Below are positions 1-64,000 of a stretch of 64,000 bases of DNA, piece after piece. The translations under genes were made by a program, and so were the position numbers. The stretch comes from Antedon bifida (Eukaryota; Echinodermata; Crinoidea; Comatulida; Antedonidae): assembly GCA_963402885.1 (NCBI GenBank), contig OY727093.1:20707409-20771408 (forward strand), read 5' to 3'. Under the pieces are notes generated by a model that saw nothing but the letters and a program-made list of their open reading frames with translations, ran no database searches and was not told the origin of the DNA. How positions within the stretch are numbered: the stretch's first letter is position 1; every line of letters starts with the position of its first letter.

Positions 1-498
1 TCATATAAACGAGATCGTAATCCTAAAGATCAGTTAGTGAATTCTAAATTAAAATCATCAAATCATAATGATGTTGGTATGACTAAGTGTAACAGAAATA
101 GATGTAAGACGTGTAAACATGTAATATGTACTAGTAGTATCATAGGACCACGTAAGAATTTTGATATTCAAGATAATTTTAATTGTGTTTCTATTAATGT
201 AATATATGCCATTATTTGTACGAAATGTAATGTAATCTATATTGGAGAAACTAAACGAAGACTTGGGGATATATTTGTAGAACATTTACGTTCCATTCAT
301 CTTAATACACCCGGTCTCCCTGTAGCAGAACATTTTCATGATAACCACAATATTAATGATATACGGGTGGTTACTGGCATAAAACAATGCAACTCATCCG
401 AACGTGACCGTAGACGACTAGAAGAACGTATAATTTTTCAACTTGGAACTCTTAAACTCAATGGACTTAATGTATCTTTTAAATCATTTAGGAATTGA
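1..498 (+). CDS. Penelope-like element, C-terminal GIY-YIG endonuclease end (5' cut by window)
   Basis: The frame is open from base 1, so the ORF enters from outside the window. It starts with SYKRDRNPKDQLV, the kind of segment found before the endonuclease of Penelope-like retroelements. A Cys pattern (CNRNRCKTC) follows, then the GIY-YIG core, seen as NVIYIGETKRRLGD, with the usual downstream Arg and His residues (EHLRSIH). The stop is at 496-498. In the family this domain nicks target DNA for reverse transcription; the RT itself would lie upstream, outside the window. The fragment has no internal stop. GIY-YIG could belong to another retroelement, but the combination with the Cys motif favours a Penelope-like element. 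Confidence 0.7.
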   Translation, partial: SYKRDRNPKDQLVNSKLKSSNHNDVGMTKCNRNRCKTCKHVICTSSIIGPRKNFDIQDNFNCVSINVIYAIICTKCNVIYIGETKRRLGDIFVEHLRSIHLNTPGLPVAEHFHDNHNINDIRVVTGIKQCNSSERDRRRLEERIIFQLGTLKLNGLNVSFKSFRN

Positions 499-799
499 GT
501 TCTATCTTGTCTATCTGATTGACATGAGTTATTATTATGTAATACCTTTGTTTGTCAATGCTTTTGTCTATTTGTTATTTGCTTGTTCATTGTTACGCCC
601 ATATTATATAGCCCATAATAGACTCTTTTGTTTTCTAGTGTACCCTTGTTCTATATGTATTCGTCTTTTACCAATATTCTATCAGTACCTGATGATGACC
701 TATGGTCGAAAGTACTCGTATAATAAATATTTTATTTTGAGGCAGAAACAAGAAATTTGTCTGTTTTATTTTTATAAATTAAATAATTCCTGATTACGT
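499..799. other. No recognised gene
   Basis: T-rich sequence between two retroelement ends. A 116-codon frame at 443-793 has low-complexity hydrophobic content and overlaps the GIY-YIG ORF; I see no family features in it. Confidence 0.4.
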
Positions 800-829
800 A
801 TATTATTTAAAGCTGGACAATTAAGGATG

Positions 830-1560
830 AAATGATGGATGTCTTCGTCCAAATTTGTACCGCATAATTTACATTTTTTATTATTATCAATATTCCAACT
901 TGCAGTTCTATCATTCAAAGGTAGAGTATTTGAACGAACTTTACATTTTATGCAGCACCTTCAAAATTAGTTTTATCAATTAAGTAATTTTCAAGTCCAG
1001 GTTTTGATTTTAATGTTTCATAGATGTGGAGACTTTTTTTGTAATTCAATTCTCCATTCATCTATCATTATAGAGTTATGTTTTCTTAATATTTCATAAA
1101 TTGGAAAGTAGACTTCTTTATAATTTGAGAGAGTGGTGAAAATATTTTTGGATTCACAATTACACTTCAAGAGAATATCGTTTAGGCCTAAGATAGAAAT
1201 GTATAGCCTACCTTAAGTCTTTAAATTCACAATTAAGTTGTAGCATTCCAATAAACATACTTTTTGGCCATCGATAGTTTTCCATCTTTATAATTCTATC
1301 TAAGTATTTCATCTAAAGAGCGTTATGGATCTCGTTAATTAGAGACCAACCTCCGTAGCTCTCCGTATAAGGCGGCACAAGGGGTATTTCGAGGTGCTTT
1401 TAAGATATAACGCGCCATTTGGAGCTGGAGACGCTCTAGTTTATGTATATCTATTCTACTTAAAGAGCACCATACTGAACAACCATAGTTGATAAATGGG
1501 AGAACTATCGATCTCCACAGAGTATCCCCATAATATATTCTGTTAAAGTCAAAGCTACTG
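830..1560 (-). pseudogene. LINE C-terminal region with CCHC motif
   Basis: Minus-strand translation gives the post-RT segment (LWRSIVLPFINYGCSVW, then LERLQLQMARYILKAPR), followed by frameshifts and finally CKLCGTNLDEDIHHFILNC, a Cys-Cys-His-Cys zinc motif typical of LINE C-termini. It ends close to 800. Stops and frame changes make it non-functional. Confidence 0.75.
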
Positions 1561-1789
1561 ATAATTGATTTAACGTACGCTATTAATCTTTGATCTTTTT
1601 TTTATAACATTCTCAATTTGTATATAGTCATTTACTTTACGAGAAATATGCACACCGAGATATTTATATGATTCAGATATAAAGCCATTACCTAATTTCT
1701 ATTGTCTTACTTTATCAACACGTTTACCAGTTATCAGTATATTTGACTTTTCAAAATTAAAACATAATTTCCATACCTTAGCAAAATTT

Positions 1790-2640
1790 CCTGCAAGGTC
1801 TAACATTCTTTTCATTTCCAGTTCATTGTTAGCTAATAATACAATATCATCAGCCCAAAAAGGCTACCCATCCATGTATCATTTACTCTAATAACTATAT
1901 CATTGGATCTTAACATTTTGGTAAACTCATTTATGTAGATGCTAAATAGAACAGGTGATAAAACGCACCCTTGTTTTACTCCTTGATCAATATCAAAAAT
2001 ATCTGTATCAATTATACCAGAGGAGACTTTACCTTTAACATTAGCATAAAGCTTATCAATCATCCTCCATACCTTTCCTCTTATACCTGTATTCCAAATC
2101 GATTTCATTAAGCCGTCTCTCCATACACTATCAAATGCTTTTCTGAAGTCCAAGAAGGCCATGTATGTATGCTTACCCTGTTGTAAGCGACAAGTTGCTA
2201 TACTCTTTAAAACAAAGATATGATCTTCGCATCTATACGAAGGTCGAAAGCCTCCCTGGACTTCCGAAAGAATAGCATTGTCTTCAAGATAGAGAGAGAT
2301 ATTTTTGGCAACTATCCTATTAAAAATGTTGGATATACAAGAGGTTAACGATATCCCTCGATAACTATTGAGATCATTGCGATCCCCTTTTTTGTAAATA
2401 GGAACAAGGAACAATTACACTAATATTACACTCGCTTGGTATTTGTTCTAGTTTTAAAATTTGTAAAAATAGGTCTAATATAGATCTGATTAATTTGTCG
2501 CCACCATTCTTAATTAATTCATTTGTTATATTATCTAGACCTGGTGATTTATTATTCTTTGCCATTAGGATAGCCTCTTTTACAATATCATAATCTATCT
2601 TAACATCATACAAACAATTTTCGTCAACATCTTTATCATA
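1790..2640 (-). pseudogene. LINE reverse transcriptase domain (frameshifted)
   Basis: Frames 2613-2374 and 2414-1833 together carry RT landmarks: SPGLDNITNELIKNGG, then IYKKGDRNDLNSYRGISL, EVQGGFRP, FLDFRKAFDSV and GVKQGCVLSPVLFSIYIN. The catalytic box survives as ADDIVLLA at about 1850-1825, but one frame off from the preceding ORF. A second frame change lies near 2405. The RT would copy element RNA at a nicked target; this copy cannot make an intact enzyme. Confidence 0.9.
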
Positions 2641-3299
2641 TATACAATTTGTTTTTTTGTTTGATTTCTAATATTATTAACAAAACGACTTGTAAGGTAA
2701 GTACCGCAATCATTAAGATTCATATTGGCTTTGCCAAGATTTTCCCAGTAATCTTTTACAACCTTGATTTTTACTGTTATTTGTATTGCCTTTTAGCACT
2801 TTCCAAAAGACTACAAGATTTACAACCTTTGTTTGCAATTTCAATAGATTTGCTAAAACGTTTTTCTGTGATTTTCTGAGCAACAAGTTGTTTAACATGT
2901 TTCTGTGTCTCTTTATAATGCTCCACAGTGTAACGCCATTATCATAATTCATAGTATTATTTGTGTTATTATTATCAGTACAGTTCCTATTAGTAATTTT
3001 ATTATTTTTAACCCATGTTCTGTGTTCTCGCGACGCAATTTTCCTTTTTTTTTATGGCATTGTCTATCTCTTTGTCAAACCATGGTTTGTTTTTATTACT
3101 TACATGTCTAATTCCGATACCTTCAGTGGCTGCCTCGATAATTTTTTTCTTCCACAAATCCCATGTAGTATCGATATTCGTTTCATTACTATCATTCCAG
3201 TCATTACATTTTTCTTCAACTTTTGTTGATAAAAGGAATAATCTTGGTTATGTTTAATATCCCAAATTGGTTTATTTTGATTACTTATCTGTTGATTAC

Positions 3300-3790
3300 T
3301 TATGTTAAGATTATTTAATGTTAACCATAACACACAATGGTCACTCCCACTCCCAAAAGAAGTAGAATAAGAGGATTAATTTCCTTCTCTTCAATTCTAA
3401 TTATTTCAGAGAGCAGTTGGGCTTATAGATCGTCAGTCAAGTCATTGTTTACTCCCTGGACCGGGAAATATGCAACACAAATATATAATGGTACCTTATC
3501 TACGCTTTTACCCATAATCTTTCAAAATCATCATCTATACAGTTTAAAACATTTTCAGATGTAACCACTATTTTGTCAGATAGGAATAACCCAATACCAC
3601 CCCCTTCTTTCCGTTACGTTCTTTCCCAACCCAGTTATAAACTTTAATAGAGGTTGCGTTGCTCTCTTTTAAATGTGTTTCAGCAATACCAAGTATGTTA
3701 ATACTCTTACTATAATTATATAAACTTTTCAATTTCATAAATCCTATGTTTGCTTAAGCAGTTAATATTATTAAAACATATATTTAGGTT
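3300..3790 (-). pseudogene. LINE endonuclease domain (decayed)
   Basis: Pieces in several frames match an AP-like endonuclease: NLNICFNNINCLS at ~3775, LGIAETHLKES at ~3690, GGGIGLFLSDKIVV at ~3600, VPLYICVAYFPVQG at ~3480 and GSDHCVLWLTLN at ~3340. The Glu of the AETH box and the SDH catalytic motif are visible. At least three frame changes are needed to connect the pieces. Confidence 0.8.
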
Positions 3791-3799
3791 ATTTTTACC

Positions 3800-4180
3800 T
3801 ACGGGTATATTTTTCCTTTTCTTTCTACCTCCTCTTCGGTGTTTTGTTTGTCGCTTTGGAGCTCGAGGATGTATATCGATGTTTTGTTCATTGTTAAGTT
3901 CACAGGTAGGATGCTATAATTGTTCGGCGTTTCGATATTAATACAGTATCTACATTGCTGGCGTTGTCCTATGTTGAACGATTTAAAATATTGCGACATA
4001 GATATGATTTGTGTCCATGTTTGTGGCAAATGTTACAATACACTGGCTCATTATGGAAACAATTTCTTGCTTCATGGTTCAAAAGACCACATTTAGAGCA
4101 TTGAGAATTACGACGGCCAGAATTTCTATAATTAATAGTCTGCATTCCATAGACAGGATAATACTGAGGGATATGACCGG
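3800..4180 (-). pseudogene. LINE N-terminal segment with zinc knuckle
   Basis: Upstream of the endonuclease, minus-strand reading gives RNSQCSKCGLLNHEARNC, a C-x2-C-x4-H-x4-C knuckle at ~4120-4065, followed by a second Cys/His pair (YCNICHKHGH). This is a gag-like nucleic-acid binding segment. A 76-codon frame (4029-3799) continues toward the endonuclease. Confidence 0.6.
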
Positions 4181-4196
4181 TTGGGCCGCCGACAAG

Positions 4197-4236
4197 TTGA
4201 GCCGCCGCTAGTTTCTATGAAACGCCCAACGCGTCT
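4197..4236. repeat. Left terminal inverted repeat of the MULE
   Basis: TTGAGCCGCCGC followed by TTTCTATGAAACGCC, matched inverted at 7664-7601. A similar CCGCCG motif a few bases outside (4186-4191) leaves the exact terminus uncertain. Confidence 0.6.
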
Positions 4237-5099
4237 TTTACTATATTCCGTGTAATGATTACGCCGTCAAGTAGTAGGCCTACAGTAAAAGTACGACCTG
4301 TTGGCGTTTTTTAAAATGCAAAATACAAACGTGCAAAAAAGTAACGTATAAACATTTTATTGTTTTTCAAGGTTTCTAACAGTTAATCTAATACAATCAA
4401 AATATATAATTACATACTGTAGGCCTACTTCATTTTGTTGTTTTTATCAAAGTAACGTATACAAGTTTAATGTTTTTACCAGTTAATCGAATACAATCAA
4501 ATATATAAAATTACATACTTAATGTACAATTTCGTTTTTTTTATCATTGCAAAGTAAGTATGCAATTCTTTTTTTAATCACAAGGTTCAAATAGTTAATC
4601 TACAATCAAATACATAACTACTTAACCTACAATTGTGTTGTTTTTATCATAGAAAATTGAATGTATACAAAGTTATTGTTTTTTATTATTCAAGGTTTAA
4701 ACAGTTAATCTTCAATCAAATAGTTTTATAAGAATATATAATAAATATAATTACATAAAAGAAAATAAATAGGGCCTATAATGATCCAGTTAAATCATTG
4801 TTTTATTTAGCCGTATACTGTACATTCATGTCTAAAATGTACTGTTGGTTTTATTTTGTTGAATATTTTATAAGGCGGCTTGCTGATGTCATCAAGCGTT
4901 GGTTTGCTCTGATAGCGCTGATGGATGAAAGTCTAGTGACGTCCTCTCTAAATACCAGTTCTGCGGCCAACGTAACCGACACTGCTTCTCATACAGCAAT
5001 TGCACATGAGATAAAACTTAAGATTTCCTGTTAGAAAGAAAAGACGAATAAGCAATTGTACTAAATTAACACATTTAGATAGTTGTTAGGAAATTATTT
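4237..5099. other. AT-rich MULE interior, no recognised gene
   Basis: Contains repeated variants of a ~70-90 bp AT-rich segment around TTAATCnAATCAAATA (near 4385, 4485, 4595, 4705), an irregular tandem duplication. A 78-codon plus-strand frame at 4798-5034 has no recognisable family and lies opposite to the transposase. Confidence 0.45.
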
Positions 5100-5815
5100 T
5101 TCATTCAAACTGGACTTACCACGTTTAGCATGCACGATAGTTTATGCGTCGATGCCATCCTTCGATGTCATTGTTGGTTCGCACAAGTTGACGGTAGACA
5201 ACCCAGTCTTGTGGCATGAAAATACGACCATCTATCCATGTTGTCCGCATATACTCCATCAATGGCGCAAATGCTTCATTCAACTCCAATCACATCTTCT
5301 TCGATTGCGGCGTAGACAGGACCAATATGCTCAACGGGGATGACGGGTAAAGACATCAGTTGTCGGACGACCGCTTGTGTTCCAGGATCCCTTCGGTAAG
5401 CTTGTTGCAGCCCCAATTCCTGCACCTTACGGAATACAGCCTGCAACAAGAAGAATTTAAAACTGTGAAATACTATATGTATATGTAATGTATTTACAAA
5501 AGTAATTTAATCGTAAAAGAAACCTACCTGTGTAAGTGGAAAAAACAACCGCTGATTCTAACCCGTGGGAGCAACGCCCGAATGACTTGCCACAATGCTG
5601 CCTCGAAGTCAAACACAATCTTTCTCACAGAAGTTCTGGAAATCAACGTGATAATTGCTTCCAGCACAGCATTGTAGTCATAATTATATTCTTTTTCCTG
5701 ACATGATGACGAAAACCAGTGGTACTTGCTTCTGCGCCGTCCCAGACTTGATGAAGCTGTTGATGGAAAATAGCTGATAAAAGGGCTCTTTCACCAATTT
5801 GAAAGTTCCATCAAT
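5100..5815 (-). pseudogene. MULE transposase core (broken)
   Basis: Minus-strand reading gives [16 protein letters not shown] (first catalytic Asp in DGTF), [12 protein letters not shown], then KIVFDFEAALWQVIRALLP with the second Asp in DFEAA, GCFFH, KVQELGLQQAYRRDPG, DWVVYRQLVRTNNDIEGW and HRRINYRAC. This order is that of Mutator-like DDE transposases, which cut and paste their element. A GT...AG intron probably separates the GCFFH exon from the KVQELGL exon (~5528-5444). Single-base indels (near 5535, 5300 and 5690) break the frame. Confidence 0.85.
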
Positions 5816-5849
5816 TTACCTACAGTATAAAAAAACAAATATAATACAA

Positions 5850-6439
5850 CTAGAGAGTACTCCGAGAGTACAAACCTCCGCCTACTGTAAAATTCCCCTA
5901 CATAAAATGTCCCTGGAAAATATATATATATTTTTAAATTTTTTTTTATTAGTTCTAAGTGTAAATAGGCTAACTGCACACTACAAAGTTGTGGATGAGA
6001 GTTTGGTGTAATGGTTATGTATCCAGCCTCTCACAGTTGAGATCGCAAGTCCCGGCCGCTGAGGTTTTTTTTTTTTTTATTATTTTTATATATTTTTTTT
6101 TTTTGTGGACCTTGATCTTTGACCCTGACCCTTCAAAATTTAACCACAATTATTATGATGAGTCATTGATCATTGTGGCTAAGTTTGGTGAGAATCGGAA
6201 AACAAACGTGGTCTCTAGGCAGTAAAATAGTTTTTTGTTAGTTGTGACCTTGACCAATGACCTTTTCCCCTCAAATTCGAACTCGTCCGAGCTTTTGGGG
6301 CATAGATCATTGTGGCCAAATTTGGTGAGAATCGGATAAAAACTGTGGCCTCCAGGCTGTTCACAGACATACACACACACACACACACACACGCAAACAT
6401 ACAGGGGTGAAAACATAACCTCCTTGGCGGATGTAATAA
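5850..6439 (+). mobile_element. SINE-like element with tRNA-Glu-like segment, copy 1
   Basis: Begins TAGAGAGTACTCCGAGAGTA and ends CCTCCTTGGCGGATGTAATAA-like, with short inverted CCTCCGCC/GGCGGAGG ends best seen in the other copy. At 5995-6063 a tRNA-like stretch has an A box (TGGTGTAATGG) and the CTCTCAC anticodon-loop look of tRNA-Glu, but its B box is degraded here. Direct repeats containing GTTTGGTGAGAATCGG and a CA microsatellite precede the 3' end. Related copies lie at 15365-15550 (5' part) and 57785-59946 (split). Confidence 0.65.
6367..6393. repeat. (CA)n microsatellite
   Basis: About 12 CA dinucleotides inside the SINE-like element; the third copy has a CA run at the same place, so it is part of the element's 3' region. 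Confidence 0.9.
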
Positions 6440-7600
6440 TTATAAATATCACTACAAGGTAGCAATATTAGTGATTTAGGCCCAATGATTTAAATTCGAA
6501 AATGAAATTACGCAACATACCAAATCGGTATTGCTTTGTGGACTATCTTTTGTTATTTTTTTTATTCATGTCGTTTTTTGTTTGTTTTTATCTCTGTTCT
6601 TCATGTTGGCGTCGCAATAAATCAAATCCAAGCTATAATGTGCACATTTTACAACTGAATAAAACAAACTCAGTTTAAAACAAAATTCATTATGTAAATT
6701 TATTATTAATACTGTAATGATATGTTCACAATTTTTAAATTTAATTTCTTTAATTATACATACAAGTTACACAGATACACACGTTTTTAAAATATCTGAA
6801 GATTTTATTTTACACAATGTGGTATCGGTGGTACTTTAACATTTCAACATTTCAATTATAGACAATTTACAAAATAATTGCTTTTCCTGATTAGAGAACC
6901 CTAACCCTATATTGTATTTTATATATATATATATATATACAGTATTTCAATTTCATTTCCACAATATAATAAAATACATACATAAATGCAAGTGATTATG
7001 TGGGGGGGAGAGTCATATAAGTCATAGTCAAGTTTGACCCACCCCAAAATATAACATTGAATACGAAAAAAAAAAAAAAAAAAACTATTAATAAATAAAA
7101 GAAAACAAAGCCATATTATTCGATCTTAACTGGTCTTATAAAATATATATATTTAACGTTCATCATATCTTAAAAGTAAATAGTTCTTGCTAATTTAAAT
7201 TTAGAAGTATATATATACACGTAACATATATATTATTACTTATTAGGTGTTTTCAACGATATTACGATACTCTTTAGCCTTTCTTTCAATTAGCCTAGGA
7301 AACCTAACTAAACATAACCAAATATAATTTTTACCGTATGAAATGTTAAATACGTAATATTTATTGCTTTCCGAGAACAGTACAATTTATAAAATATATG
7401 AATGAAAATAAATATATATATAAATTATCTATTATCTTATTTAAAGAATAAATTTAATTTAATATAAATATAATGAAGCAATCACGATTTTTAATCCCGT
7501 TATTTTAATTTTGGTTACACAGTATTATTTAAAAAAAAATCTATGCACTATAGTACAGGGATTTTTTAAAATGTATGTGACAAACCAGGGAGATGGAACG
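6440..7600. other. AT-rich non-coding interior of the MULE
   Basis: Simple repeats only: (TA)n near 6922-6940, a poly-A run near 7061-7084 and several ATATATA runs. I see no coding frame or RNA gene. Confidence 0.5.
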
Positions 7601-7664
7601 AGCACCGCCGATAGCGCGCAATTGGCGTTTCATAGAAAATAACGTTTTTCTGGCGGCGGCTCAA
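7601..7664. repeat. Right terminal inverted repeat of the MULE
   Basis: Carries GGCGTTTCATAGAAA and GCGGCGGCTCAA, the inverse of the left repeat at 4197-4236, with an extra segment containing AACGTTTTTC. Confidence 0.6.
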
Positions 7665-7890
7665 TATATCTTGCGCTGGTTTCCTCTTTGATGTTCTACC
7701 TGAATGGCTGTTCTTAACTCGTTGGTGACGATGCGATCTTGTGAATGTAGGTCTGCTTTCTTGGTCAAATCAGGGATGATAATGTGAACTGCATTGATGT
7801 TGTGAAGTAGAACAAGAGTTCCATCGTTGGAAAGATGGGTGTGTGACCGAAACGGCGGCCAACATTTTCTATGGGACACCAATACCGCCG
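7661..7890 (-). pseudogene. FLYWCH-like N-terminal fragment of a MULE protein
   Basis: The minus-strand frame contains RSHTHLSNDGTLVLLHN, then IIIPDLTKKADLHS and NELRTAIQVEHQRG. Order and spacing resemble the end of a FLYWCH zinc finger (C..R.H...G.......HNH.PD) that precedes many animal MULE transposases, followed by a helix rich in Glu and Arg. The HNH.PD histidines are not clearly preserved. It lies upstream of the transposase core in the same direction, which supports a common origin. Confidence 0.45.
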
Positions 7891-8930
7891 CAGCTACAAC
7901 AAGCCAATGCAGTATTATAAACGTACAGTAAAGCCTATGAAACCATGATGGAGAAAAAAATAAATGAAACCAACCAATATATGTTTAAGAATAAAATCAA
8001 AGAATTTTAGTTCAGTTTTTATTAAAATAATGTTTATTATAATAATTCACCATTCTAAGCGCAATATAAATTTATTTAACGTATTCAAACAAATATCAAT
8101 TATTGAAGTTGAAATAGGCAAAACAAATACGGACGTACTGTAATAATATTAACATGTTATGTAGTAAAGCTATTTATATTGTTACTTATTAGGTCTATAG
8201 TAAATTCAATAACATATGGAATTGTGGAATAATATTCTTGAAACATTCTAACATGCCAATAAAGCACTTTAAATGAAGTTGTGTCCTATTTTTTTACTAT
8301 TATGTGTATCAACAACACCTTCGCGGGGCCAATTGTTTTAAATTTATGTTAGATGTTAGCGTATTAACCGCGCCTAGTCACATTATCTGTGGAGCTCCGC
8401 GTATCGGCGTCATCTAACATTACATAAAGACAATAATCTATTATTTGCACAGAAAAGCCACGCACTTTTTGGTGCTTGTTTTTTCCGTTAAAATGGAGTT
8501 TTACCAATTAAACATTACTTTGTATCAAATTATCAACATGAACGCTTGTATTAAATGAAAGATGTAATCTTCCACTATTCAGGTTTCTTTTGATAATATT
8601 TCCATTAAGTAGCCTAAATGATTCATTATGATCAATAATTGAATAATTGGAATCCACGATTTGCCTGATGCTTGCATTAAACCTATTGACACGTTGTTGA
8701 TGATATATTCAGGTATATTTATTCATAAAAGACATCAAAATACAACGGCAGCCAAAAGGCTGAAAAGTAGTATTTTACAAAATTTGATAAAAATATATAA
8801 ATTAATATGTATAAAAGGTAAAACTAGTTTTAGAAAATTAACACATTAAAATTGGTCCACCTGTAAGTTAAAATAGTGCCAGCCTATTCAATATTCATCA
8901 TTAATGATCGGTCTTGTCCAACCTAGCACA
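7891..8930. other. No recognised gene
   Basis: AT-rich DNA. A 62-codon frame at 8661-8849 shows no family features. An imperfect inverted pair (ATGTTAGATGTTAG at 8347 and CATCTAACAT at 8411) flanks a GC-richer patch, possibly a small hairpin element of about 80 bp. Confidence 0.4.
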
Positions 8931-8934
8931 TACA

Positions 8935-9165
8935 GTAAGATGAAGATAAGATAAATTTATTGAACAAACGCTTTTGTATCAGCGGCACACGTTTATAAGA
9001 CGGTGCTTTCGTTTACAAGGCAATGTAAAAACAAAAAGAAAAGTATCAAAAATAACATTTAAGTCTTAACTAAGAAGCGAATTATAAGTAAAATGAAATA
9101 ATAAAAACAAGGTAATCGATCGATCGAACAATACTTAACCTATATGATGGAGTTAATGTTATTAT
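8935..9165 (-). mobile_element. Possible LINE 3'-end fragment
   Basis: On the minus strand the segment ends with TTCAATAAATTTATCTTATC, a polyadenylation-like signal followed by a short repetitive tail, as in several LINE 3' ends. No coding part remains. Confidence 0.3.
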
Positions 9166-9170
9166 CTATT

Positions 9171-9882
9171 TATTTTCAATATAAAATTTAATGACAAAAA
9201 GAGAGATCGACGTTTCGGTACCATCATAGAACCATTTTCAAGATCAAGTGAATACAAAACAATAATAATTATGTGCACTAAGCACCAAAGTTGGTGACAG
9301 GAAATGCTAATTGAGGGCTAATTAGGTAATTAGCTCCTCCTACTGAGTTAGATAAACAATTTAGCTTTGATGGAATCCGATTGTTTATTGAGTGTAGGTT
9401 TTATCTCTTTGATCCACAACATCTCCTTAATTAGGCAATCAAACTTATTGTTACATTTAGATAAGACTCTAAAGTATTCCGAGATATCACCAGTTATGCC
9501 ATGTTGTTTTAGGTGATCGCCTATAATACTTTTGTTATGTTCATTAATGCGTTTGTAAAGGTGTCGGCAAGTGTAACCGACATAGTTTGTATCACACAAA
9601 CCACATTGAAATTTGTACACAACGCATTGTGAATTAATGATTCTGGGTTTCATTTCTTTAGGTTTTAAGGTGTCACCTATCTTACGACTAGTAAATACTG
9701 GTAAAATATCATTTTCAATCTTCGCACTAAGTTGTTTAAGTTGTTTAGTAACCGTGTTACAACAAGTTTGATCCTTGTACGGTAGTACAATCCTAATAGG
9801 CTGGGGAGATTCATCAGTTAGCATATCTTCATTAGTATTACTAGGAGTCACACAAGTATTAATGGATTGGTTGAAAGCCTTA
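9171..9882 (-). mobile_element. Penelope-like 3' end, inverted left copy
   Basis: An inverted near-identical copy of 10053-10764 (712 bp each). Its minus frame 9851-9348 encodes the C-terminal part of a Penelope-like protein: Cys pattern QCVVYKFQCGLC, then GIY-YIG core as TNYVGYTCRHLYKRINEH, and a natural stop after IKAKLFI. The 3' untranslated part contains a GAAACGTCG-bearing segment (see 10690-10735). Low divergence from the partner suggests a recent origin or gene conversion. Confidence 0.8.
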
Positions 9883-10659
9883 CATTATGATAGCCATGTG
9901 GATATCAAACATAAACGTAATCTAATTCACACAATGCTTAATAGGGCCTACAAATTGTCATCTACGCATGACATTTTCCTATCAGAGGTTGATAATGTAA
10001 CAAAGATTTTTCAAAAGTTGAATTATCCTTTAGATCTTATTAGTAATATTGTTAAGGCTTTCAACCAATCCATTAATACTTGTGTGACTCCTAGTAATAC
10101 TAATGAAGATATGCTAACTGATGAATCTCCCCAGCCTATTAGGATTGTACTACCGTACAAGGATCAAACTTGTTGTAACACGGTTACTAAACAACTTAAA
10201 CAACTTAGTGCGAAGATTGAAAATGATATTTTACCAGTATTTACTAGTCGTAAGATAGGTGACACCTTAAAACCTAAAGAAATGAAACCCAGAATCATTA
10301 ATTCACAATGCGTTGTGTACAAATTTCAATGTGGTTTGTGTAATACAAACTATGTCGGTTACACTTGCCGACACCTTTACAAACGCATTAATGAACATAA
10401 CAAAAGTATTATAGGCGATCACCTAAAACAACATGGCATAACTGGTGATATCTCGGAATACTTTAGAGTCTTATCTAAATGTAACAATAAGTTTGATTGC
10501 CTAATTAAGGAGATGTTGTGGATCAAAGAGATAAAACCTACACTCAATAAACAATCGGATTCCATCAAAGCACTAAATTGTTTATCTAACTCAGTAGGAG
10601 GAGCTAATTACCTAATTAGCCCTCAATTAGCATTTCCTGTCACCAACTTTGGTGCTTAG
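9883..10659 (+). CDS. Penelope-like element C-terminal ORF with GIY-YIG domain (right copy)
   Basis: The genuine frame starts in the spacer between the inverted arms: HKRNLIHTMLNRAYKL and KLNYPLDLISNIVKAFNQS are typical of the stretch just after the RT of Penelope-like elements. It then enters the right arm with QCVVYKFQCGLC and TNYVGYTCRHLYKRINEH (GIY-YIG). A two-base difference from the left copy near 10571 shifts the last residues, so this copy reads past the natural end. The frame upstream of 9883 runs through the opposite-strand copy and is not real. The RT domain is missing, so this is a 5'-truncated insertion. Confidence 0.75.
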   Translation, partial: HYDSHVDIKHKRNLIHTMLNRAYKLSSTHDIFLSEVDNVTKIFQKLNYPLDLISNIVKAFNQSINTCVTPSNTNEDMLTDESPQPIRIVLPYKDQTCCNTVTKQLKQLSAKIENDILPVFTSRKIGDTLKPKEMKPRIINSQCVVYKFQCGLCNTNYVGYTCRHLYKRINEHNKSIIGDHLKQHGITGDISEYFRVLSKCNNKFDCLIKEMLWIKEIKPTLNKQSDSIKALNCLSNSVGGANYLISPQLAFPVTNFGA

Positions 10660-10764
10660 TGCACATAATTATTATTGTTTTGTATTCACTTGATCTTGAA
10701 AATGGTTCTATGATGGTACCGAAACGTCGATCTCTCTTTTTGTCATTAAATTTTATATTGAAAT
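10053..10764 (+). mobile_element. Penelope-like 3' end, inverted right copy
   Basis: Partner of 9171-9882. The pair is separated by 170 bp of unique Penelope-like coding sequence, so the full structure is a head-to-head inverted dimer of 5'-truncated copies. Its 3' untranslated part ends in TTTGTCATTAAATTTTATAT. Confidence 0.8.
10690..10735 (+). ncRNA. Hammerhead-ribozyme-like segment in the Penelope-like 3' region (degenerate)
   Basis: GATC, a CUGANGA-like box (TTGAAAA), a short GGT...ACC stem, then GAAAC followed by GTC and a second GATC that can pair with the first. Penelope-like elements are known to carry minimal hammerhead motifs near their ends. Here the first core box is not canonical, so activity is doubtful. 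The left copy has the inverse at about 9197-9245. Confidence 0.3.
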
Positions 10765-11204
10765 TATATAGTAAACGTCTTTTAATTCGTATCTATTTAT
10801 TATCAGTATTATTAATATTTTCAAGTTTAAAGCGAATATATTATCATTATTATTACTAAAAAAAATATATATATAATTGCTAATTGATTTTATTATACTG
10901 TTATTAAAATAAATGTAACTGTTATATGATTATTTGTTCTTATTATATTTAATTTTAATAGTTATTTGTAATTTAATTAAACGTGATACTATTTTTATTA
11001 TACTATTTAGTCTTATTTTTAGTACTGTATTATTTATTTATTTTATTTAGATTTAGGTTACATTATATAATTTTGAAGGAAGAAAACAAAATTTAAAAAA
11101 TATAAAAATATAATAATTATATTATTGAATTAGATAAATGGTAAAATAAATGTTAGTAGATAATATGGTGGGCGGTAAATATTTATATATTATATATTAA
11201 GTGT
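10765..11204. other. Very AT-rich, no recognised gene
   Basis: Almost only A and T, with TTATTATTATTA-like runs; nothing supportable as a gene. Confidence 0.5.
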
Positions 11205-11765
11205 AGTCTTTCTATGTCTCTATGCAGCAGTTAAGTATTGTTTACAGTGATAGTCTACAATTTCACCTATTCTCTCAAATGGAAATTCTAAATAAAGGTC
11301 ATCAAGTAAAATATGATGTTGGTATTCGATTGTACCACTTCTAAAATTCTCCCAGAATGTATCATAACCACAATACAATAAATCAATTTTTAGTAAGTTA
11401 AAATGTGTATCTCTTACAGTTTTAAGGTTTGAACATTCAAGTAGAAAATGGTCTGTAGTTTCAATTAATTGATTGTTGCATAGCTTGCAAAAACCAGTCT
11501 CATTTTCTGACCATGTATTTTTTCTACCTTCTAAATCAAGAGAGTTAGACCTCGCTTTAAACTTTAAACTAATGGAATCAAAATTCACCATATCAAACAT
11601 GTATGTCTCTGCTTTAGGTTCATGTTTATATTTCAAATATTCGGAGAGGGTTGACTTTGTTTTTGCACCTTCTAACCATTCCTTGATATTTTCTAGAGAG
11701 TTGGCATGTGTAAAACTCTTAAACCATTGACTTTCCGGATTGTCAAAAATAGAAGGGGGAAAAGA
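11205..11765 (-). pseudogene. LINE C-terminal fragment with CCHC motif
   Basis: An open 185-codon minus frame (11777-11220) contains CKLCNNQLIETTDHFLLEC, the Cys-Cys-His-Cys motif at the end of many LINE polyproteins, followed by a natural stop. RT and endonuclease are absent, so it is a 5'-truncated insertion. It meets the RTE element at about 11755-11765 head to head. Related in type to, but clearly different from, the C-terminus at 830-890. Confidence 0.7.
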
Positions 11766-12217
11766 CCAAAAAAACATGGATCACAGATAAGATGATAACA
11801 CAAATGGAACAAAGGAGGAAATCGAAAATTATAAATACAGAAGAAGAAGGAAGAAAGGAATAAAGAAGACTAAATAATCAACTAAGAAGAACAACAGATA
11901 AGGCAAAAGAAGAGTGGATTAGTAATAAATGTAAGGAAATAGATAATCTACAGAAGGCTGGACAGAGTGACATATCATATAAAGTAATACAGGAACTATC
12001 AGGAATTAACACTAAAAGACGTAAGGGTACACAAGCAGTATTAAATAAAGAAGATAAATTACTAACTGATAATAATGAAATAAGACAAAGATGGAAAGAA
12101 TATCTGGAAGAGTTATATGCTGCAGATCTAAAGCCAACAGTGTGTCCGCTTGAAGATGAACAAAATGTAAATGAAGAAAGTCTGGGACCAATATTTCTGA
12201 AAGATGAAATTACAAAA

Positions 12218-13000
12218 TGAATTAAAAGACTACATGAAAGAAAAGATGAAGGCATAGATGGGATACCTGCAGAGATGTTAAAACAACTAGGAGAAGTAGC
12301 AACCTTGGAACTTACCAAACTTTCTGACAAAATCTACACACAAGGAAAATGGCCAGCGGATTTCACTAAATCTGTAGTAATACCCTTGGAGAAGAAAGTA
12401 AACACCCAACTATGTGATGAACACCAAACGATAAGTCTCATAACGCATACATCTAAGATAACACTTAAGGAAATAAATGACAGATTGGCATCAAAACTTG
12501 CAGAGTATATTGGGAAGGATCAATGTGGTTTTGTAAAAGAAAGAAGCACCAGAGATACGATTGCTGTGCTGAGAGTGATGGGAAAAAAATCCTTAGAATA
12601 TGGTAACGAATTGTATATATGCTTTGTGGATTATGAAAAAGCATTCGACAGGATTAATTGGATCAAATTGATGGACATCTTGTATAGAATTGGTGTTGAC
12701 TATCAGGACAGACGGTTAATATGGGAGCTGTATATCAATAAATCTGCATCAATTATAATAGACGGGCAGTTATCTGAACCAGCACAGATAGGTAGAGGTG
12801 TCAGACAAGGATGAATACTGTCAACTAACTTCTACAACATTTATGAACAATTTCTACTTTCAGAAGCACTTACAGACTGTAGTGATGGAGTAAAAGTTGG
12901 TGGTCACTGCACGGTTTGCTGATGATAAGGCTGTGATGGATAACTCTAATGTCGGTCTCCAAAGAATATTAACGAAAATTAATGAAGCAGGGAAAGAATA
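12218..13000 (+). pseudogene. RTE-type reverse transcriptase domain
   Basis: The longest intact stretch is 12275-12814. It covers RT blocks up to GRGVRQG, where an in-frame stop replaces the Cys of the usual GC-hydrophobic-SP motif (TNFYNIY follows). The ADD catalytic box is at ~12920 after a frame change. The endonuclease part upstream of 11755 is absent. Confidence 0.8.
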
Positions 13001-13342
13001 TGGGATGAAGATAAACACCAGACAAACTAAAATAATGTGCATTACAAAAGAGAAAATGTACAAATGGAAATATATGTTGATGGGGAAATTATTGAACAAG
13101 TTAATTCCTTTTGCTACCTGGGAACAAAAATAACAACAGATGGCAGATGTAAGAGTGAGATTCTAAGGAGAATATGAATGGCAAAGGGGAAATTCCTAAC
13201 AAACAGGAAATTCTTAACAAGTAAAACAAGTATTGAAACAAGAAAGGAAATGGTTAAAGAATTAGTATGGAGTGTTGCATTATACGGATGCGAAACATGG
13301 ACATAAAAAAAAGAGGAAATAAACAGAATAGATGCATTTGAA

Positions 13343-13670
13343 ATGTGGTGTTGGAGAAAAATGCTAAAAATTCAATACACAGAGCACAGAAGGAAGGATG
13401 ACATTTTGAATGAAATAAGAGAAGAAAGACAACTAATGAAACGCATTAATGAACAGCAGAAGAAATGGATTGGTCACAGTATTAGAAATGGAGGATTATT
13501 GAAAATAGTGATGGAGGGTAGATACGATGGAAAAGCAGGTAGAGGAAGGAAGAGAAAAATGCTACTGGATAGACTTAAAAATGGAAACAAATATTACCAA
13601 CTAAAGGACAAAGCATTAAATAGAGAAGAGTGGAAGAAAATGACTGTCATGGACCTGCCAATTGGCAAGG
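13343..13670 (+). pseudogene. RTE-type C-terminal domain
   Basis: MWCWRKMLKI, EERQLMKRINEQQKKWIG, GRGRKRKMLLDRLK and NREEWKKMT match the conserved tail of RTE proteins. The frame runs on past the real end (DLPIGK) into the adjoining TIR element. Confidence 0.75.
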
Positions 13671-13680
13671 TAGGTATTAA

Positions 13681-14665
13681 TGATTTTACAGGCGTGTTTC
13701 TCACACACTGTTCGCGAATTTCACTTATTCAATGTTCAATTTTGTTTTTATGGAGCGCCAAAAAAGCAACGATAATAGAGGACTAAAACTCAGTGGAATG
13801 CGTCAATTTCTCATGCATTTATTGGTGAAAAACACGTTTAATTTCAATATATTTGTTAATTTGTCAATAAAAATGCTGTAATAAGTTACTTCTGATACTG
13901 TTCTGTTTTCAAAGAATAATAATCATTCTTTAATCAACATCACACCTAGCCTAGACAGTATCAACAGTAACATTTTTCTTTCTGACAAGTGATTTTCACA
14001 AAATAATGCTTTCAAGATGTATTCTTGAAACACAAAAAATGAAAAAAAAATTATTCTAAATTTAAATTGGTCATATCAAAGTAATATTAAAGTTTTCGCC
14101 TTGAAGTCGAAAATTCGAACCAAAAACAACAAGTTTACGTAATTAACAGGTAAATTAATTTGATTACATTTCGTCTGGAAAATCGTCACGAGCGAAAGTA
14201 AACATTTCAAACCACGATTATGCATTATGCATGATGCTAATTAGGATTGTTTACAACTCGTCACGGTTGAGAAGATGTTTTCACACAGATCGCGAGGAAG
14301 TTTTATGATTATGCATACAGAGTAACCAAACAAGCGCGTTGCATTATGAGATATGTTTTGATCGAAAACTTTGACTGGAAGTCAAAGTTATTTTTGAACA
14401 AAAAAACGTCTGTATTTCGGTTAAATTATTTTTTTTTCGACTAATTTTTGGTGAAAGTTAATAACTATTATGATACTTCAAAATGACCCACTTTTTTTCG
14501 AAATATTAAAAAAAATTTTTTTTTTATTAGTCAAATACATATGGATTCTACAGAGTTTTAGCCCTCTAATTAATTTTGTTCTTTTGGCGTTCGATAGAAA
14601 CCAAAATATTGAACTGAGTGTGCGAAATTCGTGAACAGTATGCGAGGAAAACGTCTGTAAAATCA
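13681..14665. mobile_element. Non-autonomous TIR element (~985 bp)
   Basis: The ends are inverted: TGATTTTACAGGCGTG at 13681 and ACGTCTGTAAAATCA at 14651-14665. Similarity extends ~120 bp inward on both sides, including GAATTTC.CAC.., TCAATnTTnnGTTT, CGCCAAAA and AGAGGnCTAAAACTC. The middle is AT-rich and non-coding. No target duplication is obvious. The right flank (GGATTTATTGTTAG...TTCTAAGGTGTGGTATTCA) recurs at about 19665-19750, so the insertion sits in a second repeated sequence. Confidence 0.65.
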
Positions 14666-15364
14666 CCAATTTAACGGATTTATTGTTAGTTTTATGTGAT
14701 TTTTCTTCATTAAAGTAGGCCTACTAATTCTAAGGTGTGGTATTCAGGATAAATTTGGTTAACAAATTTGGAGTTAAAATACAAGGCAGGTGCAAAAAGG
14801 AACTAGTGGGCCTAGGCTACTTCAATTTCGGGGATTTCCTGCCTCGTAATTTTGGGAAATGATAAAATGATGCCTCGCATTTTTTGATGATGGTAAAACG
14901 ATGCCTCGCATAAATTTCTGATTTGCTTCGCTTGCCTTCCCTGCCTCGCACTTTGTTACTACCCGAACATTCTAATTATCATACCTAATAAATATCCATC
15001 ATATTTTAAATTAAGACAGTGAAGAGGCACGGAATAATACGTACACGGACGTACGACGAATACCGTACGCACGCACATCATAATTTACGACATATAGTTG
15101 TGATATGATGCAATTTTATAATGGATAATGATGGGATCCATTCTACTTACTAATAGTAAACTGAATGTTTATAAATAAATTGTTTTACGTAATTAAAAAT
15201 AAAAGACACCGACGTAGCCTACGTTCCCTATGAAATATTTCACATTAAAATAATTATGTACTGTTAAATGACTCGCCGAATAATACTAAACAAACTGTCA
15301 TTTTTTAAGGTACACATCTTTCTCATCATAGATCTGTGAAATAAAAAAAAATCAATTCTTAATA
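14666..15364. other. Repeated but non-coding DNA
   Basis: Contains four copies of a TGCCTCGCA/TGCCTCGTA motif between 14840 and 14955. A stretch at ~15010-15050 (CAGTGAAGAGGCACGGAATA) recurs inverted at ~20020-20065 inside the foldback element. No gene seen. Confidence 0.5.
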
Positions 15365-15550
15365 TAACTAGAAAGACACTCCGAGAGTGCATACCTCCGC
15401 CTACTGTAAAATTCTCCTACATAAGATTTCTCCGGTAAAAAAGAAATATATATATGTGTGTGTGTGTCTTAATGCTGTTTGTGATTTAGGCTAATTTCAC
15501 TACAACCATGTGTATGCGAGTTTGGTGTAATGGTTATGTAACAAGCCTTC
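15365..15550 (+). mobile_element. SINE-like element, copy 2 (5' part only)
   Basis: Same start as the copy at 5850 (CTAGAAAGACACTCCGAGAGT and CTCCGCCTACTGTAAAATTC), then the tRNA-like A-box region GAGTTTGGTGTAATGGTTATG. The rest of the element is missing. Confidence 0.6.
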
Positions 15551-16210
15551 AACTAACAATAGCTTCAGTTGACTAACAATAGAACAGCAACGCGAAAATC
15601 AAACGAGTGAATTTGAAAAGAAATAGGTTTTTTAAACTACTCGCATAAAAAAAACATGAAACATGGTTAAATAAAAACAATATGAAACGAAATTATAAGT
15701 CTACAGGACCAGCCCACTATGGTTGGGTGGAGTTAATAATTTAGAAAAATAGAGTTGCCCGGAAATTGAACTTTGAAATATGGAAAGAATATAAGTCTCC
15801 AAGACCAGCCTCTGCCTAACCTTAATTAAATTAAATCGCCACCCGATTTTTGATGTTGTAAATATTATGTTTAGTACAAAAATCAAAATTTAACAGTGTG
15901 GCGTGTTGACCGCGAATGACTAACAATACCATCTTTCCCACTACACCTGCACAAACTCATTTGCATAACAACGCCGACATACTAACGAGGAGATATAAAT
16001 TCTTTTCTAAACACGTAACGAAGAGAGTTATAATTCCACTTTTTCTGACATTAAATTGTTGGTCATTCGCGGCGGTCAACACGCCACACTGTTGAATTTT
16101 GATGTTGTTAATCTTTTAAATTATATTATCCTAAATTAACATGACTCTCTAAATATCTCTCTTTCAAAATAAAGAAAAATATTTTATATTTATTTAAATA
16201 AAAAAAAAAA

Positions 16211-16305
16211 TCCGTAGAGGTTCGAACCCCAGCTAGTAGAGCTGGGAGAATGCAATCCAAACGATAGTTACTAGAGCACTACCCGTTATGCCACAATGTA
16301 CACGA
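16211..16305 (-). ncRNA. tRNA-like (SINE head or pseudo-tRNA), minus strand
   Basis: Read in reverse it has an A-box-like TGGCATAACGGG and a perfect B box GGTTCGAACC, with a longer variable part than a normal tRNA. The array copies at ~17711 and ~19221 share it; the 17711 copy has a 22-bp internal duplication. Confidence 0.45.
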
Positions 16306-16441
16306 GTAATGAAAGGTGACAATAGTATAGCCTTATACGCGCTTCATATTACGTCATTCTAATCGTTACGTCATAAATTTGCATGTTCATGACGTAATTT
16401 TGAGGAAACGAATCTAGTTTTAACGTTGCTATAAACCAGAG

Positions 16442-16509
16442 GGCCGGATAGCTCAGTCGGTAGAGCGTCGTGGAACACGATTATCGTGGGTTCAAACCCC
16501 ATGCCGGTC
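16442..16509 (+). ncRNA. tRNA-Lys-like sequence, unit 1
   Basis: Acceptor GGCCGGA/GCCGGTC pairs with one G.U and one mismatch; D arm GCTC...GAGC and T arm GTGGG-TTCAAAC-CCCAT are intact, and both internal promoter boxes are good. The total is only 68 bases because the anticodon/variable part is 4-5 bases short and folds as TCGTG-GAA-CACGA. It resembles the start of tRNA-Lys but would not decode normally, so it is best read as a tRNA-derived repeat head. Confidence 0.5.
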
Positions 16510-17961
16510 GGTGGAAAAGAGTTAAAGCTATGCGAGCTTCTGTGTTTGGGGTTCACAGATTTAAACGTCCCCCTTTCCACCACACATCATGAGGCAATAA
16601 CATCAAAGCATCTGATGTGTGGTACCCCCAAGGCTGTGAGAGAGCCTTACCGTGCTAGAGGCAAGGGAGCACACCATCATTTTTTTTTGGCTACCTGCCT
16701 CTTTCCGATCTCGTAAATTTTATGTTTGGCGCCCTCAATTTTAAGAACACCTAAGTTATGTCAGAAAATTAGGAACAAATAAATAGAAATGTGTAAAGAT
16801 GCCTGGCCTGGCCAGTGTATTCTCTCTATTTATTTAAATACATATGCATTATTGTAATAAATAATTTTCACAATTTGTTGTGAATTTTTAACTTTGAACA
16901 AACGAAAAGGATTTCAAACCATGTACTACATTTTACTGTGTTTGAGCATGAATAAATGATATTGAATTAAGTGAATAATTGATAGTAAGAAATCAAAACA
17001 ACTGATACAATGAATTAAATGATGAACAATAGCAGCCTGAACAAGCCTGGCCATCCAACCAACCCATTGATTGCTACCCCTATACAAATATTGCACAGTT
17101 GGTATGCCGTGCGTTATTATGCAAATGAGTTGGTGCAGGTGTAATGGGGAAGATGGTATTGTTAGTCATTGCGGTCAACACGCCAAACTGTTGAATTGTG
17201 ATGTTCTTAATTCTTAATCTTTACACATTAGAAGATTATTCAAATCATGTAAAAAAAAAAAAATTTCTCAGGAGCACATTTGGCTTCACTTGGCCTTAGT
17301 GCTGAGGCAGGGAGAGCACACCATAACATCTTTTATTTTTCTGTGGCTTTCGCCACCCGATTTTTGATGTTGTAAATGTTATGTTTAGCACAACAATCTA
17401 AATTTAACAGTGTGGCGTGTTGACCGCGAATGATTAACAATATGATCTTTCCCACTACACCTGCACAAACTCATTTACATAACAACGCCGACATACTAAC
17501 GAGGAGATTTCTAAACACGTAACGAAGAGAGTTATAATTCCACTGACATTAAATTGTTGGTCATTCGCGGCGGTCAACACGCCACACTGTTGAATTTTGA
17601 GGTTGTTAATCTTTTAAATTATATTATCCTAAATTAACTTGACTCTCTAAATATCTCTCTTTCAAAATAAAGAAAAATATTTTATATTTATTTAAATAAA
17701 AAAAAAAATCCGTAGAGGTTCGAACCCCAGCTAGTAGAGCTTCGAACCCCAGCTAGTAGAGCTGGGAGAATGCAATCCAAACGATAGTTACTAGAGCACT
17801 ATCCGTTATGCCACAATGTACACGAGTAATGAAAGGTGACAATAGTATAGCCTTATACGCGCTTCATATTACGTCATTCTAATCGTTACGTCATAAATTT
17901 GCATGTTCATGACGTAATTTTGAGGAAACGAATCTAGTTTTAACGTTGCTATAAACCAGAG

Positions 17962-18029
17962 GGCCGGATAGCTCAGTCGGTAGAGCGTCGTGGAACACGA
18001 TTATCGTGGGTTCAAACCCCATGCCGGTC
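17962..18029 (+). ncRNA. tRNA-Lys-like sequence, unit 2
   Basis: Identical duplicate of 16442-16509, 1520 bp downstream in the tandem array. Confidence 0.5.
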
Positions 18030-19488
18030 GGTGGAAAAGAGTTAAAGCTATGCGAGCTTCTGTGTTTGGGGTTCACAGATTTAAACGTCCCCCTTTCCAC
18101 CACACATCATGAGGCAATAACATCAAAGCATCTGATGTGTGGTACCCCCAAGGCTGTGAGAGAGCCTTACCGTGCTAGAGGCAAGGGAGCACACCATCAT
18201 TTTTTTTTGGCTACCTGCCTCTTTCCGATCTCGTAAATTTTATGTTTGGCGCCCTCAATTTTAAGAACACCTAAGTTATGTCAGAAAATTAGGAACAAAT
18301 AAATAGAAATGTGTAAAGATGCCGATGCCTGGCCTGGCCAGTGTATTCTCTCTATTTATTTAAATACATATGCATTATTGTAATAAATAATTTTCACAAT
18401 TTGTTGTGAATTTTTAACTTTGAACAAACGAAAAGGATTTCAAACCATGTACTACATTTTACTGTGTTTGAGCATGAATATATGATATTGAATTAAGTGA
18501 ATAATTGATAGTAAGAAATCAAAACAACTGATACAATGAATTAAATGATGAACAATAGCAGCCTGAACAAGCCTGGCCATCCAACCAACCCATTGATTGC
18601 TACCCCTATACAAATATTGCACAGTTGGTATGCCGTGCGTTATTATGCAAATGAGTTGGTGCAGGTGTAATGGGGAAGATGGTATTGTTAGTCATTGCGG
18701 TCAACACGCCAAACTGTTGAATTGTGATGTTCTTAATCTTTACACATTAGAAGATTATTCAAATCATGTAAAAAAAAAAATTTCTCAGGAGCACATTTGG
18801 CTTCACTTGGCCTTAGTGCTGAGGCAGGGAGAGCACACCATAACATCTTTTATTTTTCTGTGGCTTTCGCCACCCGATTTTTGATGTTGTAAATGTTATG
18901 TTTAGCACAACAATCTAAATTTAACAATGTGGCGTGTTGACCGCGAATGATTAACAATATGATCTTTCCCACTACACCTGCACAAACTCATTTACATAAC
19001 AACGCCGACATACTAACGAGGAGATTTCTAAACACGTAACGAAGAGAGTTATAATTCCACTGACATTAAATTGTTGGTCATTCGCGGCGGTCAACACGCC
19101 ACACTGTTGAATTTTGATGTTGTTAATCTTTTAAATTATATTATCCTAAATTAACTTGACTCTCTAAATATCTCTCTTTCAAAATAAAGAAAAATATTTT
19201 ATATTTATTTAAATAAAAAAAGGTTCGAACCCCAGCTAGTAGAGCTGGGAGAATGCAATCCAAACGATAGTTACTAGAGCACTACCCGTTATGCCACAAT
19301 GTACACGAGTAATGAAAGGTGACAATAGTATAGCCTTATACGCGCTTCATATTACGTCATTCTAATCGTTACGTCATAAATTTGCATGTTCATGACGTAA
19401 TTTTGAGGAAACGAAGCGAATGATAAAATCAGAAAAATATAATTAACCTTTTTAATTAAAATCTTAAATAAAGACTATCGGATCCAAC

Positions 19489-19597
19489 GCTAAGACGGTC
19501 GGGACCAACACATAAGACGATCGGGACCGCAAAATGTGGGCTCGATCGTCTTGGGCCCGATCGTCCGTGGTCCCGATCGTCTGTTCCGATCCCCTCC
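19489..19597. repeat. Small foldback made of AGACGATCGGGACC units
   Basis: Two units on the left (AAGACGGTCGGGACC, AAGACGATCGGGACC) and inverted ones on the right (GATCGTCTTGGGCCCGATCG, GGTCCCGATCGTCTG) can fold into a stem. The design is the same as in the two larger foldbacks nearby, with a different unit sequence. Confidence 0.6.
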
Positions 19598-19764
19598 ATG
19601 GTTATCATCATCCCAAGTGACCTCTGTGTGTGTGTGTGCATGAAACACGTCTGTAGTGTAAAATCATCGATTGATTTGTTACTTTTTATGTGATTGACCT
19701 GCATAAAAGTACACTATATATGAGGCTTAATTCTAAGGTGTGGTATTCACGAAAGTTAAACGGA

Positions 19765-19850
19765 ACTACTAGCTAGGCTAGGCCTAGGCTATAGTATAGC
19801 CTACTCCTCCTAGGCCTAGCTAGGCCTAGGCCTAAAAGGCTAGGTAGGCC
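19765..19850. repeat. CCTAGGC-rich low-complexity repeat, left of the foldback
   Basis: Runs of TAGGCCTAGGC-type palindromic words. A similar block lies on the other side of the foldback at 21095-21200. Confidence 0.7.
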
Positions 19851-19865
19851 TGGGCGGGATGCAGT

Positions 19866-21084
19866 CAAGTCGCCCCATCGCAAAGTCGCCTCATACAAAG
19901 TCGCCCAATACAAAGTCGCCCCATCGCAAAGTCGCCCCAAAACAAAGTCGCCCCGGCACAGTCGCCCCATCGCAAAGTCGCCCCATTACAAAGTCGCCCC
20001 AACGCAAAGTCGCCCCAACGCAAAGTGTACGTATTATTCCGTGCCTCTTCACTGTCTTGTTTAATTTAAAATTAAATAAACACCCGATATGAGGATATTT
20101 ATTAGGCATGATAATTAGGAATGTTCTATAACCAAAAGGGTTGAAAAGAATTTCTTCAGTAAAATGATCATCGTGCTGTTGAATAAAAGGCGACTCGCTA
20201 TCTGAAACATTCTCTGAAACCAATCGGAGCTGCGCCTTCTGGTATCTGTTTCCTCACAGCTGCTACGTCTTTCTGCTGACCGTCGGGGATTCCCCTTTTT
20301 AAAAAACACGCACACGATACTGTACAATGGTTTTTCTATGGTCAAAATGTAGCGTTTTAAATTTTACTAAAATACCTGCATGTAAAACAATCATATCGGC
20401 GATGAAATTTTTTTTTTTTTTTTCTTTATTTTGAAAAGTCATTATAAAATTAAGACACATAACTTGTCAATAAATGCAAAATGATCAATAAGTAGCCTAT
20501 AACACTCATTGTCTTACAACACTGTTATTGTTTTAACTACTGTAAATCTATACGAAGGCCTACTACACATTTATACATTTATTATATTATCCTAAAAATT
20601 AGCTGGTATCCACGCGTAGGTTGAAGAAAGATTCGTAATTGTGGCTCTGGTAACTAATTTTAAAATCATATTAAATTAACATTTTCGAAACTATAAATCA
20701 GGGATAATCTTTTTAGAACTTTCAAACAAGGGACTATTTCTTTAATGATTTTTAAAAAGCACATCACTCCATTAAAACCTGTAAAATAAAAATTAAAACA
20801 CAAATTATGTATATAATAGGATAAACATTATAATGTATACAACATTTATCGCGACCAAAGTAACAACGCAATCGATATCAAACGCAACCGACTACAGCGT
20901 ACTACTAGCGGCGGCGCTTCATAATCATACCGAAATAAAACCGTGGGCGACTTTGCGATGGGGCGACTTTGCGATGGGGCGACTTTGCGTTGGGGCGACT
21001 TTGCGTTGGGCCGACTTTGTAATGGGGCGACTTTGCGATGGGGCGACTGTGCCGGGGCGACTTTGTATGAGGCGACTTTGCGAT
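19866..21084. mobile_element. Foldback element with arms of ~18-bp tandem units
   Basis: Left arm 19866-20025 is a run of AAGTCGCCCCATCGC-type units; right arm 20944-21084 is its inverse (GCGATGGGGCGACTTTG). Variant units (CTCATACA, CCGGCACAGTCG, CATTACA, CAACGCA twice) occur in the same outside-to-inside order in both arms. The ~0.9-kb interior has no recognised gene; short frames crossing the arms are translations of the repeat. Terminal arms of short tandem repeats are the hallmark of foldback-type DNA elements. Confidence 0.7.
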
Positions 21085-21094
21085 ATAATAATAG

Positions 21095-21200
21095 CTAGAC
21101 AGGCCCTAGCCTAGTAGTTAGACTAGGCCTAGCTTGCCTAGTTAGGTGCCTAACTAGGCCGGTAAATACTAATTAGGCCTAGGCTAGGCCTACAGACAGT
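21095..21200. repeat. CCTAGGC-rich low-complexity repeat, right of the foldback
   Basis: Words such as TAGACTAGGCCTAGC and TAGGCCTAGGCTAGGCC; counterpart of 19765-19850. Confidence 0.7.
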
Positions 21201-21285
21201 AGGTAGGCTAATCGGTTTGGTGTCAGTTGAGTAGCGCTTGAAATCGATCGTGATAGATAGGGTCCTACTAAAGGTTTACAATGAA

Positions 21286-21440
21286 ATCGGTCGCGTCTGA
21301 AATCGGTCGCGTTTGAAATTGGTCGCGATAAAATCAACTTCCGGTATTTTATGTGGCGCGCCGCTAGAGCTATACTTTTGATGATATCGGTTGCGTTTGA
21401 AATCGGTCGCGTTTGAAATCGGTCGCGTTTGAAATACCGT
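21286..21440. repeat. Tandem GAAATCGGTCGCGTTT units
   Basis: Three units at 21286-21338 and three to four at 21385-21437, separated by a stretch with GATAAAATCAACTTCCGG that recurs, diverged, at ~44914 in the right arm of the large inverted repeat. The same unit occurs inverted at 22915-22938. It replaces the end of the neighbouring LINE ORF. Confidence 0.75.
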
Positions 21441-21444
21441 ACAG

Positions 21445-22745
21445 GTAAGCAATACAGTGCACTATCAGTCTGAGCTTTAAGTCTTTTAAATGTTAATATT
21501 TCCTGATGACGATGATTGATATTAATCAGTTCATTTAAGTATTTATTGTTCATATTTAATGCTTTACATACAAACAATATGCTAATAAAATCTCTGAGGG
21601 AGTTTAAGTCCATCATTTTTAGCCGAAAAAGTCTCTGGTCATATGACTGTTCAAGTCGATGTTGATGCAAAATCATTCGAGTTGCCCTTCGCTGTATTTG
21701 TTCTAGAGTGAACTTGTGCTTTTCGCGATATGGGTACCATACAATGCAACAATACATGAGGGGAGGCAGAACAAGTGCTTTGTACAATTTCAGTAGGATT
21801 ACTGTTGGGCAAATCTGACCAGAGATAGATCTAATAAATCCAATGGTCTTGTTACATCTGGCTGTAGTTTTAGCAATGTGATAGTCCCATGTAAGATCTG
21901 ATGAAATATGAACACCTAGAAGTTTCAGGCACACATTCTAGTTCCTTGTCCAGTATTTTGTAGACAGGTATGTTAGGATTTCTTTTTCTTGTAAGTGATA
22001 ACACTTGACATTTTTCAGGATTCAAAGTCAGCATGTTTGCATTGGACCATTTCGTAATTGAGTTTAAATCATCTTGTAGGTGTTTAGAGTCGTCATCTGA
22101 ATTTATAGTTCGAAAAATGAAAGTATCGCCAGCATATTGGTGAGGATCACTTTTTAGATGGAGATGAAGATCATTCATGTAGATGTTAAACAGTAATGGT
22201 CCAGCTACTGAGCCTTGAGGGACCCCAGAAAGTACACTGGTCCATTCTGAAAACTCCCCATGATACACTGTCCGTTGTATTCGATCTGTCATAAAACATT
22301 TTAGCCAGCTCAGAAGAGATCCATTGATTCCGTAGCTTGATTCAAGTTTCTTCATGAGAATTTGATGAGAGATGGAGTCAAATGCGCTACTATAATCTAA
22401 AGAAATTACATCAATTTGAGAAGATGGTTTGTCAAGAGTAATTGTTCATTTAGAAGTAGCTTCCACTAGCAAGGTTTCACATGACTTTTGCGAGCAAAAA
22501 CCATGTTGTTTCGCATACAATAGTCCATTATCGTTTAGATGAGTTTAAATTCGTTCTACAATAATACAATGCAAGTGCCTTGCAAAAAAGAGATGTCAAT
22601 GCAATTGGTCGATAGTTGGTTAGTTTTTCATGTTTACCTTTTTTGAATACAGGAACTATGTTTGCTTGTTTCCAAGATGAAGGAAGTTCACCTTTAATTA
22701 GGCTATAGTTGTAAAAATCTGCCAAGAGAGTCTTTGAAAAGACAC
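21445..22745 (-). mobile_element. LINE fragment (RT to C-terminus), truncated at both ends
   Basis: Minus-strand pieces: LPSSWKQANIVPVFKKG and LTNYRPIALTS, then WLKCFMTDRIQRTVYHG, SGVPQGSVAGPLLFNIYMND and the catalytic box as YAGDTFIF, where the usual second residue pair ADD is altered to AGD. C-terminal LEQIQRRATRMILHQHRLEQ and LRDFISILFVCKAL follow. The protein end is cut by the GAAATCGGTCGCGTTT repeat at 21440. Type is CR1/L2/Jockey-like; the mutated active site and frame breaks make it inactive. Confidence 0.85.
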
Positions 22746-22901
22746 AGTCCTTCTCCGAGACCTGTGAAATACAAAAAAATAATGAATTTAATGATAGTAT
22801 AATAAATATTTATTAACCAAGTAAAAAATATCCACATAAATATCGATTAAATCTATATAAACAAAAATGTATGTCCCGCTCTAGCATGCATCCCGCTCGA
22901 T

Positions 22902-23668
22902 CCATACAAAATAGCGCGACCGATTTCAAACGCGACCTCCTAAACACCACCAGAGCAACAAATCCTACCACCAGAGAGAAGCCACCTGTTTGGAATTGAT
23001 TATTAATGGTATATTACAAATTTCAAAGGTTAATTCTTATAACTGATAAAATTGAAGTTAAAAAAGTGAATTTCTCGCCGTCGCAATTCCAGAATCGAAT
23101 GCGTTCGATCTTCATAACAGTAATGAAACGAACACGTTCATCCGTGTCTATTGTGTGTATTGTATTCATCGGTCAACTGTGAGGCGCTACCGATGCATTT
23201 ATTTGGTCAAATAAATTCTTTTGTGCGCACTAACATTTATTATTTATTTCATTCCAGACCAACAGCGAATCATCACCACTAACAGGCTGGTTAAAATCTT
23301 AATAAAAACTACTTTAAATTTAAATTTTAGATTAAAAGTGATGAAAAATATTAATAATAATAGAATGGAAAGAAGCGATCAATATTGGTGTTATTACTAA
23401 GGGAATTATATTGTAATTGTGAATTATATATTTGAAAATAATTAACTTATTTGTTACTGAGTCAACTGCTCTCACAGCATTTATTTGGTCAATGAAAATC
23501 AGAAATTCTTTTCTGTACATTATAACGTTTAATAATAAATAAAACTATACAATGTTAACGCACTTTTTTTTGTCTTTTTTTTTAATGAAACCATATAGCA
23601 TTGACTAGTACGATCATTTCAGTAAATCCGACACACCCTTCTGTCAGTGATGGTATTCTGTTTAATAA
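22902..23668. repeat. Left arm of a large inverted repeat (partner 44367-45022)
   Basis: Outer end CCATACAAAATAGCGCGACC, then one-and-a-half CGACCGATTTCAAACG units, CTAAACACCACC, AAGCCACCTGTTTGGAAT, ATTTCTCGCCGTCGCAATTC and CTTCTGTCAGTGATGGTATT near the inner end. Each block recurs inverted in the right arm. This arm has an extra ~180 bp (about 23235-23450). The motif GCATTTATTTGGTCAAATAA occurs twice per arm. Confidence 0.8.
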
Positions 23669-23684
23669 TGCGTTTTTATTTTTT

Positions 23685-24780
23685 TTTATTTTAACCATAT
23701 TTAATGAGGGTGATCCATCCAGCATTTGCTGATCATTTGGGACCCTCAGAACAGATACAATATACAAAAAACAACAAGAACAGAAAAGTAAAAGAAAAAA
23801 ATAAAATTAATTACAAAAGACTAAAAATAATAAGAAAATTTGAAAAATAGAAAATAACTGAAATGTTAAATTAAGCAAAATATAAAATATATATATATAA
23901 ATAAAAATTTAGATCTGCTATTTTACAATTAAAATCAGGAAAAGGATTACATAGTTTTGAGAAAAGTCATAAGTCTAGTTTTGAAAGAGGAAAAGGATAA
24001 GGAATTGCGGATAGATAGAGGAAGATCATTGTAGAAATGAGGGGCCTTGTAACTGAAAGAGAGTTTGAAAATTTCAAGAGTAGGTTTAGGAATGTGAAGA
24101 TTTCCTTTTGAGATTTGACGAGTGGTCATTCTCCCATTGGCCGTAATTTTAGTGAGGAGATGGCATAAGCCTTGAGGAGCAAGAAGATTTAGGGTTTTGA
24201 AAGTAAGACAACCAAGTTGGTAGTGGAGTCTTTTCTGAAGAGGAATGGTATGGGCTAGTCTAAAGTGATCATCAGAGAGGTGTGACATAGGATTAAGTTT
24301 GAGAATAATGCGTAGGGCTCTGTTTTGGATTTTTTGTAGTTTACTAGAGAGGTTAGTATTACAGTTAGAACCCCAGACTGAGCAGCAGTAATCAAAGCGG
24401 GAAAGAAATAAAGCATTATAGAGGAGAAGACATGTCGACTGGTTGACAAATTTAGAGGTGCGAGCAAGAAGGAAGTTAGTTGAGTTTAGTTTTTTACATA
24501 AAGCAGAAGTGTGCGATTTCCATGTAAGAGTGTTATCAATTATAATTCCAAGGTGTTTGTAAGATGTGACTGAGCTGATAGGAGTATTTTCAATGTTGAG
24601 ATTTATGCTATTAGTAGTTGTTTTTAGTTTGTGTGAGGAACCAATTAACATAGATTTAGTTTTTTGGACATTAAGTGAAAGTTTGTTAGCATTGAGCCAC
24701 AAAGAAAGGTGAGTAAGAGTCATATTTAGTTTTTGCTCGATGAGGGGTAAAGATGTGTGTGTCTTTTTGATCATCTAAAA
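23685..24780 (-). mobile_element. 5'-truncated LINE 3' end with intact C-terminal frame
   Basis: The open frame 24774-23947 (275 codons) starts inside the RT thumb: LSLWLNANKLSLNVQKTKSM, YKHLGIIIDNTLTWKSH, then LQKIQNRALRIILKL and SFSSFKTRLMTFL at the stop. These are standard post-catalytic LINE blocks. The catalytic box is upstream and missing. A 3' untranslated stretch of ~250 bp ends in the inner part of the left inverted-repeat arm. No frame damage suggests a younger insertion than the other LINEs here. Confidence 0.85.
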
Positions 24781-25460
24781 TTGTACACAAAGTATTTATT
24801 CATACACAATCCAAATGTTATCATTTCGATTTTCATGTAATTATTCTTCCGAAAGTCGGTTATCATTTAAAATCGTTTACGTAATCTGGATAAAATGTAC
24901 AAAGACATCTTTAAAAAATTGGTACAACAATACAAAAGAAAATGATGCACAGAATTAATAAAGGCTATTTTTTCAAAACAAGGTTTACTTGGATGCGAAG
25001 ACGAACATGACTTCCAAAAAATGTTGATTTACTAAAGGAAAGAATCTTTAAAGAAAATCCTGATTTTGTTAAAATACGCTATTTTGCCGTCGAAATCAAA
25101 CACATGGTTGCTGTTTGATCGGAAGAAAAATTCTATCGAGTGCATTAACAATATATTAAAATTAGCAACTGACTGGAAAACATTAAAAGTAGCCGACCTG
25201 ATTGACAAGATAAAGGATTGTGAAACCAACAAGCCATTTTACCCCTTTTGTATGATAAACTTCCACGTTTAGTTTTATTGTATGTTTTGTTATCGTACTG
25301 TTTTTGACATACGAAACATGATACAAACATAATAACCGGTTGGTGTATTTTTTGTACCAATTTTTTGAAGATGTCGTACATTTTTCTCCAGATGGGCAGA
25401 CAGAAAATGTTAGATGAAACTCTTGACTAAAACTTACAAATAACACAATAATTTTTAATT
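24781..25460 (+). pseudogene. Interior of the large inverted-repeat element, remnant ORF of unknown family
   Basis: Plus-strand frame 25066-25272 (SIECINNILKLATDWKTLKV, LIDKIKDCETNKPFYPF) has non-random composition; upstream frames give LLGCEDEHDFQKML, so a longer reading frame has decayed. Residues like S.N.IL...W resemble segments seen near the end of some DNA transposases, but I cannot name the family. The start of this piece (ATGTACAAAGACATCTTTAA at ~24894) recurs inverted at ~25345-25390. Confidence 0.35.
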
Positions 25461-27421
25461 GGTTATCCGCACTTGGGGGATAACCCCTTGTTACTGTCAG
25501 GATCTTTTTTTTTTTTTTTTAGTTATCCGCACTTGGCGGATAACTCCTTGTTATTGTATGGGATCAATATTTTTTTTTTTCTGTATTATTCTTCTTTCTT
25601 TCTCGCTATTTTTGTGCAGCGCGTTTCTCTAAAATGTGTAAACATAACATTTCATAACTTTGACAACATGTGGACATTTACCTGAAGTTGGTCACCTCCT
25701 ATTTTTGAAAGACATCAGAGTTGCGTAACGTGACTTACGCGCAATTTTATCATATGGCCAGTTGAATAAAAAAAGTTGTATTTTCATATTTTGCGTAATA
25801 GTTCATCACATTTAAAAGGGTGCGCATCTATATTTTACGTATTCAAATTTCTTCTACACGTTAATATGTTGTTGGTGAGATAATGTCCTTCCGAAATTGC
25901 TATTTTAGTGTTTAATTTTAATACCGTCGCCATGTTAAAAATTGGAATAAACGGTGGGTCCCGTAATTTCACCTATTCTACACTGTATGTAGTATGTATA
26001 TACAGGTTATACTGTATATACTATATGACACAAAATAGACAGAATTCAGCACTAACAAGATATGATATTCTTCAGTTCAGGTCATAATGCCATAATCTTT
26101 TTCTGTGTGCAATATTCCAACATATGACGTGCATGTGGCGTTTGTCGTGCGGATAACTAACTCGTCAAGTGACGCGTTTCATTTTTTTTCTTTCTTATTC
26201 TTTCTTTCCCAGAATTTTGTTGCGCGTGTATCTCTAAATCTTCTCAACTTCTTATTGTATAACTTAATCAGAAGATTGACCTCTATCTGAAGATGTCGTA
26301 ATAAGGTTTTCGGTCCCGTCCGAGTTACGCAGCGTAAGTTATTTTATGAATTTCGCGTATTTAATTTAGATCAAAAACCATTAAACCATTTAAATTGAAA
26401 CTTGGCAAAAGTTTAATTTATATCATGCGCTAACTTTCTATGGAGAGAAAATGGCATGTTTCACAGATAGTTACGCGCGCACGCGCGTTTAAAATTTTAA
26501 AATGCGAAAAATCAATTTCTAATCAACTTTCTATGCGTTTCATGTCATTTTGAGCATGCCAAAAATTCCCACGCGCGCGCACATTTTTACGCGCACATAG
26601 CGTTAAAAACATACTTTTTTCGCCTGATTTATTTTCTAGTAATTTTACCAACTTTTAAACAATTTCGACTCAAAGTCACGTCATACGAGCACGTGGAATT
26701 GGATAATTTGCGCGAGTTTTTGATGAAAAAGTTCAAAAATTTGTCAAAATTATGCCTTTTTTTAAACAGTCATAGATTCTAAACTACAAGGTGAATTTTA
26801 TTGTTTATTACATATTCTGAAAGTAGATGAGTTGTAGATATCGAATCATGCATTGATATGGCTAACCCGATATTGTGACGTCATCGTATGGCCACTCGAA
26901 TATAAAATAGAAGATTTTTGTCTCTTTCGTCATAGCACATCACATTTAGTAGAGCTCATCTCTACTTATCCGTATTCTATTTCCTCCTATTTTTATATAA
27001 TATCTAGGTCAATCAATTATCTTTCGCATGATTTACCATTTTTAAATTTGTGATGACGTCATCATGTTCAAAAGCGTCAATAACTTTGGTCACTTATTTT
27101 CACCTATTCTGAACTGTATATAGTACGTATAAAGATTATACTGTATATACTGTAACGTCATTTGGTATAGCCCAAATCATTTATTTCCTACCTATTGCTA
27201 TAATGTAGCAGGCCAAATAAGACTAAGTACTGATTGGCTATTTTACTGTGTGTGTAATTTAATTACGCACTAACTTGTGGTAAACAATTTATTCAGGGAC
27301 CTAGTATAGTATAGTAATCATGATAATCTTTTTCTGTGTGCAATATTCTAAAGTATGACTTGCACGTGGCTTTTGGGCTGCGGATAACCTAACTCGTCCG
27401 TAGTGACGAGTTCAAATCTAG
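25461..27421 (+). mobile_element. Helentron-type copy B (G family), carries A0
   Basis: Head 25461-25485 (GGTTATCCGC...GGATAACC), motif CCTTGTTACTGT, T-tract, then A0 inserted, body from ~26183, inverted GCGGATAACC at 27380, hairpin 27391-27412 with a changed loop (CTCGTCCGTAGTGACGAG), CTAG 27418-27421. Without A0 it is ~1.3 kb. The head could instead belong to G00, because three tails but only two heads are present on this side. Confidence 0.65.
25521..26182 (+). mobile_element. Helentron-type copy A0 (A family), internally deleted
   Basis: Head 25521-25545 (AGTTATCCGC...GCGGATAACT), CCTTGTTATTGTATGGGATC, T-tract, body, inverted GCGGATAACT at 26150 and degraded hairpin 26159-26178 without CTAG. 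At 662 bp it is ~0.94 kb shorter than the other A copies. The loss is internal: the body jumps from GCGCAATTTTAT directly to ATATGGCCAGTTGAAT. Confidence 0.75.
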
Positions 27422-29985
27422 TTCTATCTTATTCTTCTTTCTTTCCCGGAATTTTGTTGGCAGCGTATCTCTAATTCTGGTCAACATAAGATTATATAAC
27501 TTTGTCATAAGATTGACCTGTAGCTGTAGATGTGCAAGAAACTTTGTTATATGACGTTAGACTCGCGCAGCGTAAGTTACGCGCGATTTTATGAATTTCA
27601 ATGATTGATCATAGATTATAAACCAAAAGTCATTTTGTATTGACACTTGGTAAAAATTCATATCAAGGGCAAACTTTCTATGGATTAAAAATGGCATGTT
27701 TCACAAGAAGTTACACGCGCACGCGCATTTAAAATTTCAAGTCATTTTAAGAAAGATTGACATCATTTCAAATTAAAATGACGTCATACGAACACGTTGA
27801 TTTAGACCGTTTGAGCGCGTTTTAGTTGAAAAAGTTATAAAATATTGTCAAAATAATGCCAATTTTGAATCTATTATAGCTCTTCAGGATCAAAGGTGAC
27901 CCCCAATTTTTTTAACTTATTATGTAGGAAGATAAATTGTAGATATGAATTCATGCAGAATTTTTACCTCTCGGATGTTATGACGTCATCGTATGGCCAC
28001 ACGAATGTAAAATATAGGATTTTTGTCTCTTTCGTTATTGCTCATCACATTCAACAGAGCGCATCTCGCTTATACGTATTCCATTTCCCCCGAGATTTTA
28101 ATAATGTCTACGTCAATCAATTATCTTTCGCATGAGTTAAAAATATTTTAATTTTTATGACATCATCATGTCTAAAAATGTAAATAACGTGGGTCACTTA
28201 TTTTTATCTTTACAGTAAATTTCAATCTGTTATAGCTCGTCAGAATAAAAAGTGGTAATCATGATTAAAACGTTTTCTGGAAGCTATTGGATTGTAGATA
28301 TGAATTCATGGGAATATTTTGCCAATCAGATGTTGTGACGTCATCATATGGCCAGTTGAATTCAAAAAGTCATATTTTCATCTCTTGCGTAAAAGTTCAT
28401 TGCGTTTAAACGAGAGCGCATCTCACTTTTACGTGCCCAAAATTCTTCAAATTTGTATTAATGTAATTAGATAACTAGAATTTAATTCGTCACTTTGACG
28501 AATTATAGGTGATCATTTTTATCATTTTACTGAAATAAATTTTTTTTAAACATGCACGTACGTTAACATACGATCGGAAAATGTTGATGTATGCCATCCT
28601 ATTATATGCTTATAGTGCTGAGTTGTGCCTATATGCCATATACAATATGTACAGTATATACTGTATATCTATATACAGTGTAGCATAGGTGAAATTACGG
28701 GACACACATGTTCTAATTTTTTGGCATGATGACGTTATCAAACTAAACTTTAAGATGACAATTTCGAAAGATAATTAATTGAGCAAAAAAATATAAGATT
28801 TGGAAAAAAATTTGGCACGTAGAAGCGCTGTGCGCGCTCTTTGAATTGTGTATAACTTTGACGAAAAATATGAAAAAACTACTTTTTCACTTCAACTGGC
28901 CATATGTTAACGTCACAACATCCGATAGGCTTAATTTTTATATGAATTAATATCTACATTTCATCAGCTTTCATAATAAATTATAATCATCAAGGTAACC
29001 TTCAATTCTGAAGAGCTGTAAGATATTCAAATTTACTGCGAAGGTGAAATTACACGGCCTACGTTATTCAAGTTTTTACGCGTGATGACGTCATTAAAAT
29101 GAAGATAGTGTCAACTCATGATAAAGATAATTAATTAAGCAAGCACATACTGAAAGTTGTGTGAAATTCGAGCACACATAACCAAGATGCGCTCTGTTGA
29201 ATGTGATAATCTACACAAAAAGATAACAAATCCTAATTTTTAAATTCAAGTGGCCATTTGATGACGTCAAAACATTTTGTACGTAAAATGTGTACATGAA
29301 TTCATATCTACAACTCAATGGCTTCCAGAATAAGTTAAAAAAGTCGGGGGTCATCTTGCATTCTGAAGAATTATTTTCATTTTAAAAAAGACCTATTTTT
29401 CACCATTTTCAGAACTTTTGTAAAATTAATGTGCGCACTTTGTCATTTTTAACGTGCTCGTATAGCGTTATTTTAAGTCAGAACTGACTCAAATTTGGTG
29501 AATGTACTAAGGATGGTGAGTAGAATGAGATTTGTAAAAAAAATTCATGTTTTTTACGCTTTTTAAGTATCGCGCGCGCAAAAACGCATTTTTGCGCAGT
29601 AATTTTTTGAAACACGCAAATGGCCTAATTCATGCTCTAAATTGATCAAAACTTAATTTTGAGCGTTTTAAATTTTTAACGCGCGATATCACGCGCATGA
29701 ACCTACGTGCGCGTGCGTTTTTATTTGCTAATATTTTTACCCTTGATCTGAAGTTTACGTGTAGTGAATTTCATTAATATGTGATAATGAATTATGGAGA
29801 TATGATTGATAATGTGATTTCGTAAAATGGCGTATAAATGTCGTCACGGATGAGTAATCACGCTGGAAAGCTTATTAGGATTAAGTTATATTATTTGAAA
29901 GATATTCTGAAATTTTTGTAATCATTGACATTAAACTTTTTGAGATAATTGTTACACAAAATAGTGTACAGAAACAATAAAAAGA

Positions 29986-32900
29986 CTAGACATGTAACTC
30001 GTCACTTTGACGAGTTTGGTTTTCCGCCGCGCAAGTGGTGCAACATGAACGTGTAACGACGTACCTTACCGTACCAAACATTAAGGGGATAGGTTGAGGA
30101 CAAAAGGAAGTGTCCACGTTGGCATTATGACCTGAACTGAAGAATATGATATGTTTTTATTGCTGAATTCTATTATTTTGATTCATATATAGTATACACA
30201 GTATAATCTGTATCCATATCACATACAGTGTAGAATAGGTGAAATTACGGGACCCGCTATTTATTGCAATTTTTAACATGGCGACGGCATCAAAATGAAA
30301 TACAAAGATAGCAATTTCGGAAGGATATTATCTCAGCAACAACATATTAACGTGCAAAAGAAATTTGAATACGTGAAATATTGATGCGCGCTCTTTTAAA
30401 TGCAATGAATTATGACGCAAAAGATGAAAATACGACTTTTTTCATTTAACTGGCCATATGATGACGTCACAACATCCGATTGGCAAAATTTTCACATGAT
30501 TTCGTATCTAAAATCCAATAGCTTCCAGAAAACGTTTTAATCGTGATTATCAAATTTTATTCTTACGAGCTATAACAGATTAAAATTTACTGTAAAGATG
30601 AAATTAATGCCACACGTAATTTAAATTTTTAGGAATGATGACATCAAAAAAATTAAAATATTTATAATTCATGCGAAAGACAGTTGATTGACCTAGACAA
30701 TATCAAAATTTGGGTGAAAATGGAAAACGGATAAGTGAATGCGCTCTATTAAATGTGATGAGCTATGACGAAAGATACAAAAATCCTAAATTTTATATTA
30801 GCGTGGCCATACGATGACGTCACAATGTCCGGTTAGCCATATTAATATATGATCCGATATCTACAACTCATTAACTTCCAGAAAATGTCATCCACAAAAA
30901 GTTGACCGTGCAGTTTAGAAATTACGACTGTTTAAAAAAAGGCATAATTTTGACAATTTGTTTAACTTTTTCAACAAAAACTCGCGCAAATTGTCCAATT
31001 CCACGTGCTCGTATGACGTTACTTTAAGTCGAAATTGTTTAAAAGTTGGTAAAATTACTAGAAAAGGCTGGAAAAACATAAATCACGCGAAAAAAATATG
31101 TTTTTAATGCTACGTGCGCACCGCACACGTAAAAATTTGCGCACGCGTGGGAATTTTTTACATGCTTAAAACGACATGAAACGCGTAGAAACTTGATTAG
31201 AAAATAATTTAGCGCATTTTGAAATTTTAAATGTGCGTGCGCGCGTAACTTTGTGTAAAACACGCAATTTTGGTTCGACAGAAAGTTAGCGCATGATATA
31301 AATTAAATTTGTGCAAAGTTTCAATATAAAATGTTATTTGGTTTTTGACCTATGTTAAATACGAGAAAATCGTTAAATCGCGCGTACGTCACGTTGCGCA
31401 ATTGTAAACATCATGAAAAGCTTCGCTTGACGACGTTACATAAATGTCAAAATGTTAACATAGTTCACAAAATGTTATGTTTGCAAGTTTCAGAGAAAAG
31501 CGATACACAAAAATCATACAGAAAGAAAGAAGATAAACTAGATTTGAACTCGTCACTTTGACGAGTTAGTTATCCGCACGACAAACGCCACGCGCACGTC
31601 ATACGTTGGAATTTTGCACACGGAAAAAGATTATGGCATTATGACCTGAACTGAAGAATATCATATGCTGTTAGTGCTGAATTCTGTCAATTTTGTGTCA
31701 TATAGTATATACAGTGCAAACGGTATAATCTGTATACATGTTACATACAGTGTAGAATAGGTGAAATTACGGGACCCCCCGTTTATTCTTATTTTTAACA
31801 TGGCGACGGTATCAAAATGAAACACTAAGATAGCAATTTCGGAAGTACATTATCTCAGCAACAACATGTTAACGTGTAGAAGAAATTTGAATACGTAAAA
31901 TGTAGATGCGCGCTCTTTTAAATGTGATGAACTATGACGCAAAAGATGAAAATACGACTTTTTTTATTCAACTGGCCATATAATGACGTCACAACATCGG
32001 ATTGGAAAAATGTTCACATGAATTCGTATCTACAATCCAATAGCTTCCAGAAAACGTTTTAATCATGATTATAGCTTTTTATTCTGACGAGCTATAACAG
32101 ATTGAAAGTTACTTTAAAGAAGAAAATAAGTGACCCACGTTATTTAAATTTTTTCAACATGATGACGTCATAGAATTAAAATATTTTTAACTCATACGAA
32201 AGATAGTTCATTTACCTACAAAATATCAAAATCGGGGTGAAATTGGAAAACGGATAAGTGAAGATGCGCTCAATTAAATGTGATACGCTAAGACGAAAGA
32301 TACAAAAATCCTATATTTTATATTCGCGTGGCCACACGATGACGTCACAATGTCCGGTTAGCCATATTAATGCATGATCCAATATCTACAACTCATCAAC
32401 TTCCAGAATACGTAATAAAAATAACTTTTACCGTTTAGTTTAGAAACTACGACTGTTTAAAAAAAGGTATAATTTTGACAAATTTTGACAAATTTTTGAA
32501 CTTTTTCATAAAAAACGCACGTAAGTTATCCAATTCAACGTGCCCGTATGACGTAATTTTAAGTAAAAAATGTTTAAAAGTTGGTAAAATTACTAGAAAA
32601 GGCTAAAAAAACATAAATCACGCGAAAAAAATTGTTTTCAATGCTACGTGCGCACCACGCGCGTAAAAATATGCGCGCGCGTGGGAATTTTTTACATGCT
32701 TAAAATGACATGAAACGCGTAGAAAGTTGATTAGAAATTGATTTTTCGCATTTTGAAATTTTAAACGCGCGTGCGCGCGTAACTTTGTGTGAAACATGCC
32801 ATTTTTTATTCACAGTCAATTAGCGCAAGATATAAATTAAACTTTTACTAAGTTTTAAATTCAAATGTTATATGGTTTTCGATTTATGTTAAATACGCGA

Positions 32901-33203
32901 AATTCGTTAAAACGCGCGTAAGTCATGTTGCGCAACTCTGACGTCATTCAAAAATAAAAAAGCACAACTTCACGTGAATGCCCACATGTTAACAAAGTTA
33001 TGAAATGTTAACTTTACAAGTTTTAGAGATACGCTCTGCACAAAAATGACAGAAAGAAAGAATAATACAGAAAAAAAAAAAAAAAAAAGATGAAACAGGA
33101 CAGTTCCAAGGAGTTATCCGCTGAATGCGGATAACTAATAAAAAGTTGATGATGGTTTCGTACAATCACAAGAGGTTTTCCTGCAACTTCGTTGCGGAAA
33201 ACC
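29986..33203 (-). mobile_element. Helentron-type copy F' (GGTTTTCCGC family), carries A'
   Basis: Head 33174-33203 (GGTTTTCCGCAACG...GGAAAACC), motif CTTGTGATTGTA, then A', body, inverted GCGGAAAACC at ~30018-30027, hairpin 29996-30016 and CTAG 29986-29989. Own length ~1.62 kb. It is the only member of this family in the window; its head and 3' inverted repeat share the T-to-C-type change that separates it from the GGTTATCCGC family. Confidence 0.8.
31538..33136 (-). mobile_element. Helentron-type copy A' (A family), innermost of the reverse nest
   Basis: Head 33112-33136 (AGTTATCCGCTGAATGCGGA...), body uninterrupted, inverted repeat 31568-31577, hairpin 31547-31567, CTAG 31538-31541. Length 1599 bp. 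Confidence 0.85.
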
Positions 33204-33297
33204 AAAAAAAAAAAAATAATAATAAAGATTTTATACAATAACAATAGGTGATCATTTTATTCTAAATGATCACCTAATTATCTTCTAAAATTGTTAT

Positions 33298-33408
33298 TTT
33301 TACTTCTTCTTCTTCTTCTTCGTATTTGGAGCCAACTTCATATGTGAAGACTCTGCTCCTCCAACTCTGTTTTGCTAGCTCTACTGTATTTGGTTGTGTA
33401 TTATTATT
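33298..33408. other. Unclassified spacer hosting the forward nests
   Basis: (CTT)n run then ATTTGGAGCCAACTTCATAT, not part of any Helentron-type body. Together with 39433-39490 and 43807-43911 it seems to be a ~280-bp host sequence split by two nests and itself lodged in G00. Confidence 0.5.
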
Positions 33409-33535
33409 AGTTATCCGCTTGGTAGAGCGGATAACTCCTTGTTATTGTATGGGATCAATATTTTTTTTCTGTATTATTAGTTATATCCGCTTAGTAGCGG
33501 ATAACTCCTTGTAATCGTCCTGTTTCAATTTTATT

Positions 33536-36364
33536 AGTTATCCGCACTATGGCGGATAACTCCTTGTAACTGTCCTGTTTCATCATCTTATTTTTTTTTT
33601 TTGGTTATCCGCAACCGTAAGGTTTTGCGGATAACCCTTGTTATTGTAAATATCTTTTTTTTTTTCATCTTCTTTGTTCTTCTTTCTTTCCCGGAATTTT
33701 GTTGCATGCATATCTGTCATCCTTGTCAACATAAGATTGTATAACTTTGTCAAATGATTGGCCTGCAGCTGTAGATGTGCAAGAAACTTCGTTATATGAC
33801 ATTAGAGTCGCGCAGCGTAAGTTACGCGCGATTTTATGAATTTCAATGATTGATCATAGATTATAAACCAAAAGTCATTTTGTTTTGACACTTAGTGAAA
33901 ATTTAAGTCATATCAAGGGCAAACTTTCTATGGATTAAAAATGACATGTTTCACAAGAAGTTACGTGCGCACGCGCATTTAAAATTTTAAAATGCGCAAA
34001 ATTAATTTATAATCAACTTTCTACGCTGATCATGACAATTGAAACATGTCAAAAATTCCCACGCGCGCGAAAAAAATTACGCGTAAGGTGCGCACGGAGC
34101 ATGAAAATCATGTGTTTTTTTCTTGAATTATGATTTTACAGCCTTTCTTAGTCATTTTAAAAAAGATTTACATCATTTCAAATTAAAATGACGTCATACG
34201 AACACGTTGATTTAGACAATTTGCGCGCGTTTTAGTTGCAAAAGTGACAACATATTGTCAAAAATAAGCCTATTTTTAATCTATTATAGCTCCTCAGGAT
34301 CATCCACGACCCCCAATTTTTTTAATTTAATATGTAAGCAGATATGTTGTAGATATGAATTCATGCAGAACCTTTACCACTCGGATGTTATGACGTCATC
34401 GTATGGCCACACGAATGTAAAATATAGGATTTTTTACTCTTTCGTTATTGCTCATCATATTAAATAGAGCGCATCTCACTTTTACGTGCCCAAAATTCTT
34501 CAAATTTGATTTAATGTAATTATTTAGATAATTATCTTCTAAAATTGTTATCTTTATATGTCAATTTGATGACGTCATCGTGTTAATAATTGGATTTAAA
34601 AGATGGGTCTCATAATTTTGTCTATGCTACACTGTATATAACATATACAGTTTATTCTGTAAAATACTGTAATATGATGTATGCTACATAATAGGTACAA
34701 TTCAGCACTGTAAACATATTTATTTCATGTCATAGGATGGCATAATAATTGTTGAGGTTCATATGGTTAAGTATGTGCATGTTGCGTTTGCGCGGATAAC
34801 CCGAACTCGTCAAAGTGACGAGTTCAAATCTAGTTTTCTGTATTATTCTTCTTTCTTTCTGTCATTTTTGTGCAGAGCGTATCTCTAAAACGTGTAAAGT
34901 TAACATTTTATAACTTTGTCAACATATGGGCAATCACGTGAAGTTGTGCTTTCCTATAAGTGAATGACGTCAGAGTTGCGCAACATGACTTACGCGCGTT
35001 TTTATGAATTTCGCGTATTTAACATAGATCGAAAACCATATAACAATTTAAATTGAAACTTAGCAAAAGTCTAATTTATATCGTGCGCTAACTTTTTGTG
35101 CACTAAAAATGGCATGTTTTACACGAAGTTACGCGCGCACACGCGTTTAAAATTTTACAATGCGAAAAATCAATTTCTAATCAACTTTCTACGCGTTTCA
35201 TGTCATTTTGAGCATGTCAAAAATTCCCACACATGCGCAAATTTTTACGCGCGTGGTGCACACGTAGCGTTAAAAACGTCATTTTTTCGAGTGATTTATG
35301 TTTTTCCAGCCTTTTCTAGTAATTTTACCAACTTTTAAACAATTTCGACTTTAAATTACGTCATACGAGCACGTAGAATATGATAATTTGCGCGCTTTTT
35401 TGATAAAAAACTTCAAAAATTCGTCAAAATTAAGCCTTTTTTTAAACAATCGTAGTTTTTAAACTAAACGGTAAAAATTATTTTTATTAAACATTCTGGA
35501 AGTTGATGAGTTGTAGATATCAGATCATGCATTAATTTGGCTAACTGGACATTGTGACGTCATCGTATGGCCACGCGAATATGAAATTTAGGATTTTTGT
35601 ATCTTTCGTCATAACTCCTCACATTTAATAGAGCGCATCTCCACTTATCCGTTTTCCATTTTCACCCCGATTTTGATATTGTCTAGGTCAATGAACTATC
35701 TTTAGCATGAGTTAAAAATATTTTAATTTTTATGACGTCATCATGCCTAAAAATTTAAGTTACGTGTGGCATTAATTTCATCTTTACAGTAAATTTCAAT
35801 CTGTTATAGCTCGTAAGAATAAAATGTGATAATCACGATTAAAACGTTTTCTTGAAGCTATTGGATTTTAGATACAAAATCATGTGAAAATTTTGCCAAT
35901 CGGATGTGGTGACGTCATCATATGGCCAGTTAAATAAAAAAAGTCGTATTTTCATATTTTACGTCATAGTTCATCACATTTAAAAGAGCGCGCATCTATA
36001 TTTTATGTATCCAAATTTCTTCTACACGCTAATATGTTGTTGCTGAGATAATATCCTTCCGAAATTATTATTTTAGTGTTTCATTTTGATACCGTCGCCA
36101 TGTTAAAAAATGGAATAAATGGCGGGTCCCATAATTTCACCTATTCCACACTGTATGTAATATGTATACAGATTATACTGTTTATACTGTACTGTACTAT
36201 ATGACACAAAATTGACAGAATTCAGCACTAACAACATATCATATTCTTCAGATCAGGTCATATGCCATAATTTTTTTCTGTGTGCAAAATTCTAACGTAT
36301 GACGTGCACGTGGCGTTTGTCGTGCGGATAACTAACTCGTCAAAGTGACGAGTTTCATGTCTAG
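33536..36364 (+). mobile_element. Helentron-type copy A3 (A family)
   Basis: Head 33536-33561, motif CCTTGTAACTGT, G1 inserted in the T-tract, body resumes 34834, hairpin 36334-36354, CTAG 36361-36364. Own length 1598 bp. Confidence 0.85.
33603..34833 (+). mobile_element. Helentron-type copy G1 (G family), innermost
   Basis: Head 33603-33636 (GGTTATCCGCAACC...GCGGATAACC), motif CTTGTTATTGTA, uninterrupted body, inverted GCGGATAACC at 34792, hairpin 34804-34824, CTAG 34830-34833. Length 1231 bp. Confidence 0.88.
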
Positions 36365-39300
36365 TATTATTCTTCTGTCTTTCTCCCTCACTTTTTGTGC
36401 AGAGCGTATCTCTAAAATGGGTAAACATAACATTTCATAACTTTGTCAACATATGGGCATTTACGTGAAGTTGTGCACCTCCTATTTTTGAATGACGTCA
36501 GAGTTGCGCAACGTGACTTACGCGCGATTTTATGATTTTTTATGATTGATCATAGCTTAAAAACCAAGCCTAATTTTTTTTTTACCCTTTATGAAAATTT
36601 AAGTCATATCAAGGGCAAACTTTTAGTTAACTAAAAATGGCGTGTTTTACAAGAAGTTACGCGCGCATGCGCATTTAAAATTTTAAAATGCGCAAAATTA
36701 ATTTCTAATCAACTTTTTACGCCATTCATGACATTTTGCTCATGTCAAAATTTCCCGCGCGCGCGAACAATTTTACGCGTGCAGTGCGCACGCAGCATGA
36801 AAATCATGTTTTTTTCTATTAAATTGTGATTTTCCAGCCTTTCCTAGTCATTTTTAAAAAGATTGACATAATTTCAAATTAAAATGACGTCATACGTACA
36901 CGTTGATTTAGACCATTTGCATGCGTTTTAGTTGCAAAAGTTACAAAATATTGTCAAAATTATGCCTATTTTGAATCTATTATAGCTCCTCAGGATCAAC
37001 CGTTACCCCCGAGTTTTTTAACTTAATATGTAAGCAGATATGTTGTAGATATGAATTCATGCAGAATTTTTTCCTTACGGATGTTGTGACGTCATCGTAT
37101 GGCCACACAAATGTAAAAAATAGGATTTTTGTCTCTTTCGTTATTGCTCATCACATTCAATGGAGCGCATCACGCTTATCCGTCTTCCATTTTCTCCGAG
37201 ATTTTAATATTATCTAGGTCAATCAATTTTCTTTCGCATGAGTTAAAAATATTTTAATTTTTATAACGTCATCATGCCTAAAAATTTAAATTATGTGGGT
37301 CATTAATTTTATCTTTACAGTAAATTTTAATCTGTTATAGCTCGTAAGAATAAAATGTGATAATCACGATTAAAACGTTTTCTAGAAGCTATTGGATTGT
37401 AGATACGAATTCATGTGAACATTTTGTCAATCAGATGTTGTGACGTCATCATATGACAAGTTTAATTAAAAAGGTCAAATTTTCATATTTTGCGTAATAG
37501 TTCATCACATTTAAAAGGGTGCGCATCTATATTTTATGTATTCAAATTTCTTCTACACGTTAATATGTTGTTCCTGAGATAATTTCCTTCTGAAATTGCT
37601 ATCCAAGTGTTTCATTTTGATACCGTCGCCATGTTAAAAATTGGAATAAATGGCGGGTCCCGTAATTTCACCTATTCTACACTGTATGTAATATGTATAC
37701 AGATTATACTGTTTGCATGTATATGCTATATGACACAAAATTGACAGAATTCAGCACTAACAGCATATCATATTCTTCAGTTCTTGTCATAATGCCATAA
37801 TCTTTATCTGTGTGCAATATTCCAACGTATGATGTGAACGTGGCGTTTGTCGTGGTGCGGATAACTAACTCGTCAAAGTGACGAGTTTCATGTCTAGTTC
37901 TTGTTTCCTTCCTTCCTTTTTGTGAGTCGCGTTTCTCTAAAATGTGTAAACATAACATTTCATAACTTTGACAACATATGGGCATTTACGTGAAGTTGTG
38001 CACCTCCTATTTTTGAATGACGTCATAGTTGCGCAACGTGACTTACGCGCAATTTTATGAATTTCAATTGATTGATTGATTGATTATAGATTAAAAACCA
38101 AAAGTCATTTAGTATTGACACTTTGACAAAATTTAAGTCATCATATCAGGGGCAAACTTTCTACGGATTAAAAATGGCATGTTTCACAAGAAGTTACGCG
38201 CGCACGCGCATTTAAAATTTCAAAATGCGCAAAATTAATTTCTAATCAACTTTTTATGCGTTTCTTGTCATTTTGAGCATGTCAAAAATTCCCACGGGCG
38301 CGCAATTTTTTACGCACGCGGTGCGCACGTAGCGTTAAAAACATATTTTTTTCTCTTGAATTATATTTTTCAAGTCTTTCCTAGTAATTTTGAAAACAAT
38401 TTAGACCTTTTCCAGTTTAAATAACGCCATACGAACACGTTGAATAAGACAATTCGTGCGCGTTTTTTATGAAAAAGCTTAAAAAATCGTCAAAATTATG
38501 TCTTTTTTTAAACAGTCATAGTTTCTAAAGTAAACTGTGAACCGTTTATTTTTATTACAAAATCTAGAAGTTGATGAGTTGTAGATATCGGATCATGCAT
38601 CGATAAGGCTAAAAAAACATTGTGACGTCATCGTATGGCCACACGAATGTAAAATATAGGATTTTTGTCTCTTTCGTTATTGCTCATCACATTCAATGGA
38701 GCGCATCACGCTTATCTGTATTCCTTTTTCTCCTAAATTTATATATTGTGTAGGTCAATCAACTTTCTTTAGCATGAGATAAAAATATTTTAATTTTTAT
38801 GACGTCATCATGCCTAAAAATTTTAATTATGTGGGTCATTAATTTCATCTTTACAGTAAATTTTAATCTGTAATAGCTCGTAAGAATAAAATGTGATAAT
38901 CACGATTAAAACGTTTTCTGGAAGCTATTGGATTGTAGATACGAATTCATGTAAACATTTTGCCAATCGGATGTTGTGACGTCATCATATGGCCAGTTGA
39001 ATAAAAAAAGTCGTATTTTCATATTTTGCGTAATAGTTCATCACATTTAAAAGGGTGCGCATCTATATTTTACGTATTCAAATTTCTTCTACACGTTAAT
39101 ATGTTGTTCCTGAGATAATTTCCTTCAGAAATTGCTATTTAAGTGTTTCATTTTGATACCGTCGCCATGTTAAAAATTGGAATAAATGGCGGCTCCCGTA
39201 ATTTCACCTATTCTACACTGTATGTAATATGTATACAGATTATACTGTTTGCATGTATATACTATATGACACAAATTGACAGAATTCAGCACTAACAGCA

Positions 39301-39558
39301 TATCATATTCTTCAGTTCTTGTCATAATGCCATAATCTTTATCTGTGTGCAATATTCCAACGTATGACGTGCACGTGGCGTTTGTCGTTGTGCGGATAAC
39401 TAACTCGTCAAAGTGAGGAGTTTCATGTCTAGTTCTATTTAGTTATTCTTTTACAGAGAGAAACTGACTCCCTTATTTATTTATAATTATTAGGTGATCA
39501 TTTAGAATAAAATGATCACCTATTGTTATTGTATAAAATCTTTATTATTTTTTTTTTT

Positions 39559-40779
39559 GGTTATCCGCAACTTAGTTGCAGGATAACCCTTGTGATTGTA
39601 AATATCTTTTTTCATCTTCTTTGTTATTCTTCTTTCTTTCCCGGATTTTTGTGACCAGCATATCTCTATTGCTTGTGAACATAACTTTGTATAACTTGGT
39701 AAAAAGATTGACATTGAAGTGTAGATGTGCAGCTAAGCTTTTGGACGATGTCAGAGCCGCGTTGCGTAAGTTACGCGCGATTTTATGATTTTCTATAACT
39801 GATCATAACTGTAGAACCAACAAATATTCTTTCATGAAACTTAGTGAAAATTTAAGTCATATCAAGGACAAACTTTCTATGGATTAAAAATGGCACGTTT
39901 CACAAGACGTTACGCGCGCACGCGCATTTAAAATTTCAAAATGCGCAAAATTAATTTCTAATCAACTTTCTACGCTGATCATGACATTTTGAGCATGTCA
40001 AAAATTCCCACGCGCGCGAAAAAAATTACGCGTAAGGTGCGCACGGAGCATGAAAATCATGTGTTTTCTCTTGATTTATAATTTTACAGTCTTTCCTATT
40101 TATTTTGAAAAAGATTGACATCATTTCAAATTAAAATGACGTCATACGAACAGGTTGATTTAGACCATTTGCGCGCGTTTTAGTTGCAAAAGTGACAAAA
40201 TATTGTCAAAATTATGCCTATTTTTAATCTATTATAGCTCCTCAGGATCATCCATGACCCCCATTTTTTTAATTTAATATGTAAGCAGATATGTTGTAGA
40301 TATGAATTCATGCAGAATCTTTACCCCTCGGATGTTATGACGTCATCGTATGGCCACACGAATGTAAAATATAGGATTTTTTACTCTTTCGTTATTGCTC
40401 ATCACATTAAATAGAGCGCATCTCACTTTTACGTGCCCAAAATTCTTCAAATTTGTTTTAACGTAATTATTTAGATAATTATCTGCTAAAATTGTTATCG
40501 TTATATGCCAATTTGATGACGTCATCGTGTTAATAATTGGATTTAAAAGATGGGTCTCGTAATTCCGTCTATGCTACTCTGTATATAACATACAGTGTAT
40601 TCTGTAAACACTGTAATATGCTGTATGCTACAAAATAGGTACAATTCAGCACTGTAAACATTCGTAATTCATGTCATAGGATGGCATAATAATTGTCGAA
40701 GTTCATATAGTTTAAAGTATGTGCATGTTGCGTTTGCGCGGATAACCCGAACTCGTCAAAGTGACGAGTTCAAATCTAG
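39559..40779 (+). mobile_element. Helentron-type copy G2 (G family)
   Basis: Head 39559-39588, CTTGTGATTGTA, body as G1, CTAG 40776-40779. Length 1221 bp. Confidence 0.85.
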
Positions 40780-40786
40780 TTATTTT

Positions 40787-42305
40787 TAGGTGATCATTTA
40801 GAATAAAATGATCACCTATTGTTATTGTATCAAATCTTTATTCTTCTTCTTATTCTTATTATTTATTTCTCTCTGTACAAATTTGTGTAACAATTATCTC
40901 AAAAAGTTAAATGTCAATGATCACAAATTTTTCACAATGTCTTTTAAATACTTTAACTTAACCATAATAAGCTTTTCAGTGTGATCACTCAACCGTGACG
41001 TCATAAATACGCGATTTTGTGAAATCACACTATCAATCATATCTCCATAACTCTTTATCACATATCAATCAAATTCACTACACGTAAACTTCAGGTCAAG
41101 GGTAAAAATATAAGCAAATAAAAACTTGCATGTTTCAAGGTCATGCATGTGAAATTGCGCGTTAAAAATTTAAAAAGCTTGAAATTAAGTTTTGATCAAT
41201 TTAGAGCATGAATTAGGCCATTTGCGTGTTTAAAAAAATTACTGCGCAAAAACACGTTTTTGCGCGCGCTATACTTAAAAAGCGTAAACAATACAATTTT
41301 TTTGTACAAATCGCATTCTACCCACCATCCGTAGTACATTCACCAAATTTGAGTCCGTTCCGACTTAAAATAACGCTATACGAGCAGGTGAAAAATAGGC
41401 CTTTTTTAAAAATGAAAATAACTCTTCAGAATGCAAGATGACCCCCAGTTTTTTTAACTTATTCTGGAAGCCATTGAGTTGTAGATATGAATTCATGTAC
41501 ATTTCACGTACAAAATGTTGTGGCGTCATCAAATGGCCACTTGAATTTAAAAATTAGGTTTTTTTCTCTTTCGTCATAGATTATCACATTCAAAAGTGCG
41601 CATCTCGGTTATTTTGTGCCCGATTTTCGCTCAAATTTTAGTATATGATTGCTCAATTAATTATCTTTCTCTTAAGTTGTCAACATTTTAATTTTAATCA
41701 CGTCATCACGCGTAAAAACTCGAATAACGTAGGTCGTGTAATTTCACCTTCAGCGTATATTTGAACATCTCACAGCTCTTCAGAGTTAAAGGTGAACATG
41801 ATGATTATAATTTGTTATGAAAGCTGATGAAATGTAGATATGAATTCATATAAAAAATAAGCCAATCAGATATTTTGATGTTATCATATGGCCAGTTGAA
41901 GTTAAAAAGTAGTTTTTAAATTTCTTTAGTCAAAGTTATACACATTTCAAAGAGCGCGCATTGCGCTTCTACGTCCCACATTCTCTTCCAATTCTTATAT
42001 TTATTTGCTCAATTCATTATCTTTCGAAATTGTCAACTTCAAGTTTATTTTGATAATTCCATCATACCAAAAAATTAGAACATGATATGTGTCCCGTAAT
42101 TTCACCTATGCTACACTGTATATTAGATATACAGTATATACTGTACATATTGTATATGGCATATAATAGGCACAACTCAGCACTATAATAGGATGACATT
42201 TTCCGATCGTATGTTAACGTACGTGCATGTTTAAAAAAAATTAATTTCAATAAAATTATAAAAATGATCACCTATAATTCGTCAAAGTGACGAATTAAAT
42301 TCTAG
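40787..42305 (+). mobile_element. Helentron-type copy R2 (R family)
   Basis: Head 40787-40818, ATTGTTATTGTATC, body, inverted ATGATCACCTA, hairpin, CTAG 42302-42305. Length 1519 bp. Separated from G2 by only seven bases of R1's T-tract. Confidence 0.85.
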
Positions 42306-43806
42306 TTTTTCTTTTTATTGTTTCTGTACACTATTTTGTGTAACAATTATCTCAAAAAGTTTAATGTCAATGAGAATATCTTTCAAATAATATAACTTAA
42401 TCCTAATAAGCTTTCCAGCCTGATCACTCATCCGTGACGACATTTATACGCCATTTTGCGAAATCACATTATCAATCATATCTCCATAATTCATTATCAC
42501 ATATTACTGAAATTCACTACACGTAAACTTCAGATCAAGGGTAAAAATATTAGCAAATAAAAACGCACGCGCACGTAGGTTCATGCGCGTGATATCGCGC
42601 GTTAAAAATTTAAAACGCTCAAAATTAAGTTTTGATCAATTTAGAGCATGAATTAGGCCATTTGCATGTTTCAAAAAATTACTGCGCAAAAATGCGTTTT
42701 TGCGCGCGCAAAACTTAAAAAGCGTAAAAAATATGAATTTTTTTTACAAATCTCATTCTACTCACCATCCTTAGTACATTCACCAAATTTGAGTCAGTTC
42801 CGACTTAAAATAACGCTATACGAGCACGTTAAAAATGACAAAATGCGCACATTAATTTTACAAAAGTTCTGAAAATGGTGAAAAATAGGTCTTTTTTAAA
42901 ATGAAAATAATTCTTCAGAATGCAAGATGACCCCCGATTTTTTTAACTTATTCTGGAAGCCATTGAGTTGTAGATATGAATTCATGTACACATTTTACGT
43001 ACAAAATGTTTTGACGTCATCAAATGGCCACTTGAATTTAAAAATTAGGATTTGTTATCTTTTTGTGTAGATTATCACATTCAACAGAGCGCATCTTGGT
43101 TATGTGTGCTCGAATTTCGCACAACTTTCAGTATGTGCTTGCTTAATTAATTATCTTTATCATGAGTTGACACTATCTTCATTTTAATGACGTCATCACG
43201 CGTAAAAACTTGAATAACGTAGGCCGTGTAATTTCACCTTCGCAGTAAATTTGAATATCTTACAGCTCTTCAGAATTGAAGGTTACCTTGATGATTATAA
43301 TTTATTATGAAAGCTGATGAAATGTAGATATTAATTCATATAAAAATTAAGCCTATCGGATGTTGTGACGTTAACATATGGCCAGTTGAAGTGAAAAAGT
43401 AGTTTTTTCATATTTTTCGTCAAAGTTATACACAATTCAAAGAGCGCGCACAGCGCTTCTACGTGCCAAATTTTTTTCCAAATCTTATATTTTTTTGCTC
43501 AATTAATTATCTTTCGAAATTGTCATCTTAAAGTTTAGTTTGATAACGTCATCATGCCAAAAAATTAGAACATGTGTGTCCCGTAATTTCACCTATGCTA
43601 CACTGTATATAGATATACAGTATATACTGTACATATTGTATATGGCATATAGGCACAACTCAGCACTATAAGCATATAATAGGATGGCATACATCAACAT
43701 TTTCCGATCGTATGTTAACGTACGTGCATGTTTAAAAAAAATTTATTTCAGTAAAATGATAAAAATGATCACCTATAATTCGTCAAAGTGACGAATTAAA
43801 TTCTAG

Positions 43807-43818
43807 TTATTATTATTA

Positions 43819-43853
<35 letters not shown>

Positions 43854-43911
43854 TTTTTTTTTTTTTTCCCTTACTTCTCCTTTCACTTTTCTTTCTCTCT
43901 TTTCTTCTTCT
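43807..43911. repeat. (TTA)n / poly-T / pyrimidine-rich simple sequence
   Basis: About 50 bp of ATT repeats, a poly-T run and CT-rich DNA before the last piece of G00. Confidence 0.8.
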
Positions 43912-44366
43912 TTTTATATGTCAATTTGATGACGTAATCGTGTTAATAATTGGATTTAAAAGATGGGTCTTTTTTTCGTCTTATAATTTATATGTTATAT
44001 ACAGTGTATTCTGTAAATACTGTAATGTGATGTATGCTACAAAATAGGTACAATTCAGCACTGTAAACATATTTATTTCATGTCATAGGATGGCATAATA
44101 ATTGTCGAGGTTCATATAGTTTAAAGTATGTGCATGTTGCGTTTGCGCGGATAACCAGAACTCGTCAAAGTGACGAGTTCAAATCTAGTTCATTTTGTTA
44201 TTACATGACGATAATAATTATTATTGCTAATTCTATAAGATATAAAATACATGGTAATATTTTCTGTTCTTGCCACATCCCTCTTCTATGATTCTACTCT
44301 TTTTTTTAAAGTACGAAAGCCTAACGAATTTTAAAATAATAATCGACTTCCGCCGGAAGAATATTT

Positions 44367-45022
44367 ATTAAACAGAATACCATCACTGACAGAAGGGCGT
44401 GTCGGATTACTGGAATGACAGTAGCCAATTCTATGGTTTCATTAAAAAAGGACCAACAAAATATCAACCAAAGAATATAGTTGCATTAAGTTTTATTCAT
44501 TTTTAAATGTTATAGTGTACAAAAAGAATTTCTGATTTTATTTGACCAAATAAATGCTGTGAGAGCAGTTGACTGAGTAACAAAAGCGTTATTTATTTTG
44601 AAATGTTATAGTGATTTATTTGACCAAATAAATGCATCGGTAGCGCCTCACAGTTGACCGCTGAATACCATATAATACACAATAGACACGGACGAACACG
44701 TTCGTTTCGTTACTGTTATGAAGATCGAACGCATTCGTTTCTGGAATTGCGACGGCGAGAAATTCACTTTTAACTTTAATTTTATCAGTTTCTGAAAGAA
44801 TTAAGCCTTGGAATTTGTAATATACCATTAATAATACATTCCAAACAGGTGGCTGCTCTCTGGTGATAGGATTTAGGTATCTGGTGGTGTTTAGTAGGAC
44901 CGGTCGTGATAAAATCAAAATCCTGTCTTTTGTATGGAGTGCCACTAGATACGCTTTTTAGCATATTTGTTACATTTGATATCAGTCGTGTTTTATTTTG
45001 GTCGCGCTAATTTGTATGGGGT
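44367..45022. repeat. Right arm of the large inverted repeat (partner 22902-23668)
   Basis: Inner end ATTAAACAGAATACCATCAC, then TTTGACCAAATAAATGC twice, GAATTGCGACGGCGAGAAAT, GGTGGTGTTTAGTAGG, GGTCGTGATAAAATC and outer end GGTCGCGCTAATTTGTATGG. Blocks are in the exact inverse order of the left arm with moderate divergence. The Helentron-type nest sits close to this arm. Confidence 0.8.
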
Positions 45023-46719
45023 GTACTAGATACATTATTGCCTAGGTGTTTTTACTGAAAACGCTCATTATGTTTAATTATATACTTAATTTTGAATATA
45101 GAAATTCTAATAATAATACTATTTATTTTTTTAATCCTCAATCGGTATTATTTTTTAAGTACAGTAAATATTATACAGATATTGCCTGCTTAGAGGTGAA
45201 ATATATAGATAAAAGGCTATCTGTTATATTATATAGCCAACAACAAGTGGAATATCTACAGGGTCGGATGTAGATACAATTTTTAGCATTTTTGAAGAAG
45301 GTCAATGACCTTTAACACAAAAAAAGAATTTCCCCACCCCCCTATTCTTTCTTACTTTTTTTGGTATATCTGTATACCCATACCAACACAAATCAGTTGA
45401 CATGCACTTTATAATGTAATATTTGACTTGATAGTACATTATAAGTATGTGTTAAACCAAAAAATGGGTATATTGACCTTTGACCTGATTTTTGAAGGTC
45501 AAGATATGGTCATAAGGGTTCAAATTAATTTTTGTTTAATTCCTGGCATAATTGTGTGCATTTTGACACCAAGCTCAACCATATACCATATTTTGTTGCG
45601 AAGATACAATTTTTAGCATTTTAAAATGAGGTCAATGACCTTTAACACCCCCAAAAAACCACCAATCACGTTCATGTATTTACATAGGCTATGTAATATA
45701 AATGTTTATCTCCTATTTTAATAATTTGTGTTCATTTTATCTTATATAGGTTTCAATGAATTGTAATGTGTACTTTTAGAAAATCATTTTAAAAATGTTT
45801 TTTTTATTGTGCAAGTTTTTGAAAAGATTGGCATGCCACTGTTTTAAAGTTTTGAAAATGTTGAAATAATTTAATAGTTAAACAATAGATTTACGATCGG
45901 CGTAGGCCTATGTATGTCATATGAGAGATACATCGTATTCGTAACAATTACAATATATTTTATATTATAACATGATATAATCATCTGGAGCCGTCAACTA
46001 CAGTTAAATATCGCGTCTATTCCATTTACCATTTGACAGTGCTTTTTCAACAGCTGGAAAATTAGTTGACTGTACCATATTTTCTGATCATTCGGAAAAA
46101 TTGCCTCATGCAATAAATACACATTTCATCTGACTCCAAAATACAGCTATATTCCGAAAAGTTACTAATTAACTAATTAATAATCTACAGAATACGATAT
46201 TAAGATACAAAATTCGGTAAGTGGGATGCAGCTCCGACTATTCAAACTAAAGGTACCTTTATTTGTTCCATCGAAAACTAGAGAAACCGCCATTTTGTAA
46301 ACACATCGTCATCATGTTTATGAATTTATTTATATCGAACGATATACGCGATGTTTATTATTGTCCGCGTAAGTATTCATATAAATAAATACATTCCATT
46401 ACAACGTATATTATTACTTGTTTATTTATAACAATATTAATTTTAGTTGAGGAATATTTATCACAACTATAATAACTTGTATAGAGTCCGAGGCCTAGCC
46501 CTATTTAGCGAGCGATTGTTCCAGAAGCGGAAAGTCACTTAGTGACATCGTGATCGGGCGCGTCAGGCCTAGCTAATATTAATAATATGACCTGAAATAA
46601 GCGGCTAACAAGAACTGTTGTAATATACTTGCTTACAATTTTTTTGTTATTGATGAACAAAAGCAATTAATTTGAATAAAAATTATTTATTCATTTTTTT
46701 TTGGTAAAAACATATGTAC
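45023..46719. other. No recognised gene; short direct repeats
   Basis: GATACAATTTTTAGCATTTT plus GGTCAATGACCTTTAACAC occurs at ~45273 and ~45603, a direct repeat 330 bp apart. Nuclear-receptor-like TGACCTTTGACCT is at ~45474. The rest is AT-rich without a supportable gene; short frames at 45046-45273 and 45428-45616 show no family features. Confidence 0.45.
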
Positions 46720-46722
46720 AAA

Positions 46723-47180
46723 CTACTGTATAATAATTAAATCGACGTCATATTGACGAAATCTCGTAAAAAGTCGCTGAAGATGCTTTGGAACCGACGC
46801 TAATGGTTTCTTACTAATGTTGACCAATGGTTGTCTGTCCATAAGATGATCTTTCGACCATAAATGTACAAATGGTGTCGCTCTAAACCAAAAACCTGTG
46901 CTTAAAAGTTCTTTCTCAATTTGAGAGTTGTTACGTTCTGTGCTCGTCAAAGCTCTACTGGCGTACATAACAGGGAGGCAAATCCAAGACCGGCTTCTGA
47001 TGCATCACCTTGTCCTTCAGTTGGACATTTAGTATCAAAATACTTGAGAACTGGAGCCTGCGATAGAGCTTGTTTATAATGTCGTGGTACGTGAGACCAT
47101 GCCCGGATTAATTTGGAAGTTTGCTCCCCAGGTATCAAGCGTGCGAGGCTTGGCTCAAATGAATACAATATCAAGACCAA
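46723..47180 (-). pseudogene. Gypsy-type RNase H region
   Basis: KQALSQAPVLKYFD and QGDASEAGLG give the first catalytic Asp block of RNase H. Then YASRALTSTERNNSQIEKEL and KPLASVPKHLQRLFTRF follow after a frame change near 46960. The sequence stops at YDVDL, just before integrase would follow. Confidence 0.85.
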
Positions 47181-47579
47181 CAGAAAGACAACAAGTTGTT
47201 GATTGCCGTTTTACCATACCATTTATTGTGCACGAATCAACGTTACTCAGAAAATAAAGAGAACGAAGGAAACCCTGAATCAACTTGAATGATGTATTTA
47301 CTAACTAAGAACGAAAGATCGTACAGCAATCAACCATTTCTAATGGTAACTTCAACAACGGCATAATAATATATATACAACAGTAATGAAAATCACATCT
47401 TCCTGTGTTTGCAACAAAAGCTTTTCTGACGCGCAGACCGAAAAACCAGGTAGTTAAACAAAACATCACCTATATGCAAATGCGCCAAACACAATGCTTG
47501 CAAAACAACTAGCACAAGACACACAAATATGCAGAACGCACACGAACAAAAACTGATCCATGACATGAATATTGTCAAA

Positions 47580-48478
47580 GGCTTTTTGACAGTCTGGTGA
47601 CCAGTCCCAAGGTTGATTTTTGTGAGTTCGCCTGCGTAATGGTTCGTTCAAATGCGATAGACTAGGAATAGGAAAACTAGGAAAACTTAGCAAGGTATTT
47701 AATCATACCATTCAGTCTCTGCACTGCGGTTTGGCGAATCAGGTGTTGGCATATTAATCACTGCGTTTACTTTGTTTGGATCCGATTGGAGGCCATTTGC
47801 AGTCAAGACATGTCCGATAAAACGCAGCGATTCTAACTTGTATTCAAACTTATCTTTGTTTAACGTAATATTCATTTTACAACAACGCTAAAAAAATTCT
47901 TTTAAATTGTTATCGTGATCTCGAGTTGCTTCTGTAATCGTGTCGCCACGACCGGTGATAAGAACGTCGTTCGCGACAATGTGAACGCCTTTGAGACCAT
48001 CCAATGACTGATTTAGTTTTTGCTGAAAAAGTTCATGAGTGGGGCTTATGCCCTGAGGCATTCTCAAATATTTCCAACGATCCCAAGGAGATTGAAATGT
48101 AGTCAGTTTTGTGGACTCCTTATCTAGTTTACATTGGAGAAACCCTTCATTCAAATCAGCCTTAGAAAACACCTTTTCTCCATCCAATTCAGGTAGTATG
48201 TCCTCTATAACAGGGAGAGGATAGTGACTGCGTTTAAGTGCGCAGTTAAGAGGCTGAGGATCAATGCATAGGTGCAATTTACCATTTTTCTTTTCTACAC
48301 AGCAAAGGCAAGAACACCAATCTGTTGGCTCTACTACTTTCTCGAATACACCTTCTCTTTCAAGTCTGTCTAATTCTGCTTTCAGCCTTGGTTGTACAGA
48401 TAAAGGTACTCGACGTGGAGTCGCTACGTGTGGTCTGACAGTTTCATCCATGTGAAGGGTGACATTACCGGCATACAA
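47580..48478 (-). pseudogene. Gypsy-type reverse transcriptase
   Basis: Blocks VPLSVQPRLKAELDRLEREG, WCSCLCCVEKKNGKLHLCID, FSKADLNEGFLQCKLDKES, then YLRMPQGISPTHELFQQ. The catalytic YxDD-type box reads VANDVL, with Asn in place of the first Asp, which should abolish activity. The thumb (KFEYKLESLRFIGHVLTANG, 47850-47790) continues in another frame. WDWSPDCQKAFDNI near 47600 is the tether before RNase H. Confidence 0.88.
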
Positions 48479-48563
48479 CCGCGGCCGCTAAAAACATTGC
48501 AATATTTGTCACATATATTTTGTTTAGCCTTGATCTTTGACGTATCAGTTTGCGACTCATTCA

Positions 48564-48911
48564 CTACGACTCATTCACTACTGCAATGTTTTTGTGATTA
48601 ATAGAAATGAGTTCCATTTGCTGTGCTGTAGTTGAACCGAGTAGTGGGAATTTGTGCAGTGAGCCCTTTTGATTACTTATTACATAAAAAGAAACTATAT
48701 ATCTTTTACCATTTTTTGGATTTTTTAATCTTAAATTACATGTGCCCAAAACTGGGACCATATCATTACTATACATACGTAACTTTTTATTGGTTTTAGT
48801 CAGCTCTACATTTGTAGGTAAGTATTGTGATGGCAACACATTGCATTTGCAAGAAGCCCCAGAATCAACTTGCAGGAGTAGTGGTTCTTTGGTCTTATGA
48901 ATATGCATCAT
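48564..48911 (-). pseudogene. Retroviral-type aspartic protease
   Basis: LLQVDSGASCKCNVLP carries the DSGA active-site motif; PLLGSTTAQQMELI is the typical downstream flap/helix segment of Gypsy proteases. The 115-codon frame ends at a stop before the RT frame. It would cleave the polyprotein. Confidence 0.8.
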
Positions 48912-48972
48912 CTTAGCTAAGATAGTACTGGACTTTGTATTTTTGGATTTGATATTATTTACATTTTCATTA

Positions 48973-51300
48973 TAATAATAATAATAATAATAAATGCTTT
49001 ATTTCAACACGGAGAACTTGATCACCAAAAGGTGTTTTTCGTCAAGGCTGTGCAAGGCCATAAATTATTCTTAAAATTAACAACAAAGGTATATACAGTG
49101 TGGTATAAAAACCATAGAGAAAATTTTCCCATGATAAAAACATAAAAACAATTTTAACATACTGTAAGCTACAGTACACAATACATTCAAGCAAGTAATA
49201 ATAATTCGATTTAAAATAAAAAGGATTAATGAATGAACAAAATTTATAAAAAAGAAAAACAATTTGAATGAACAGAATTTATAAAAAAGAAAAACAATTT
49301 AAAACTAGAATTTAATTCGTCACTTTGACGAATTATAGGTAATCATTTTTATAATTTTATTGACATTAATATTAATAAACATGCACGTACAATCGGAAAA
49401 TGTTGATGTATGCCATCCTATTATACGCTTATAGTGCTGAGTTTTGCCTATTTATATGCCATATACATTATGTACAGTATATACTGTACATCTATATACA
49501 GTGTAGCATTGGTGAAATTACGGACACACATCATGATCTAACTTTTTGGTACTGATGACATTATGAAAATAAACTTGTGGATACCAATATCGAAAGATAA
49601 TGAATTGAGCAATAAAATATAACAATTGGAAGAAAATTTGGCACGTAGAAGCGCGGTGAGCGCCTTTTGAAATTTGTATAACTTTGACGAAAGAGATGAA
49701 AAAACTACTTTTTTGCTTCAACTGGCCATATGATAACTTCATAACATTCGATAGGCTTAATTTGTATATGCATTCATATCTACATTTCACCAGCTCTCAT
49801 AATAAGTTATAAACATCAAGGTCAACTTTAATTCAGAAGAGCTGTAAGGAATTCAACTATACGTTGTAGGTGAAATTACGTAACCACCGTTATTCAAATT
49901 TTAAGACGTGATGACGTCATCGAAATGAAAATATTGGCAACTCATGAGTAACATCATTGGTTGAGGTAGAATATATTTAAAATAAAAAAAAAATCGAGCA
50001 CAGATAAGCGAGTTACGCTCTGTTGAATATGGTGGTCTATGACAAAATGGGAAAAAACCCTATTTTAAAATTCATGTGGCCAAATGATGACGTCATACCA
50101 TTTTGTATGTCTAATGGGTATATACATTTATATCTACAACTCATTAACTTCCATAATAAGTTTAAAAAAATGGGGTCATCTTCCATTCTGAAGAGTTATA
50201 TTCATTTTAAAAAGGCCTTATTTTTTACCATTTTTAGCACTTTTGTACAATTAATGTGCGCATTTTGTCATTTTGAACGTGCTCGTATAGCGTTATTTTA
50301 AGTCGGAATGGACTCAAATTTAGTGAATGTACTAAGTAAGATGACTAGGATGCAATTTGTACAAAAAATTGGTATTTTTTAAGCTTTCTATGTATGCACG
50401 CGCAAAAACGTGTTTTTGCGCAGTAATTTTTAAAAACATGCAAATGGCCTAATTTATGCTCTAAATTGATCAAAACGTAATTTTGAGCTTTTTAAATTTT
50501 TAACGCGCGATTTCACGCGAATGACCTTGAAACGCGCAAGTTTTTATTTACTAATATTTTTACCTTTACCTGAAGTTTACGTGTAGTAAATTTCATTAAT
50601 ATGTGATAATGAATTATGGAAATATGATTCATAATGTGATTTCACAAAATGGCGTATAAATGACGTCACGGTTGAGTGATCACGCTGAAAAGCTTATTAT
50701 GACTAAGTTACAGTATTTGAAAGACATTGTGAAATTTTGGTAATCATTGACATTTAACTTTTTGAGATATTTGTTACACAAAAAGTGTACAGAAAGAATA
50801 AAAAAAAAAAATAAATAAATAAATAAAGATTTCATACAATAACAATAGGTGATCATTTTATTCTAAATGATCACCTAATTAAAAGATGCAAATTCAAGTA
50901 CTGTATAATATAAAAAAGATACATCATAAAACATAGACATTAACCTGCCTACAAGTCTTGTGCATTTAAATTAAAATATGCTCTTTGAATTTAGCAAGAC
51001 TTGTCATATTTCTAGATTCTATGTTTAGGTTATTCCATAACTTAGGTTAAACTCCTTTTTTTGTATTCAGTTTTTGGTTTTTCAACATATAATGGATCCT
51101 TTGATCTTGTGTTATATTGGGATCTCTTAAGGTAAATCTGTTTCCAAGATATGAAAATCTTAAACATAGTAATAGTTTCATTGTAAGAAAGTTTTGATTC
51201 AAGGTTCATCCATTTAAGATCCTGCAGGGCTTGAGAACTAGAGTCGTAACATGATTTTCGTAATATAATTTTTGCTGCTCTATTTTTGAGAACTTGCAAT
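48973..51300 (-). mobile_element. LINE 3' end inserted in the Gypsy element, split by R3
   Basis: Coding part 51299-50960: LKNRAAKIILRKSCYDSSSQ, WMNLESKLSYNETITMFKI, YNTRSKDPLYVEKPKTEY, then after a frame change KLWNNLNIESRN and a stop; all standard LINE C-terminal blocks. The 3' untranslated region continues left of the Helentron-type copy (49304-48973) and ends in an AATAAAGCATTT signal plus (ATT)n tail at 48973-48996. RT is missing (5' truncation). Gypsy sequence resumes on both sides. Confidence 0.75.
49305..50877 (-). mobile_element. Helentron-type copy R3 (R family), solo
   Basis: Head 50846-50877, body uninterrupted, inverted repeat with one mismatch (AGGTAATCAT at 49337), hairpin 49314-49334, CTAG 49305-49308. 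Length 1573 bp. It lies in the LINE 3' untranslated region, flanked by A on both sides (T/T on its own strand). Confidence 0.85.
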
Positions 51301-51429
51301 TTTTTACTTAATGTTTTATTTGATCGTTTCGTTTATTATCTGTTTCATAAACATCAATTAATGAACATTCTTCTTCAAAATCAGAAAAATCACTTGTATC
51401 TGAATCAGAAGTATTAGACCCTAATGCTC

Positions 51430-52523
51430 TTACACATTTGTTAATGTTACTAGGTTTACTCGACTTTTTCTTGTATCAATTAGATTTACTCTGTTTACTC
51501 TTTTCACTTCGATATTGAAATTCCCTACACTGGCTCTCAAAATGACCTTTCCTACCACACGATAAACATTTCTTATCATAAGCGGGCCAATTATTTCTAC
51601 CCCAAACATGGGTTTTCCCACAAAACTTACAAAGCTTCTTATACTCTTGGTACTTTTTAGTAGTACTCGGTTTACGCCGAATATAATTTACATCATCTGA
51701 ATGTGACATCGATTTGGCTTGATGCGCTGTGGCCTCAAAGCTTTTAACAATTGATATACAATTTTCAAGTGTAAGTTTACTTTCATTTAATAATTCTTTT
51801 CTTATATCATCATTCAGAATACCACACAGACGGTTCTGTCTCTAATCAAGTCACTGGCCATATTGCCATATTCACAAGTAGAAGCTAATTTACGTAACTT
51901 GACCAAATATTGATCAAACATAGTTTGATTACACTTGTTAAAGCAAAATCTTTCATATATAACATTAGTTTGCCCACAACAATACTCTTCCCATAAATCT
52001 AATATGTGGCACATGCAAGGGAAGGCAGACATAAGTCGGAATTTTTAAAATTGAGATTTTCACAAATACTAAAACTACATAATCCAAGATTTAAAATTCT
52101 GAAAAAAATATCTTGATACCATGTCTACTTCCAGAGATATCTCAGTCTAAAGTTTTGGCTGTTACAATCAGTGTTTTGAGAAAAATGCTTTTACATTTAT
52201 GTCCGATTTCCCTTCCATGTGCCACATATGGTATCTAAATTGCTTTTATCTTCTTCAGTTTTAAAAGGTAAACCTCTGTGAATTTCTAGGGCATTTTGAC
52301 CAATGCATGTGATAAACGTAGCAACATGATATTGCATTGCCTGATTTTTTAAACCTGTTAGTAACTCGTACGATGTCCACAACTGCTTAAAAATTTGCCA
52401 GTTGGCTTTCATATTTTCTTTTAAAGATATATTGGGAGGGAGAGGAACCCTAACATTCTTAATACCATGACCTGCAGGAGGTAAATTGCCATCCGGCGGT
52501 GGAAGTTGCTCATTGTCAGACAT
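51430..52523 (-). pseudogene. Gypsy-type gag with two Cys-rich knuckles
   Basis: Start Met at 52523 (MSDNEQLPPPDGNLPP). Capsid-like ANWQIFKQLWTSYELLTGL, then after the TIR insertion FDQYLVKLRKLASTCEYGN and LLNESKLTLENCISIVKSFE. Two zinc knuckles follow: CKFCGKTH and CLSCGRKGHFESQC. The order is that of animal Gypsy gag proteins. A frame change lies near 51835 and the TIR insertion breaks the protein. Confidence 0.8.
52001..52232. mobile_element. Small TIR element (MITE-like) in gag
   Basis: Inverted ends ATATGTGGCACATG...AAGGGAA..GACATAA on the left (52002-52034) and the inverse on the right (52196-52230). ATCTA flanks both sides (51997-52001 and 52232-52236), a possible 5-bp target duplication. 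Gag coding resumes exactly outside. Confidence 0.75.
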
Positions 52524-52559
52524 GTTTATAAATAGGTATCTATATATAAATTTACGTAA

Positions 52560-53979
52560 GGGCAAAATTCGATAAATCGTGCGTTACTTCTAGAATGTTT
52601 ACTCGATGGTATAGAAAGTTGGTTCGTACTTTTGGTACTGATTTTAACCACCTGATTTAACAATGTTTACTAATTAAATTGAGTTAGATAATTAGTTATT
52701 GACGATTAAAATGAATTTAGATTCAACGATTTGCCCCAAATAGGGGTGTTTTCCGATCGTGGTATACACTGTCTAATGGATGTCTATCTTGAAAAATACC
52801 CGTACACAATAATACGAGGATGCCTCGCATTTTCCTATCTCCTCCTACGATAATTGTTTTTAATAGCTGAAAACCGGTTGCACAACTCGAGTACAGCATC
52901 ATAATGTTGAAGACAGGCCGATTTTCGTTAAAAAATACTATTTTGATAGATTTAATATACGTTTATACAAAAGGATTGCTTGGCGATGAATCGAACATTC
53001 CAATCTCTCCCCACATTTTGTATAACACAAGTAGGTAAATTTATGTGCCCTTCGGGGATAAATTAAAAACCTTTGACATTAAATACATAAACTATTTTTG
53101 TCCCATTTGAAGCACAATTTTTTTACTGTGAGTGTGGTGGTACTGTTTAAACACATAATTCAACTTTAATATTGCTTCTTAATAGAATTAATTAATAATT
53201 ACAAAAATTATAAAAGTCGTTGTGGTGTATCGTTACATGTACTTTACTATTTCAATCGACTATGACAGTGACAGTTTCAATAAAGTATTAAATCGAAAAT
53301 GTTTAGTAGTTTATTATTTATAAAACATAAAAACATGTCGTTATGGATAAAGAATATTATTTAAAAATGGTGCCTCTTTGCACCCACCCTCTTACCATCC
53401 CTCAACCCTAATGTTACATACAAAACACAAATTGGGTTTGTTTACTCAAGTAATTCCCAGGGTACTAATTTCAGTTGGCTACATAAATCACCGTGTCTGT
53501 TTATTACGTACATTTTAAATCGCCAGTTTTTTACATTGAAATTACTGTGTATTCGAGATCTGTGGGCACGACCTATTTATTACGTATATTTTAAATCGCC
53601 AGTTTTTTACATTGAAATTACTGTGTATTCGAGAACCATTTGTGGGCACGACCTAGATGGTAAGCGAGCGTACCATCTAGTCACTACAACAAAGGCACTG
53701 CTTCCACACTACACAGCGTAACTGATAATTCGTCTTATATTAGGCCTATACCGCGTCAACAAATCAATCAGAAAACTGCTTGAGCTATTACTGGTTGGGC
53801 TGGAAGATCAACGCTAGATCTACGTAGAGTGCTAGGCGTACACAAAATGTCCAAATTCTTTATAAAATGTATCACGATAATCCTACTTCTGTCACCATGT
53901 TTTATGTATTGTTTTTTTACGATTAAAGACTTCATACGATAATGATTAACCTTGATATTAACAACTCTCTTTACTCATG
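52560..53979. other. No recognised gene
   Basis: AT-rich. A ~75-bp direct tandem duplication occurs at ~53500-53650 (TTTTAAATCGCCAGTTTTTT and ACTGTGTATTCGAGA twice). ACGAGGATGCCTCGCATTTT at 52817 recalls the motif near 14880. Confidence 0.5.
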
Positions 53980-54455
53980 ATTAAAACGTTTTCTGGAAGA
54001 TGTTGAATTGTAAATGCAAATTCATGTACAAATTTTGTGCCTCGAATGTTGTGACTTCATCATATGTCCAGTTAAATTATAAAAGTTGTATTTTCATCTT
54101 TTGCGTTATAGTTCATTACATATAAACAAGCGCACATCTATATTCTACATATTCAAATTTCTTCAACACTCAATACGTGTTTCATTTTGATGACTTCATC
54201 ATGTTAAAAATTGGAATAAAAGGCGGATCCCGTTATTTTCATCTATGCTTCACTGTACAGTATGTAGTATGTATACAGTAAATAGTGTAAACTGTATATA
54301 TTTAGACACAAAATAGAAAGCACACTAACATTAAAATGAAATTTTATTTTCTTCAGGTCACAATGACATAATCGCAATATTCTAACGTATGACATGCACA
54401 TGGCATTTGCGCGGAGGATAACTTAACTCGTCCATAGTGACGTGTTCCAATCTAG
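53980..54455 (+). mobile_element. Helentron-type 3' fragment (A-like)
   Basis: Matches the last ~480 bp of A copies from CATGATTAAAACGTTTTCTGG to the tail. Degraded inverted repeat GAGGATAACTTAACTCG, hairpin 54425-54446 with changed loop, CTAG 54452-54455. No head: 5'-truncated. It ends ~490 bp upstream of the WDSUB1-like exon. Confidence 0.75.
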
Positions 54456-54933
54456 TTAACATAATTATTATAAGAAGTTACTATTCTTGTTAAATCAGAA
54501 CGGGATTGAACGATAGGATTTTCACCGGATGGCCTAAAGATGATGTTGATAAAATAGTGTGATCCCCGACATACAGTGTATATTAGTATATACTTTATAA
54601 ATTATTAATTATGATAAAAAGAGAAAACAATGTACTACCTGTAGTTTGTAGTTTGCATTGAATGTTTTCTCATAGACACGTTTAGGCCATAGGCTTAGTT
54701 TTGTGGTCTTATGCCTAGTCTGACAAGTGTTGTCTTGTTGCTGAATGAATTGACTTTCTTTTTTTGACAAAAGCGTTTATACAAATCAGTATTGCCGCAG
54801 TAGCATAACGAAAATATCAATCTGTGAATGATGCATGACTGGTATTTATAGTGGGCCATACAATAAATATAAAACTTACAGTGTACCAAATGACATCTCA
54901 TTTTAAATCTGTTTCTATAAAATTTTTACTTCT
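54456..54933. other. Upstream region / possible 5' intron of the WDSUB1-like gene
   Basis: AT-rich; ends in a good splice acceptor (TTTTTACTTCTAG at 54922-54934), which suggests an upstream non-coding exon outside or within this stretch. I cannot locate that exon or a promoter. Confidence 0.35.
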
Positions 54934-54948
54934 AGACTTGAAAAAACA

Positions 54949-55340
54949 ATGTCAACAATACTCCAAACGCACTCAAGTGATGTAAACTGCACAGCATTTT
55001 CAGGATCATTGCTAGCAACATGTTCTGGGGACAAGACAATACGGTTGTATGATATTTCAAAGGACTTTGAGGAGTTACCATTTTCACCATTAATCGGACA
55101 TTCCTATTATGTACATTGCTGTGTTTTCAGTCCATTTGGAACACACATTGCTTCATGTTCAACTGATGGAAAAATAATTATTTGGGATACCAAAAATGGT
55201 CAAAGTGTTCGCATATTTAATCATGAAAGTAATGCTATAATTAGAGTATGTAGCTACTCTGCAAACTCAAAGTATCTTGTAACGGGTGCAGCAGACAATA
55301 TTGTATGTATTTGGGACGTGGACTCCTGCAAGCTATATAA
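54949..55340 (+). CDS. wdsub1: WDSUB1-like WD40/SAM/U-box protein, first coding exon (partial)
   Basis: ATG at 54949, 15 bases after a splice acceptor; donor GTGAGA follows 55340. The 130 residues hold three WD40 blades: SSDVNCTAFSGSLLATCSGD...IRLYDI, then HCCVFSPFGTHIASCSTDG...IIIWDT, then RVCSYSANSKYLVTGAADN...VCIWDV. Wording, length and the exon end (SCKLYK) agree closely with the N-terminus of animal WDSUB1, whose later exons carry more WD40 repeats, a SAM domain and a U-box E3 ligase domain. Family knowledge suggests a ubiquitin-ligase substrate adaptor; the window shows only the propeller start. No second exon was found to the right, so the next intron is long or filled by repeats. Confidence 0.85.
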
Positions 55341-56139
55341 GTGAGATAACTTATTTTTTCCTATTTGTTTTTAATCAATATTAGAGAGGTCAGGGCATGA
55401 AACAAAAAAAAAAAGTGAATGCCATCCTTGCTGTGCAAGTCAGTTTACAGTACAAAAGGTTAAACAAGATTAAAATATAGGATTTTTTTTAATTTCCAGA
55501 ATCATCTTCAATGATTTAACTATTTCAAAAAGTATTTTGAAAATCAGCTGATGATTCATATTCAGTAATTGGTATAAACATTTTACTGTAGACATAAACC
55601 AAAAACATTTAAAAAAAGTTTGTTAACCTGACCCTTGGGGTTTGGTCTAGTTTTCAGACCCCTCGAAAACCCCCCAAAAACGGTTTATTTCACCCCATCT
55701 CACCCATGGACCAAAATTTGTACAAACATAGAAGTGTGTGAGGACATAAAAAAACAAAAAATGACAAAATATCAGGTCGGAAAGGTCATGTCAGCCCCCC
55801 CCCCCCCTTATAGTCACCCCCTCCCAACATGTTAATTTCACCCCATCTCACCCATGAACTGAATTTTGTTTTATACATACAAGTTGTATGTGAGTAAATA
55901 AGAAAAAAATTCTCTATGTTGGGCTACAAGAGGCCCTATATTGGAAATACTGTATGTGGGATGAAAATGTGGGTTCATATAGATATGTCCATGGAATAAA
56001 GCTGCCTGTGCACTCTCGATCCTTAAGGAATCCATATGGATTTGCCTAAAATGAACCAACAGCAGGTCATCTATTTAGACCCTTCCGTGGTTCTCTAATG
56101 TATGCTTATCCATATTACATCATCTCTGCCATTGCAACC
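55341..56139. other. Probable intron with repeat fragments
   Basis: Contains a doubled TTTCACCCCATCTCACCCATG segment (55688 and 55838), a C-run at 55794-55807 and a copy of the CCTTAAGGAATCCATATGGA repeat (~56020) also found at 57113 and 57267. No exon recognised. Confidence 0.45.
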
Positions 56140-57000
56140 ATCTTCTGTATTAGATCTTAAGCCATCCCCAGAAGTTCGAAATCTTGGGGTTTACATGGAT
56201 TCCCACTTGCAGATGGATGTTAACATCAATGTCATCGTTCTGCTATGGTTGGGATTAGGAAGATTGGTCTAATTTGTAGATTTCTGGATAGGGTAACAAC
56301 TACACGACTTCTGCATGCCTTTATATCATCACGTCTTGACTACTGTAACAGTTTTCATGTCGCACTGCTCAAGACCCTGCTTAGGAAGCAGATGTTACAA
56401 AATAGTGCTGCCCGTATAGTGTGTCGAACCACATAACACCTATCTTGCATGAACTGCACTGGCTTCCTGTGAAGGAACGTCTCAACTACTACTACTCAAC
56501 TTCGTGTTTTCACTCCACAATCCTGTTGTCGCAGTCTTCGTTCCAATTCTCAGAATCATCTTGTTCCTGCTAAAGTGAAGACCATCTTATGGTCACCGTG
56601 CATTATCTTATGCAGCTCCTATGCTTTGGAATTCTCTTCCAAACTGCATTAAAGATGCACAGTCAATGGCTCTTTTTAAGAGGCTTCTTAAAAGACATAA
56701 TTTTTAACATATATTGTTTAATAAAGCATATTAATCCCCTTTTTTCTCCTTTTCCATGCCACCTAGATTTTTTTAGATCTAGTTCAAGTAGGGCAGGAGG
56801 CGCCCAAGTCCGGGATGACCGAGAAACAACTGGTGCTGTCCGATGTTCAATTAGACCGATCTTATCCCCTTACTTCGGTTTGGGTTTTCTTTTTGGCATG
56901 GTTGGAATCCCTTTAATCGTATTAGTTTGTGTACATCGCTTAGAGGTTTCACAATATTAGGAGCTATATAAATCCAGGATATTATTACTATGATTATGTT
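56140..57000 (+). mobile_element. L2/CR1-like LINE 3' end
   Basis: Plus-strand pieces: VRNLGVYMDSHLQMD, then RFLDRVTTTRLLHAFISSRL, DYCNSFHVALLK and LQNSAARIVC are the usual post-RT blocks; SMALFKRLLKRHNF-like residues come from other frames near 56665. The 3' end TACATCGCTTAGAGG...ATATTATTACTATGATTATG is typical for L2/CR1-type tails. Several frameshifts; 5'-truncated. Confidence 0.75.
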
Positions 57001-57784
57001 CAGTTCTACATTTGGCCCATGTATCAGATCAATGCATTTGGCTACATAAGGCTCTGTATTAGAAATATATCGGGTAAAACTGTGGATTCCAGCCTATTTG
57101 TGCAACCCTGATCCTTAAGGAACCCATATGGATTTGCCAAAATGAACCAGGGGTAACCTCTATGGCCATACATGCCCTTTATTGGAGATACATGGATATC
57201 TGGATGAAACTGTTTGTCTTATAATATGGATTCGATCGTATGGGAAAAAGCTATTCACATACGATTCTTAAGGAACTCATATCGATTTGCCCAAATGAAC
57301 TATTTGGGTACTCTATGGCCTATAAATTGGTTTTGAATCGGAAACATGTAGATCGAACTGTGGGTCCCTTGAATCGGTCTATGTGGGAAAAAGTACTCAA
57401 TAAATCTTTAAGGTGGTCTGCAGCTCAAATTTTAACTTTGGTTGAGACATATTAACACTGTATTATGTTGTCCAATAACTTCTGATCATTCTGTAAATAT
57501 TTCTTTAAATTAAGATATAATATTATATGTTACCAAACAACCACCACACACCCCCCGCCCCATCACCTCTTTGAATTAAAATCCATCCCGAGAGGCTCCT
57601 ATGTACTTCTTGTATAGTTATTTCAAACAATATAATACATTAGATTAAATATAAATATATATCTATTATAAACAATTTGCCCTTAGTTCCAACTCTCTAT
57701 GCCATGTCATTATTTAGATGAGAAAAACAAGTCAAAGGTTAAAATTTCATTAAAAAATGGGTGATAGAAGTAATACTAGAATAA
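57001..57784. repeat. Degenerate repeat with CCTTAAGGAACCCATATGGA motif, then unique DNA
   Basis: Two related units at ~57030-57160 and ~57165-57320 and a diverged third at ~57300-57430, similar to 55915-56080, so the L2-like insertion may have split a tandem array. 57460-57784 shows nothing. Confidence 0.5.
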
Positions 57785-59946
57785 ACTAGAGGGTACTCCG
57801 AGAGTACAAACCTCCGCCTACTGTAAAATTCCCCTACATAAAATGCCCCCTGAATATTTTTAGGTGATCATTTAGAATAAAATGATCACCTATTGTTATT
57901 GTATAAAATCTTTATTATTATTTTTTTTTTTATTATTTTTTTTCTTTTTATTGTTTCTGTACACTATTTTGTGTAACAATTATCTCAAAAAGTTTAATGT
58001 CAATGATTACAAAAATTTCAGAATATCTTTCAAATAATACAACTTAATCCTAATAAGCTTTCCAGCGTGATCACTCATCCGTGACGACATTTATACGCCA
58101 TTTTGCGAAATCACATTATCAATCATATCTCCATAATTCATTATCACATATTAATGAAATTCACTACACGTAAACTTCAGATCAAGGGTAAAAATATTAG
58201 CAAATAAAAACGCACGCGCACGTAGGTTCATGCGCGTGATATCGCGCGTTAAAAATTTAAAAAGCTCAAAATTAAGTTTTGATCAATTTAGAGCATGAAT
58301 TAGGCCATTTGCGTGTTTCAAAAAATTACTGCGCAAAAATGCGTTTTTGCGCGCGCGATACTTAAAAAGCGTAAAAAATATGAATTTTTTTTACAAATCT
58401 CATTCTACTCACCATCCTTAGTACATTCACCAAATTTGAGTCAGTTCCGACTTAAAATAACGCTATACGAGCACGTTAAAAATGACAAAATGCGCACATT
58501 TATTTTACAAAAGTTCTGAAAATGGTGAAAAATAGGTCTTTTTTAAAATGAAAATAATTCTTCAGAATGCAAGATGACCCCCGATTTTTTTAACTTATTC
58601 TGGAAGCCATTGACTTGTAGATATGAATTCATGTACACATTTTACGTACAAAATGTTTTGACGTCATCAAATGGCCACTTGAATTTAAAAATTAGGATTT
58701 GTTATCTTTTTGTGTAGATTATCACATTCAACAGAGCGCATCTTGGTTATGTGTGCTCGAATTTCGCACAACTTTCAGTATGTGCTTGCTTAATTAATTA
58801 TCTTTATCATGAGTTGACACTATCTTCATTTTAATGACGTCATCACGCGTAAAAACTTGAATAACGTAGGCCGTGTAATTTCACCTTCGCAGTAAATTTG
58901 AATATCTTACAGCTCTTCAGAATTGAAGGTTACCTTGATGATTATAATTTATTATGAAAGCTGATGAAATGTAGATATTTATTCATATAAAAATTAAGCC
59001 TATCGGATGTTGTGACGTTAACATATGGCCAGTTGAAGTGAAAAAGTAGTTTTTTCATATTTTTCGTCAAAGTTATACACAATTCAAAGAGCGCGCACAG
59101 CGCTTCTACGTGCCAAATTGTTTTCCAAATCTTATATTTTTTTGCTCAATTAATTATCTTTCGAAATTGTCATCTTAAAGTTTAGTTTGATAACGTCATC
59201 ATGCCAAAAAATTAGAACATGTGTCCCGCAATTTCACCTATGCTACACTGTATATAGATATACAGTATATACTGTACATATTGTATATGGCATATAGGCA
59301 CAACTCAGCACTATAAGCATATAATAGGATGGCATACATCAACATTTTCCGATCGTATGTTAACGTACGTGCATGTTTAAAAAAAAATTAATTTCAGTAA
59401 AATGATAAAAATGATCACCTATAATTCGTCAAAGTGACGAATTAAATTCTAGTTTTAAAAATTGTTTTTATTAGTTCTAAGTGTAAATATGCTAACTGCA
59501 CACTACAAAGTTGTGGATGACAGTGTGGTGTAATGGTTATGTATCCAGCCTCTCACAGTTGAGATCGCTGGTTCAAGTCCCACTGAGGTTTTTTTTTTGT
59601 TATTATTTTTTTATTTCTTTTTTTTTTGTTTTTTGTGGACCTTGATCTTTGACCACAAATATATGATGTGTCATTGATCATTGTGGCTAAGTTTGGTGAG
59701 AATCGGATAAAAACTGTGGTCTCTTAGGCAGTAAAATAGTTTTTTGTTAGTTGTGACCTTGACCTATATGACCTTTTCCCCTCAAATTCAAACTCATCCG
59801 AGCTTTTTGATCATAGATCATTGTTGCCAAATTTGGTGAGAATCGGATAAAAACTGTGGCCTCCAGGCTGTTCACAGACACACAAACACACACACACACA
59901 CAAACATACAGGGGTGAAAACATAACCTCCTTGGCGGAGGTAATAA
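57785..59946 (+). mobile_element. SINE-like element, copy 3, split by R4
   Basis: 5' part 57785-57860 (CTAGAGGGTACTCCGAGAGTA), then the Helentron-type insertion, then 59453-59946. The tRNA-like part at 59519-59585 keeps both boxes: TGGTGTAATGG and GGTTCAAGTCC, with CTCTCAC in the anticodon loop, most like tRNA-Glu. Ends in a CA microsatellite and CCTTGGCGGAGGTAATAA, whose GGCGGAGG is the inverse of CCTCCGCC at the 5' end. Confidence 0.75.
57861..59452 (+). mobile_element. Helentron-type copy R4 (R family), clean solo insertion
   Basis: Head 57861-57892, ATTGTTATTGTAT, T-tract, body, ATGATCACCTA at 59411, hairpin 59422-59442, CTAG 59449-59452. Length 1592 bp. The interrupted SINE reads GAATATTTTT before and TTTTAAAAATTG after; the unsplit SINE has TATTTTTAAATTTT, so the ends and a T/T target are defined. 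Closest in sequence to R1 over the whole body. Confidence 0.9.
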
Positions 59947-62150
59947 ACTATACATTTATGTCAAAGGTCAATAACCACACTTCCGGTCATTTTCAGGCAA
60001 GATATTCTGTTAAATTTTGTATGAAAATAGTGGCCAGTTTGTTTACATGATAAACAGTACAGAATACATGAAAAACATGATATTTCTCAGTTTTAGTCTC
60101 AATAACTTCAATCTACACCCATGTCCACAATCAACTATCAAATGAGAGATATTTTTAGAGAAGTTTCGTTACCATTGAGTGCTACCTTAATTGTTTTTTT
60201 CTGGTGTAAAAAATATAATTTTTTTGTTTTTTTGGAAAAAATGCTTATAAATTAGTATTAATTGACCAAAATTCATACTATAATCCAATATATACCTGCA
60301 TAACTATATATCAAAATAAAGATAATTTAGTAAGCTATCATTTGATACTAAATAAAATGAGGTACATTTAAAATTCACAACGTTATTAAAACAATAACAG
60401 GCGTAACTCTAATTTGACACCAAATGACCTTTGACCTCAAAATGACCCTCTTTCCCCAGGTCAAAATTCATGGATGATTTGGGATGACTTGGGATGCATT
60501 AGAACATGAATCCACTGAAAAACCTTTGTTAATAATTATTTCACAGATTGGCATTTTTTTGAACTAAAATTCCCTAACTACTAGCTAAACTCTAGCTAAA
60601 ACTACTACACAGTAGTGTAGTATTGAAGTTGATAAGAAAAAAAAGACCAAACAGGGAAATGTTATATTGGCCAGTCCTATTAGTTACATACAGTATACTA
60701 TAGTTCTGTGCTGACCACAGATGAATGCGGAAACATCACAATCAAATCACTGGTGTTCATTTTCAAATAAATAGAATTGCAGTTATACTTCAATCAATCT
60801 TCAAAACTCTACTAAACATAACATTACAAGATATACACATAGGTGGATTTTATCATCTTGTTTTAAGACGGACCGAATGAGATGAAACCATGGAAGCAGG
60901 CAATGGAGAACAATGATACTGTTTTTCCAGCAACACCTAGCTTTGGTCTTATGGTCATCCATACCAGCATTTGTTATATATAAATGAATTTTAAAATGGT
61001 GAATAAATTGATACTTAAAAAGACCAAACACCTATTTGTTGGCTGCAGGAAGGTTCTTAAAATGATGAACCATTTGGTCACTGTGAGAAGAAATTGCACA
61101 GAGAAGGCAAAAAAAGGATCCGAAAATCATAAGAAGTAGTCAGTCAGTAGTTAAAATTCAGATTGGCAAGGATACACAGTTGGAATAGCTTATCAAATAA
61201 CTGAAATTATTCCTGATCAAAATCCAATCATTACTTCTTCTGATTCCCAACCTAAACTGAATAGAGGCAAATGAATCTCATGATTAATACTTTTTGTTAA
61301 AATGTTTATTCTAGAATATTAGGAGCGGTTGACTAAAAATATCAACCTATTTCATTAAAAAGTGGCCAAATGCCAAAAAAATTGATTTTCTTCATACTTT
61401 GATAATTAATCACACTTTAGGTAAATATAGCAAAACTGAAATATTTTTTGGTTGCCATGGTAACAGGTGTGAAAACGCAAGTGTTACCATTTTGGCATGT
61501 GATTTTGCCCTTATTTAGATATGGCATCAAAAATGAAAAAGAATTTGTGAAATCTTTTTGTACCAATCTTGCTCTAATGTAAGACAAAAATTTACGTAAA
61601 TCAATAATTTAATTTAGGAGATTCCATTATTTTTCTTAGGGGTGTTTTCCGGAATTTACATACATGGGAATATTTTTAGGTTTTTCAAAGGGCTATTAAA
61701 GTCAGATGGTAACGTTTCAAAAGCAACCATGGTGCAGGCATGGCTCGGCTCGAATGGTTGCTCTTGCTGTTTCCATTAAAATTATCATGGGGTAATCATG
61801 TAATTTCTGTGTAGTGTTTCTAGATAAATGGTTGAAATTTGCATTTTCTCATGTTATTTGTAGAAATAGGTGGTATAGCTTTTTCAGTCCAAAATGTTTT
61901 GTTGTTGTTGTTAAGAACATGCTAAAATATAGGCCTAGATATAGATATTAGTATCTAAAATCTACCCTGGTTTGTTTATTAGTAATTACCTATTTGAAAA
62001 ATTTGTCCCTTTTTAACCACCAAGTTTTTTGTAAAGAATGTTTTAAACATTATTATTAGGCTAGTCAATCTAGCATTTTGAGTGAAAAAAAATTGCAAAC
62101 AGAGATTTTTTTTTTAAATGGTTACATATGATAAGGTGATTATTTTTTGA
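59947..62150. other. No recognised gene
   Basis: AT-rich, with scattered TGACCTTTGACCTC (60418) and other repeat-like words. A 76-codon minus frame at 61031-60801 has no family features. May be intronic for the WDSUB1-like gene. Confidence 0.4.
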
Positions 62151-62159
62151 GCATCACAC

Positions 62160-62840
62160 CTCTGACACTCATCCCGAAGGTATGCAAATTAGCTTAAATA
62201 TGCAAATTAGGGTGAAATTACAGGGTTACCATATCTTAAAAACTACTAATCGTAGAGTATTTGCATAAATATGTGATTAAAATGTCTGTAGAGACTTTAT
62301 TTTGGACTCAATGGCTTGGATATTGTTTTTCAATACCCAACATAGAACTGTATTATAACTCCCAAAATCAAACCTTCGTCAGGCACCTCGAAAGTATGCA
62401 AATTAGTAGTACAAGTAACATTAAATATGCAAATTTGGGAATGAAATCACAGTGTTGCCATATCTCGAAAACCGCTAATGCTAGAGTGTTAATTTTTTCA
62501 CTAAAATATTTAAAATATGTATATTTATATTTGCTGTAATTAGACATTTTGCAAAAAAAGTACAAAAATTTGACCTTTGACCCCATTTATCAATATCTGA
62601 ATATAAATGTGACTAAAATGTCTGTAGAGACTTTATTTCGTCCTCAAATGACTTGGATTGAATACAGGTTTTCAATAATAAGCATAGGATTGTTTTGTAA
62701 TTCCCAAAAATCACACCTTCATCACGCACCTCGAAAATATGCAAATTAGTAGTACAAGTTGGATAATATGCAAATTAGGCAGTGAAAACTGATAATGCTA
62801 GAGTGTTGATTTATTCACTGAACTACTCAACACATCTATT
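62160..62840. repeat. ~340-bp direct repeat rich in ATGCAAAT octamers
   Basis: AAAATGTCTGTAGAGACTTT at 62280 and 62616, CACCTCGAAAnTATGCAAATT at 62385 and 62727, and GCTAGAGTGTT at 62479 and 62790 define a period of 310-340 bp. TATGCAAATT occurs six times between 62180 and 62780. Confidence 0.65.
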
Positions 62841-63048
62841 TGTATTTGCTGTGATGATGCATTTCTCTAAATGCATATTCGTAAGTACCACTTTTGACAT
62901 CTTATTACCAGGTTTTTCTAATATGAACATGAATATTAATATATTTTTCTTACCATAGTTGTAGTCATATGATTAAGCTCCAATTTATTACACTTTCCTA
63001 ATTAAAAAACAGGCTAAAATTGTTTATATTGAAATGTGTGTATTTTAG

Positions 63049-63946
63049 TTAATCCTCAAGCTCATCAGTGCATTCAGAATTACTACAACTTATTCCTCTA
63101 CAGTTACCGCATGCAGTCGTACATTTAATTTGCATCTTTCTGCAGGAACACGACCGACTTTTACATCCACGTGTACAGTTGCATCTTCAAAAAAACATCT
63201 GATTTTGTCAATCTCTCGTACTAAATATTTTTTAAACTACATGATTACAACTATGACTTTCAATTTACCTTGTGACAGATAAAAGTTCCTGTGGTGCAGG
63301 GGAGTCCTTTGTCAAGTTTGGAAACAGGTGTTCTTCATTTTTTTGCCATCCCCAAACAGTGGCAAGGTCTCTGCCAAGCCAGGACTGAATCTAAAATAAG
63401 ATAACAACTATAATATTGTCTATTGCACTATACGGTACTCTATAAAATAATTCAAACCAACAAAACAAAAATCACCTGGTGATCTACTCTGAAAGAATGT
63501 TGCTTGGCAGCTCCTGATGTAGGTGGTAAACTCTTGGATGATATTGGACCTTTTGCCTTTCCTACTTTGTCACAGAATCTGGTATACCGTAAGTTGTTTA
63601 GACAATTACCATCTGATCCATAAATGAGGCAGAAAACATGCTCTCCTGCACTTGAAACTTCTTCTTTAGTTGATGTTACACTGTAGAATGTATTTATGTG
63701 CTCCATTGTCCTTTGATCCTTGTGATACTTCTTAAATGTAGATTCTTTTCCTAGTCGAAAGATTTGAGATGTTGTGTCACAACCCAAAAAGGCATGCCAG
63801 AAATCTTCAGAAACATAGTGATATAATAGCACAAGTAAATCTGTGTCATCTCCGATTATTACACAATTGTCTTCCTTTGCAATTTCTAGTGCCGTTTTGA
63901 CAATCAGAAGGTCGGCATCCCCGGTAGATTTTAGATCATAGTTCTT
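63049..63946 (-). CDS. Spliced gene, 3' part: FEN/PIN-like nuclease motif plus Cys-rich tail
   Basis: Three minus-strand exons: 63946-63476, 63390-63269 and 63184-63049 (TAA at 63051-63049). All introns are GT-AG and phases agree. Exon 1 encodes GDADLLIVKTALEIAK and VIIGDDTDLLVLL, then HAFLGCDTTSQIFRLGK and SLPPTSGAAKQHSFRV; the DDTD strand and GCDTTS..G.GK loop resemble FEN1/XPG-like PIN nucleases. Exon 2 has WLGRDLATVWGW and APQELLSVTR. Exon 3 is CNCTRGCKSRSCSCRKMQ with further Cys pairs to the end. The block between VLLYHYV and FWHAFLG looks shorter than the family norm I recall, so a deletion is possible. Proteins with HAFLGCDTTS are common, often multicopy, in marine invertebrates; a transposon origin is possible. 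The 5' part is outside the window. Confidence 0.65.
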
Positions 63947-64000
63947 CTATTAGAATGCTAATAAACCCTAAGACCTAAAACCTAAGAGGTATTTGCTTGC

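Follow-up and report, generated by a model that had tools for sequence, protein, structure and literature searches.

Nested insertion of non-coding Helentron-like elements into one another in the genome of the crinoid Antedon bifida

The window analyzed here is a 64,000-nucleotide stretch of A. bifida contig OY727093.1. Its positions 25461-44188 consist of successive insertions of non-coding Helentron-like elements of four families (A, G, F and R) into one another. The explanation we favor as a whole joins this nesting to a rolling-circle movement that would target the ends of resident copies, and we hold it to be very probable.

Organization of the stack

Each family is recognized by a palindromic 5' head, followed by a T-rich landing pad, and by a tail consisting of a hairpin (core TCGTCAAAGTGACGA) and then CTAG. 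The original prediction held that heads and tails pair like brackets, and all ten pairs that it named are present within 1-2 bases. Its lengths after subtraction of nested copies were reproduced as well, with 1605, 1590, 1598 and 1599 bp for A, 1231 and 1221 bp for G and 1576, 1584 and 1519 bp for R. It had also described a Russian-doll stack of 13, of which the nesting stands and the 13-deep chain was rejected: there are 13 tails (one, near 26180, without CTAG) and 12 heads, one outer head being absent, and the brackets branch into a tree at most 5 elements deep. Nesting is deepest along G_out > A_1 > A_2 > A_3 > G_a, with 6 levels if we count X, an insert of ~266 bp in three pieces for which a single comparison within the window found no second copy. 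The reverse-strand copies R>F>A form a branch of their own, with R_r located in the G_out body on the opposite strand and outside any pad, while R_2 and G_b lie side by side inside the R_1 pad with 7-8 bases between them. The G_out body is split in three, and the pieces rejoin in register across both gaps, which hold the remaining elements. No stop-to-stop frame of at least 120 aa starts within 25461-44188.

Table 1. Elements and element parts of the stack, with two control copies beyond it
Feature	Positions	Strand	Basis
G-type head and left half of landing pad, element H (or outermost G copy)	25461..25520	+	head scan; sequence
A_25521, A-type, internally deleted (junction ~25749/25750), tail minus CTAG	25521..26185	+	head scan, pad comparison
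H body and tail (G/A mosaic), host of A_25521	26186..27421	+	tail scan, window comparison
G_out piece 1, headless body of outermost G-type copy	27422..28474	+	window comparison
R_r body and tail, tail end at 28475	28475..29985	-	tail scan, excision, pad comparison
F_r body and tail, tail end at 29986	29986..31537	-	tail scan, excision, genome relatives
A_r, complete 1599-bp element, innermost of reverse branch	31538..33136	-	ends, excision, genome relatives
F_r head and left pad	33137..33203	-	head scan, pad comparison
R_r head and left pad	33204..33276	-	head scan, pad comparison
G_out piece 2, 27 bp	33277..33303	+	window comparison
X piece 1	33304..33408	.	no second copy in window
A_1 head and left pad	33409..33478	+	head scan; 40/40 aligned bases identical to A_25521 pad
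A_2 head and left pad	33479..33535	+	head scan
A_3 head and left pad	33536..33602	+	head scan; 38/42 to A_r
G_a, complete 1231-bp element, innermost of forward A branch	33603..34833	+	ends, excision
A_3 body and tail	34834..36364	+	tail scan, excision, pad and body comparison
A_2 body and tail	36365..37897	+	tail scan, excision, genome relatives
A_1 body and tail	37898..39432	+	tail scan, excision, body comparison, genome relatives
X piece 2	39433..39490	.	window comparison
R_1 head and left pad	39491..39558	+	head scan, pad comparison
G_b, complete 1221-bp element within R_1 pad	39559..40779	+	ends, excision
7 bp of R_1 pad separating two side-by-side inserts	40780..40786	+	pad comparison
R_2, complete 1519-bp element within R_1 pad	40787..42305	+	ends, excision, relatives
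R_1 body and tail	42306..43806	+	tail scan, excision, pad comparison
X piece 3, opens with (TTA)n microsatellite	43807..43909	.	window comparison
G_out piece 3, tail included	43910..44188	+	tail scan, window comparison
R_solo2, uninterrupted R copy beyond stack (control)	49305..50877	-	ends, excision set
R_solo, uninterrupted R copy beyond stack (control)	57861..59452	+	ends, excision set, pad comparison

Excision of the copies in silico, proposed with the original prediction as its check, bore the nesting out: bodies align end to end, the families of head and tail agree, and the landing sites rejoin like those of uninterrupted relatives. After excision R_1 and R_r are 98.9% and 99.1% identical to uninterrupted R_solo from end to end (98.9-99.2% among the three over their full length), and A_1, A_2, A_r and F_r have full-length relatives of 98-99% identity elsewhere in the genome. 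Once rejoined, the pads of A_3, A_1, R_1 and R_r resemble those found intact in A_r, A_25521 (whose uninterrupted pad is the control for A_1) and R_solo. The body at 34834-36364 is nearest to A_r (1373/1519, versus 1272/1500 and 1310/1505); left pads and bodies indicate the same reference copy and support the nested pairing of A_1 and A_3. One element fits recent insertion awkwardly: the nearest relative of R_2 is 95% identical (among 35 scored of 2,683 candidates), and its host R_1 is ~99% identical to other copies.

A head and its own tail share exact matches of 7-13 bases, which are subterminal inverted repeats, and random re-pairing of the ten tails equalled the observed agreement in 44 of 200,000 trials. 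Within the A,A,A,G part the mirror and serial orders scored alike (39 and 38) and A was left unseparated from G. For this reason the repeats alone were dropped as proof of A/G order, and there the pairing is based on the bodies and the landing sites. Hairpin+CTAG sites scoring at least 8 number 24 in the window, versus 1, 2, 0, 1 and 0 in five Markov-shuffled windows. Some of these sites, near 19.8 and 21.1 kb, are CTAG palindromes of an unrelated kind. At 33479 the head has TATATCC in place of TATCC and escaped our genome scanner, which is why the window plus strand is entered in the genome parse with 8/9 pairs and 3 unmatched tails.

Recurrence in the genome and landing sites

The integration sites of rolling-circle transposons and the route by which Helitron-like elements come to form tandem satellite-like arrays are poorly understood. 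Both questions become measurable in this one genome, where a strict tail pattern found 4,126 exact tails (reversed control, 0) and where hundreds of junctions are dated and typed; each bracket yields the order of two insertions and a landing site, along with an intact, nearly identical copy against which to compare. There are 306 R-head/R-head joins and 301 exact tail-TT-R-head joins (0 in the controls of each), as well as 96 joins with 5-29 bases between tail and head. The same bracket order was found at further loci on several contigs, for example in a 20-kb stack whose 12 heads and 12 tails are balanced by family, with excised lengths of 1571-1634. In the multi-copy loci that were parsed, families agreed in 64/66 pairs under nested pairing and in 43/66 under serial pairing, while 2,000 within-locus label shuffles gave a mean of 41.5 and a maximum of 52 matched pairs; 12 heads and 5 tails were left unmatched. 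The rejoined hosts L017 and L027 are identical to R_solo at 1580/1591 and 1572/1585 positions.

Most copies in the window landed in the T-rich pad behind the palindromic head of the host, and at the genome loci all same-strand inner copies (33/33) lie 55-128 bases behind the host head. TT precedes the head in 72/72 parsed elements and follows the tail in 65/72. The flank of the outermost copies is mostly TTATT (21/34), and in 8/72 elements CTAGTT, which is not a TTATT site, stands immediately before the head. T runs at the joins vary in length, and a duplication of 1-2 T is indistinguishable from none. In 12 window elements, 115/119 sites with at least 13 T of 16 fall in the pad; T density thus predicts the pad inside an element, and the concentration there can do without a dedicated targeting mechanism. 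Targeting is called for only by the excess of nested copies across the genome, and that excess rests on a small 67.5-kb background sample: 30/61 parsed elements of contig C1 are nested, and pads make up 0.17% of TTATT sites and 0.4-4.9% of equally T-rich sites (4.9% for 15 of 16 T).

Class of the elements and published relatives

The structure of all four families fits HINE-type, that is, non-autonomous Helentron-like elements, in agreement with the term Helentron-type used in the original prediction. Subterminal inverted repeats are present at both ends, the 5' one palindromic, together with a stem-loop near the 3' end and insertion at TT in T-rich DNA. The tie to a protein of this genome is our inference. 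The one frame examined joins Rep, PIF1 and Exo_endo_phos domains, so the genome encodes a Helentron-type Rep-helicase-endonuclease, and PF14214 matches at 39 places. A scan of ten loci (L049-L058), which stops short of the ends of the protein copies, found no A, G, F or R heads or tails, and Pfam searches of ten window frames returned reverse transcriptase, GIY-YIG and WD40 domains and no Helitron protein. Canonical Helitrons share with these elements a hairpin close to a CTRR-type 3' end (~10-11 bases from it in canonical Helitrons), which is CTAG here. They are excluded by the 5' end and the target site, as copies start with AGTT, GGTT or (T)AGGT instead of 5'-TC and a T stands before all 72 heads in place of insertion between A and T.

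HINEs/DINE-1, which are non-autonomous Helentrons, resemble these elements in the palindromic subterminal inverted repeats at both ends, the hairpin near the 3' end, the T-rich target with flanking TT and variable T number, the microsatellite near the 5' end and the absence of coding capacity; they differ in that the elements here end in CTAG, resembling canonical CTRR, and nest recursively in a fixed place, which the relevant portions of that paper do not describe (Thomas et al. 2014, PMC4067079). Cg_HINE of the Pacific oyster also has subTIRs, a 5' inverted repeat, a microsatellite, a 3' palindrome and T-rich TT insertion sites. It makes no target duplication and carries central satellite-like repeats that set it apart, and the word "nested" is absent from the text (PMC7492417). 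FoHeli, a Helitron2-like element of Fusarium oxysporum, shares self-insertion and multiple 5' termini, there spaced by tens of bases, and three tandem copies in Metarhizium were read as two insertions into the 5' end or as rolling-circle replication; the cases there are few and shallow, in contrast to the hundreds of joins and the balanced 12-copy, four-family stack here (PMC5148889). Self-insertion and multiple 5' ends are thus already known, and we found no report of such depth and regularity; among eight papers brought up by a text search for the hairpin core, none contains the 15 bases and, to judge by their titles, none concerns such elements.

Origin of the stack

Most incoming copies landed in the T-rich pad behind the head of their host, and every new copy supplies its own head and pad, making recursion possible. 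Heads thereby accumulate at one side, and the other side is left with bodies that have tails and no heads, as in nested brackets. We propose that a Rep-helicase-endonuclease of the kind encoded in the genome would move all four families by rolling-circle transposition. It may prefer to insert at resident ends, in the TTATT/T-run pad behind a head or at the TT following a CTAG tail, probably by binding or opening the DNA there. A bolder version has, in our judgment, an even chance of being right: the machinery would home to resident ends, a bound or nicked head and a cleaved tail serving as integration sites, so that copies form a self-renewing landing site and insertion alone grows balanced bracket arrays, perhaps up to satellite-like blocks of tens of kilobases. 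If self-targeting is true, stacking would also leave genes untouched and account for the existence of copies with more than one 5' end.

The most serious competitor, which we consider possible yet doubtful, is a preference for T-rich targets alone, with the pad struck for its T content and no attraction to resident copies. The T-rich flanks, the constant TT before heads and the TTATT of outermost copies agree with it, and T density accounts for position within an element. As a whole explanation we rejected it: it does not account for the genome-wide nested share, given how few of the TTATT and T-rich sites are pads, nor for the elements that follow CTAGTT exactly. The excess itself carries a caveat beyond the size of the background sample, in that survival may be better for insertions that hit an element already present.

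Multi-headed composites, mobile as units of several heads with a single tail (as in the Fusarium model outlined in PMC5148889), would give a pile of heads without a pile of insertions. They would suit the ladders of 3-6 R heads with a recurring 55-base spacing at several places and the unmatched heads of multi-copy loci, for example the five stacked in L026. They are contradicted for the window, where all ten stacked or paired heads have a family-matched tail of their own, as do 12/12 in the 12-copy stack, and we judge them very unlikely. An assembly artefact is the least credible reading of all; such repeats are hard to assemble, yet most copies in the stack are 10-20% divergent from one another and the bracket order is repeated on several contigs. 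Just as improbable as the composites is tandem duplication or rolling-circle concatemers, by which the units would be serial and the head ladder a separate short tandem repeat. Window bodies do repeat at ~1.53 kb, exact tail-TT-head joins outnumber those with 5-29 bases between, many joins lie in long same-strand runs (C7:32745650-32847692, among the joins listed) and some gap-2 neighbors are 99% alike. Against this, bodies beyond the first lack heads, families close last-in-first-out far better than first-in-first-out, other gap-2 neighbors come from two families (R-A, A-F) or have an identity of 90.6-97%, and copies next to each other in the window are 14-18% different, whereas distant relatives show 98-99% identity. 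A simple tandem (satellite) array is therefore rejected for the window, as originally predicted: its units lack a serial head-body-tail order, and excised bodies, pads and nested pairing all speak against it. Part of the serial joins elsewhere may have a tandem or concatemer origin.

Ends, families and nesting of the copies

The 5' palindromes (heads) and the 3' hairpins with CTAG (tails) that the original prediction had placed in 25461-44188 were all recovered in position, and their ends can be sorted into four distinguishable families: A (AGTTATCCGC), G (GGTTATCCGC), F (GGTTTTCCGC) and R (TAGGTGATCATTT). The tails share, with few changes, the core CGTCAAAGTGACGA and close with CTAG, the next base being T; TTGTTATTGTA-like sequence is present downstream of the heads. 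Copies are named here by end-family, with the suffix r for minus-strand copies. The inverted repeat between a head and its own tail measures 10-13 bases in nine of ten pairs and 7 in the tenth (A_2). No stop-to-stop frame of at least 120 aa starts in 25461-44188.

Nesting of these copies is near certain. Removal of the inner copies returned the expected lengths, namely 1605, 1590, 1598 and 1599 bp for A, 1231 and 1221 bp for G, and 1576 and 1584 bp for R, and the proposed excise-and-align check gave the interrupted R_1 and R_r 98.9% and 99.1% identity to R_solo, an uninterrupted plus-strand R copy outside the stack (57861-59452). R_1 and R_r are 99.2% identical to each other, A_3 and A_r 90.0%, and G_a and G_b 90.3%. 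After rejoining, the landing sites in A_3, A_1, R_1 and R_r match the intact pads (the T-rich stretch behind the head) of A_r, R_solo and A_25521, an internally deleted A copy with an uninterrupted pad; the window holds no intact pad reference for A_2 and F_r. Host assignment by heads and by bodies agrees independently. A_25521 agrees with the left piece at 33409 at 40/40 aligned bases and is also closest by identity to the body 37898-39432 (first part 145/156, last part 407/431), with a slightly higher alignment score for 36365-36531 in the first part. The left piece at 33536 matches A_r at 38/42 aligned bases, and A_r is the closest to the body 34834-36364 (1373/1519; others 1272/1500 and 1310/1505). 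Because the three remnants of G_out, the outermost G-type copy (27422-28474, 33277-33303 and 43910-44188), fit back together in register along G_a and G_b, the whole of 28475-43909 lies inside a single G-type element.

The predicted stack of 13 holds for the tails (13, one of them degenerate) but not for the heads, of which there are only 12, and the maximum depth is 5 elements. G_out contains a minus-strand branch, R_r > F_r > A_r, and, by way of the insert X (266 bp), two plus-strand branches, A_1 > A_2 > A_3 > G_a and R_1 > (G_b, R_2); at the left edge of the stack, element H hosts A_25521. The edges of X are rich in pyrimidine, and no further copy of X was found within the window. G_out (in 27422-28474) and A_2 (36365-37897) each have a mosaic make-up of G-like and A-like segments, which points to inter-family recombination or template switching.

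Repeats and inserts located in the window
Feature	Positions	Remarks
X	33304-33408, 39433-39490, 43807-43909	about 266 bp; carries the A_1 and R_1 branches in G_out
Inverted repeat copies flanking the stack	22936-23668 and 44365-44898	82-90% identity
A-like element fragment	53969-54455	degenerate tail hairpin and CTAG
Inverted repeat	9162-9888 and 10046-10774	98.9% identity
Tandem repeat, period about 1.5 kb	15836-19415	95% identity

Nested loci elsewhere in the genome

A strict tail pattern gave 4,126 matches in the 315.6 Mb genome (the window is C1:20707409-20771408), and its reversed control gave 0. Among the first 100 tails (C1 up to 14.17 Mb), 46 fall in 13 clusters, and 28 same-strand neighbors lie less than 2 kb apart against 0.7 expected. 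We retrieved every one of the 13 clusters, 21 of the 54 tails standing alone, and three stacks on other contigs, the last a non-random choice as they had been noticed beforehand; in one parsed set, a head was located for 15 of 20 single tails. In the multi-copy loci, including the window, head and tail families agree for 64 of 66 pairs under last-in-first-out pairing and for 43 of 66 under first-in-first-out; when tail labels were shuffled within loci (2,000 trials), the number of agreeing pairs averaged 41.5 and never exceeded 52. No partner was assigned to 12 heads and 5 tails. The locus C1:9945600-9967600, parsed as R(R F(R(F(A) A(A F)) A A(G))), has 12 heads and 12 tails, every pair of the same family, and excised lengths of 1571-1634. 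Rejoined hosts at four other loci are 99% (L017, L027), 91.6% (L026) and 87.4% (L028) identical to R_solo.

Landing sites and age of the insertions

Head-to-head spacing is 55-83 bases in 35 of 38 cases, and in closed hosts the inner copies on the same strand all have an offset of 55-128 (33 of 33; at most 115 in 32). Of an element's own TTATT sites, 22% fall in the pad, as do 19% of its TTTTT sites; against the 22% share the placement of inner copies in the pad has a binomial p of about 4e-20. T density could account for the site chosen inside an element, since 115 of the 119 sites with at least 13 T in 16 are within the pad (12 window elements). Genome-wide, it does not seem to be sufficient for the share of nested copies: 30 of the 61 parsed C1 elements are nested, while pads provide 0.4-4.9% of T-rich and 0.17% of TTATT sites by a background estimate from 67.5 kb. 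The tail end is a second preferred landing place, the tail-to-head gap being exactly TT in 9 of 17. For R heads genome-wide there are 301 exact tail-TT-head joins and 96 joins with 5-29 bases between; of the 1,327 exact R heads, 306 form direct R-head/R-head joins. At C1:19291223-19291571 and C1:20891701-20892046, R heads stand in ladders with steps of 55-75 bases, 55 being a recurring spacing; these may be multi-headed copies moving as units. Among the matches listed, R copies joined tail-TT-head or by short gaps run for tens of kb at C7:32745650-32847692, C7:12514358-12618467 and C15:7473803-7603718, possibly as satellite-like blocks.

R_1, R_r and R_solo carry 6, 7 and 9 private substitutions per ~1,575 bases, so that the R insertions are recent and those of G_b, R_2, F_r and A_r later still. 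The relatives of A_r (99.2%) and F_r (98.6%) in the fetched loci and those of G_b (97-98%; 39 scored of 3,137 candidates) fit late insertion; R_2 is the exception, with a best relative of 95% (35 scored of 2,683 candidates).

Published elements and a candidate autonomous partner

In PMC4067079, the end structure and TT target are the same as in the elements described here. PMC5148889 describes elements that insert into themselves, copies with multiple 5' termini and one case that may be a double insertion into a 5' end, and PMC7492417 and PMC12628747 deal with oyster HINEs and, more generally, with nested transposons. As searches of the open-access literature showed no report of nesting this deep, nor of inner copies landing at a constant place behind the head, the depth and the fixed site may be new features of a kind of element that is already known.

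The PF14214 (Helitron_like_N) profile matches 39 places in the genome, 38 above the cut-off, many with frames 2,000-3,182 aa long. The single frame examined combines Helitron_like_N, PIF1 helicase and Exo_endo_phos endonuclease, the Helentron combination according to PMC4067079. A decayed Helitron_like_N fragment lies at C1:20664824-20665279, ~42 kb before the window start. Within the window, a frame in the 98.9% inverted repeat encodes a GIY-YIG domain, a feature also of Penelope-like elements.
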